The position numbers were made by a program, and so were the translations under genes. The notes under the pieces are model-generated. The model was not told the origin of the DNA and made no database searches. It saw nothing but the letters and a program-made list of their open reading frames with translations. DNA of 64,000 nt from Colletotrichum lupini (lineage: Eukaryota; Ascomycota; Sordariomycetes; Glomerellales; Glomerellaceae). Of the stretch, positions 1-64,000 are shown in pieces; position 1 is the stretch's first letter; each line of letters opens with the position of its first letter. Where the stretch lies: positions 5,518,001 to 5,582,000 of the forward strand of contig NC_064677.1 in the NCBI RefSeq assembly GCF_023278565.1, read 5' to 3'.

Positions 1-1985
1 AAGACACGATACCGGCGTGTTCACGACACGGCTGTCATCTTTTATATCCAAAGCAGGCAGCATCTTACGAAGTCTTCCAGAGACGAAGGTAGTGTCAAGG
101 CTACGGCATGGTCTCGGAACCACAATGGATCCAAAGCACATGGCATCATTTTGTTCAGTCAGGATGTGAGTTCAAGTTAGAAGTGGCCAATCACAGGAAT
201 AGATCTAGATCTATCCAATGTGGGGGTCTCTCGGCGGCCAATTAGATATTGCTTTCCACTCTAAGACTAGCGTCTACGGACCGGTCCCTCCTGCCGCCCT
301 GTACCCCGAGCCAATCAGATATTGATTGCCTCTTCGGGAAGCGGACGGGGAAATACAAAGATCAAGTTCCTCCATCCTCGGACTTTTGTCCAATGAAATA
401 TGCTCAGATAAGACGATAGTATCCACCTCTCGGATACTTAGCTTGCGGCTCCACTGTCAGCTTATATGTATCCGTAGACTTGCACATGAAGGGGTATTGA
501 ATCCTTCCACGTCGTAGAACCCTTGAAATGATACTTTAAGCTACCTAAACAAGGTAGTCTGCGTTGCGTGATCCCGCCAGCCTCAATCGAAGTACTTTGT
601 ACGGGCGACTGCAGGCCCAGCCCGCCCGGTGTATTAACAGGGACCAGGGTCCTATCGCCTTACCCGTCCGCCACCTATTGGCGGCTTGGCCCAAGGCTCC
701 TCCGTGCCTGCATATGCACATTGAAGACTTTCAAGCCTTGATAGCGTGATCACCTCTGTGTAAACAATGATTCATTGAATGCCTTACATTTTCTCTGACC
801 TGCGGCGCAGTCTACTCTCGTACTGCGTGTGGCCCATAAGACCATCCTCCCTCCATGCATCCGAACGGGTCCCTGTCTATCTAGCTCTAGACCCTTGTCC
901 TAATATCCTCGAGAGCGCCAAGAACCAACACATTTCTCAGATAGAATTTCCAACAAATCAGACCTCTTCTGACTCCATGTAGCTATCAGATTCAACTTCG
1001 TCCCTTGTCGTTCCGAGATGTCACCTGCGCCAGCCAGCTCGCCCGGAGGCGGCGGCTGAGTCAGGGAGAGCTGGCCTGTACGTGGATCTGACATACAGCT
1101 AGCGCGGCAGGGCGTGCATACCGTGCCTTACCGGTCGGGAACCTTCGTCTAATTTATCCGTCGTCCCCCGGAGGAATTGGACCCTTGATCCGGAAACGTG
1201 TCGCGAACTTGCGGGGGACGAAACGGGGAAAGCAACATCCACATCACCCAGGCTTGCACGAAATTCGATGGCGAAATCTATGGTCTGACAGGATCTGGAT
1301 CAAATTGGGCATATTCTAAGCGGCTCTTCTGCGCTTGCTTGAGCTGCCTAATGTGACGCTACCTTCTTGGGTTCCCGTATAGGGCTAGCCGTCTGGCGCC
1401 CGTTGCGGTATCAAATCATACGACAGGATGGTTCATCTAGAATGCTGCAGATACAACCGATTCGAGGAAGTGGAAGGATTGCATAGTGCCACACCAAGCA
1501 AATTTACTACATACCAAAAAGAAAACCCCTTTGCCTAGGAGCCTGTAGAAATGGTCTCGGTAGGATTAGGTGATGACTGGCGCATACATGTAGCATTGGC
1601 TTTCATCTCCTCTGCCCGGAAAAGGCGACCCCTGCTTATTGTCGCTACCGCTGTTGCAGAATACACCGAGCTCCAGCCTCTGAACCGAAGTTCTGCATGC
1701 AGAACTGCGCTCATTTGATTCCTTCGCTTACGAGCCAGGGCGCGGCACAGTGGAGGTCCTCGAAAGTAGGCTGCGCTGGGAAACAATGGAGGCGCGTTCT
1801 AATCATCGCCCCCGTTCATCATATATCTATCTAGATACCAGCTCACATGCGGTACGTCCCTCTCCATAAGAGCGAATCAGACAGTGAACCTTTGTAGACC
1901 ATTTCAAGCTTCAGGCTGTCTTCATAGAACACTACTGGCATCTGCTTATCTTATCCTCGATTTTACATAAAATCCGGAAAACAAC
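1..1985. other. Non-coding stretch upstream of the Myb gene
   Basis: I see no gene here: open frames are short on both strands and resemble no protein family I know. Base composition is ordinary, so this is not RIP-mutated repeat. Two near-identical 20-bp blocks around 236 and 310 each contain a CCAAT box. CTTATCTTATCC, which holds GATA-type sites, lies about 30 bp before the Myb start codon. The distal part may belong to a gene left of the window. Confidence 0.5.
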
Positions 1986-3531
1986 ATGGCTCCTACCAGA
2001 GAAAGAAGATGGTGGACGAGCCAAGAAGATGACATACTCAAACGAGAGGTGCAGGGAAAAAGTACCAACCCCATCTCCCCCCTTGTTACGCGTGCTGCCA
2101 AATCTAACAAAGATCTCCATCTCCCAGTGCGCCAAGGCGGGAGCGTCCAAAACTGGAACGACATCGCCATGTCATTACCGGGCCGTACCAACAAGGACTG
2201 CCGCAAGCGGTGGGCAAAGATCCAAGTCGATATTCGAAAAGGTGCTTGGACACAAGAAGAAGACGAGAGGTTGCAGAAGGCCGTGGTGCAACTCGGGTGC
2301 AAGTTGGTTCACCCCACGCTTCCCTACTACCCATTTCTTGGGTCTCATCAATGCTAACCTCCACCCTTGTCATAGATGGTCACAAGTAGGGGCCATGGTT
2401 CAAAGTAGAAATGCCGACCGTAAGTAGAAGTCAGCGTCGTTAATATCCCACCATTGTTTCCCCTTCAGTGCTGAGGTGCATCCTTGCTGCAGAATGCGCG
2501 AAACGTTGGCAACATGTATTGGGACCCGACGTTAAGCATTGTTCATGGACCCCCGAGGAGGACAAGAAGTTGTTGGACGCGATGGGCAAGTTTGGAAACA
2601 ACTGGAAGCAGATTGGTCTTACCGAGCTGCCGGATCGTTCCACCCACGATCTACGCAACAGGCAAGTCGAAAAGTCTGAGCCATCTGCATGGATATACGG
2701 CTGACCATGGCTCACAGGAGTCTCATTCTCGGCCGCAGAAGTCGACATGCACAAGCTAATGACTCGAATTCCTCTTCACGGTCATTACCGGAGACCCATG
2801 ACGAGGAAATGGCCAGCAGTAGTCCTGACGTTAATGATGAGGACGAGAGTTGCGAGGGTGACGGTGACGACGGATTTGATGAAGGTTCCGAGTGCGAAAT
2901 GACCGACTCAAGCGGAAATCAGAAGCATCAGCTCGTGATGGACATGAGTCTCCTGTCCGAAGAACCAGTGGAGGCAACAGAACTCGGGCCCACGTCTACG
3001 ATCATACCAGACTACCGTCACTCAGACACATTCTTGGCAGTACCCGCTCTGGAGTTGCCAGGTACTACTTTCGACATGTTCGACCCGAGCTGCATAGGCA
3101 CCTCAGATCACTCATCGGGGAATTCGGCTATTCAAACTCCGGATAGCGATTGGATGTCTTGGCTCAATTCGCTTGAGAATGACACCTCAGTTTCGCTGGA
3201 ATCCCGGCCCTCATGGTGGGATGAAGGTCCCACTGATCAAAGTTACTTTCATGACTCCAGCTATGGAAGTTTTGATGTCAACACGGCTGGTATTTCGGAT
3301 ACTATTCATATCTCAAGAGCAAGGAAACGTGTCAAAGGCGAGGCTTCTCCAAGAGCTTCTCTCGGGTCAGTGACTCGCGCTGAGAACCCATCGAAGGACA
3401 ATGGACAGATGGGTCTTGTCACTTTGTCTCTGGACCAAGTAGACCCGATAATCGCCAACGAGATAATAGGAAGCGTCATGAAGCACAGCGCTGGTCTCAA
3501 GATCAACTGTACCGTCAATAATCACCCATAA
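1986..3531 (+). CDS. Three-repeat Myb-like DNA-binding transcription factor
   Basis: I model five exons: 1986-2061, 2128-2302, 2376-2419, 2493-2661 and 2718-3531, giving 425 residues. They join in phase to form three SANT/Myb repeats at about residues 8-54, 64-104 and 115-155. Each shows the spaced tryptophans (for example W9/W35/W54, W66/W85/W104, W117/W136) and the recognition-helix motifs [11 protein letters not shown] and RNADQCAKRW. No single frame holds all repeats, and the junctions restore the motifs exactly, which supports the splicing. Introns are 56-73 nt; the fourth uses a GC donor (AG|GCAAGT) with a CTGAC branch site. An acidic stretch follows near residues 187-207, and the rest is serine-rich and probably disordered. 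The protein should bind DNA in the nucleus. It lies just upstream, on the same strand, of the NRPS-like gene and may regulate it; that is inference. Confidence 0.88.
2662..2717 (+). other. GC-AG intron of the Myb gene
   Basis: The donor reads AG|GCAAGT, the usual context of the minor GC donor class. A CTGAC branch site lies near 2700-2704 and the acceptor is CACAG. Splicing here joins DLRN to RSLILGRR in frame. Read-through would stop the protein right after the third repeat. Confidence 0.7.
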
Positions 3532-3706
3532 GTCTCGAGTAGTGTATAATACGCATGTATATATATTTGTAGCGCGCATACGCGACTATATTGAATAGAT
3601 GAACTCATGACAACTCCTCATAGAAGGCAAATTAATGGCGTGACATATCTTTTTTATCTCTCGATACTACTAAAATAATATGCTATATCTTTGCACACAT
3701 GATCCT

Positions 3707-3722
3707 CAGCGCTTATACCTAT
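3707..3722 (+). repeat. Left terminal inverted repeat of the hAT element
   Basis: Sixteen bases beginning CAGCGCTTATACC, matching the inverted right end at 15 of 16 positions. It is preceded directly by the 8-bp duplication at 3699-3706. Confidence 0.85.
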
Positions 3723-3926
3723 TCAAATTAATCAAACAAATAAGTCAAATAAACAGTCAAATATAGGAATTTTAGCAAGTTAAATAATTAAATATCGTAA
3801 GGCCCTATATTTAACGTATTTAATTAAATATAAAGTCGCTTAAAAAAAAGAAAATCCGGGGCCGGGCTAATTAAAAATCGATATTCCTAACTATACCCTA
3901 TAAAAGTTTATAATTAAGAATATAAA

Positions 3927-4005
3927 TACTTAGAGCGGGATTCGAACCTACGACTCCTTATTTATAATTATAAGTTCGGTATTATACTACTTAACTAAAT
4001 AGATT
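3927..4005 (-). other. tRNA-derived (possibly SINE-like) remnant inside the hAT element
   Basis: On the minus strand this segment has an A-box-like TAGTTAAGTAG (3987-3997) followed at tRNA-like spacing by a perfect B box, GGTTCGAATCC (3938-3948). The anticodon region contains CTTATAA, but the anticodon stem and acceptor stem do not pair well. A T-rich tract (a possible Pol III stop) follows further down the minus strand. This looks like a decayed tRNA-derived sequence rather than a working tRNA. Whether it is a separate SINE insertion or part of the hAT element cannot be told from one copy. Confidence 0.4.
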
Positions 4006-4429
4006 ATTAATAATTATTATAAAAAAAAAAAAGCCCAAGTATTATAGAGCCCTGAATTTAGTATTTTATTATATTTAGGAATCTAAAAAACCTCTAATAC
4101 CCCCTTTTCTTAATATTAATAAAACTAGCGAAGTTACGTACTATTATTTCTAACCCTTTGCGACTATTATAATTATTATTAATATTAATTAAATTATATA
4201 TTAATCGATTTATTATATCGTAATTAATTAATTAGTAATAAGTCGTACGATCTTTAGTACGTAGTTACTATTTCGGATTACCTCGTAACTATAGACCCTA
4301 ATTAACGCTAGCTTTATATTATTAACTAATCTTAATAATCGTAATAGCCTCCTTACCCTTTTAAAAATAATTTTAAAAAAAGAGGACTTTTATTAATAAC
4401 GATTTAATATTATAAAAAGGCATAAGGCT

Positions 4430-6740
4430 AAGGAAGTCGTAGATCCGCTTAGAGGGGGTCTTTACTCGAGAGATTTATAATAAAAATATTTAAAATAAAA
4501 TCTTTTAGTTTCATTATTACTATAACGAAATAGGTATCGTTACTTATTTTAAAATAGTAATTACGAGCTTAGTAACGGCTTACTTAAAATTAAAATACTA
4601 AGTAATAAATCTAAGCTCTAGCGAGTCGTTATATTTATTAAAATCCTCTAAATACGACTTTATACTAAAAAAATAAAAACTTACCTCTAGTACTATTATA
4701 AAGGGCTAAGTAACGAGAATTAAGGAATTAGTAATCGGGTATATTATTAATAATAATAGCCTATTTATAACTTTTTATAATCCTTACCTCTGGGCCCTCC
4801 TCTATTAATTAGATTATAATATTACTAACGAACTCTTATTATTATATAGAAATATAAAAAAGGAGCTAAGTAAGATCTTCGCTAAGAAAAAAAAATATAA
4901 TTAGGGTAGAGATCCGGAGGTTAATAATAAAAGTCTACTTATTATTCAATCTATAGACCTTACTAATATAGAATACTATTATTACCGTCTTTACTTACTT
5001 TCTAAACTATACTAAGTAATAAATATAATACCTTATTACTCTATGATAATAGTATAGTACTTATAATAAGGCTAATATTACCTAGATTATAAAATTAGTA
5101 ATAAACGATTAAGAATTAGGTAACTAAGTCGGAGTAATTATTTATAATAATACTTTAAATAATAATACTTACCTAGGTTACTTATATCCTATATTATCTT
5201 ATACTTATACTTAAGAAGATATTCTTAACTAGAGAATAAGGTACTACGGTTATATTCTTAACCTCGTTAATAGGGCCTTTCTATTTAGTAATAATAAAAA
5301 GGTATTTAAATAAGAATTAGATATATTAATTAATACTAAGTAACTTTAAGAAAATCTTAACCTCTAGCGTATAAAGGGCCCTATTAATAAGCTTCGGAAC
5401 GTTATTAAATTTATTTACTTATTACTTTAACGATATAAAGCCTTCCTCGAGGTTAGTAATAAGACCGATAAGAACGATATATTTACTTTTTTTAAAAAGT
5501 CGTTATAAGAGCTTATACTAACGCTTAATAATAACATAAAATAGAATTTAATATACTTTATAATATAACGCTCTTTATAAAAAAAAAAGCAGATTTATAC
5601 TTTTTTAGTAACTAGTCGAGCTTATAAAGATCTAAAATAACGGATCCCTATTAAGGACGTTCTTAATAATAACGATTAATAACTACTAGTCGAGCTAAAA
5701 GTAATACTTAAGCTATTTTACTTTTAAATAATAAGATACTAGGGCTAGGGTAAAGGAGACGGTTATAGCTATTTATAAGAAGTAATAATAAGTCTTAAGT
5801 ACCTTATTAACCGTCTTAAGGAGTAAAAGAAGTTATATAATAAACCTTTTAAAAAAGAGATAGATCTTACGGTTTCTTAAATTATAGCGTTATAATTATA
5901 ATTAATATAAATAATACTACCTCGTTAATAGTTAGCTCGTTATTAATTTATATCCTAACCTCTTTTTTAACCTCTAACCTTAAGTAATATCCCTCGTTAT
6001 ATTTAGTCTAAGTATATACTTAGGGAGTAAGTAGAGCTACTTCTTAATAATAATTTTAACTCGTAAAGATACTTCTAACTATTAGTTATTAATACTTAAT
6101 AAGTCTTTAATAAGTATTATACTAAGTTAAGTAACTCTCCGCTCTATACTATAATAATTATTCTTTACCCTAAGTAAGGATTAAGATAGCTAAAAAAAAA
6201 GTAAGATATACCTAAGTAAAGCTATTAGCTATTTAATAAAAAAAAAGACTTTACGATTATTAATAAAAATAGTATATAAATAAGATAATAAGTCCTCCTC
6301 CTCCTTATTATCTAAGTCCTCCTCCTTTATTACAATAGTTATAAACTACTTTTAATACCCTTACGATTCTAAAGAGTATTATAAAAAACTCGTAGTATTA
6401 ATAATAGTTAATATCTTAAATAATAAACATAGTAATTAACTACGTGCCTAAGCTTAATTAATATTATTCACAAATTATCCCTTAGCTAGTCCTTAACCTA
6501 ATCTAATAATAAATTAACTATTAACCAACCTATTTAACGTTAAGTAAGCTTATACTTAATATTTTTATAATCCTTATAATAGTAATAGACTACGAAAGGA
6601 CATTTAGCCTCGCAAAATTAACTTTAACCTTATAGTAATTATTAATAAGATCCTTTATACTAAAGGAGGTCTAATATCTTAAAAACTAGCTTCGCAGCGG
6701 TACTATAGAAATAAGAAGTTAATTTTTTAATTAGAAAAGC
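4430..6740 (+). pseudogene. Degraded hAT transposase
   Basis: Plus-strand translation, ignoring the many stops, shows fragments resembling fungal hAT transposases. One block at about 5680-5800 has the spacing of the segment following the catalytic core (a leucine-rich stretch ending in an F-Y pair, then an R-Q-G-Q-like turn). Another at about 6128-6215 matches the segment containing S-P-L-Y. Frames are broken by in-frame TAA and TAG codons throughout, as expected from RIP. The edges are approximate and no product is possible from this copy. Confidence 0.65.
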
Positions 6741-6909
6741 TAATCGAGGTAAAGTCTATAAATTAGTACTATAAGGACTTTTGTAATAGCTTTATTTAAT
6801 TCCTAATTAAGAAATTAATCAAATCTATTAATTAATTATTAAATAATCAAATATGGCGCGAGAAATGAGCCAAATAATTAAATACGAACCTCATATTTAA
6901 TTTATTTAT

Positions 6910-6925
6910 ATAGGTATAAGCGCTA
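6910..6925 (-). repeat. Right terminal inverted repeat of the hAT element
   Basis: Inverted copy of the left end. The last base is A where the left end predicts G, a RIP-type transition. It is followed by the duplication at 6926-6933. Confidence 0.85.
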
Positions 6926-6933
6926 ATAATCCT

Positions 6934-7204
6934 CAATAGACATCGTCATAATTCTGGTCCAGGAATTTCAGCAAGGACCCGAGTTCTGCTACTTCTGCGC
7001 CCAGCGCAGTAGCCCGACTTAGGTCCAAGTACATCTGATTAGTTCAATCAAATGCCCTATTGTTTGCAGTGAGTGTGACAACAAATATCGAGTTGTTCTT
7101 GATGGTGCCACTGGCATACCACTTCAGAATACACGCGTTGGCTGCCACAATCCAAGTTATCCTATTCACCCATCTTCCCCTGTCATCCGGATACCTATGC
7201 GTCA
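6934..7204 (+). promoter_or_regulatory. Truncated upstream region of the NRPS-like gene
   Basis: Only 271 bp separate the hAT target duplication from the NRPS-like start codon. This sequence has normal composition, so RIP stops at the transposon border. No clear TATA box is seen. Removing the hAT element would leave about 0.45 kb between the Myb stop and this start codon. Confidence 0.5.
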
Positions 7205-10200
7205 ATGTCGTCTTTCAGAACGCCCAAGGTGAGCCTAGAGCCCGCTTCAACGTCCGGCCTGCGAACGCTTCCCGAATTGGTCGACTTCCACGCCAAAAGC
7301 AACCCCAAGCACCTATTTTGTCTCCAAGCCGACGCAAATGCGGCTGGAAATGGCCACAATTTTGTGCCCTTGAGCTATGAGACGCTACAGCGCGCCATCA
7401 TCCGCTGCCAGGCATGGCTCAAGGAACAGGCAACCAGTCTTCATGCACCGAAGACTGAAGCCGATGGTAGCGTGAATAAATGCGCCCCCGTCGCGGTGCT
7501 CATGGAGAGCCATGTTGGCTTGGTCATCTGTGTGCTCGCCTGTATGGGCATGGGCGTGCCAGTTGTCCTCCTGTCGGCGCGTCTGAGTGCGCCGTCCGCA
7601 CGACATCTTATCCGCGAAACGGGCGTGAAACTTGCTCTTGTGTCTCCGCGCCTATTGCCCCTTGCTTTCGAGGCAGTTGGTGCTGAAACTCAAGATGGAA
7701 AAGAGATCCCTGATGAGAGCACGATCATGATCCGCTCTGTATCCGGCTACGAGTCGTTCCTTGCAGATGAGCCCGCAGAAGACCAGAGTCACACCTTTCG
7801 CGCTGCCGATGCGGATCACTACGTTTCGGAAGATGATCGCCAGGTTCTCATCCTACATTCCTCAGGGACTTCGGGTCTCCCAAAGCCGATACCTTGCTCT
7901 CATAGATACTTTCTGAGCTACGCCACATGCCACAACTTCGAATCGACCAAAGAAGCTCATGGACTGACGGTCTCTACACTACCGTTCTTTCACGTAAGTT
8001 GACAGAAGAAACGAATCTATTTCCAGTGTCGCATCTGACCACAGAGGCAGGGTTTTGGCTTCGTATCCGTCTGCCTGTCCCTCAATATCGGCAAGACATT
8101 TTGCGCCCCTGTACCTTCCACCATCCCCAACGGTGCCAGCATCGCAGCCCTCATAGAGGACTCGCAAGCGAAGGCGTTATTGACAGTTCCGTCTATCTTG
8201 GAGGAAATTGAGGGCTTGCCAGGTGGCAGAGGACATGATATCCTTCGCAAGCTAGATTACGCGGGCTTCGGTGGCGGCAGACCCAAAACCTCGGTCGGCG
8301 AGAGACTTGAACGTTCGGGCGTGAGACTCGTCGGCCAGTACGGTGCGACAGAGACTGGTCCAATGACACCTTTTTTCGTGCCCGGCAAGGAACACGACTG
8401 GCGTCGACTGCGACTGCGTGCTGATATACTCGGACCGCTTCAAGTGAAGCTTGACCTCATCGATGCAGATGCAGAAGAGAGTGCGCAGACCGAATCCGAA
8501 GCAGAACGATCTTACAGCTACAAGCTGAGCATGAAGCCGTTTGGGTGGCAGGAGCGCTTCGAACTGCAGGATATAATCGTAGCACGCACGGAATGCGCCT
8601 CGGCCGATGACCTGGGACAGCTGGATTTTGTGATTACGGGCCGCAAAGACGACCTGATCTGTCTTGCCACCGGAGAGAAGGTGAGGCCAACGATATTGGA
8701 ATCCCTGCTCAGACAGCATGAGGACGTGAGAGACGCAACTGCTTTCGGTGAAGGACAATTCGAACTCGGTGTCATTGTAGAGCCTGTCAGACCCGTCGAA
8801 CCCAGCGAGATGGCCAACTTCAAGGCGTCGATCTGGCCGGCAATTGAGGAAGCAGGCCGTCAAATGGATGCTCATGCAAGAATTACATCGTCTACCGCGA
8901 TTCTCGTCGTCGCTCCCGAAGCGCTCCCGAGATCAGACAAGGGCACTGTTCTCCGGAGCGCAGTGTCAAGGAAGTTTGCCGATGAGATGGCGGCAGTCTA
9001 CTGTGATCTTGAGGCAAGCATGGTTGCACCACCAATCGACCTATCCTCGCCTGCGTCCAGTATCAGAAATCTCGTTACCCAGGACGTTCTGGGGTTAGAC
9101 AACGGCCGTGATTGGGAGGACGACGATGATTTCTTTTCAGGCGGCATGGATAGCCTTCAAGCGACGAGACTACGAAGACTGCTGACGGCTTCACTGCGCG
9201 CAACGTATGCCGCCTCTAAGCCTGAGACAGCCAACCTCCTCTCCGCGGACATGATTAAAGATGACATCGTCTACCGCAACCCTTCTGTGAATAAGCTGGT
9301 TGAGGCACTGATTCCCAGTTCGTCCAAGACAAATGGAGTCATTACCGAAACAAAGCTTATCGAACAGCTGGTAGACAAGTATTCCAGCAGAGGCATTCAC
9401 CGAGAGCAGCGAAAATCCGTGGTATTGCTCACAGGCGGCACTGGCAGTCTCGGGTCTTTCTTCGTTGGGCGGCTCCTTGCGGATGATAACGTGAGCAATG
9501 TCATTTGCTTGAATAGACCTAGAAAAGGAAACCCTACAGAAGCTCAGAAACATGCGGTAACGTTACGAAAAGTCTCTGTCGATGAGAACGCTTGGAAGAA
9601 GTTGCAAGTCCACGAAACAAATACTGCAGATCAGTGGCTCGGCTTGCCAGAGGCCGAGTACCTGCGTCTCGCGGCTGGGGTAACTCACATCGTACATATT
9701 GCGTGGCCCATGAACTTCAAAATGGGTCTGCAGTCGTTCGAGGCTTCATTCTCAAGCTTGCTGAACCTCATCCAGCTAGCGCGCCAAGCGAGCATTCACC
9801 GGGCACAGAAGCCAAAGCTGTTACTGGTATCCTCCATTTCTACGGTGGGGAACTATCCGTCAATCAAGGGACAGACTTTGATTCCCGAGACGTCTGTCGA
9901 GGATCAAAGCTGGACGCTAGATCTCGGCTATGCCAAAGCCAAGCTTGTCTGCGAGAAAATCATCGAACGCACAGCACAGGACCATCCTGAGATAGAGGCG
10001 GCGGTGGTCAGAGTCGGCCAGATTGCCGGCTCTACCACCGGCTACTGGAACGCTTCTGAGCACTTTGTAGCCCTTTGTGCTTCTTCTCAAAAGCTAGGGA
10101 AATTTCCCGACCTGCGTGGGGTAAGTCAAGATGTCAAAGAAAAGGGTTGGATTACGAGGCAGAAAAGGGGCCCTATTAGGTAGTTAGGTAGGGGTAGTAG

Positions 10201-13200
10201 GTAGGCAGTCTGGGCCCGTGCAGACGGACCCTTCCACCTACCTATACTTACTAAGGGACCGCGGGCTCTACCCACGATCTTCCCCTCCTATATATACGTA
10301 ATAGACCTATACTAACCTATTAACCTAGTTATAACTAAAAAGTCTAACCTACTTATATATATACTAATACTAATTAGTAATTAAATTATATATATATTTC
10401 TACTATAAGTTAGTAAGGATATAACTATAAAAGAGATAGCCTCGACCTATTTTACTAGCTATTCTAACTTATTAACTTAGTTCCGTTTATCTAACTAACG
10501 ATAAGTAGCTTAGTTTATATTACCTTAGCTCTCTTTTATTACTACTAGCTAATAACTAATTAACTAGTCGCGGGCCGTTAAAAGTACGCTTTATTATATA
10601 CGATCTCTTTTATTAAGACTACTACTATAAAAAGATTAACTATTTTACTATTATTATTAACCTCGCTTCTATTATTAATATTATTTTTACTAGCCTTATT
10701 ACTACTATTAACTTCTCTTTAATCGAACTACTTATAAAGGAATTTATTTTAAATATATTATAACTAAGTGCTATTTTAAACTAGTAATAAGTAAGAGGAG
10801 ATTAACTACTAAGAGATTAATTTAATAATTATTAGCGTACTAGTGCTTAATAATAATAAAACCTTTAGAATTATAAGTACGTTAATAGTAAATCTCTTAC
10901 TAATAGCGAAGTATTTTAAAATACTAAGGAAAGGAAACGATTTCGATAGTAATAATAATAGGGATTTATTTTATATTACTAATAAATCTACCTCTTTTTA
11001 ACTTAATAAAAGCTCCGAGACTAGACTAATAAAATAAAGTACGAGAAGTACTAAAAAGAATTACTAATTAGTAACTAACGGAATCTTCTATTTACTACTA
11101 GAAGTACGGTTATAAAAGGCCTTTTTTCTTTTTTTATAACTTTTTACTAACCTTAGTAACCTTTTATTTATATACCTCGTTAAAGGAGTAGAATTTTTTA
11201 ATTAGTAATAGTAGCCCGCTTATTATTATTAAAACGATTATTACGACCGACCTATTACTCTTTTTAACTTAATTAACGTTATATTATAATTATAATATAA
11301 TAATTATATTCTATAGTAATCTTTTATTATATAACTTACTTTATAAATATATTATAATAACTATTAGCCCTAGTAATAAGTAAGAAGGGTTTAATAATTA
11401 GTTAATATTACCTCCGGCCTATTTATATTTTTAAATTACGGAACTATACCTAATTCTAATTTATTAATAAGACTATATTAACCTAACTTAATAAGGCTTA
11501 TTTAATATTATACCCGCCCTTATAAATAATAAAAAGCTTAATACCTTTATCCTCTATATAATAAGATATTACTATCGAGACGGCCTAACGGGCGAGGAGC
11601 TATAAAAGGACTTTAAGACCGATTTCTAAAGCTAAGAGGTAGGGGACTTCTTAAGAGTAAAAAGTATAATTTTTAAAAAGCTAAGAGACTTTTTTATAAA
11701 TAATGGTATTAATTTAACGATTAAAGATCGTAGTTAAATAATAAAAAAAATTACTAACGCCCTTAATACTTAATACTTCTTTACTTAGATTTTTAAAGAG
11801 ATCGTAGCTTACTATAACCGTATTAAATATTTTAATATATTATATTATAATTTTTATTTCTTTTATTTACTACTCTCATAGTTAGTAAATACTAATAATC
11901 TTATTTAATAAGTTAAAAAGATAGTAAAGGAATCCTTATAACCCTAACTCGCTTAATTTTAATAATTAAGATTTTAACCTTAGCTTTATTATTAACTAAC
12001 CGACCTACTACTTTTTTAAGAAGAAGAGGAGGAAGAACTAGAAAATAAAGTTATTATTACTTAATAGCGAAATATACCCCGTTAAATACTATACTTTAAT
12101 ATAAAAACTAAAAACAATATTATGCCTAATACTTACTAATTAATTAACCTCGCTAAGCTTTATAATAATAAGAATAAGTATAGTAGTAAGAAGTATAATA
12201 TTTTTAATAAAAAGCTTCGGATTTTTAAAGTACTATACTAATAAGTAGGAATTAGTAAACAATACTATTTTAGTATTTTCCTAAATATGCTTAAAAGAAG
12301 GGCATTAACTTTTTATTTTAATTAACTTAGTAATATTTCTAACCTACTTAGCTTTAATATAATATACTAGAGGACTTAAGAATACTTCGAGCTACTTACG
12401 AGCTATTAAAACTACCTCGCTAAGTTCTATAACTTTTATTAGTACTCTATAGTTTGCGAGAACCTAAGTAAGTTAAACTAATAGATTTTATAAGCGCTAA
12501 TTAACCGTATTATAATCCTCTACGAGGCGCTAGCTACTTAGGGATTTATTTTTAATATAAGTAACTAACTCCTCTATTACGTAAGTAGTGTGTTAGAATA
12601 TAAACTTATTATACTTAACTTAGTACTTATATTTATTAATATTTACTACTAGCTTAGTACTTTAATTAATACTATAAAGAGAGAGCGTAACCGTAATAAA
12701 TAGTAGTATCTCTAAAATAGTACTTATAATAAAGAGGTCCCTACTACTTACTAAACCGACCGCACTTATAATAGCTCTAATAGAGAGACCCGATTTAATA
12801 AATAGAATTAACATAGCCGCGGTATTATTAATAAAAAGTATTTTATTTATTATAAAACCGGTTATTAGTTAACTAAGTACTTAAAAAAAGAGTAACGTTA
12901 GGTATATAAGAAGTATAAAAATAGTAAAGAAAGAAATAAGAGATTTATATTAAGCTTATACTTATAGTTCCTTACCTTTTATAAGGGAACTGCCCCTGTT
13001 AATAATAATAATAATAATATTATAATTTAATACTTTAATAGCCTCGACTTTAATTATAAGGATAACTATAAGAACGAAGTTTAGATCTTAATAATATACT
13101 TTATAATTACTATTAATAGTAGAACCCTTATAAATATCCTTACTACTTAAGTAATAGAGTATAGCCTTATTAATACTATTTTTATTAACGAGTTAACTAA

Positions 13201-16200
13201 GCCTACGGAATTAGCGACCTCTTTTTCGTTAAATAAGAAGTACTTATTAGGGGACTTTTAAAGTATTATACTTAATACTAGCGCTACGGAATTCTTAATT
13301 ACGGGCTATTTTTAACTCCTCGTATTATAATAATAACGACTTAAAATTATTTTTAATACCTCTAGAGCTAGTAAAGTAGGTATTCGATTTAATAATAGTA
13401 AACCCATAAGGTTATTAAAATCTACAGTTATTAGTACCCTATTTAATAATATTACTTTTTACGTCTTACTAACTAATACTCCTTTTTTATACTACCTAAG
13501 GGATATAGATAAGCTAGGAGTATACTTTAATAATATTAATAACTTACTAGTTAAAAGAGATATTATAATACTTATTATTTATAAATAGGGATACTCTTAG
13601 CTTTTGCTCTTCGATAATAAGAAAGCTATTACTAATTACTTAACGAAGGGTAAATTGCGCTACCTATATCGGCGCTTCGGCTATCTTTCGGTTCTTTATT
13701 TCTTAAAACTACTTTAGTAATTTAGTAACGATATAAAGATCGTAGCCCTTAAGAAGCTTACGAAAATCTATTAATAATACTAACTTAATATTACTACCCT
13801 TAGCTAATTTAAATTTACCCTACGAGATAATTATAATTTTAATTATAAAGTCGTAATTAATATAATATACTTAATAAATTATAAGGGCACTAATTAACTA
13901 GTACTTTACGTTATTAATATTACTACTTCTTTCTAAGTAGTAAGGTTCCTTGCGGATATAATTACGAAGTATATATAAAAAGCTTTTTAGTTATATTAGA
14001 TCGATATCTACCTCAGTCCGCTAAACTAGATTATTATAAATACTAATAAGAACTTTAGCGCTATAGAGTTTAAATCTTTTACTAAATCTATATTTATTAA
14101 GGTTAAGGAAGTACTTATCGAAGCTTATAATAATATTAATAAGGCTAAGAAATACTACATAGTATTTAAAAAGGTATATAATATTATTCAAAATAAGTGC
14201 TTATTAATAAGCGCGGAGGCTATACTTTAAGCCGTAATTAAGGTAGTTAATAATATAATTAGCTTAAATAGCCTCGTTCTTATATTCCTCGTTTTTAGAG
14301 CTTTTTTACGCACTTTTAATAAATCTCTACTATTACTAGATATTACTTAATGTATAAAAGTAGTTAAAAAAGTAATAAGGGAAGTCCGTAGACTTTATAT
14401 TAATAAGTAAGTAAGCGAAGTACTAGCTACTTAAAACGGACTAAATATTTCTTATATTATTAATTTATTACTATAGTTAGATATTAAAGTTTAGTAAAAA
14501 GGTAAGGGATAAAAAGGCCTATTTAAGCTCGTCTTAATAAATAGTACTACTTACGTAATAAAGTTACTTTATAGCTTAATAAGCTTTTAAGCTATTATAA
14601 TTAAACCCTAGTACTTAGAAGAGGTCGACCCCGAGCCGCTAGCTACGATAATAAAGTATATTAATTATTTATTAATCCCCGTAGTTAACTAACTAACTAA
14701 TAATAGCGCCGCTATAAATAAAGTCCTTAACGAGATCGTTATTATAATTAATAACGACCCTTTATTATAAAGTAAGAGGATTGAAAAAATATTAATATAG
14801 CGCGGCCGTAGTAATATTTTTATAATTATAACCTACTTTATATTTAAAAAAGAGGTAAATCTTAAGCTAGTTATTAAGCTCTATAATAAGGGTATTATTA
14901 CTACCCTAAGAGTACTTTTTATAGAATCTATTAATAAAGAGCTTTTAGGACTAGTAGAGAGAGGGGTAATTAAATTCGTTTAATTTAGCCCTAAATATAG
15001 GGATATAAGGATATTTAAGTCTCGATTTATTAACGAGATTAAGAACCTAGGACTTAACCTTATTAAAAAGCTTTATTTAGTTATATAAGAGTATAATAAT
15101 AAGGGAAAAAAGGAGATCTTTACGTAGTTACTGATAATTTAAAAAACTAGTTAACGTCTAATCCTTACCCTAGCCCCGACCCTAATTTAAAAAGGCTACG
15201 TCGTTTAGTTACGAAATATTATTTAAGTATATATATAATCGAGCTAACCTCTTTACTATAAGGTTTTTGCCTAATTACTAACTCGGATTTATTATTTATA
15301 CCCTAAGGGTACTATTTTATACGTTATATAGCTATTATATAGTCTTATAGAATTTAGTACTTATTAATAAGTAATATATAATAAGTATTATTTAAAAATA
15401 CTTTAAATAATAATATTTACGTTCGATTTATACTTACTAATTTCGATAAGAAAAAGCGGATTATTTAGTATTATTAATATATAAACCGATAATATTATTA
15501 AATTATTAAATAAGATTTTTAGTTAAAAGGAAAAAACCGAGCTTAAGCGCGCTAAGCTACTAGCTAAACTAAAGTAATAATTATTAACCGACGAGCCGCT
15601 TATTTTTAATAGCGGGATTATTTTATTAAAAGGTATTAATATAGTACTTAAATAGAAGAACTAAGGGAAAAAGCTTAAGTAAGTTAACCCCTCGGTATTA
15701 GATATTAAATAATAATTCGTTAAGTAGCGAGCTCGAGGTACTTATATTATATTAATTTACTAATTAAAAATAGCTTTTAATACGTCGTTTACTACTTAAT
15801 ACTAAGTAAATCCGTCGTTTACTAACTACGCTATACTAAACTATTATATTAAATAGTAAATAAAATACTTAGACCGAGGGCTTATATTTATATTATTAAA
15901 TCTAACTATAGCTAAACTCTTCGTTTTTATAAATAGGTTATTTATAAATAACGCTAATTATACTTTATAACTAGGTTATATTATTATTTTTATAAATAAA
16001 AAATAAACTAACGAGAGCTTTATAATTAATAGTAATATTATTTACTATAGCTCTATAAAGAGTAAAAGGATTACTTAGAGCGTATTAATATTAGAGGTCT
16101 ACGGAATAGTTATAAGCGTTAACGTTACTTATACTATCTTAATTACCCTAGACCTTATTACTAAATAACTTATCGTTCTAAAAATCCCTATTATAATCTA

Positions 16201-17519
16201 TATAGATTTATATTTATTATATAAATACCTCGTTAAGCTAAGTATTACGAAGGAAAAGCGCCTTATAATAAATATTATAGTACTTAGGTAATTATATAAA
16301 TACCACGAGCTTTATAAGATCCGTTAGATTAGTAATAATAATAACCTAGCTAATAAGTTTATAAAAAGCATACTAAATAAGTCCTTTAAACGATTCGTTA
16401 ATAAAGGAATTATTATAATTAAAATAAAAGGATAGGTAATACGTAGTTAAAATAGTAGTATATTATAAGTAGTAAATTATCTAGCGAACGTATACGCCTC
16501 TTAAGCTTTAGCTTAGAGAAAAACGTACGTATTCGGGGCGTAGTTAAACTAATAAAAAGCTCTTTTTTAACTATATTAAATTTAATAATTTCCGAGGAGT
16601 TTAGGTATATAGATTATATATATTAGAGGATTAGGAAGTAATTAGAAAGAGGGGATATTAAAATTTCTATATAAATAATTATAATAGAAGCTATATTAAA
16701 ATTTTAGTATACGGCTTTGGGTACTTCTAAATAGGGGATTAATTATAAATTCTATTATTAGTTCTTATTAACGGGGGACCTAGCCCCTATTCTAGCCTTT
16801 TTTATTATAAAAGTAGAAGACTACTAATGTTAAATTACGAGGTAAAAAAGGGGCCTTATTAAGTAGTTAGGTAGGGGTAGTAGGTAGGTAGTCTGGGCCC
16901 GTGTAAACGGACCCTTCTACTTACCTATACTTACTAAGGGACCGCGGGCTCTACCTACGATCTTCCCCTCTTATACACACGCAATAGACCTATACTGACC
17001 TATTAACCTAGTCGCGACCAAAAGGTCTGACCTGCTTACGTGTATACCAACAAAAAGGCTGTTCTGCTAGCTTGAACATTGGGGCAATTCCATTTTGCTA
17101 ATAAACTTTGCTAGACCTTGTCGTGGCTGCCGGTCGATATAGCTGCCGAAGCCCTCAGCGAGATTCTCTTCCATCAAGAACCACTCAGTGCAGTCTACCA
17201 TCTAGAGAACCCAGCCCGGCAGAGCTGGGAGGAAGTTGTCAGACTGATGTCTGAGGAACTACGGATAAGCAGGTCGTCCATCATCCCGCTCGAGGCCTGG
17301 CTCGACTTGGTCGATACTATACCGGAACCAGGCAACCCTGCTGCAGGTCTCACACGATTCCTTCGAGAGGATTTCGCCAAAATGTCGTGTGGATTTGTTG
17401 TCCTAGATACCAGCAATTCTCGCAATGTGAGTTCGACCTTGGCCAATATGACGTCGGTGGGGGAAAATTTGATCAGGGCATATGTCTCCTACTGGAAGAG
17501 TATCAAAACGTTGGCGTAG
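7205..17519 (+). CDS. NRPS-like carboxylate-activating reductase (A-T-R), with a retrotransposon in its second intron
   Basis: Exons are 7205-7993, 8051-10120 and 17115-17519, giving 1087 residues, a usual length for fungal adenylation-thiolation-reductase enzymes. The adenylation domain carries LHSSGTSGLPKP (near residue 217), GQYGATETGP (near 358) and ITGRKDDLI with TGEKV. The carrier domain has the phosphopantetheine-attachment motif GGMDSLQ (serine near 630). The reductase domain starts with TGGTGSLGSF (near 722) for NADPH binding and has the catalytic YAKAK (near 888); exon 3 completes it with SWLPVDIAAE. Such enzymes activate an acid as adenylate, load it on the carrier and release an aldehyde or alcohol. 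The first intron is 57 nt (CTGAC branch). The second (10121-17114) would be about 81 nt without the copia insertion. All exons are open, so the gene is intact if that intron is still spliced. The substrate is unknown. Confidence 0.87.
10145..10369 (+). repeat. 5' LTR of the intronic copia element
   Basis: Aligns with 16829-17052 over its whole length; differences are almost all transitions. The first ~100 bp keep GC-rich tracts such as GGGGCCC and CTGGGCCC, while the inner part is heavily converted to AT and ends CTAATA where the other copy has CCAACA. Confidence 0.85.
10370..16655 (+). pseudogene. Degraded copia Gag-Pol polyprotein
   Basis: Recognisable relics in order: a CCHC zinc-knuckle spacing at about 12839-12880, where the expected cysteine and histidine codons now read TAT or TAC; an aspartic-protease-like site near 13265-13310; a pre-integrase H-R-x-F-G-like motif near 13660-13700; an integrase core near 14020-14250; reverse transcriptase from about 14900 to 15600; and RNase H from about 15870 to 16430. 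Stops occur every few codons, so nothing can be made from it. The domain order places it in Ty1/copia. Confidence 0.75.
16829..17052 (+). repeat. 3' LTR of the intronic copia element
   Basis: Partner of 10145-10369. It starts TGTTAAATTACGAGG and ends CCAACA. Its last 80 bp, next to the host intron, are nearly free of RIP, the mirror image of the 5' copy. Confidence 0.85.
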
Positions 17520-17979
17520 ATACCTGACGGACCATTAGCTCTGGACTTATTGATATTTGGCGTTCTAAATGAGACCAAAAGCTTCATCATGTCTCGATCT
17601 CAGAATGCAGAACAGTACTATAGCTCGACTTGGTCATCTTGTTTTGGGCACTAGGTGTTTGCATGTTCAGTCTGATGAAATTAGACCATTAGCAGACAAT
17701 CCGGCTACCATATCACGTTCTGTCTCAAGTTTCTGCCCGGCGACCTCGACATGCTATTTGCCGTTGTACTGTGGGGGCACAACGACATCACAGAGATAGC
17801 GTCGTAGGTAGTCAGAGCAAGAGGAGGAAGAGGTCGCAATCCTGAGTGAACCAAATATTTATATTAGGTTTAGCCTGAGTTCCTTATACATAATTCCATA
17901 CCGCAAATATTTCTAGCCCTACGTGTCAGCCGATTTCAGTCATTTCAAATGTAGTTTAGGGAACCGTACCTTGCGGCTG
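17520..17979. other. Convergent intergenic region
   Basis: This 460-bp gap separates the 3' ends of the NRPS-like gene (plus) and the small secreted protein gene (minus). No gene or repeat is seen. Confidence 0.5.
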
Positions 17980-18236
17980 TTAAGGTGTAAGCGTGCAACC
18001 CAAGTCCTTATTGCATGTGTTCAAACACTTCTCAAAGACGGCATTGCTTCCTTTCCCAAAGAAGCAATCTTTGCGGCAAAGATCGCACTATAACATGTTG
18101 GTCAGCGTTTGCGTTAGAAAGGCAGGGGGCATAGCTAACGTACAGCTGTATTGGTTGTCTGGCGAATCTCGAGACTAGCAGGGCTGGCGAAGGCAACGCC
18201 TGCAAAGAGAGCAAAAATAATGGTAGACAGTTGCAT
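17980..18236 (-). CDS. Small secreted cysteine-rich protein (candidate effector)
   Basis: Two exons on the minus strand, 18236-18144 and 18087-17980, separated by a 56-nt intron with GTACGT donor, CTAAC/CTGAC branch candidates and TTATAG acceptor. They encode 66 residues. Residues 1-18 form a textbook signal peptide (basic-free start MQLSTIIFALF, hydrophobic core, AFAS end). The mature part has six cysteines at 32, 35, 39, 52, 56 and 62, spaced C-x2-C-x3-C-x12-C-x3-C-x5-C, probably forming three disulfides. All six lie in exon 2 and the intron falls directly before the first. I recognise no family. Size, secretion, paired cysteines and position between RIP-mutated blocks fit an effector-type protein of a plant- or host-associated fungus, but no function is shown. 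A TATA-like ATATAC lies at 18341-18346, about 105 bp upstream. Confidence 0.75.
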
Positions 18237-20414
18237 TTTGTAATGGTATAATATCTTCGGTCAACGAAAGATTTCGCAGCTTGGCAATAGTGGAGAATAA
18301 AAGAGAGAGTTGCTAACAACTTTGTTTAGAGAGTGAACAGATATACAGTGTTCCTTGAAGCTTGAGAGAGATTGAATGCGTAACTCATCTTGACTGGGTA
18401 TCCTGAGAGAACAATCCGGAAGTATTTAACTGAATACCTACATGGAGTTTTTGGCAGGGGCTCTTTCGACGTTTGTCTAGGTCTGGGTGGCCTGACTAGA
18501 TGTTCTGGACAGCTGACACAAACCTGACACAAGGCACGGTTGAGTCTCGGAAAGTGCCTGCCAAGGATCCAGCGAAATGATAGCATAACAGAGATGTTCT
18601 GGTGATCAAGTGGCCTACTTGGTACGCTGTAGTCCTGTTCTGTACGTGAAAACCCCCTTGTTTTCACGTTCCGGCACCATTGTCAAGACGAACTCTCGGC
18701 CATCACTGGTGGACCAGCACACTGGGTCACTGAGTCAGGTAGTTCATCCGGACAACGCGACAATCAGCAGGGCAAGAATAGAGTTTTTGTCAAGCATTTC
18801 AATAGCTCGGTTATCAAATTTGTGAGACAAAGAAGGAAGGCCTTGATGAAGAAATTCGGTCTGCCCCATCTCTCTTTACTTATTACTCGTAGGCTCAGGC
18901 CGTCCTTAGTCGAAATAACTTCGCATAGCAACATCATATTGATGTTGCATAGGTCCATAATCTCAACAATGCTCGTTTTCTTTTTCATTCGATTTTAAGA
19001 CCTCTCACTTCAACCCAGCCTCTTGCAATAAGAAGGCTAGGTAGTTGACGTGAGAGTCAAGAGCCCTCATGTATGAAGTACGTCAGTTTTCGTGATATCA
19101 AAGGAGCACGGCTTTTTTGCTCTCTTCAAAGGAACCCTTATTTCGGGCTGTAATGATAGCTCTCGAGATTCAATAAGGATTCGACCGGCAACTAATTACG
19201 CAATTGAATGTCTATCAACGCTGTATCTGCAATCATTCTTGATTACTCTCATACCGCATGACTCATAACTCACTTAAACCGTGCGGAATCTTAGTTTTCA
19301 AGACTCGGTCTCGCGGTTTCCTCAGCGTGAATGGCGACTATGCTTGAGCAATACGAATTGAATAGTCAATAGGTCCTAGGAACAATGCAGTGAGGAGGAT
19401 TGCACGTCATGACATTACTCGTACACCCACTAATTACACCGCCACAACAAGACAGAGCTTGACCTCAAACGTCAGGAAATGTTCAGTTCCGCCTGAAACC
19501 TTCCCCGGAAGCAATCAATTATCCGCCAAATATCGGAGACACCGGCAGCCCACCGGTAACCCACTAGCACGTTTGCTATAATCCCACCCTTCTGAGCAGA
19601 CATCAGCATCCAGAGAAGAAAAGTTTCCTGCGTGTCCCAAGTATCCGTAAGGTCAAGATGGACATATAACATCTATCACGGAACAAGGATGGTTTCAGCA
19701 CTCGTCAGGCAAGCTATCACGCGCTTTAACACGTGAATTCCATTCGCTTAGTACATAAACTATCATCTTTTCTTCGTTCTGGTTGGATTAATACCAGTTG
19801 CTTTCAATACCTTTATATACTCATTGCTGCGTGTCATCACCTGCCACAACATTTTGCCGGGTTCTACTTGCTGGTTAGTTACGAAGAAAACAGCGGTAAT
19901 GCTTCCTTGGTAAACACTAAACGGTGAGGCAGCCTAAGAGCTTGTCACTGACTGCCTGCAACGCTGCTGGCGACTGCATGATGTCTTGCCTCGACGAGAG
20001 AGGGATCCCGGGGAGTTAAGGTGAATTGAGCAATGACGATAGCAGATAAAGGAACTTCAGAGCCTTCTCCCCTAAGCTTAGCTCAAGGAAGAAAAGATGC
20101 ATGTTTCCACATGCTGCGTCTTACATATTGATGTGCTTGAGTAGCATGTTTCAGTCATAAATGATCGCACATTGAATGCGGCGCTTTGTGTTCGGCGATG
20201 TTAAAAGTCAAACATTAAAGCGAAGCCGTAGTAATAGCCGTAAACAATTACTCCTTAGGGTATATATACCAGATTTCTTCTCAATACTAACATTACACGG
20301 TCTTAGAACACATGCCTATATACTAACTAAGATCGGTGTTACTGTCCCTAATATATTACATAAGGTTCCTAGGAGCTTCTTTAAAACATCTTATTAAGTT
20401 ATCTTATTAAATAC
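18237..20414. other. Intergenic region before the nested transposon block
   Basis: About 2.2 kb with composition slightly AT-rich but not RIP-saturated. The first 200 bp are the presumed promoter and leader of the secreted-protein gene; they include a possible 20-codon upstream reading frame starting at about 18390 (minus). I found no other gene. From about 20200 the sequence grades into the AT-rich block. Confidence 0.45.
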
Positions 20415-20596
20415 TATTATAAAGTTATTATAAGAGTATCGACGTATATAAAAAGAACGGTTATTTATTAAAAATAAAAAATAAGTATAAAGCTTATTTT
20501 AATATAAAGGGTACGAGCGAAGTAAGCTTTAGTAATTATATAACCGAGGTTACGTAATATATAGTAAGGTTATAAATAGTTAAAGTTATTATAATA
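20415..20596 (-). repeat. LTR of the outer copia element (left, 3' LTR)
   Basis: 182 bp, colinear with 39769-39950 without gaps. The two copies differ only by transitions. It begins TATTATAAAG, consistent with a RIP-altered TG start. Confidence 0.85.
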
Positions 20597-20788
20597 TACC
20601 CCTCTAAATAAATATATATTTAAAAAAAGCGTACTTAATTACCCGTATTATTATAAAAAGGTTTATTAAAAGCGGAAAACTAAATATTACTATATAAGAA
20701 TTTATTTATAAAAAGAATTATAAAATAAATGAGTTTATATATAAAGTTATAAATAAGGGGTAAATTAGCTATAAATTAACCTTTATAT

Positions 20789-21891
20789 AGTGGTTTTTTT
20801 CTAGCTTTATAGGTATAAAAGATCGACCTTAACGGGATTACGCTTTTAAGAGAAATTATATAATACGGTATACTTTTTAATTATATAATACGCACAATAT
20901 ACCCTAAGCACGCGCTTAACGTAATATAATAATTTTAATATAAAAACCGCTATATAATTCGGGATAAGTAAGCTACTTTTTACGTAGTAGCGCTAGTTAA
21001 AAAGGTTAATAATAGAGGTTAGCTATAATAATTAGCTATAATAGTCGGCTATAATAGTTAGAAACAGCCTTCCTTAACTATAAAAGTTCTAAACTTTAAT
21101 AGCGACGTAGAGGTTTTTAAAGAAAGGGCCAAATAGGCTAATATTTACTACTTAGAGCTCGTAAAGATTCTTTTTATTCTTATTATTTCTAATATTGCCT
21201 AAAGCTACTCTCTATTTAAACTAAATAAATTTACTAAATAAATTTACTAAATAAACCTATTAATATATAAACTACTACCTTAATAAGAACTTACTTTTTT
21301 AGTATATAGTTAGTAATTAGTAGGCTAAAGATGCCCGTTAATAAGTCTACCTCTCTCGGGCTAAGTACCCTCTTTAACTAGCTCGATACTATAGTTATTA
21401 TAGTTAATATAAGTACGCCCGAGGATTAGTAAAGTACTTTTTAATAATACGGAATTTAGCTAGGTAATAGTACGAACGCTATAAATAGCCGGGTTAGTAT
21501 AGACGTTAAGATTTAATATATCAACGCTAACTTAAAAATTATATTTTATAAAGTTAGAAATCCCTTTAATACGGGCTATATTATAAATATAAGGGAATAT
21601 ATAAGGGGCCCCTTAACCTTTAATAAAAAAGAGTATATAATACGGGATTTAGCTACTTACGCGGGCTAGTAGTAAGAGGTTTTATATATATTAAAATAAA
21701 TATAGCTTACTTTTTAAATAGCTAGAACTTAGAGGACTACGGGGGAAGGTCGGGAGCTGTTAATAAAAGGAAAATAACGGTCGAGTTAGTTAACTATTTT
21801 AATTAGTAGTTAGGTATAGAGCGCAATATACTTAGTTTTCCCTAATACGTAATACATAGTACGGCCCCGGCGGATTACTCCGTCGGGGGGG
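20789..21891 (+). mobile_element. Family A element, copy 1 (unclassified, 1.1 kb)
   Basis: Starts AGTGGTTTTTTTC and ends GTCGGGGGGG. It is flanked by a 15-bp direct duplication, AATTAACCTTTATAT (20774-20788 and 21892-21906). No coding frame is evident. It contains a short tandem array of a GGCTATAATAGTT-like unit (about 21015-21062) and repeated AAATAAATTTACT units (about 21222-21262). The same 1.1-kb sequence occurs at 31469-32654 and, inverted and split, at 23691-34089. The duplication is too long for an LTR element, hAT or Tc1; non-autonomous non-LTR retroposition is one option. Confidence 0.8.
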
Positions 21892-21906
21892 AATTAACCT
21901 TTATAT

Positions 21907-23678
21907 TCGTTATTATAAATAATTTTAAAATTATATTATTAATAAAAAGTATAACTAAGGGACGGCTTTTTATTAACTAAATAATTAACTTACGGGTTAA
22001 GCGTAATAAATATAGAAATTTCTTATTACTATTTATAATACTAACTTTCCTTTCCTCTTTAACTTATATTTATATTATTATATATATATATCCTTACTTT
22101 TTATTTTTATACTTACGTTTTTATATATATATATCGTTAAGAAAAGATCTTTATTAATAATATCGTTTTTATTTAAATATTATCAAAACGATTCGCTAAA
22201 AACCGTATTTATATTATTATAATATAAGAAATTAAAAAGTATAAGTATAAAGTTATAGTTTTAAAAAAGAGTAATAGCTCCCCTAGCCCCCCTTATAAGC
22301 CTAAAATAAGTAAGTAATATTCCCTTATTTTATACTTTAGTTATAATACGGCCTCGTTTATTTAATATTAATTTAATTATTTTATTAAATAAGTAATAAC
22401 TTTATAACTAAATAAGTTATTTAAGAAAGTAATAAAAATAAAGAGGGTTTATAATCCCCTCTTTTACTCTTTTTTAAAAATTAAAAAGACGTCCTTATTT
22501 TTTAAAAAGACGGCGTAAGTAAAAAGGGTTTATAGCCCCTTCTCTTACCTTTTTTTAAATAAAAAAAAAGAAGAAAAAGAAAAAGACTTTTTTTAAAGGG
22601 ATTAAAAAAATAAAATAAGTTTATAGCCCCCTCCCTTACCTCCTTCTAGAAGGTATAAAATAATTAATTATATATATAATATTTTTTTAATTATTATTAT
22701 TTATAGAACTAATTCTTAATAATAGACTTTCTTAGTACTATTTTTAATATTAAGGTTTAATATAAGCTAGTACTTTTACTTCCCTTATTTAGTTATAAAT
22801 ACTTTAAATATATTAAGAGCGCTTTTAATAACCGTTCGGACGGTATATACTTCCCGGGTTTATATATTAATAATAAATATTAATATTATTAAATTTATAA
22901 AAAGTCGGGTTATACCCCTATTCTTAAAAAGTATATATAGTTCTTAAGTATAAAGTTCTTATATTTTAAGCGAGAGGTAATAAGAAAGTTAGTAATAGCT
23001 ATAGTTATTAATATAAAACTACTTATATTTTATAAAGTAAATTCTAAGCCGTTCTCGTTCTATTTATTATTTATAATTTAAAATATAAACCTTAACTTAT
23101 ATAATAATAATATTATATAAAGCCCTTAAGTATAATAGTTTTTTAAATAAAAATAAAAATAAGGGGGTTTATATAAACGAGGCTTTAATAAAAGAGGCGT
23201 TTATAAGCGCTCTTTTTATATTAAAAGCGTTATTAAAAAAACTTATTAAGGATATAACGGTATTAGCTACTTTATTTATAAAAATAAATAGTACTTAAAT
23301 CGGAATTAATATTCTTATTAATTTATATATCTTTCTAAGTATATAGCCCGTATTAAAGTCTTTTTTAAATAAATATGCGCTTACCTTTTTAAGTAAATAA
23401 CTTTTTTTTAAGTAACTTAACGGGGTTATTAGAGCGACTTTTATACTCCCTAGCTATAGGCTACGTTCTTTAATTAAAAACTGGGCCCCCTGGGCCGTTT
23501 TATTACTTTTTAAACGTCCCCTTATTTAGTATAATTATCTTTTATATATTTTTTATATTTAAAAATAATATAAAATACTTAAACTTCGTTTTAAAAAGGT
23601 TCTTTATAAAACCGTTAATTAGTATTTTATTTGTTAATATATAAACTATTTAAAATAAGCTACTTAAGTATTTTTATT
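21907..23678 (-). pseudogene. Outer copia element, 3' internal segment
   Basis: AT-saturated sequence between two family A insertions. By position it should hold the reverse-transcriptase end and RNase H of the outer copia element on the minus strand. I could not confirm individual motifs here. Confidence 0.45.
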
Positions 23679-23690
23679 ATAGCTATATAT

Positions 23691-24047
23691 CCCCCCTAAT
23701 AGAGCAATCCTCCGGGGCTGTACCGTATATTACGTATTAAAAAAAACTAAGTATATTGCGCTCTATACTTAACTACTAATTAAAACTCTTAACTTTCTTT
23801 TATAATCCTCTAAGTTCTAACTATTTAAAAGGCAAGCTATACTTATTTTAATATATATAAAACTTCTTAATACTAGCCTACGTAAATAGCTAAATCCTAT
23901 ATTATATACTCCTTTTTATTAAAGGTTAGGGGGCCCTTTATATATTTTTTTATATTTATAATATAGCCCGTATTAAAGGGATTTCTAGCTTTGTAAAGTA
24001 TAATTTCTAAGTTAATATTAATATATTAAATCTTAACGTCCGTATTA
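23691..24047 (-). mobile_element. Family A element, copy 2, first part (split by a gypsy insertion)
   Basis: Inverted match to 21500-21890 of copy 1, beginning CCCCCC as the inverted G-run. The left target duplication ATAGCTATATAT is at 23679-23690. The match stops exactly at the TATTA that flanks the Ty3/gypsy element; the remainder resumes at 33353. Confidence 0.8.
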
Positions 24048-24236
24048 TAAGAGATTAAGCTATAAGTACTTAACTAGCGAGGCTATAATATAAGTATAGG
24101 TATATTATAAAACTAAAGCTTATAAAGTCCTTTATAAGGGCTTTATGTTTTAAAAAGTTCTTTTATAATACGATCCGTATATTAATTACTAAGTTATTAG
24201 CGTCTTATTACTAACTATATCCCGAATTTATTATAA
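24048..24236 (-). repeat. LTR of the gypsy element (left)
   Basis: About 189 bp starting TAAGAGATTAAGC; matches 33158-33347 with differences almost all transitions. The last few bases are ambiguous. Confidence 0.8.
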
Positions 24237-26699
24237 TTACTCCCTTTTTATATAACTTTAGTTTTTAAAATTATTATATAATATCTTTTTTAAATATTAA
24301 TAATAAAGCTATTAACGTCGTTATTTATAATAAATTCCGTAAGGTATTAATAATATCCTTTTTTACTTAGGAATAAGGTATTACTCTTATCTTTTTATTT
24401 AACGGATATTTTATTATTATTATTTAGTAATAGCGCGCCGATTAGTTATTAAGTTAGTAGTACGTATTTATAATAAAGTATTCTAACCGTCGTAATATAT
24501 AAGAGCCTACTTAACCTCGTTATTATTATTATTACTAGGTTATTAAGTATAATAAAAAAAATTTATTACTAATTACGTGTTTATCTTTTTTTTCCCCTTT
24601 TATTTAGTAACCGTTTTATAAATTCTTTTCTATATAACTATACTTTTTTTTTTATAATATTCTAATTTTATATCGTTTTTTAATTACGACTCTCTTATTA
24701 TACTATTACTAAGTATTTACTAAAATATTTACTATTTCGTATATTTAGAATATATTTAATATAAAATATAATCTTAAAAAGGGCTTCTATAGTCTTTATA
24801 ATAGTACTTTTTATATACGCTACTTAGTTAGTATATATTACGATATTAACGAGCTTATTTATATTATTAATACTTACGTTACTAAGTATATTATTTATTA
24901 AATTAATAAAAAGAAGTATTTTATTATAAATCGTCGAGTCCTCGCTAATCCGTTATTAAAATATTAGGCTAACGATATTTTTTAAGTTCTTAAGGAGCTA
25001 TATAGCGCTACTTAATTTACTTAGAATACCCTTATAAAGTTTTATAATATTAAAAAATAAATTAACCTTAATTCTTATAAGCGCGGCCGCGTTTTTTATA
25101 TTTTTAGCTATATTACTAATACGTAAAAAAAAGTCGTTATTTATATTACTAACTTATTAATAAGTAATAAAAAAAAAGGTCTATTTTAAATAAGCTACTT
25201 TCTAAGAGCTTACTACTAACTATAAATATCTAAACTTATTAATTTTAATTATAATAAGTTATTAGTAATCGTTTAGCGAATTTTCTTTTTATTAACTTAG
25301 ATTTCTTTTCTTAGGCTAGTATTTTTAATACTAATAATAAGGTTAAAACTATTTCTTATTTTAGTTATTTCTAACTAGCTTATTTTTATAATAATAACTA
25401 TATAACCGCTCTATAAAATAACTTTAACGCTCTAGTTTAATATTATAAAAAGACTCTTAAAAGCGTTATTATTATATATATTTAAGAGTTTTTTACTTTT
25501 TTTATTTTTTATAAACGCGTTATTAAGTTTTTAATAAATAAAGTACTTATTTATATAGTTACTATATATAGTACTATTTTTATTTCTTATAGTCCTAAGA
25601 CTCGGACTCTTATTAAAAAGCGTACTCTTATTATTAATTATATTTTTAATAATAATAACGAGCGGGACGATTTTAAGTTTAAGTTTAATAAGTCTTAGTG
25701 CGAGGATACTAAATTTAAAGAGCTTAATAATAATTTAAAAAATTCTTTTTTTTAATATTATAATAAGTACTATTACTTTAACGTTAATAACTTATTAACT
25801 CCTATTTATAACGCTCTTTTTAATATAAGTAAGAGTACTTTAGTTTTTAATTATATTATTTTAAATCTTAATAAAGCTAGTATTACGCTCCTCTTATTTT
25901 AAATAAAAGCTCTATAATAGCTTAATAAAACTATTATTTATACTAAAGTTAAAGCTATAAATCGTAATTAATAGTTTAACGTTAATAAGTTTTTTATAAA
26001 TATTAATATTACTAAGGTCCCTTAGCTTAACTAAGATTATAATAACGTTATTTTAAATAACGTTCCCTATCCCCGACTTATTATTAATAATAATAATATT
26101 ATACCCCCTATTTTACTTTTTATTTTATTTTTTATTATAGCTCCCGTTATATCTCTTATTATAGCTCCCGTTATACCTTTTATTATAGCTCTTATTATAC
26201 TTTTTATTATAACTCTTATTATACTTCTTATTATGGCCCTTATTATATTTCTTATTATAGCCTTTAATAATAACTAAGTAATAAACGCTCTATAAACTAC
26301 TATTATTAACATATATAATACTCTACATAACTTTAACTACCTCCCTCTTACCTATTATAATATTAATAAAGTTAACGGCCTTACTCTAAGTAATTAACTA
26401 AGTACGTATATAAAGCCTCCCCGCTTTTCGTTTACTAAATAGATTATTATTATTAACTATTATACTTTAAAAATATATACTAAAGCCGCTACTATTATTA
26501 CTAATATTACGTAAGTTATTTTTCTTATATAATTAAATCTTAGTAATCTTTTAGTAACGTATTACTAAGGGTTATAATATTATATTTTTTTTAAAAAAAT
26601 TACGCTAGGCTAAATAAAAAGGGTTTTATAAAGTATTATTAATTAACTTATCTTTAACGACTTTTTACTACGAACTTAACGTTTATTATCTTATTTTAT

Positions 26700-29600
26700 A
26701 TGTACCCTTTTTTTATAACGTTCGAATTTTTTAACTATTTTTACTACTTTTTTAAAATACTTAATAAGCTCTTATATATTATACTTAATAAGCTACCTAG
26801 CTTATTTAATAAAATATTATAAGTTTCTTCTTTTACTTTACTTTATAACGATTCTTTTTATTTTTTAAACGTCTTACTTATTTTCTAACTCTGGGAAATG
26901 TACTATTTAATTACTAACCGTTTAGTAATTTCCTTATAACTTAAATTAGGAAACTAAGAAAATATTATATATTTTCTAATATTATTTTAGTAAATATACT
27001 TAGTAAGCCTATTTCTTTACCCTTTTAGCTATTACTATTTTAATATATCTTAGTATTAGTTTATTATTTTTAAATTATATATTTTTTATTAATAAGCTAA
27101 TAACCTTTTTATAATTAAACTCCTTTAGGGTATATTTTTTATTATAATAAGCTATTTAGTTTTGAAAAGCTTATACTTACGCTCGCATAGCTTAGGCCCT
27201 AATTTCCTTAATTTTCTAAACCCTTTTTTAAACCCCCTAAACTATAATTTTATAATTAAGTATATATTTAACGTACTTAAAGTAGTAACTATATAGTACT
27301 ATATATAGGGATACTTTTATAATAAAATATTAGTTATTATTATATATAAACTCGGCTTCTTCTAGTTATACTACTTAGTTATTTAGCGAGCCCTCGGTAT
27401 AAACTTTTAAATACTTTTTTAATATTTAATAAGTCTACTCCGTTTAGCTATCCGTTTATAAATAATATATAATAAATAATTAGTAATATATTACCCGTTC
27501 CTTAGTAAACTCTTTTTAAAATATACTTATAAAAAGCTAATTTCTATTTATAATAATACTTTTTAGCGTATTAAACTTATATTTAACTTCTTAATATAGG
27601 ATACTTATTATCTATATTATATTAAGTATTTTAATAATAAATAAGAACTTTATAAACTTTATTATATAATAAATAATAATTAAAATTCTATTATACTTTG
27701 CGCCGTTATTATAAATACTTAGTAATAGCCCCGTAATAAAGTTTATAAATATTTTTTAAAATAGATATAAGGGTAGTAATAATAATTATAGTTACCCATA
27801 CGGCTTATATTTTAAGATTATAATTCTCAAATAATACTTATAGTTCTTAACGTATTTTTAAATATCTTATTAAATATCTTCTTAATAAAACTTTTTTAAA
27901 TTAGCTCGAGAGTTTTCGTAGCTCCTATATAATTTACTTTATAATTATCGTAATATTAGTAAAAGATCTTTATTTAAAAAGACTTTATTTAAAAAATAAT
28001 AAGTCTTTTTTAAAAAAATAGTATACCCTATTTATTAAATAAATATACTCTTAGCTCGCTAACTATAATATAAACTTTTATTAATTATAATATATAAAAC
28101 TCGTTTTTAGCTCATAATTGTCTAACGAGCTCCTTAGTTTTTAATAAAAAACGGGAAGCGAATACTATTTTACTTTTTATAAACTTTTTTATAATAAGAC
28201 GTAGGATATACTATTTTAATATAATAACCTTAGCTCTATCTAACTCCTCTTTATCCTTACTAAACTATTAATAAGCATTTATTAATAACTCTTTTACTTT
28301 TTTACCTCGAGTTATTATAATAATAACTATTATTATTTTATTAATACGCCCTATAATACGCTATTAATATAAAAAAGAGGATTCCCTATTCTTAAAACTA
28401 ATTAATATCTAGCTAGGATTATAAAAAGAGGCCTTAATTACTTAAATATATATTTTAATAATATTATTTTATTTTTTTAAACTAACTATTTTTTATTAAA
28501 CGTTAAGTAGTAGTTTATTAATAAGACGTAGTTTTTAAACTAGTATAAGGAGAATATTTTTATAAAGTACTTCTCTTTTTATATAATCTAGCTTTTTAAA
28601 TAGACTGTTTATTAAGTTCGTTTTTCTTAACTAATATTCTAAATTAAAATTAAATACTAATAGTTTATATACTTATTTTACGAGCCTTTTTTAAAAGTCC
28701 TGCGCCGATACGCTAATTATTCTTTTAAGTCTTTAATAATCCGTTAGAACTATAAACCTTTATAAAAAACTTTAAAAATAATAAGCTTAGTACTCTAGCC
28801 CTTTTATTATAGTAAGTAGTTCTTATTAGCCCGTAGTTTATTACTACTCCGTATTTAAAAGCTTTTATAATCAATAAATAATAAGTTAGTATTTTTTATT
28901 AGCTTATTATAATAAGATTACCGCAATAGCTTTAACTAAAACGTTAATTCTTATTTATATAATACGTTATAAGTTTTAGTATATAAGTATAGTTACTAAG
29001 GTAAAAGCGACTTTTAGCTAATTAAATACCTCGTTTACTTCCTTAGTTTATTAAAAATCCTTTATTTACCCCTTTTCTATTTTTAATAGTATTATTATTA
29101 ATATAATAATACCCGAGTATTTAGTAATAAACTTCTAATAAAAATTATAAAACCCTAGGAATATTTAAATATCCCTAATAAACTTTAGCGCCTTTTAGTT
29201 AATAATCGTTTATATTTATAACGAGTTAATTTCGATTCTTTTTAATATAATAGTATAACCTAAGAACTCGACCCTTTTTTAATAAAACGAGTACTTTAAT
29301 AGTTTAATAAAAAGCCTATATAATTATAAATGTTAGAGGACCTTTTTAATATCCTCTATATATTACTCCTTTATTATTAAGTAAATTATTAAATTATTTA
29401 TATATATTATATAATAAGTATTTAGTAAGTTAGTAAGCGCTTAGTAAATATATACTTAGAACGTTATGGGTACGTTCGTTAGCCTAAAAAGTATAATAAT
29501 ATACTTAAAGTAACCGTATTAGCTTTAGAGTACTACTTTTTATTTATTTATTTTTAATTTAGATATAGCAGTAGGTATCCTTAATATTTATTTTTAAAAT

Positions 29601-29700
29601 CTATTTTACTTTATAAAGCTTATTTAGGAACTCGCTAATAAGCGGTAGTAAGTATTAATTCTTTATAATTACTTTATTTAGCCCATAGTAGTTTATATAA
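26700..29700 (-). pseudogene. Degraded gypsy RT-RNase H-integrase
   Basis: On the minus strand the reverse transcriptase relic lies near 29.2-29.6 kb and the integrase relic near 26.8-27.6 kb; RNase H is expected between them. Stop codons are dense and the edges are approximate. Confidence 0.6.
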
Positions 29701-31468
29701 AAGCGTAGTATACTATTCTTTTTTAATACGAAGAGGATTAGTACCCTAGCTTTACTAACTAAAAATATAATACGACCGTTTATTAAGTTTTTAATAATAT
29801 ATATATAAAGCTTATTAAGTTATTTCTTATTTAATAAATAAATAGGATTATATAATAGTTTAGTACTTAGAACTAGGTTAATTAAGTATTCTACCCCGCT
29901 ATATAACTACGGTCTTTTTATTAACTACTTGTTAAACGTTTCTATTTCTAATTAAAGTTTTAGTAGTAGACCCCCTTATAGTTTAGTCTCCGTTACCCCC
30001 GCAATATTTTTTATAATAGTAATATATAATACGTAAGCCTTCTTACAATTCTTAATAATATTACGAGTTATTATTTTTAGTTTAGTAACTAAAATAAGCT
30101 TGTATAACTATATATTTATTATTATATTAATACGAATACCTTCTTAACTTATTAATAATTATAATAGTAAGAGGTTTACTATTTTTTTTTTTATTAACTA
30201 TAATAAATAATTACTAAATCTTTTTTAGTTACTTATAGTAGTTAATAAAAAAGAGTATTAATTAGTAAGCTTTTCTTTAGCTTATAGCTTTATTTTAAAA
30301 ATCCCTTAATAAAGGAGCTATAGTAATAGTTAAGGTTAACCCTAAGTAAGTTATGAGCTTAGTACTAATAATATCTATTTTAAAATATATATTTATATTA
30401 ACTTTTATTAATTTTTTAGTAATACTTTATAAAACTATTACTCTACTTTTTATAATTATTCTTATTAGTACCTTTTTAATACTTAATATAAGCGTATTAA
30501 GTATATTACTTATATTTACTTATTTTTTAACGAGTTAACTTCTATAACTCTTAGCTTAATAATAACCTATTAGATAGTTACTAACGTTAGCTTTAATTAG
30601 GGGTATATTAGCTTATTATTACCCTTATTTTTAACTTAATTTTTTAATACTTACTAAATATATAGCTTATTTTATTATATATAAAGTATTTAATATTATT
30701 ACTACGACGCTTTTATAATAGCTTAGTACGAGTACTTTTATTATATAACTTTTATAATATTATTCTTAATAAGTCCCTAGAGCCTAGCTTTTTAAAACTC
30801 TCCCTATTCTTTTTTTTATAAAAAGGAGATATTTAATATAGTTATTTTAATAATAAATATAGCCCCTTTTTATTACCTTTTTATAACTAGTTACTACTTT
30901 TTTACTAATTTAATAACTATAGTTTATTAACTTCGTAAGCTATATTACGTACTTTTTTAATTAAAACTTTATAATAAATTAGATTATTTTATAGTTAAGA
31001 TAGTAATTTAAAAAAGAACTAATATACTTCTATTTTTAAATTCTTTATATTTTTTATACCTAGGTTATGATAAATCGCTAAGTACTTAATAAAGAACTAA
31101 GTAAGGGTCTAGCCCTTTTTTAACCTCTTTATTCTTAGGTTTTTATAATATTCCCGTTTTTAAGTCTCGGGGTCTACGTATTATTAATAAACGAACGTTA
31201 AGAAGTTATTTTAAAAGAGGGGATCTTAGAAGCTTTTTTTATAATTATATTATTATTTTATAGTAATAAAGATATTTTAAATAGGGCCTATTTAATATAC
31301 TATTCTATAATACTTTTTATATAAAAATTATTACCTATTTCTATAATAATAATCTAGTTTACTACTTAAGTACTTATAAACTCTTTTTTAATTAGTTTAT
31401 AGTTATAAAAAAGAGGCTTTTTATATTTTTATTAACCTAAATATATTACTAGCCGCTCGGTAAGTTAT

Positions 31469-32654
31469 GTAGTGGTTTTTTTCTAGCTTTATAGGCACAA
31501 AAAATTAACCTTAATAGGATTACGCTTTTAAAAAAAATTATATAATACGGTATACTTTTTAATTATATAATACGCACAATGTGCCCTAAGTACGCGCTTA
31601 ACGTAATATAGTAATTTTAATACGAAAACTATTATATAATTTAAAATAAGTAAGCTACCCTACTATTTATTAACGATAGGCTAAGTAATATACTTACGTA
31701 ATAGTACTAGTTAAAAAAGTTAATAATAAAAGTTAGCCGTAATAATTAGCTATAATAGTCGGCCGTAATAGTTAAAAATAGCCCTTAATTATAAAGGTTC
31801 TAAACTTTAATAGCGACGTAGAGGTTTTTAAAAAAAGGGCTAAATAGGCTAATATTTATTACTCTTTTACTATACTAGAGCCCGTAAAGCTTCTTTTTAT
31901 CTTTATCGCTTCTAATATTACCTAAAGCTACTCTCTATTTAAACTAAATAAATCTACTAAATAAATTTACTAAATAAGCTTATTAATATATAAACTATTA
32001 CCTAAATAGCTAGTTAGATAACTAGTTAAGAAGTTAGCTAGTTAAAATACTACCTTAACGAGAACCTACTTTACTTTTAGTATATAATTAGTAATTAATA
32101 AGCTAAAAATACCCGTTAATAAGTCTACCCCTCTTAAGCTAGGCGCCCTCTTTAGCTAGCTTAACGCTATAATTATTATAACTAACGTAAGTATACTTAA
32201 GGATTAGTAAAGTACTTTTTAATAATATAAAATTTAACTAAATAATAATATAAATACCGTAAATAGCTAGGCTAATACGGACGTTAAGATTTAATATACT
32301 AACGCTAGTTTAAAAATTATACTTTATAGAGCTAGAAATCCCTTTAATACGGGCTATATTATAAATATAAAAGAATATATAAAGGGCCCCTTAATTTTTA
32401 ATAAAAAGGAGTATATAATATAAGATCTAGCTACTTACGTAAGTTAATATTAAGAGGTTTTATATACGTTAGAATAAGTATAGCTCGCCCTCTAAATAAG
32501 TAAAAGAAAGTCGGGAGCTATTAATAAAAAGAAAATAACGGTTAAGTTAGTTAATTACTATTTTAATTAGTAATTAGGTATAGAGCGTAATATACCTAGT
32601 TTTCTTTAATACGTAATACATAGTACGGCCCTAGCGGATTACTTTATTAGGGGG
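31469..32654 (+). mobile_element. Family A element, copy 3, inside the gypsy element
   Basis: A 1186-bp copy starting GTAGTGGTTTTTTTC and ending in a G-run, flanked by the 14-bp duplication GCTCGGTAAGTTAT (31455-31468 and 32655-32668). It is slightly longer than copy 1 because of an extra segment of about 48 bp near 31.66-31.71 kb. It lies inside the gypsy element, so it is the youngest of the three dated insertions. Confidence 0.82.
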
Positions 32655-33157
32655 GCTCGGTAAGTTATTAAATAAGCTCTTCGTATCGACGCCGTTTTTA
32701 GTTTTAATTTTTAATTATTATCTCTATTATTTTATAAAAATAAGTTATTATTAAGCTTATAAAGTTTCTTAAACTAGCTATTTTAATATTACCCGCGTTT
32801 TTATATATACCTTAACTTTATATATTTAGTAATTAGTTATTAATAAACGCCCCGTTTATAATAAATAGGGTCCTTAGGGTATTAATAAGGTAACTAACCT
32901 ATAAAAATAATCTACCCCGATTATTTTTTTTATCTAGCTCTTTTATAAACGTTAGTATTTAAATAAGACTCGCTTTATAATAAGCTCGTTTTTTTAAATA
33001 AAATAGGGTTAAGTAGTTAACTCTAAATAACTATAGCTCGTTAATATTAATGATTTTTTATTAATAACTAGGCGTTATTTTATTAACGTTCCGTTCGTTT
33101 TTATAATTTATTATTATTTATACTAATTATTTTATAAAAATAAAAGCTTTAAAATTA

Positions 33158-33347
33158 TAAAAAATTAAGCTATAAATACTTAATTAGTAAGGCTATAATA
33201 TAAATATAAGTATATTATAAAACTAAAGTTTATAGAACTTTTTATAAGGGCTTTATTTTTTAAAAAGCTTTTTTATAATACGATCCGTATACTAATTACT
33301 AAATTATTAGCGTCTTATTACCGGCCGTATCCTAAATTTATTATATA
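33158..33347 (-). repeat. LTR of the gypsy element (right)
   Basis: Partner of 24048-24236, starting TAAAAAATTAAGC and ending at the TATTA duplication, after which family A copy 2 resumes. Confidence 0.8.
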
Positions 33348-33352
33348 TATTA

Positions 33353-34089
33353 GCCTGGCTATTTATAACGTTCGTACTATTACCTAGCCGAATTCTGTAT
33401 TATTAAAAAGTATTTTACTAATCCTCAGGCGTATTTATATTAATTATAATAGTTATAATATTAAGCTAGCCGAGGGCGCCTAGCTCAAGAGAGGTAAACT
33501 CATTAATAAGTATTTTTAGGTTCTTATCGAGGTAGTATTTTAACTAGCTAACTTCTTAATTAGTTATTTAATTAGCTATTTGAGTAGTAGTTTATATATT
33601 AATAGGTTTGTTTAATAAATTTATTTAATAAATTTATTTAGTTTAAATAGAGCTTTGGGTAATATTAAAAGTAATAAGAATAAAAAAATCTTTACGAGCT
33701 CTGAGTAATAGATATTAACCTATTTAGCCCTTTTTTTAAAAACCTCTACGTCGCTATTAAAGTTTAGAACCTCTATAGTTAAGGGCCGCTTTTAATTATT
33801 ATAACTAACTATTATAACTAACTATTATAGCCGATCTCTATTATTAACCTTTTTAATTAGCGCTATTATATAAGTATATTACTTAGCCTATTATTAATAA
33901 GTAGCCGAAGAGGGCAGCTTACCTATACTAAATTATATAGTAGTTTTTATATTAAAATTATTATATTACGTTAAGCGCGTACTTAGGGTATATTATATAT
34001 ATTATATTATATTGTATAATCTTTTTTAAAAGCGTAATCCCGTTAAAGTCGATCTTTTATACTTATAAAATTGAAAAAAAAACTATTAT
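33353..34089 (-). mobile_element. Family A element, copy 2, second part
   Basis: Inverted match to 20789-21505 of copy 1, ending in the inverted form of the GTAGTGG start (CTATTAT after RIP). The right target duplication ATAGCTATATAT is at 34090-34101, matching 23679-23690. Together with 23691-24047 it makes one complete element of about 1.1 kb. Confidence 0.8.
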
Positions 34090-34101
34090 ATAGCTATATA
34101 T

Positions 34102-37100
34102 TCTAAATATTAACGTAATATAAATAAGTTAAAATACGTTCCCTTTCTTTTATTACGAGTTTAATTATTTAATAATTATTATAATATACTTTTTATATAT
34201 TACTAAGCTTAAATAAAATATTTTTAAAAAAGCGTTTAAGAACGAGTATCTTTTTAATTATATATTCCAAGCTTAGTAATTTAGTTTTTATAATTAATAT
34301 AGTTATTATATTTTAACGAGCTACTTTTTACTAAATAAGGTTATTAAAAAAGGAAATTATAAAACCCTATAAGGATCTTTAGGTCTTTTTATTATTTATA
34401 AATAAAGCGTTATTTATAATTAATAATACTTAGCTACTCCCTAAGATCTTAAAATATATTATTAAGTATTATATATAATAAAAGTATTATATAACCTAAT
34501 TTATAATAAAATAATATTAATAAAACGGGTTTATTAAGAAATAAGAGAGTAAAGTATATATAAAAATAACGTCGGGCCGAATTATAATTATTATATATAA
34601 TATTAATCCGACCTTTTTTTAAAAAAAACTTAGTCTTATTTAGAAATATAATTTTTAAGTTCTTTTTAATTAGGATTATTAATAATAGGGTTATAAAAAT
34701 AGTAGAGTTAATAAAATCGAACTTCTTAATTACTTTTTTAAAATACTAATTATAAACTAAGTAGATCTTTTTATTTAGTTAATTATAAACGACCCTTATT
34801 TAAAATATTATAAAACTAGCCCGTAGTTTTTTATTTTATACTTTTCTTTAAGTTTTGGAATTACTTAACTAGCCTTATAAATATAGTTTTTATAATAAAA
34901 AACGAGAATATTATTTATATTAAAGAGGATTAGGACCTTTTTAATAAAATCTTAGAATAAGTACGGGTCCTTATTTATAAATAAAAAACCTAGACTTTTA
35001 AAAATTAATACTAGCTCCTCGTATTATAATAATAGAGCATTACGGGCGCTATATAGGGCCCGCTCGAGTTCAATATATATTCTTAGCTTATAAAAGCCGT
35101 TTAAAAACTCGTAAATAATAGGGGGGTTATTTAGTTTTATAATTATATTTAAAAAGGTATTTATAATATTATATTAATAATTTTTAAATCGAATTAAGTA
35201 ATAATAGTTATAGTTATTTTAAATATCTTAATAACTAACGTTACTATATATATCCTTTTTAAAGAGTATCGTTTTTAAAGGTCCTCCTTAATATAAATTT
35301 TTATTTTATAATAATTGAAGTAATTATTATTATTAAGTTTATACTTAAATACTTATTTAAGGAGTATTAGCTTAGAAATAACTAACGCCTTATTAACTAC
35401 TCTTTAAATATTTATTTCTTTTAGCTTCTAGATTTTTAACTATACTACTTTTATAAATTAACTTTTTAAAAGTTTTAGTATTTTAAAAATATCTTTTTAC
35501 TTCCTTAGAGAGGTAATTAATTAATTTACGTAGATTTAGTTAAATTAGACCGTAATTAATAAAACGTACTTCGTTTTATTAATTATAATATAAATATAGT
35601 AATATAGTATTTAATATCCCTAAGTTACCTCGTTAACTACTTTTTACTAATTAAATATATACGTATTAAAAAAGGAGTCTTAGTTTCTTTTTATTTAAAT
35701 ATAAAAAGAGTATTACTTAAGTTGCTCTTATTAATTTAGGTTTTAAATAAATACCTTTAGTAATTAGTTTTTTAACTTTTAGTTTTATTTAGTATACCCG
35801 TCCTTTTCTTAACTATATATATTAATTATATTAAAATTATCAACTAAGTTGTTTATTATTCTTATTTCTTAATATAAACTTATTTATTAAAAAGGTTTAT
35901 TAAAGTCTAATTAAGTAAAAGGATCCTTTTTATAAAAGCTCTAAAAATCTTTATTTCTATTTATATATATATTATATTTTTAATGTTTTTAATAAAAAAG
36001 TTGATTTTTTTATAACCTCGTTTATAACTTTAATTAGCTAAATAAAGTTCGTATTTAACTCCGGATTTTTAAAATTTAAAGTTAGTTTAGGAATAAGTAG
36101 CTACTTACTTTGTTTATTTAAAAATAAACTAGGCTTTTTTATAGCCTTATTTACTTTTTATAAAACGAGTATAAGTAATAATAGCTATTTTTTATTATTA
36201 ATTAATACGGCCTTTTTTTATTTATAATCTAAATAATTAAAGCTTAGGTTTAATTATTATAAATAGTTATTAAATTTTATTTATTACGGCCCTTAACTTA
36301 AGTAAATAAATTACAGTTTTAATATTATTTTTTAAATAAAAAACTATTTTATTAAACGTTATATTTTAAATAATAATAACGTTTAAAAATAAGGGGATCT
36401 AGATCTTATATAAGTTATAAATATTTATTACGTAATTTATAAAATACCCGATATATTCCCTCTATTTTATTTTAAAACGTCTCTTATTAATTCCTTTTTT
36501 ATAATCCTTTTTAAAAAGATACGCTCTATAACTATATATATACGTCTACTTTTAATAAAAACGTAAATTATAAATAAGCTTTAGTATATTTATTAATTAT
36601 TATTACTTAAAATAATAAGTAAACTAAACTTCTTTAGTTTAAACTAATAATAACTAGTTAGTATGTTATTTAGGGTTAATATTATATAAGTAAGCTATAG
36701 TTAATATAGCTTTTATTTAGAGTTCGTTTAGTAAACTAGTTATTAATATTATACTAATCGCTTTATTAATAATTTCTTAACTAGCTCGTTCTCTTCCTCT
36801 ATTTAGGTTTTTTATATATAGAGGAGTAGTTTTTAAGTTTATTTTTAGCTCCCGTATTTATATTTAAAAACGAGTTTTATTATTAATTACGATTATTATA
36901 CGTTTTACGTCTTATTAAATCTTATAAATAGCTATACCCTTTTATATATATACTAAAAATATATAAAGTATAAAAAACTCTCGTAGTACGGTACTTTAAA
37001 AAAACTACTAATACTTATAAAAATAATATAAAATACCTCTTTTAATCGGGTTAATATAGTCATAATTAATAGATTTATAACTAAGGAAAAGAGGATAGTA

Positions 37101-39768
37101 TTAATTAAATTAAAAAAGTAAACTTCTTAATCGTTTTATATTATTATATATAAAAATAAATTATTTAAAAAGGCTCTAGTTTAATTTTAAAAAGTATATA
37201 TATAATTAAAATAAAAATCCGCGCTACTAAGCTCTTATTTCTAATCGGGGCCCTTTTTTTTATATTTTACTTTAATTAGCTCTCTTATAAATCTCTAGAC
37301 TTAATTAGCTTTAAAAAGGACTACTAGGACTAATCGCCCTACCCTATTCTAATACTTATTATTTAAAAAAATATAAGATTTTAAATACTATATTATAAAT
37401 CTTTATAACTTATAAAAAGACGAAGATCCTATTTAAATACTCGTTTTTAATTAGTATTAGTTACTTACTTTATTTATAAGTTAGTAAGTAGTTAAAGAGG
37501 TCCTATAAGATTTTAAAATAAGGTCGGGTTACTCTTTATTCTAAGGTACGTTATAAAATAACTTATTTTATATAAGTAATTATATAGTATTAGTATTTTA
37601 AATAGCTTAGTTTTTTAATCCTTACTCCCCGAGCGGCTAAGACGAGCTTTTTAAGTATTATTAATATAAAATATTTAGATTTAAAGTATTAAAACTAAGC
37701 TATATTTAATTAGTTATTCCTTAATTTATATAAAGAACGTAAGTACTAAGCGCTACGTATTAAAATTATATTAATAAATAAAAACTAATTTCTAAATAGA
37801 AAATAGGATAAATAGGGCTTATATTTTAAAAAAACTAGATTAACCTTTTTCTCGAGCTATTTAATAATAATATTTTTAGATTTATTATTAAACCGAAGGG
37901 TATAGTTAAAACTTAAGTACTAAATATTAGTTTTTTGAAAGAGTATTCTTAATACGACGTTTATATAAAAGTTTTTAATAAAACTAATATTATAAAAAAT
38001 AAAGTACTCTATCTTAGGCCCCTTTAGTTTTATAAAAATATTATATATAATCCTCGTTCTCTTAGTAATAATAAAATAGGAGGCCGTTTTAGAATTTATA
38101 TTTTCTAAACTATTACTTTATTAAATAAAATCCGGTTCTAAAAGTAATTAGTTATTAACGAGGTAAATAGTACTATAATTATTTATAACTATATTTTTAA
38201 AAAAGAAGTATAAGTTAATAAAGGGGATAAAAAAAATAATAAGATTATTATTTTTATTCTTTTTTATATTTAGTTTAGGGAGTAGACTAATGTTAATAAT
38301 TATAATTATAATATTTAAGGGGTAAGTTCCCTTAGAATTCTTTTTATTACTTAAATTATTAGTTTTAATTATTTTTTTAAAGCGACCTTAGTTATTATTA
38401 TTCTATTTTAAAAGGGGTTTTACATAAATCTAACCTTTCTAAATAAGGTTAGTATAGAAGTTAATATACTTTTTTTTAATTTAAATAGGAAATTATTTTT
38501 TAAGTATCGTTACTACCTAGTTAAATATATTTTAACTTTATTTTACTTATTAAAATAAGCTCTATTTTTATATAATTTATTAGTTTTTAATAATAAGTCC
38601 CTTTATAAAGGTAGTTAATAAACGAGTTAAGAATTATTTCGTTCTACTTAGGGGAATTTAAATAATTTATTAATATTACGAATATTATAGGGGTTCGTTT
38701 ATAACTCTTATTATATACTACTTTTTTATATAAAAAGTTATTAAAGATCTTAGTATAATACTTTATATTAAGGATCGCTTTTTTTTTTTTAGTTTAATAA
38801 TTTTAATAAGCTCTTAGTTAGATTAATTTAAAATAAAATAATATATAATTATATAATAAAAGGTTTTTAAAGCAAAGGTCCCCTAGACTTTAAGTAATTT
38901 AAGTTATATTACTTAATAATAAGTTAAAAAGAAGTTTTTAATTTAGGTTAATAAGCTAATACTAGAGTTCGCTTTATTTATAACCGTATTAAATTCTTTT
39001 TTTATAATTATAAATAAACTAGAATTACTTAGTACGTACTTCTATTTAAAAACCTAGATTATAATATAAAAAAAGTAATTTAAAAAATTAATAAGCTCTT
39101 TTTTTATATTTTTTAAGATTCTTTAAATAATTATAAAAGAGATTTAGTAATTTATTAATTCGTACGATCTCTTTTTTATAAATAAGAGATTATTTTAAAC
39201 ACGGTTTATTAAATAAAAGAAGTATATTCTTTAATAAGACGTACTTAATTCGCTATTATAGCCTTTAGTTTTATTAAAATAATTAGTTATTTAATTCGAT
39301 CGTTTCTATTTAAAGATTTAATTATAACCTCGCTTTTTAACTATTTAGTTTATTATTAAATAAACTCCTTAAATTTTTATTCATATTTAATTAAGGCCGT
39401 TTTATATATTTAATCTTAAGTAATATTTCGTATTTTAATATATTCCTTAATTAAAAAAATAGACTTAATAAAGAGTAACGGATTTAATAAAAAAATAAGG
39501 TTATTTAGGTTTAATAAGTCCTAGACGTTTTTTAACTAGGCCTTAACTTATAGAATAAGGTATTATTTAGGCTAACTTTATTAATAATTAAGCTTTTACT
39601 TAAGAATATTAATAGTGTTTTTAAAAAATATTAATTTATTTAAAAATAAGATTAATAAACGTAATAAGGGTTAAATAATATTTTAAAAAAAATATAGTAA
39701 ACTATAGTTTTTAAAAAATAACTTTTTAATAAAAATATAGGGGTTTAAATTAGAACTAAGTTTATAAT
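34102..39768 (-). pseudogene. Outer copia element, Gag to RT segment
   Basis: Minus-strand relics: a copia-type aspartic protease near 38.1 kb, recognisable by an S-T-x-H-L-V-N-like segment, and the reverse-transcriptase C-terminal part near 34.5-35.0 kb. Gag is expected at 38.3-39.7 kb. RIP stops are spread over all frames. I place the family from motif order; exact domain edges are not resolvable by eye. Confidence 0.6.
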
Positions 39769-39950
39769 TATTATAAAGTTGTTATAAAAGTATTAATATA
39801 TATAAAAAGAACGGTTATTTATTAAAAATAGGAAATAAGTACGAAGCTTATTTTAATATAGAGGGTACGAGCGAAGTAGGCTTTAGTAATTATATAACTA
39901 AGGTTACGTAACGTATAGTAAGGTTATAGATAGTTAAAGCTATTATAATA
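39769..39950 (-). repeat. LTR of the outer copia element (right, 5' LTR)
   Basis: 182 bp partner of 20415-20596, slightly less mutated, ending ATTATAATA directly before the AATAC duplication. Confidence 0.85.
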
Positions 39951-40628
39951 AATACTAAATAGTATATAAATATAAGTACTCTCATAGAGGGCGATTCTTA
40001 ATTACCTATTAATTCAATCTATTTTGTAAATAACTTCGAAGTATAATAGGGCTACCAGGAGAAAAAGTAGTGCCGAACATACTGACGCTATTATTTCTAG
40101 CAGTCGATGGGCTGAATTTGGGCCTCATCACATAATACTTCCCATCAGATATAGCCCGTGGAGGGTACTTCTCGTGACGGCAGACCAGAAATGATTGCAA
40201 TTGTGCGAACGCTGGTTACGAGGTGTGCCAGGCTGTGTGGCATGCAACCAGGAGCTCATTGGAAGAGCAATCAATCCAAAATCTTGAGCTAGGCATTCTT
40301 CTCCAAAGGTCAGGCGTATTTCGGATTTGCGGTTTAGTCGTTGCAAATTCCGACGTCCTTCTGCTGGGCCTCATTCGTGCATGTCACTTGCCCACCGTCC
40401 AGGTCGTCTCAAGATCAGGCTATAAGATCTTGCGGCTTATCCCTATGAAGCCAGCTACTTTCGCCGTGAATGCCACTTCGAGACCATAGGCAGTCGGATG
40501 GTTGCGACTTGAGACCGCCCACTTGAGGACAGGAGCATCATCAATTGGAAAGCCTATCGTCCGGGTCCCGAAATTAGACGACGGCATTATCGCACCAAGT
40601 CCGTCGAGGGGCCGCACTTTCCATCTCA

Positions 40629-42556
40629 ATGGCCTCAACATGGAGTCCGATAGACGGTTCCTCTCACGGTCACAGCATGTCGCCGATACCTCTTCGTTCA
40701 TATGGCACAGAAGAACATGACATGCTTGACCGCGACGTATCGCGGAATCTTTTGCATAGAAGCAGCAGTCACAGCAGACCTGGCATCACGCCCACAAGTT
40801 CCTATACACGCCTCAGTCAGCTTTCTGAGATCTTCCACTGCTTGGCAAACCAACGATGAAGAAGAGATTCTACTATTCGGACCCAGGGATGGCTATACTG
40901 TCCTTCATCTACCTCGCCTTAGGAATATTGGTGGTTTCCCATGAATCCATCTCTTGGTATCTCGGTGTCGGTAACAACCAGCTCATTGTCGTCGGATTCC
41001 TGCTCAGCATCACGAGTTTATGCTTAGGCAGCGTCGCGCCGATCCTGTTCATTCTCATAGAGGCCAGATTTGGCAAGTCCACTATCCAGAACTACGACGG
41101 GCTTCTGCGCAACAAGCCTACTGCCTCGAGACTTGGTATGTCTTGGAGAGTGGCACTCATCCTCATGTTGGCTCTTCCAATTGCTCTCAGCGTCGCGTAC
41201 AAGACCTTCACTGGTGGCGAGAGTCAGATGGAGATCGACAGCTTTGACTACATCTCCAATAAGACCTATTATGGCATGTTCCAGCCGCCTGGCATACTTT
41301 CGTTCAACGGCGTCTCTGGGTTTCTCAACGCAGCCACGGCTTTTCGGGAAGCCACAAAACTCAGCTCAAATGGCTCTGAGCCACCTTTTCCAACACTGCC
41401 GAGCACATATGGCTACAATATCTTACTGTTGAATGTAACAAGCGCCGCGGCGCTTGATACTATCCAGGCATTTTATGTGATCGCAATACAGGAGCGTCTC
41501 GCAATAGGTGAATCATGGACCATCACTGCACCGGTGACAGGGACAGTAGCCACCTTCAATAAGATGATGGACTCGGATCGACAGACATTCGAAAGCGACT
41601 TCGTGTCTCATTTCCTGAACAGAAACGCCTGGGGTTTCGATACCAAAGACATGTTCAACGGGTGGTCACTCACACTCACGAACCGGAAATCTGACTCGGA
41701 TCAATCGATACAGTATATTGGACTGGAACCAACCAACCCGGAATGTGAGTCCATTTCCAAACATGTCTGTCTGTACAACACCTACCGGCAACAATGCAAC
41801 GGAACTTGATCAGTCACACAAGGCCGTTTTCAGCTGCTGAGCGGCCGTTGCGACGATGAAATTTTGGCTTGACCTCAGCAACTTCCATTTACATTCACAT
41901 ATCTCGCACTGGGTCTTGGTACATGCCCCCCTTAATAGAAATGCTAGGCCCATTCTGCGGAAACAACAAAACATGTAATAGAGGCATTCAGTCCCGTTGG
42001 ATGCAGCCATATATGGCCACATCGGTCGCTGCGATGCTGTGGTCAAGGAACGCAGTCATGAAAGGCTCGGGGGCCTTTCAACTCGGAAGAGTTCAATGTG
42101 AGTTCTATGCCCTCGGAGTTGAAAAATGAGACCAAGGTACCGTACAAAGACGTCCGAGTCAAGTACAGAGTCCATCAAGCCGAGCAGATCATATTCTATA
42201 ACAGACCAACGTTACGGAAATCACCTGGGCTATATCTGGTGCTTGCCATCCAGTCATTCTTGATAGTCATCATCCTGGGACTATCTTCCATGCGTCACTC
42301 GGAGCCCCTGGGCAAGGGATTCGGCCTCGTCTCGACCTTTTCGGGAATCGACAGTCAGAGCCTGAGCAGCTTGGCGGGAGCATCTCTTCCAGGGGAGCTT
42401 TCGCGGCCTCTCAAGCTTACAATGTCTCACGTTCAAACTGGCGGCACAAACACGATACAGTGTCGTGCAGGAACATCTTCAGAAGGGCGTAGGCGAAATG
42501 GGAAGCTAACTAGGAACGTTGTTAATCACCGAGGTGAGCATAACAAGTATTGGTAA
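40629..42556 (+). pseudogene. Decayed gene for a large fungal multi-pass membrane protein of unknown function
   Basis: The longest open part (40856-41809) encodes two to three membrane segments (SDPGMAILSFIYLALGIL; IVVGFLLSITSLCL; ALILMLALPIALSVAYKTF) and a long glycosylatable extracellular part. This continues a serine-rich N-terminal piece in another frame (40629-40850). Downstream, homologous sequence goes on after TGA codons at 41807-41809 and 41870-41872, both where the family as I recall it has tryptophan. Frame changes near 41915 and 42080 lead into a last segment with a C-terminal membrane helix (LYLVLAIQSFLIVIILGL) and the GKGFGLVS and LAGASLPGEL motifs. Two stops plus about three frame changes indicate a pseudogene. 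It lies just outside the RIP-mutated nest. The family is common in Pezizomycotina but has no known role. Confidence 0.72.
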
Positions 42557-42682
42557 GCAAATATATGCATCTTTTAGCATTATCCCATCAACCAGGAGTA
42601 TAGATTGCATTGACAAACCAGTTTCAAGCCTTCAGTCTTTCTCTAAATCTGCTCAATTTGCATCTTTTTCACAGGTAGATAT

Positions 42683-42742
42683 GTGATGGTCTTTTTCCGG
42701 CTTGACAGGCGTAAGAGATCGATTTCAATGGGATGAGGCTCA
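42683..42742 (+). repeat. Relic of the family A 5' end, little mutated
   Basis: GTGATGGTCTTTTTCCGGC and the following 40 bp align without gaps to the first 58 bp of family A copy 1. About 42 of 57 positions match and most differences are transitions. It keeps C and G where the nested copies have T and A. The match starts at the element's terminus and fades after about 60 bp. It lies about 130 bp past the membrane-protein pseudogene. Confidence 0.6.
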
Positions 42743-45700
42743 CATGTGAGTATAAGAGAAGGTTAGGTTGATGTAAGATCTATGACTCCCTCTTACAAAG
42801 TATCTACATGTATGTATGTGTATCAATCCTACAAAGTATTTGATGAGATAAAGCCATTAGCTTTCCTCAGTTTTTCCAGAACTTGGACACATCACAACGG
42901 ACATGACAGTCATGTGTATTGCGGAAATTGGCACCTCAAATCGTTCAAGTCAATAACAACATTGATTGTAGAGCGCCTGCGAAAAGAAGTCTGAGGATCA
43001 GGTATCCGGGGTATCGAAAGAGGACGCAATTAAGAAGGCAATAGACGCCGGGGCTGGGGCTCATCGCAAAAAAGACTGACCAAGGTAACGCAACAGGAAC
43101 AACCAGGCATTCCACCGACTACAAGACTTCTCTCCCTTCTTTGATGTCTGACCTCAACCTACAAGGTGCACTGAGATCCTACCTGGCCAGAAAGCAAGAC
43201 CACATGTAGCCAAAACCAAGGCTTTCTCACAGTAGTCTTCGACGAAATTCCATCCACGCCAAGCCTCAAGGCGAGCTCACCAAGGCAGGCATCCGCAAAG
43301 ACTCGGTCGTCTGACTTATCTTCCTTTCATACGGCAGACAAGACCGGGTTCTCGACTCTGCACCTTCCCGGGATAGCACCACGCCACGAGTTCCCAAAGA
43401 GCAATTCACCCTTTCGAGAAGACATCTTGATTCAGGTTCCAACACAAGAAGTCGTCAGCTGTTCGCATTCAAGCACGGCACAGAAGTAGCTGGCCGTAGG
43501 CAGTCGAATCGGAGGATTTGATCCTGAGCCCTACAAACCCTGAAGCTGAAGGAGAGCGGCCGTAGCTCTGGTCCGGCACTTTGCTGTTAGTATCTCATTG
43601 GCGAGTATGATGTACCGGCGGCCAAGTGAGGTGCCTGAGATGCGGGCGTGGCAAGTCCAGGGCCTCGTTCTCTTGGACCAACATCGGGCGTTCCACGGTA
43701 CGTGGGATCGTCAACTTGGTCCTGGCAATTTCACATCAGCGTATTCGGATTGTCATCGCTGTGGAGGAGCAGATGGTGCTTCGCTGCATGCTTGGAGTAC
43801 GAGGCGGCAAAGTTGCAGATGAGAAGGCTGCTGCTATAAGTCTCTCGGTCCAACCAGCAGACATCAAAGTGCCATACCGCCAGTAGTCGAATCTTGAGCC
43901 GCAGGTCTCGCGACAAACGACAGCCAATGAAGCCAATATCGCAACGAGCCGGATCAGTGGACATCCGTGACCTTGCTGAATGATCTTCGTTGCAGTTGGG
44001 ATGCAGTAGGCAAAAGTCTGGGGGTGGCCGCGTTGGAGGGGCCGAACTCATTTGAACGTCCCAAGAATCGCCAAAAAGGCAAAGCGTGTGCATCAAAAGA
44101 TAGAGAGCAGGGTTTGGACGACGACCCGTCGTTTGAGCGTGGTCCCGAAATTGGTTCTTTCGCGTAACGGCAGGGCGGTACTGCAACGTCGACAACAACC
44201 CCCAGTTCACAGCAAGGTCCCCGCCAGGACCGGAGAATTTGGACCGCCCTTCGGTCTGGGATCTGGACCGTCTCATTGGAAACCACAGATTGACGACAAT
44301 ACTTCTGTCACAAGTCAAAGGATTTCACGGGACGCGTTTCGTTCTTACCCCAGAAAAGCCATAGACATTTGAGGGGTGTTCGCCACACCAGTAGCTCCTG
44401 AACCGAAAGCCAGATTGCCATATGAGGAAGCGAGCTGATGCCGTCGCCAACTTTGGAGGGTTCGGCATGCAGGCACAGCACAGCCACGATACGTTAGTGA
44501 AAGGAGAACGATAGGCAAGCATTTTTGACAGGTCAAAGTCACCTCACTAATAAAGAGAGCCCGAGCAGGGATGCCATGCGCCATTCGGTGGCTTGTTGAC
44601 TGGTATCCGCAGGCACAACGGTTGTGCCATTTGCTGATCCACATCGAAGATCTCCTTTCTTACATCCAGTCAAGCCGACGATTCGGGCACTACTTGGTTC
44701 TACTGAGTCTTTGGGTACTAGGTTTGAGTTATTCGCCGGCACTTGTGTAGTCTCCTCTCGATCCGGGCGAATGGCCAGTGTGTCGGCGCTCGAGGGAATA
44801 CAGAGCGCATACGGTCTTGTAACTGGGTCAAGATTGATGTGTAGGAGGTTGGAGATGAGGAGCGAGAGTTAAGTTAGAAAGCGCCGGCCAAAATATTCAT
44901 GTCAACGCGGTACCAAAGTTGATTCCATAATGCTTGCTGGGTTTACTCGCTGCAGGCACCGTATGCCAACACAAACGATGCAAGTATGCGCTGTTGAGGG
45001 CAAGCCTGGTGTTCCGTTCGGCGCAAGCGGTGGTCGATCAGTGTCCCGCCAATTTTGTGACAAGGGTTGTTAATTGAGGCGACAAGTAGCCAATAACGAC
45101 GAGTCAACGCTCATCTCTGGCCTGTCTGCCTCTAATCATTGACTGTCATCATGTAAAGATCGATCCATAGAAATCTCAGCTGAGCAGCACACTCGACTTG
45201 AGGCCGTGGTGCAGATGGTTTTGTCCAGTATTGCAATGATGAAGTGCGTTGTGAGAGGGACGGAACGCTGCCGCCAAGGAATCCAAGCGCGTACTCGTAT
45301 TGCCGAAATGTGTGAACGGCTGGCTGCAGACAAAATGCTGACTCTCAGCCTCGATTTCCTTTCGCGATGTCTTGCTTTTTCTTTGCCGTTGCCGCTCCTG
45401 CGAACTGAGGAACGGCCCTGGGCATTAAAGGCATCCAACGGCCAGCGCTGGCGGATTTGATAATGGCTGTCGGTTGCATTGAACGCGCGAGACCGTGTCT
45501 TGGCTAGGCAGCTCGTGGCGTTGTCCCCGAAGAAGCCGCCCGTTTCTGGGTCTTTGGGATGAGCGTTAGGAGGGCATCTAATATAGACGGGGATCCATGA
45601 TTGTGGCGCGGCCTGTCGCCCTAAGAGGTTACGTCCAGTGTCCGTGAGTAGCATTCGGTGCGTCATCCATCAACAAGGTCAACTTTTTAATAGAGATTGG

Positions 45701-48700
45701 CCAGGGGGCAAGGTAGCTCTCAGCAAAACGAGTTCGCGTGCCCTTGGGAGCGGGTTTCTCCCGGGAGAAGTGGGGGAAACAACGGTGTTCTGGGCTTCGA
45801 GGCTTGAGATATGAGTCGGCCGCACTGCCAGCTCCAAAGCATCAAGGATAAGACGATTGGTATGCCAAAGATTTCGAGAGCAATCGAAAAGACAAGTCGG
45901 GGTGCGGTGCGGCGTTGAAAAAGTTTGCAAGGGCCGAGACAGCTGAAGAGTATACACTCCGAGAGAAAAGTATTTCCCTCGCGGAGCTCATGAACGACTA
46001 GCCCTGGCTAGCGTCCTGTCTGTCTCTCCAAAAATCGAGCCGCCCGAGTCAAGAAGGAGAGGGAGGTGGCACAGACGATGATTTGACGGCTGCCAATATG
46101 ACGAATTGCTGATGACAAGACCAGGACGGCTGAAGGATTGCTGCTAAAAGCCTGGGACCACGGAGGGCTTTCCCTAGCCTAGCGGCGAAGCCAGGTGCCA
46201 GTGGAGAGCAGGCCAGGATGGCGACCAGCAGTCCCGGGGGGCATATCAAGCTGTGTCTAACTTTGATGCTAAGGCGACTCGGGTGCAGGGATGCGCGGCA
46301 CACCTTTTCAAGCACTGCACCACAACTTGGCATCTTGGATGGTCTCTTGCTAATTTCCCTTCCAAGGTTGAGATGCAGCAGCACACATGGCCGGGAAAAC
46401 AACCGAATTCTGATGTTGCTTTGGGGCCGCAGAATGCCTGCATGTCAGCCTGCTCTCCTTTCCGAGGTGTCCTTGGGCCTTTTGGTCGCGAGGTATCCGT
46501 ATATTGTATCTATGACAATTGCCATCCTATTGATGACCCCCCTGAAAGAGGAAACGGGCAAAGGCCATCTTCACAAATTCGTCAGGCCTGGGAAGTCGTC
46601 CGGAGCGCATGCAGGGGAGCTTCAAAAGACATTTGATTTGCAATCCCGCGGCCGGGCTCGCCAGGCACGCCGACAGCCAGGGGTATGATTGACAAATGGG
46701 GCAGCCTAGTTCATGTTTTGCCGGGGCTCCGGATCGCCTTTCTTTGGTATCTTGAGTTATTTGCTGTCGCCGACAACCTGTATCCGTACATGGTGGTGCG
46801 GTTGCTACCCGAAGGACGCAGCGAGCAGCCATAAACACGCGTATATCGATATTCGTGGAAACGCCTCACCCTTGCTTGGCAGTCTTTCCAGCCTCTAGAC
46901 TCCGATGCGACTTCTGCTGTGCCTCCGTTCTCCGAGCGTGTTCTGTTGATATGCGATCGCAAGGCCCGAAGATACATAGATAACAGTGGGGGCGCCATGG
47001 GACATTATTGCTGCTGCATTGCAACATGGTCCGTATCAAGGCAGAGCGACAACGGGATGCATGGTACCTTGTACGACTCCTATTGCGCCCTGATGGTGTT
47101 TACCAGGTCTTGGCGGCATCGACACGAGAGAAGCGCATGCGGAGCCTACAGAGACAAGTCATAATTGTTAGCACTGAGGCTGGTGATGTAGTTTGTGCTC
47201 ATCATGTTCGAAATAAACAGCGGTTGTGGGAATGTGGGAGAGCCTAGGGGATCGTTGATGGAGTATCTTTTTGCTTGGGGTGCGGCATACCGATTTGGGG
47301 CGCCACTTTTGACTTGCAAGTGGAGCGGAGCCTAAGTGCAATGGGCCATGGGCATTGCAATTGGGATGGAACGATGGGCGATCGAAGATCCAACAATGCT
47401 GGTGCAACCGAATTCTGATTATGGGCCGGAGCAGCAGTAGGATGCAAATCTGTTAAGCGATCCTTCGCTTGGAAGACTGCTTTGTAATAATTTGTATTGT
47501 GTCTGCCCAAAACTCATAGCCGGTACGCGCCGCAGGATGATGAAGCTGCTTCTCTGATATCTGTATCCGGTTCTCCTGTCGCATGGCTCATAATTAGCAC
47601 CTCAGGCGGAGGCAAGCGGATCTAAATTCTTCATCCATAACTTCGGGTCTGGTATCCGAGCAACGGCATGGCCTCCGTGTGTATTAAGTTGGCGTTGATG
47701 GCGTTTGGAATGTAAGTGGACGAGAAAGGCCGGTGTCGAATGTTGATAGATCGTCATGTGCTCGACAATAATACTGGACTGTCCACTCTGGGATGTGTCT
47801 TCATCTCGATTGTATTCCTGGCGTTATGGCGTTGTGTAACTGTGGTCTGCCAACCGGGATAAATGCCGTCGAAGGCCTTTGGCGGTGTTTCCAGGACCTA
47901 TGATATCCACCTTTGTTGTGCATCCCGTTGGTAGTCTTGGCGGTCGAGTGGGACTGTGCAAGGAATGGGACGCCAACAACAGGCACCGCCAGGCAGGATG
48001 GGGAATTGGAGTCTTTGGAGATGGGGATTTCGGTCCACCAGTCTATGCCGGTAGGGTCGCAAGCAGGCGGGCATCTGTGGTCCTCCTGGCTGGCTTCGGC
48101 CGTCGTCTCATGCAAAAGAGGGAAAACCATGGCAGAGGCGATCGAAAGAGTGGGACAGGTCGTGCTTGCGGCTTGCCAACCAGGTTAGAAAGGCACTCCC
48201 GTCGATAGATCATGGCAGCGCGTCCGAAGGTCCGGCCGATGGGCAGAAAGAAGGAGTTGGGGAGGAAACACCTGTTTCGTGCGTGACCCAATTGAGCCAT
48301 GATGCGAACAGATTCGAGAATTCGTGCCATAATTACCGAGCTAGCTACGCATCAGCGGTCTCTGCTATTCTTGCTGAATCATATGTGTTGACATTGGTAA
48401 GTTGTTGCCGTGAGGAATCCGAGCTGGCCATTGACTGGCATGTGGATGACCGATGATGAGCTGCCTGTGGGCACTGGGGGATGGGATAGGATTGTGAATG
48501 TTGGAACGGTAGGCATTGGACCGTGCATAAGATGACGGATAGCCCATACACAGTAGACGTTGGATGGCACCGTTTTGGTCGCAATGCTGTTCGTCCGTAC
48601 CTAACCCCGTACACAGGGAGATGAAGGAGGTTCGTCGGTCCGTTTTTAATGTCCTTGAGTAAGGTAAGGAAGGAACACTGCTTCAGCCTACCTCCCTTAC

Positions 48701-51700
48701 TGTACCGTAAGGCAATAGGTGCGAGGAAGCCCCAATGGCTGGAACACTCGTCGCAACTGCCCGATAGTGTTCAGTTGGTCATAGGGAAGGAGACACGAAA
48801 CAAGACGATTCATTGGCAACGTCTTGCCATGGTTCGGACGGAAAGAGCCACCTCCATCATGTTCGTTGGACTTCTGACTTGCTTCCTCGTCCAAGGTACC
48901 ATGAAACCTTGGGGTGCACCTGACCGAACAGCTGCCTTCCCAGTTCATCTGTTCTCTCAGACACTTCAGGTTGATTGAGGAGTGGATTCGTCTTCCATTC
49001 TGGAAGGAACAGATCTGAGCAAGTGTCTTCACGCAAGGTATTCGTACCTAGGTACCTTTCTCGAGGCGGGGGTATTCCATTTGATACAGTAGGCACTTCC
49101 AATGCCTTCTATTGTTCTTCTGCAAGCATAGAAGTTCGGCACAAGCTCAACCATCATCTAGATTCCTATCACCTTATTTCAATCTGTTCGGGGTCTTCTG
49201 TCCACTGTACGCAGCTCTCTCTTGTTCTCTGTCGCTGCCTGATTGACCGTCCCACATCAGGAAGAGGAATTTTCTCTTGCCAAGCAAACTCAATTCGCAA
49301 AGGAGAAGAAAACCAAGAGAAAGGTGGTCCGAGACACCGTTCTTCTGTCTGTGAAATTGACACAAGCTTAGGCATTCAGGGTTGCCCTTTGGCTTTTCCA
49401 CCTTGGTGCTGTCTTTCCCGATGTATCGGTTTCCCACGGAGACCCGGATCCCGCCGGGCCCGCCAGGTCTTCTCAACGGTTCCGTCCCGCCCGCCGATTG
49501 ACGTGGGAAGTATCTGCGTCAAGAAAACTTGCAAGCCGCCAGCAAAGTACTCGCCCGAGACTTTGAGCTCGGCTGCCTTCTGGGGATACGTTATCCCCTT
49601 CAACACGTCAACCTATAATCTCCCACATGGGATAGGCCCAAACTGTCTGGCCTGTCAATCCGTCTGTCATCTGTCTATGTATGTACTTGCTTACGGAGAT
49701 CAACAGTTTGCCAAGTCCGTATCGCACTGCGTAGACCCTCGCCCTCCCCTCCCCACCTCAAAGAATCCAACCAGAAGGTTGCGGGCTCACGGTCCCACGC
49801 TAGGTCCGACACAGCCACAGGAGAAGGATGGTTTTGACGTGTTCTCGCGTTCTGAGAGTGCGTTGACTGCGTCGTATACCTTTGTTCTGCCCCACGTTGG
49901 AATACCAGAATACGGCCCCTCTGCCCAACCCCTGAGCAGTGAGCACGCCAGTGGCCGCGACGCGAACGCAGAGGCATGATGTAGTGTCGCATTGGCAGAC
50001 GCTGTTGACAGCTATTGGCCATGCCTCAACACGCAAGTCTGCGGGTTCTGTCCATTTTTTTCTTCACTTCCCAAAGAAAGAAGCGATTGCTGACCTTGCC
50101 GGGGAAAGACAGACTACAGTACGTGAGTGCCTCAGATCTGCGGGTATCAAGCCGTACTGCGAACAGGGCGGGTGGATGCCATCCCCTTCTCAACTCTATA
50201 CGGATAGGACATACGGCGAACCCCGTTTTTGCAGTGGTTAGGCGTTGCGTTGTTCTGGCTCGGACGTCCGGCCTGCGACCTGCAGGATAGTCAGAAGAGT
50301 TGCGGAAGCCACGCCACGACATGCACAACCACGCATACACAGTACAGAGGTGGCAGAGGAAGACCGGCGGGATGGCGTCCAACATCTGCCAGGCGGGCCC
50401 TACTACCAACGCTCGGGCACCGAGCTAACATCCATCCCCTGGTGGCCAGCAGAGGTGGGATGTTTAACGCTGCTGGTCTACTGTATCTCGTTGCTTACAG
50501 ATCCCCAGTGTCTGTTCCCTCGTTTGCTAACGAGTTGGAATGGGGTGCCTTGTTGCATTTTTCTACTGACTTAGCTGCAGTAGTCTGAGGGCTGCCGTTG
50601 TCTGCCGTACCCTTACCAAGCTGGAGCGTACAAATACAGGCTACCTTACGCAGTACAGCAGCGTTGTGCTTGGACATTTCTTTTCTTTCTTCACGGCCAT
50701 CCCAACTTCCGACTCGTCCGCCCTGTTTGCCCGGCTCTTGCGCTGCAAGGCCTTGCTTCTGCATTGCATCACAGAAAATGGAATCCAGCAACCAAAGACG
50801 CCTTGTGGCTTGTCAGATTAGCTCCTTGTAGCTTGCCCTGCCAGGCTTGACAGCAGGGACTACAAGTACGAAAGTACGCAGACCATACGGAGGAGTATCT
50901 TTTTCGTATTCATGTCCCCCTCGAATACTGGCTTGAATCTCGATTGCTTTAAATGAGCCATTGAGTCCCAATTGATGGCTCTGCCTTCTCTCGGGCACAC
51001 ATTCTTCTCAATCTGCTTTCCTTCCCCCTCGGGCCTCACTTACTGATCCAGTTGGTGACATTCGGCCCGTCGGATTTGGATGGGGTTGAACCATTCCTTA
51101 TCGCCCTGTGCAAATTTCATAAGCCCTTTATTTTCTTGTTGCTTCTGATCCAATCCAGCCTAGTCTGACTACGGATACAAGAGTGACCAAACAGGGGAGG
51201 AGACATGCCCGATCCAGTCAACAACTCACAACCACGTAGGCCCCCAAGCTAGTAGTGGAAGATCCCGCGCGCACTCGCCGGCGGTGTCGTTACTCATGGG
51301 TACTTGGACCGCCAAGGAGTAGATAGCGCTATGAGATGTTCCTTGGGAAATCGTTACAATGTGTGGATGTTCGCCCGGGGTTATGGGTTCCTTGATGCCT
51401 GGGTACCTGCAAAGACCTAACCCAAGTGCCTACCACGCAGTAGTACCTAGGAGTCTAGGACACTCTGTAATCGGAGATTTTGGTACAGGGAAGGGGCCTC
51501 TGTACGAAAGCTGCAAGGAGGTGGACTGTCCAACCTATGGGGACACAAAATGCCTCCCGAGTTCCCGGGGAGGAGAAAAGAACCAAACGGGGCCACCTCA
51601 GTGCACCTACATACTGCGTACGTAGGGTAGGCATGTACTATCTGCCCGGGTCGGTACGTATTCAACTATCGGATGGGTACCGACTTTTGGTGGGATGCTG

Positions 51701-52380
51701 TACAGCGTACGCAGTATCTGTACCGCTAGGAGGAGAGGTGAGGCATCTACCCAAAGTACCTACATCTTCATTGGTCTTACTGCAAGAGAATAAACGTTGG
51801 CAAGGGAAAATCAAACATACGGGAAACCATTGGCAATTCTTTCTCCTTCACGTTTCCCTCGAACTTTCTCCGAGCTATGCATTTGTCGATAGACGCACAG
51901 CACAAGCCTGGGACTAGGTACGGGAAACTCATGATCCTATCTGTGACAACGCCACCATGGCAGCAAGAGATGGAGGCAGACAACGGCGTACTAGGTAGTC
52001 AGTCCATGGCAGCAGAGATGACAGGCATTGGGATTTGAGAGAGAGAAGTGCCTACCATGCTGCCCCAATCCAATATGCGCCAGGTCCCAGTCAGTTTAGT
52101 CCAGTCCAGTCCATCCCAATCGCAACCCACTTTCGATCCGATTGCCATACCATTCCATTCCATCCGTTCTCCCCGTCTCCAGTTTCTCCCATCCGTCCAC
52201 GTTTAGAACGGTGAACTGGTGCCTGACCGGGAGTCTGTCTGTGAAGTGACTGCTTGGAGACTGGACCGGTAGAGTGAGGAACTCGCCCATCCCGGCCTGT
52301 CCTATTTCTCTTTTCAATCCGCTCTGAGACACACGCCCAGAAATGTCAATATTTTTTGTCGCCATCTCACTCTCCGTGCC
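42743..52380. other. Gene-poor region of normal composition
   Basis: Nearly 10 kb without a gene I can support. Open frames exist on both strands, the longest at 48975-49979 (+), but their translations are rich in Ser, Arg, Pro and Cys and show no domain. There is no RIP signature and no clear repeat. Palindromic GGTACC or TACCTAGGTA-type motifs recur (e.g. 44911, 47073, 48895, 49051, 51401, 51675). Part may be distal promoter or untranslated exons of the gene at 54074, or long non-coding RNA. Confidence 0.45.
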
Positions 52381-54073
52381 CTCTTCCTAGAGTTTGTCCT
52401 GCGCTTTTTCTCTCGTTCAGTCTGTTTCTCTCTCCTTCTTTTTGCTAAGATAGCTAGCTGTGTGTATGGATCTGTCTCAGTGAATTTGTCTACGTTTACC
52501 GAATTGGACGCCAGTCAATTAGAAGCAAAGTACTTTGGTAAGGTAGTTTGTCAAGCATCTGTGCCTAAGGTACCTACCGTAAGGTAATTAAGACACAATC
52601 CTCTCATCGCCGGCGCCTACATCCACGGTCCACGCCCGTCCTCCCTGAACCCCCCTGTCCCTTCCGTCCTTCTCCTGCCTTCCGCAGACGCCGCCCACCT
52701 CATCCTCCATCTCCTCCCCAAATTCACCCACGTACTTCCGTACCTAAGATACGTCGTACGCACGGCACGGCCACACTGGAGACTTTTTTTTTTTCTTCCT
52801 TTCCCTCTGCTCCTGCTGGCACCGCGTGGCTCTCTCCTCATCCCATCATCCCAACTCTGTCACCGTCCCTCCCTACAACCCACCCCTACCTCCCTTTTAC
52901 CTAGTCGTGACTTCCCTGGCTGGCATCCGCAGAGGTGTCTTTGCCCGAAACACACCACGCTTCTTACACACCTCCCGCACAGCCCGAGGTACCTCGCGTG
53001 TTCCTTGGTACCTGCCTCTCCTGCTTTACTTTTAGACGCCTCCTCCAGCCATTGCCGCTCTCTCCACCACCTCTGGCTCACTCACCCTCCTTCTATCATC
53101 CCGTCCCAATTCTCCAAACCTCTCTACCCTCTCTACCTTACCTCTTCCCTCCATATCCTCGTTGTTTTTTCGCACCGAGCGAGAGACCGTGTTTGTCCTA
53201 CGAAAAGAACGACAGACAGAGCTCAATCCTACCTATCCCGTCTCCTTTTCTTTCTTGTAATCCTAAATCTCGTCATCTCCTTTCGACGATCACGCCCCCC
53301 CCGTCCGTTCGCTGTCCTCCCCAAAGAACCAAGACCGGCAAGTCTTCGAAACACGACACCACCTCGGGGCAGCCAATCCATTCGTTACATAGACAGAAAG
53401 TTGCTTGCACATTCACACCCACACATTCACCTTTGCCGCAAGCTGTCGACAAGTATCAATCGACCTCGCATCATCCTCTTGACCGTGCTCCAAGCCAGCT
53501 GTTCTTGTTGTTGCATCGTCTCGCCGTTTCCAAGGGCCCATTCAGTTAGCCCACTTCAGCTCGACCAGCCGCCCCCGACTTCGACTAGCCACTACAGGCG
53601 ACACGTTCGTTAATTCTGCTGCATCGAGAGAAGCCTTGGTTTTCGATCCTGCGCCACTAGGCTACCAGAACCAAGAGAGACTGACGACCCGTCGCCGAAT
53701 CGCTTCATTTCCACGTCGCTCCAAATCCACGCCCCGATACACTTGCCAGCGTCGAATGGGTCTGACGCCCGACGCACCCACAGACGCGCCCACCTGCCGA
53801 CCTGCTGTCGCCTACGCCTAGTAGGGGGTTTTGGAACACGGGAATCAGGATAGGAACAATCCACCACTTCCGTTTGTGCGATACACAGGTCGCTACACCT
53901 AGTTCGACTCCAATCGACGATTGAACGAAGCCACACGCTGGTTGCTGTTCCATTCGCCGTCGTTGTACAAGGCCCAAAAAGCCGTCTGCGTTGTCGCGAA
54001 AAAGAGGTGTACAGAGGGTACAACAGGCGACCACTTGGCCCAGCCCACCAGCTAATCCACAATTGGGCCCATC
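52381..54073 (+). promoter_or_regulatory. Pyrimidine-rich promoter and leader of the reductase-like gene
   Basis: The plus strand is strongly C+T rich for over 1 kb (roughly 52.6-53.6 kb), as is common upstream of fungal housekeeping genes. It holds several GGTACC/ACCTAAGGTACC motifs (52568, 52988, 53006). Frames open here lack a domain and are probably by-products of this bias. The exact transcription start cannot be read. Confidence 0.45.
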
Positions 54074-56852
54074 ATGGCACCCATGACGCCCCGGCTCAAG
54101 ATCCTCTCAGGTGCGTCCCATTTCTTTCCTGGCTTCCAGTCTTCCCGCCCGCTCGCTCCAGTAATTGCTTCTTCTTGCATCAGTGCGACGGTGTGGATCG
54201 GAATTTTGTGTTCCTTTATCTCTATCCGTCAGCCCGGCTTTTCTCCTCCATACTACACCTTTCCCATCACAGACCACACTCGTTTTTCTTCCCCTCTCTT
54301 TTTTTTCCTTCTTAATATACACAGTACTCGTCAATACAGGGACCGGTGCTCTTGCATCGTGTCGACCGCAATTCAGCATGGCCGACGACAGCGAGCTAAT
54401 GAAAACCTGTGTAGTGGGAGGGAATCCAGTTTCTGCCTTTCTATCATGGAGATTACAAGCGACGAATGCTTGCGACGTTACACTGGTGTGGAAGTCGGGA
54501 TTCGATCACGTTGCGCAATACGGCATATCCTTCAAGTACGTCGCCTATTCTCTCCTGCGACCTGCGGGCGCGCGTCTAATCAAACATTTGCAGGTCTCCC
54601 ATATTTGGCAACGAAAGATTTAAGCCGCGACACGGTAAGTTCCCAATGCACCATGGTCGGCAGAGGAATGTAAAGATTGCTGACAGTCTAAACCCGCAGT
54701 TGTACGCGTTCCCGAAGAAGCCGCACACGGCGGTGGCCCATTTGATTATGTGATCCTTTGCATCAAGGCTCTCCCCGACGTTTACGACCTCGCCGCCGTC
54801 ATTGACGCCGTCGTCACCCCTCAACACACGTGCATTCTCGTTAACACGACGCATACTCTCGGTGTCGAAGCCGCTATTGAGGAACGATTCCCCACCAACG
54901 TTGTGCTTTCGCTGGTTTCCAATGCCGAACTCTCCCAACTGGGCCAGAGCGAATTCGAACACAAGGGCTCAACAGAAGTCTGGGTTGGACCCTCCTGCAA
55001 AAATGATAACATTCCCGGCGCGATCCAGAGCGATATGGCCGAGGCATTGGCGATGACGTTGAACACGGCCCAGGTCGACTGCAAAGTTTCCCAGAACATC
55101 CGTCAGCAGCAGTATGAGCGGGTCATTGGGTAAGCCTGCATATGAATAGATTCCGTTTGGTAGCCTTGCTGACCTGACGACAGACCTATTGCTTTCCACC
55201 CCGCCAGCGTCATTTTCGAGACAGCAAGCCACGCCCAATTGCTTGAGAAGGTTGGTGTGAAGGATATGGTGACAGGCGTAATCGACGAGCTGCTTGCTTT
55301 GGCAGACGCACACGGCTGCAAGTTATCTCCCGACTTCAAACAAAAGACCATTGACGAAATGACGAAGCCCACGAACCCCGAGAGCATCATGTGGCAGGAC
55401 TACATCGCAAAGCGACCGATGGAAGTTGAGACGTATCTGGGCTCACCGATAAAATTGGCCAAAGAGGCTCACGTCCCTGTTCCTCGCATCGAGTCGCTTT
55501 ACGCTATTCTGCATAACCTTAATATTGTCAACCGCCAGAAACCGCCAAAGCCTATTGATGTAACAATGGCACCTCCCGGCTCACCCACATCTCAGTCACC
55601 TCTCCCGAGGATGTCATCAGCAAATGGTGCCCGACCCATGATGAATGGCAATGGTATGCCACCAAACCGGGGACCGCGCCCACGCAACTCCTCAAATTTG
55701 GGCCCAGGACCACCGCCCGGTATGCGTCGGCCCCCCATGAACGGGGGCCCTCCCAACGGCTTCCCTCGTGGCCCGCCTCCTCCGGGATCTAGGGCTGCTT
55801 CGAGACGCGGGTCCATGGAGGGAAACGATTTGGAGGAGTTCTCACATCTCATGATGTATGATGATATTCCGGAAGGTGGAGAACCTGGTTACAGCTATGG
55901 CCTTGAGGGTTCCGAGTTGGCTATTCGCGAGCGTGAGATGGAGTTGCGTCAGAGAGAGCTGGCACTGAGAGAGAGGGAGATGCGAATGAGATCGAGAGGT
56001 CCTCCCCCAAGGCGAGGCCCGCACCCCATGCGCAACAGCGCTCAGGTTTTCGACGAGGAGGATGACGACGACGACTACTTCGACCCCAACTCTGGACCAC
56101 CGGCCCCGATGATCGACCCCGATAACTTTGACATGATGAGCGTTACGTCACGGAAGAACCGGAAGGCGGCAGCCGCAGCACCGCCCACCCGTGCTCAGTA
56201 CCACAAGAACGAGATTTACGATGCCGGAGGAGCACCGCCCGCCAGATCATCCCGATTCCGCCCCAATTTTGGACGCAATCGTTCCAGCCAGATTGCTAGT
56301 ATCCCTGCTGCGAATGAGAACATCCTAGACGACCCCCTCTTTTCCTACTCATCGAATCGATACGGTGCCGTTGACAGAGGTACGATGCAGGCAGGCTCGA
56401 GAGCAAACTCGCTGACGGCCTCACGTCTGGACGAGATGCAAATGGGCGGAGGCCCCATGGCCATGGGCATGAACGGAGCCTTTCCGCGACGAGCTAGCCA
56501 GTCTCCCGGAAACCCCTACAGTCCGTCGATCCGGGGCGGCAGCGGCCGACCGTCGCCGCCCAATGGATATCACGGCCCTCCGATGAACGGTCGTCCGTCT
56601 CCTCCTGACGGTATGCGTCAGCCGGTGCCCCGATACCCTCCCGGCCATGGTAACGCAGTCGCGCCACAGCAGGTTGAGCAACATATCGGGGTGAGCGGTC
56701 TTGTTCCTCCACCTAAACAGAAGAACATGAGAAGTCTGACTGGTAGTGCGAGCGCCAGCGCGGGCAGTGGTGAATCACAGAATGACACCGAGCCTTCAGC
56801 CCACAGCAGCCAAAGCAGTCTCGGGCCGAGACCGGCTATAGGAGTCCGGTAA
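54074..56852 (+). CDS. Ketopantoate reductase (ApbA/PanE)-like protein with long disordered tail
   Basis: Exons 54074-54110, 54415-54535, 54594-54634, 54700-55129 and 55184-56852 give 765 residues. The N-terminal third resembles 2-dehydropantoate 2-reductase: a Rossmann start RLKILSVGGNPVSAF (variant glycine motif), then DYVILCIKALPDVYDLA, VNTTHTLGVE and a helical C-terminal domain ending near residue 330. The remaining 435 residues are Pro/Gly/Asn/Met-rich and low-complexity, with a charged heptad-like stretch near 456-476 (EREMELRQRELALREREM) and an acidic run near 500. The first intron (304 nt, CTAAT branch at 54396) is long and contains an in-frame alternative acceptor at 54324. Bacterial PanE is about 300 residues, so the tail is a fungal addition. 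Whether it makes pantoate is doubtful given the altered glycine motif; a regulatory or scaffold role is possible. Confidence 0.82.
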
Positions 56853-59496
56853 ACATCACTCACGAGGCTGCTTTGATCGCTCTACGGCATTGACGATGTC
56901 ACGGCCAGCGATATGGAACGACATCAGCTTACTTGGCCCGATTGCGATCCGAAACGAACTCGACGACTACGTCTCTATCCTTCTACATACTCATAGACCC
57001 AGGCTTGCTATCGCATTCCGTTGGTCTCAAGAGGTCACTCCGCCGGAGTTCCTCACATATCGATGCGCGGCAACACGATGACGACACGAAACGATTAGAC
57101 AGGAATCGGTCTTTCATTCGCGGCACAACACATAGTTAATTCGACGACTTTTCTCATTTCTCATCAATCGGACGCAAGTCCAGTACATACGGCATTGTGA
57201 CGATGGGGGCCAATTCCCTTCGACTTCTGGTAATAGCAGCAGGCATTGGCGTGGACGACATCGATGTTCCCGCTGACCAAAGGGAGACCAGCATTGGAGG
57301 TTGGATAGCAGATGACGTCCCGGCAACCCGATGGCTTCGGACTTGTAACTCGCACCAAGGCCCGGATCAAAGACAAAAAGATGGGACGTGAGATCTGACC
57401 ATCCTCGAGTCATCTTGGGCGAAAGCGAGAAGTTGGATGTGTATAAAACGAAACGCCCCTTCTCAGGCAATTTCCTTTTCTTTTGTGTCTGTCCTTTACG
57501 AAAAATATTTCTTTTTGCAGCCAAGGCACAGCCAAGGCTAGGTACGTCGAGGGGATTACAAGTAACGAGCATAGACAGGGGGAGGAGCCGGAGGTGGTTT
57601 TTGAACCGGCAATACAAAGATGGGCAATATCATTGCATGGCAGCAAACAACGATTGGGGGACATGCTCAGACTGAAGCCTCTCTTGATAAGGGATTTTGG
57701 CTTTCCATAATTTTTAGTTTCCCGATGATGAGAGAAGGGCGATGACGGGCGCAACCCATGGGGATGAGGAGGAAAGGGGTGAGGTGTGTGTATGGATGTA
57801 AAAGTTTAGGGGGCGGGCAAGTAGGCAGCCCCTTTAGGGAAGTTCAATTGAACGCAATGGAAGCCAGACAGGTGCGAAACTTGGCATCGTGAAAACAAAC
57901 GTGATGTCTAGAAAGATTCTCCACCAGGGGTGCGTGTATTATACTTTGGCCCTTGAACATTTTCAGACGAGGTGGGTTGAGTATAAGGTAAGCAAAGCAG
58001 TAAGCAGTAAGCAGTAAGTTGAGGAGGTCTACGTCCAGGAGTTCTGTCGCCCCCGGCCGAGGCTTGTGGCGGGCTTGAGGTTCAGGCGCGACTGATGAGA
58101 CGCTGGCATGTTGGTTGATTCAGAACTAAGACCGTCGTCGCTGACCTGAGGGGAAGGCCGGGAAGGGGCACTGGTAGGAACAGAACGCGCCAGCCGAAAG
58201 CCACCATCTGGCATCGCGTCCCCGAAGCCGAGGGGGAAGGAGGAGACCAAAGGAGCGTGGAAAGAAAGAGTGCGTTGCTGACACGTGACGCGTGCCTCTG
58301 TGGTGGAGGGTTGCACGCGACATGATCTGATGGTATGATATGATACACGTCAGGTAGTTTTACCTCGTAATAGGTATGATGTGATTGTTGCCACGGCGGG
58401 CAGGAGGTCCCCCCTCCCTCACCGCTCACCGAGGGAGCGACGCTTGAATGTTCGGTATGGAGGGGTTCTTTCCCGGGCACCTCAAAGGGGGCGTTTTTTC
58501 TCCCCCTCGAGGGATGTGCCGTGCCGAAGATCCGGGACATGGAAAAAAAAAAAAAGTCAAAAGTCTGCCCTGGCGAAGAGATGCATGGAAGCGAACAGCC
58601 ACCCCGAGACTTTTTTTTTGTCCTCCCGTGTTTGCCCTTGCAGGTGCACTTCAATGAGCGTGAGGTCTCCAATTCGTGGGTGTTGATTCAAGATTGTCTG
58701 TCTCCTGCCTTATCTTATCGCGCTGCTGCTGGGGACGCTGTGATGGGAAAAGCCAGCGCGCTGGAGCACGGACCATATTCTCATCTGGCAGCTGGCGTTT
58801 GGCACCTGCCTGCAAGAAACTCAATGACGAAGAGACCCGCGAATCAGAAGTCGAGGTTTTTGTTTACTTTCTGCCTACTTGGAGGGTCCTGCTCTCCGAC
58901 CCCACCTCCGTCGTCCGACGACATCCCGTCCCCCCAAACAAAATCAAGCATTTGGGACGTGTGTATGTTTGAACTATGAAGGAGGCATGAATTAACGGCC
59001 GTCTGTTAAGATATCCTTCTCCGCCACCCATCACCACCACAGCCAACTTCCCGCCGCGAGACAAGACAAGTGTTTGGACGAAAGAGAGCATAAGGGAGAA
59101 ATAAGCAGTGGGGTTGCATGAAATCGTCTGAAGAGGAGTTGATTACTACTATCGCTCCTTTGTTTTTTTTTCTTGGCGGCTACCTTATTCGCTAAGGTAC
59201 CTGCCTGACGGGGTTTCTGGTTTGGGTTTGAGGCTCTGCTGGTTGTTTGTTTCGGATTTGACGACGCGTGGTGCAAGAGGTGAGTGGTATTTTGCAATTG
59301 ATACTCGTGGTGAGGACGTCTGCATGAGAGAGTCGATCGCGGACTTTGAGTTTGAGTTCTTTCCCTTCACCTTTTCCCGTGGCAATGAGAATGGGCGGGA
59401 ACGGAGGTCTCGATTTGGTGAGGAGGGCAGTTCAAGGACTGTTGGCTGACCCCGTGTTTTCTAGGACGAGCAGCCAAAACACAAGCCGAAAGAAAG
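56853..59496. other. Intergenic region between the reductase-like gene and HSK3
   Basis: No gene supported. It includes the 3' untranslated region of the upstream gene, a small tandem repeat at 57988-58018, and a pair of inverted A/T tracts at 58534-58623 (GGACATGG-A13-GTC and GAC-T9-GTCC). The part after about 58.8 kb is the probable HSK3 promoter and leader. Confidence 0.5.
57988..58018 (+). repeat. Short tandem repeat, GTAAGCA unit
   Basis: About four copies of a 7-bp unit (GTAAGCA/AGCAGTA phase) in 31 bp. The first copy is imperfect. Confidence 0.7.
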
Positions 59497-60132
59497 ATGG
59501 CGTCACGGAATATCAGCATGGGTCAGACGGCAAGGCCGTCCATGGCGTCTAGCTCCGGCAACGCGATGAAGACGCGGCAGCTGGTGAGTTCTCCTGCCTT
59601 ATGGGGCTTGTTTCTATCTCTGTGAGATGTGATGGCGCGAAGGGCAGAGGAAGAGGGGCTCGCGAGAGGCGAAGAGATGCTCGGCCGAGAGGGCATTGGT
59701 TCCGGGATGGAATTTCTTCGTGCTGACTGGACTCGGTATCGCAGACACATCTTCATTCGCAGCTGGCGCAGCTGTCTGCTAATCTTTCCGATACGGAGAA
59801 CCTGGTTCGTATGACGAGCGTGCAGGCTGAGAGTATGCGGGGTTTGGGGGCGTGGCATGGCGGCATGTGAGTTGTTCTCTTCCCTCCGCCTTCGTCACAT
59901 ATGTTTTCCAGTTTCACTGCTTCTGTCTTACCGTCGCAGTATTGCCGTACGTATATGATGCCAGGACAGGCATCGCGCATGGCTCGGATTGGGTTCTGGA
60001 TGCTTTTGGAGGCGATGAGTTTCGTTTTGCTGACGGAGGTTTGAAAATAGGTTCATGGCTGCGAGTAAGGTCCTTGGGGAAGAGGCTATCAATCGCGATG
60101 CGGCGGCACAGGCGAGGGGCGGTCAGAGATGA
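59497..60132 (+). CDS. HSK3: DASH complex subunit Hsk3
   Basis: Three exons, 59497-59583, 59745-59866 and 60051-60132, encode 96 residues. Spliced sequence gives KTRQLTHLHSQLAQLSANL, then SDTENLVRMTSVQAESMR and GGMFMAASKVLGEEAINRD, the conserved Hsk3 signature in the usual order and at a typical length. Residues from about 26 on should form one long helix. The DASH/Dam1 complex sits at the kinetochore-microtubule interface and forms rings that couple chromosomes to spindle microtubules; Hsk3 helps hold the heterodecamer together. Introns are 161 and 184 nt, longer than others in this window. Both carry CTGAC branch sites and standard GTGAG donors. The first 25 residues are poorly conserved and Ser/Met-rich. 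No single frame encodes more than half of it, so it is easily missed by simple gene finding. Confidence 0.85.
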
Positions 60133-60903
60133 GAGAGAGCAACTTTCGTATGAGGAAGAGAAACATGGAGCAAAGATGCGAGAGTGCGGCTGAATGCTGC
60201 GGGTCGCGAGAGGCTCTTCTGTGCGTTGTAGCAAGAAGAGGGAAACGCCATTTGGCTGGTTTTCATAACGATCAATGAAACATCTATCAAGTCACAGTGT
60301 AGTTTCCGTACCACGTAGGGAGGTGTTAGAGATCCGCTGAGATCCTATGGTGATGCGACGGTGCTGGAGGTGAAAGTGTACAACTCGCCTTGCGTGGCAC
60401 CGCGTCGACATGGGCAGTCACCTCGCATATTGGTGTTATCTAGTTCCTCAGACGCGTCCATCTGTGGCATGCATGTCATTCCTCCTACTCCCCTTATGCT
60501 CAGCAACTGCGGAGCATAGACTGCCGCCTCGGCGTGGTCCGGTTTTCAATGCTTGCCAATACTCGTCGCCATGTTACTGGACCCTTGGGAGAGAACGAGA
60601 AGACGCCGGAATGGCTTTCATTGAACACGATATTGGGTCAATGCTGGTGAGCTTTGGTATGAATGCAGAGCTTCAGACCTTGTCGCCTGAGAAGAGTTGC
60701 TTATTAGGTCACTTGGGACGTCCATGGCCCTCAACACAAAGATCGACGGCGCAAGAGAGTATCCCCTTTCCACAATGCATGAGGGACGATGACGCCAGAA
60801 AGTCATCGAGACTCGCTAATATAGCCGGGTTCTCATCATCGGAGAGAGTATGTCCGCCAGCCATGAGTAACCCTGGGATCTCGGCATAAGTCGAAACCTC
60901 ACA

Positions 60904-61245
60904 TTACAACAAGAGGACTAGGATGATGTGTTTGGATACAGCTATGAGCAAGATCCTCTTGGTGCCTCTCAGCCTTTCTATATGTACCTGCAGCTGTCGA
61001 CTCAAGGTCGCAGTTCCGCCGCCAGCCACCTGCATGGGTACGGACTTTGGGACAACCTCAAACGCATATAAGACAGGCATACTGCGGTCTGGCTGAGAGG
61101 ATCCAAGGGGCCGAGTAAGCCTGCCTTGGACATGGTCACGGTGATAGTCATAAAGGTGGACACCCTGTTGCTTCGCGGCAGAATGGCAGCTTGTTGATGA
61201 GACCCTGGGTCTGACGTCGACGTGAAAGAAATCGCGGGATATCAT
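60904..61245 (-). CDS. Possible small protein, unrecognised
   Basis: A 113-codon minus-strand frame starts 55 bp downstream of a good TATA box (TATATAAAGG on the minus strand, 61298-61307). The translation resembles no family I know; it has no signal peptide and a hydrophobic last 15 residues. An alternative ATG 15 bp after the TATA, followed by a GTGAGT donor, could give a different short spliced product. The promoter-like spacing is the only support. Confidence 0.22.
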   Translation of the reverse strand: MISRDFFHVDVRPRVSSTSCHSAAKQQGVHLYDYHRDHVQGRLTRPLGSSQPDRSMPVLYAFEVVPKSVPMQVAGGGTATLSRQLQVHIERLRGTKRILLIAVSKHIILVLLL

Positions 61246-61297
61246 ACCAATACGACGATGGTTGTAGACTCACTTTGGTATTCCACGTGCATTCGAG

Positions 61298-61307
61298 CCT
61301 TTATATA
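61298..61307 (-). promoter_or_regulatory. TATA box candidate (minus strand)
   Basis: TATATAAAGG read on the minus strand, in otherwise normal-composition DNA, 53 bp before the first base of the 60904-61245 frame. Confidence 0.35.
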
Positions 61308-62569
61308 CTGCCCGAAGTGCCGCGTAGTGACACGAAGGGTGTAGAGCGGAGCGGCAAACAAGCTATGGAATAGTCAGAGCTGGCCTTGGCTATCACCGGT
61401 ATCGAGAACATGCCTCTAGACAGAATCAATCAGTCTTTCGTTTCTCTGACACTTGCATGCTCGTGGACCATGTTTGGGCATATTTGGATTCTTGATCCTC
61501 TAACAATTCATTTGGTTGCTTTTATAAGAATGAGTCTCTACGCGACAACTTGTCACCTACCCCGATACCGCGATCTTACGTACCAAGTGACCTCGGCTAC
61601 ATGAGCTGTTCAAGTACGCCATTCACGAAGATCACTAGGGCTACGTGACTGGTTGATCCGACGGTGGTCTCGCGCAACTGGTCGATTGTTGGGCTTCTCC
61701 TTTCTGTGTATAATCCAGCTTTTTTTCTCTAGAATCGCGGGGTATAGGACTCAGGGGCACCTTGTATGGATGATGCCGCTGAGGCAATCACCTTCTCTTC
61801 CGGCAGACTGTCGAGAGATCCAATCTTGCAACAAGGCGAGAACGCATCCATATATCTAGGAATCATTTATGGCGCCACGGAAGGACCAGCCTGCTAAGCC
61901 AGCCCACTTCGCACCTGAGTGACTTCTTGGGCGGGCGCACTCATCTATCCATTTTCACGCCGTCCCACGGTCCGTCATCTCGGGGTCGTAAGCGATGTTG
62001 GTGAAGATCTTCTGCTGCATAATGGCACTCCCAGAGAGTTTCGATGCTCCTCCAAGCCTTTGAATGCTGCTTTCTTCCATTGATTGTGTTCGTCGTAGCT
62101 CAAAGCTGATTCCCTTGGCACTGACGCCAGTCCTGATGGCACCAGGAGCCCAGGCGTGGAAGTGCAAAGCCTGTAGTAGAAACGGGTAGGATCCAGGGCG
62201 GCCCGTGGCTCTAAAAGGCATGGCAGATCTATGACAGGCTCAAAACACCAGGGACCTTTCGAGGAGAATGCCAAGGACTGCCGTCGCTTGTGCCTTCGCT
62301 TGTGCCTTCGACTGTTCGGTTCGAGCTCGCCCTGACGTAGTTTTGATATCAGCGCAGGCAGTCAAATAAGTCTCACTGGGGCCGGTGTGAAGGGGGACAA
62401 TACGACTTAGCTCTGAGTATCGTCCTGGGCATATTCCGAAAAGACTACCTTGCGGGCTGTGATAGAGGAAGGCGAGTGCTACCTTACTAAAAAGAATGTT
62501 TCTGAGCATCGTCGCTGCCTCATAACCAGGGCTTACAAGGACTTTGGCAGCCGCGGGAATCCCGCTGCC

Positions 62570-62593
62570 CACACACACACACACACACACACA
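62570..62593 (+). repeat. CA dinucleotide microsatellite
   Basis: Twelve uninterrupted CA units. Confidence 0.95.
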
Positions 62594-62987
62594 AGATGGG
62601 CTATAAACGCGGTTCATCGAGTGGCCTCTCATTTCAGCCAGCCGTGCGATGCGTCCTTCTTATCCACTCGGCCAATTAGGTAGATGAAACCACCAGCCTC
62701 CATGTTCGCCATCTTTGATTTCGTTATCTAAGGGCGATAGTATGCTGTCTCCTACCATTTAACCCAGCCAAAGATCACGATCTCAAGGCTCCCATGAACT
62801 GGATGGTTCCGAGGTGCCACCCGTGCGACTGGACTTGCGAATAAACGTCATTGAGGGGCATTACTCGAGCGAGCGTGGCTCTACCAGAACAGAAATATAC
62901 CATTGAGTTTTTGAAGTGAGGTGTCTATTTTGACCAAAAAGATGCTCCCGAGTACAAATCGTGCCTTTCATAGCTTACATGACAAAC

Positions 62988-64000
62988 TTAGCAAACCCAT
63001 GGTTGTACGGTAGGCCAGAAGATAAAGTAAATCAACGCCAAAACCAGTCCGACAGACAAGACAGCAACTTCCTCGGATCCGAAGTGGAATCCGTACCGTA
63101 CGTTATCCAGCTTCTTGTTCCCTGGTGACAGGCTTTGGGGCTTCAGAATACCGTCGAAGCCCCGGGCCCAGGGTACTTCCAATCCCCGATCGTCGAGAAT
63201 CTGCTCAGCCGTGATCTTGGCGCCAGCCATGACAATCGGCACGCCGGTACCAGGGTGAGTGCTTGCGCCGACGAAGTATGCGTTCTCCAAACCCTCTGCG
63301 CGCGTACGCGGGCGGAAAGCAAGAACGTTGAAGATGCCATGCGTCAAACCCAAGATAGCACCCTTGTCGAGGTTGAACTTCTCTTCCCACGTCAAGGGCG
63401 TGTTGACAATCTCATGTGTAATGGAATCAGTCAGGGGCGCGCAGCCCGTCCTTGCGCTCACAATCTCCACGACGGCGGCGCGGGCGCGAGCGACGATGTC
63501 GTCCCAGTGCTTCGGGTCGGACGTCAGCCCCGGCCCGTCGCCCTTTGACTCCTGGAGGTGGCCGACGGGCACGAGGACGATGACAGTGTCCTTTCCCTCG
63601 GGCGCCGCGGAGGGGTCGATCCTGCTAGGCACGTTGACGTAGAAGCTGGGCTGGGTGGGGAGGGAGTGGCGCTTGAAGATGGCGTCAAAGGACTCCTGGT
63701 ACTCCTCGGCGAGGAAGATGTTGTGGACGGACAGCTCGGGGATCTTGCGGTCCATGCACCAGTAAAAGGATATGGAGCTGCAGCTGGCCTCCCTCTTGCG
63801 GAGAGACTTTGTGTAGTCGGTGATGGTCGGGGTCTTGGGGAGGAGGTTGCCGTAGGCGTAGACGAGGTCGGCGTTGACGATGACGACGTCTGCCGTAAGG
63901 GACTCGCCGGACTCGAGCTCCACGCCCGTCGCCTTCTGGCCGTCTGTCAGGACGCGGGATACGGGCGTGTTGAGGCGGTAGTCGACGCCCAGCCGCTCGC
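62988..64000 (-). CDS. carB: Phytoene desaturase, C-terminal part (runs off right edge)
   Basis: The frame enters from the right edge without a start and ends at 62988-62990, giving 337 residues without introns. It carries the features of fungal phytoene desaturases of the CrtI type: TADVVIVNADLVYAYGNLLP (FAD-domain strand), SSISFYWCMDRK, HEIVNTPLTWEEKFNLDKG, and the C-terminal FAD/NAD signature YFVGASTHPGTGVPIVMAGA. A final hydrophobic helix (VLSVGLVLALIYFIFW) suggests membrane anchoring, as in Neurospora al-1 and Fusarium carB. The enzyme introduces several double bases' worth of desaturation into phytoene, making coloured carotenoids at endoplasmic-reticulum or lipid membranes. The Rossmann N-terminus lies outside the window. 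In Fusarium this gene neighbours carRA, carX and the opsin carO; none appears on this side. Confidence 0.92.
   Translation of the reverse strand, partial: ERLGVDYRLNTPVSRVLTDGQKATGVELESGESLTADVVIVNADLVYAYGNLLPKTPTITDYTKSLRKREASCSSISFYWCMDRKIPELSVHNIFLAEEYQESFDAIFKRHSLPTQPSFYVNVPSRIDPSAAPEGKDTVIVLVPVGHLQESKGDGPGLTSDPKHWDDIVARARAAVVEIVSARTGCAPLTDSITHEIVNTPLTWEEKFNLDKGAILGLTHGIFNVLAFRPRTRAEGLENAYFVGASTHPGTGVPIVMAGAKITAEQILDDRGLEVPWARGFDGILKPQSLSPGNKKLDNVRYGFHFGSEEVAVLSVGLVLALIYFIFWPTVQPWVC

What the first reader, a model, noticed from the sequence alone, without database searches (positions are those of the whole stretch)
10121..17114. A 6.9-kb copia element sits inside an intron of an otherwise intact NRPS-like gene
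Both splice sites, the branch site and the reading phase survive on either side, AAAAG flanks the insertion, and every exon is open with catalytic motifs kept. Fungal introns are rarely above a few hundred bases, so a 7-kb heterochromatin-prone intron raises a clear question: does the gene still make full-length enzyme, a truncated enzyme lacking the end of the reductase domain, or nothing? Open exons next to a long-RIPed element suggest ongoing selection or a recent change.
Basis: partly seen in the sequence, partly recalled or inferred. Interest (0 to 1): 0.85.

Follow-up and report, generated by a model that had tools for sequence, protein, structure and literature searches.

The report
Dead retrotransposon inside a fungal intron
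In a lupin-infecting fungus, a 6.9-kb mutated retrotransposon sits inside a normally tiny, ancient intron of an enzyme gene; the gene looks whole on paper, but a gene that the same transposon has plainly broken looks just as whole, so only RNA can tell whether full-length enzyme is still made.

Summary
In what is almost certainly Colletotrichum lupini IMI 504893, a 6,908-bp LTR element (10145-17052, 5-bp duplication AAAAG) lies in intron 2 (10121-17114) of a three-exon NRPS-like (A-T-R) gene. Donor, branch-like site, acceptor, phase 0 and all three frames survive. The empty intron is 81 nt: C. fioriniae models that read into this intron match the predicted join in length and frame, and their peptide after the insertion point has one match in the window, at 17055. 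The intron position is old: 55 of 56 scorable relatives read across the join or into a GT there.

The inference from open exons fails. Another copy (L042) interrupts an exon of an oxidoreductase, yet both halves stay open and 97% identical to C. fioriniae. RIP fades to about 2% in the outermost 30 nt of the LTRs of the sampled copies, so intact splice sites need no special cause.

Most likely transcripts end or stall just past exon 2, giving at best a 973-aa enzyme lacking about 38% of its reductase domain. Silence and full-length splicing are not excluded; RNA-seq of this strain is published. The copia class is plausible but Pfam did not confirm it.

The parts
7205..7993 (+). Exon 1 of the NRPS-like gene (263 aa, start of the adenylation domain)
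   Evidence: AMP-binding 3.9e-19; 263 of 263 aligned residues identical to C. lupini P0006
7994..8050 (+). Intron 1, 57 nt, GTAAGT...GCAG
   Evidence: sequence; joined in orthologues
8051..10120 (+). Exon 2 (690 aa): end of adenylation domain, carrier domain, first part of the reductase domain
   Evidence: AMP-binding_C_3 2.6e-30, PP-binding 9.5e-5, NAD_binding_4 7.7e-26
10121..10144 (+). 5' half of intron 2 with donor GTAAGT; its last 5 nt are the target duplication AAAAG
   Evidence: sequence
10145..17052 (+). LTR retrotransposon, 6,908 bp, heavily RIPed inside; probably in the gene's direction
   Evidence: LTR pair, TSD, RIP index 1.2 to 3.7 in 68 windows wholly inside; 79 places of the family, this one included. 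The direction rests on a + strand 83-codon frame shared by the copies and on recalled pol motifs
10145..10367 (+). 5' LTR; an unspliced reading stops here at 10181-10183
16828..17052 (+). 3' LTR
17053..17114 (+). Second copy of AAAAG (17053-17057) and 3' half of intron 2 with branch-like CTAAT and acceptor TAG
   Evidence: sequence; match to the C. fioriniae intron reading
17115..17519 (+). Exon 3 (134 aa + stop): last part of the reductase domain
   Evidence: aligned; corresponds to about residues 263-401 of PDB 8aep_A; no Pfam family on its own

Best explanation
An LTR retrotransposon jumped into an ancient 81-nt intron of an NRPS-like reductase gene of C. lupini, probably in the gene's own direction, and was then mutated by RIP. 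Shown: the insertion, the empty site at protein level, intact splice signals and frames, and a nearly mutation-free rim at the element's ends. Inferred: a 7-kb AT-rich and probably heterochromatic intron is poorly crossed, so most transcripts that start end in or soon after the 5' LTR or keep the intron, giving at best a 973-aa enzyme (A and T domains plus about 62% of the R domain) that cannot release its product by reduction. Full-length mRNA would be rare.
For: Insertion and empty site. An unspliced reading stops at 10181-10183, 263+690+20 = 973 aa. Exon 3 holds about 139 of 367 aligned reductase residues. AATAAA/ATTAAA: 6.95 per kb in the element, 2 in 3,270 bp of exons. AT-rich sequence brings premature termination in Neurospora (PMC5869017, abstract and passages), and an intronic COPIA ends RPP7 transcripts at its 5' LTR in Arabidopsis (PMC7529245, passages). 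A second C. lupini annotation splits the gene into two models (P0006, P0128).
Against: No transcript data seen. The 5' LTR itself holds no AATAAA/ATTAAA; the first after the donor is at 10380, and the element holds no more of them, and no more splice-like sites, than shuffles of its composition. The donor and acceptor look strong. Direction of the element is inferred. The split model P0006 ends before the junction with a tail (VSD) not found at 9901-20300 of the window, so it is not proof of the insertion in that strain.
Confidence: 0.55

Rival explanations
1. The gene is silent: RIPed repeats about 265 bp upstream of the ATG and inside intron 2 make heterochromatin that shuts the promoter, so neither full-length nor truncated mRNA is made in most conditions.
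For: AT-rich block at about 3.4-6.94 kb, 39 other places in the genome at 86-90% identity; a further AT-rich block at 20-40 kb.
Against: The gene body and its near flanks have normal GC; no expression data.
Confidence: 0.27
2. The 6,994-nt intron is transcribed and spliced well, and the full-length 1,087-aa enzyme is made.
For: Donor GTAAGT, branch-like CTAAT, TAG acceptor, phase 0 and open exons; 4 amino-acid differences from C. abscissum in 1,007, none of a C-to-T or G-to-A kind towards the window; heterochromatic TEs are carried inside transcribed genes in Arabidopsis (PMC4417168, abstract).
Against: Open exons are no evidence here (L042); relatives show introns of tens of nt at this place.
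Confidence: 0.15
3. Assembly or prediction artefact: the element does not lie in this gene.
For: Repeats are a known source of assembly error.
Against: Exact target duplication, complete LTR pair, same layout in 10 of 10 other two-ended copies, and an empty-site peptide from C. fioriniae that matches the join.
Confidence: 0.02

Closest known systems
COPIA-R7 in intron 1 of Arabidopsis RPP7 (PMC7529245, passages)
   Same: An LTR element inside an intron of a gene; transcripts can end at the 5' LTR; the element is marked as silent chromatin (here only expected).
   Different: There regulation by H3K9me2 and EDM2 is shown; here nothing about transcripts or chromatin is known, the host is a fungus, and the element is mutated by RIP.
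Intragenic heterochromatic TEs of Arabidopsis (PMC4417168, abstract)
   Same: TE mostly in introns; chromatin state matters for the host transcript.
   Different: Plant with long introns; most such TEs are short.
RIPed LTR retrotransposons of ascomycetes, with leakage in Cladosporium fulvum (PMC9453070, passages)
   Same: TpA excess and loss of CpA/TpG in the repeat.
   Different: No leakage seen here: mutation fades inside the LTRs and 27 of 29 flanks have a negative RIP index.
NRPS-like A-T-R reductases of fungi
   Same: Domain order A, T, R by Pfam and R domain like PDB 8aep_A.
   Different: Product unknown; best paralogue in this genome is 31% identical.

Membership tests
LTR retrotransposon | pair of direct LTRs with TG...CA ends and a short target duplication | tested here: met
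   first base of the 5' LTR is changed to G
LTR retrotransposon | primer binding site and polypurine tract | not tested
   not looked for; heavy RIP
Ty1/copia superfamily | pol with integrase before a copia-type reverse transcriptase (RVT_2) | tested here: inconclusive
   RVT_2 did not call it among 53 matches in the genome, Pfam on pieces gave nothing credible, tblastn nothing; integrase- and RT-like words in frame 0 are recalled, not tested
RIP-mutated repeat | TpA excess and CpA/TpG loss in a repeat | tested here: met
NRPS-like A-T-R enzyme | adenylation, carrier and thioester reductase domains in that order | tested here: met
   exons searched apart; on the orthologue P0002
Regulated heterochromatic intron (RPP7/COPIA-R7 type) | LTR element within an intron with splice sites kept | tested here: met
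Regulated heterochromatic intron (RPP7/COPIA-R7 type) | choice between full-length and LTR-terminated transcripts set by a chromatin reader | not testable with these tools
   needs RNA and ChIP data

The most novel reading that the evidence does not exclude
A fungal heterochromatic intron that works as a switch: chromatin on the RIPed element decides whether polymerase ends near the 5' LTR (973-aa enzyme unable to release its product) or reads and splices across 7 kb (full-length reductase), as COPIA-R7 does for RPP7 in Arabidopsis, for instance when LTR-copia repression is slightly relaxed during infection (PMC11645255, section 2.6).
Probability: 0.06. Interest if true: 0.75.

Novelty: new member of a known kind. 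Interest (0 to 1): 0.4.

Why it matters
It is a clean natural experiment on whether a filamentous fungus with very short introns can transcribe and splice through a 7-kb RIPed element, and RNA-seq of what is probably this very strain is published. It is also a caution for genome mining: genes that look complete by their exons can be dead, and annotation may split them into two innocent-looking models. The fade of RIP inside the LTRs, seen in all the sampled LTR sets pooled, explains how such genes keep perfect splice sites without any selection for them.

Tried and rejected
Open exons as a sign of selection: rejected, because a copy lying in an exon (L042) leaves equally open and conserved halves.

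A special barrier to RIP at this locus: rejected, since the spared rim appears across 15 5' LTRs and 14 3' LTRs, one of the latter a partial piece.

RIP creating an excess of cryptic splice sites or poly(A) hexamers beyond composition: not supported by 50 shuffles (donors 6 against 5.0 +- 2.4, branch plus acceptor 26 against 29.1 +- 5.2, AATAAA-like 48 against 41.1 +- 6.2).

A 6-bp duplication (AAAAGG): rejected for 5 bp plus a first-base change.

Confirming the copia class failed. Proving the insertion in a second C. lupini strain is inconclusive. The RNA-seq paper PMC7589765 (passages only) showed nothing on this gene.

My first test that the L042 site is continuous in relatives used a loose motif (72 of 72); repeated with alignments, 61 of 71 relatives are ungapped over 24 residues around the site and the other 10 have a gap ending 11 residues before it, at the place of an intron, but none at the site.

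Paper searches for a fungal precedent and on RIP at repeat edges or leakage listed no paper that by title or abstract opening describes an LTR element in an intron of a fungal gene; most listed papers were not opened, so this does not show that none exists. A precedent with Fot1 in niaD is recalled only.

Full report
What the window is. It is C4:5518001-5582000 of a 63,443,975-bp genome in 12 contigs. The gene's best relatives are proteins of the Colletotrichum acutatum complex. Exon 2 equals the C. lupini model P0006 at 591 of 592 aligned residues and exon 1 at 263 of 263; exon 2 differs from C. abscissum P0001 at 4 of 690. A 63.4-Mb long-read C. lupini assembly, IMI 504893 (lineage II-A), is described in PMC11645255 (abstract, Results parts 1-2 of 3, section 2.6 and methods part 1 of 2 read). 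That the window is this strain is inference.

The gene. Exon 1 7205-7993, intron 1 7994-8050, exon 2 8051-10120, intron 2 10121-17114, exon 3 17115-17519, 1,087 aa in all, as in C. acutatum P0002. Pfam on the exons apart finds AMP-binding, AMP-binding_C_3, PP-binding and NAD_binding_4: an A-T-R NRPS-like enzyme. The carrier serine (GMDSLQ) and the reductase GxxGxxG and YxxxK are visible in the translation; their naming is from memory. In this genome the exon 2 query has 14 matches, the best other one 31% identical, so there is no close paralogue among those scored. P0002 aligns with PDB 8aep_A over residues 35-401; the exon 2/3 join falls at about 260-262.

The element. LTRs at 10145-10367 and 16828-17052, duplication AAAAG, 6,908 bp, interior GC 0.23-0.27 in the kilobase windows 11001-16000, RIP index 1.2 to 3.7 in 68 windows wholly inside. 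The longest stop-to-stop frame of 80 codons or more listed inside it is 83 codons. That frame has 150 scored matches in the genome (of 751 candidates); I take the 79 with 72% identity or more, this one included, as the family; their open frames are 86 codons or less. The class is plausibly Ty1/copia but not confirmed, and the direction (along the gene) rests on the + strand frame and recalled motifs.

The empty site. Of 129 proteins hold the motif KFPxxLxG just before the join. 22 of the 56 continue T[LF]SW, as the join predicts; 33 continue with V, 28 of them VS, as a GT read through would give; 1 does neither (the 73 without the motif were not counted). So the intron is old and fixed in place. 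C. fioriniae P0003 and P0004 read into it and give VSSDSRLKAVPPA*; the window's intron halves give VSQDVKEKAVLLA*. The part after the insertion point matches only at 17055 in the whole window.

Does openness mean function? 17 of 19 have a recognisable LTR and 10 have both, one with a partial 3' LTR. L042 lies in an exon of a Gfo/Idh/MocA oxidoreductase, between AMRE and IIGMP. Its pieces are open and identical to C. fioriniae P0130 at 217 of 224 and 135 of 139 residues. Of the 71 other relatives of 340 aa or more among the 120 listed, 61 align ungapped over 24 residues around the site and the other 10 are ungapped at the site itself. L039 abuts an open MFS frame (Pfam 9e-14 in the 97 codons that touch the element). 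L035 abuts a 403-codon ankyrin frame and is probably an exon insertion too. The other 14 were not shown to lie in coding exons; not all were examined closely. So exons beside these elements can stay open in a gene that cannot work as annotated, and openness says little.

Why the splice sites survive. At LTR sites where copies differ by transitions, the mutated base holds 2 of 105 cells in the outermost 30 nt of 5' LTRs and 54 of 86 in the innermost; in 3' LTRs 2 of 84 and 50 of 89 (15 and 14 LTRs, the window's included; sites were chosen because both bases occur at least 3 times). Flanks of up to 500 nt have a negative RIP index in 27 of 29 cases, the window's two included; the exceptions are L032 (0.08) and L045 (0.20), and L036 has AT-rich DNA further out. 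The donor and acceptor thus lie outside the reach of RIP. Leakage into single-copy DNA is reported in Cladosporium fulvum (PMC9453070, passages).

Age. RIP needs a sexual cycle (established knowledge) and C. lupini is described as clonal (PMC11645255), so insertion and mutation probably predate the clonal lineages. The LTR pair shows one transversion in 223 positions. A second C. lupini annotation splits the gene in two (P0006, 858 aa; P0128, 100 aa; both with longest contig 834,083). That fits a shared insertion, but P0006 ends before the junction with a tail that the window does not hold at 9901-20300, so it stays open. That this is strain CBS 109225 is a guess.

Likely effect. An unspliced reading stops at 10181-10183: 263 + 690 + 20 = 973 aa (one search printed 265 and 975 because it took exon 1 to 7999; the exon ends at 7993). 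The element holds 48 AATAAA/ATTAAA hexamers, no more than its composition predicts but 6.95 per kb against 2 in 3,270 bp of exons; none lies in the 5' LTR, and the first after the donor is at 10380. In Neurospora AT-rich coding sequence causes premature termination (PMC5869017, abstract and passages). In Arabidopsis an intronic COPIA ends RPP7 transcripts at the 5' LTR (PMC7529245, passages). I rank truncation or scarcity first, silence second and efficient splicing third; no transcript data were seen.

Noticed in passing
window 3400-6940: A second AT-rich repeat ends about 265 bp upstream of the ATG; window 4200-6900 has 39 other places in the genome at 86-90% identity, so the gene is boxed in by two RIPed repeats.
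   Followed up: partly
window 20000-40000: A 20-kb block with GC about 0.18-0.29.
   Followed up: no
L031-L048 LTRs and window 10145-10367, 16828-17052: RIP fades within about 200 bp of the element's ends, so 5' LTRs resemble each other and 3' LTRs each other more than the two LTRs of one copy do.
   Followed up: partly
L042, L039, L035: Copies of the same family next to or within coding frames: a Gfo/Idh/MocA oxidoreductase (exon), an MFS transporter (frame touches the element), an ankyrin protein (probably exon).
   Followed up: partly
G000, 53 places: A different copia family with RVT_2: 20 of 53 matches lie in an uninterrupted 1,438-codon frame and are nearly identical in score, so it looks young.
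   Followed up: no
window 17429-17785: C. abscissum P0001 and C. lupini P0128 are modelled with an extra splice near 17429 and another C terminus; the unspliced end at 17519 agrees with C. acutatum and others in the alignment.
   Followed up: partly
P0003, P0004, P0010, P0047: Public gene models end in, or keep, this same intron in C. fioriniae, Monosporascus and Penicillium salamii; it may be a hard intron for predictors or truly retained.
   Followed up: no
window 1971-2357: Myb-like DNA-binding ORF upstream (Pfam 1.2e-14).
   Followed up: no
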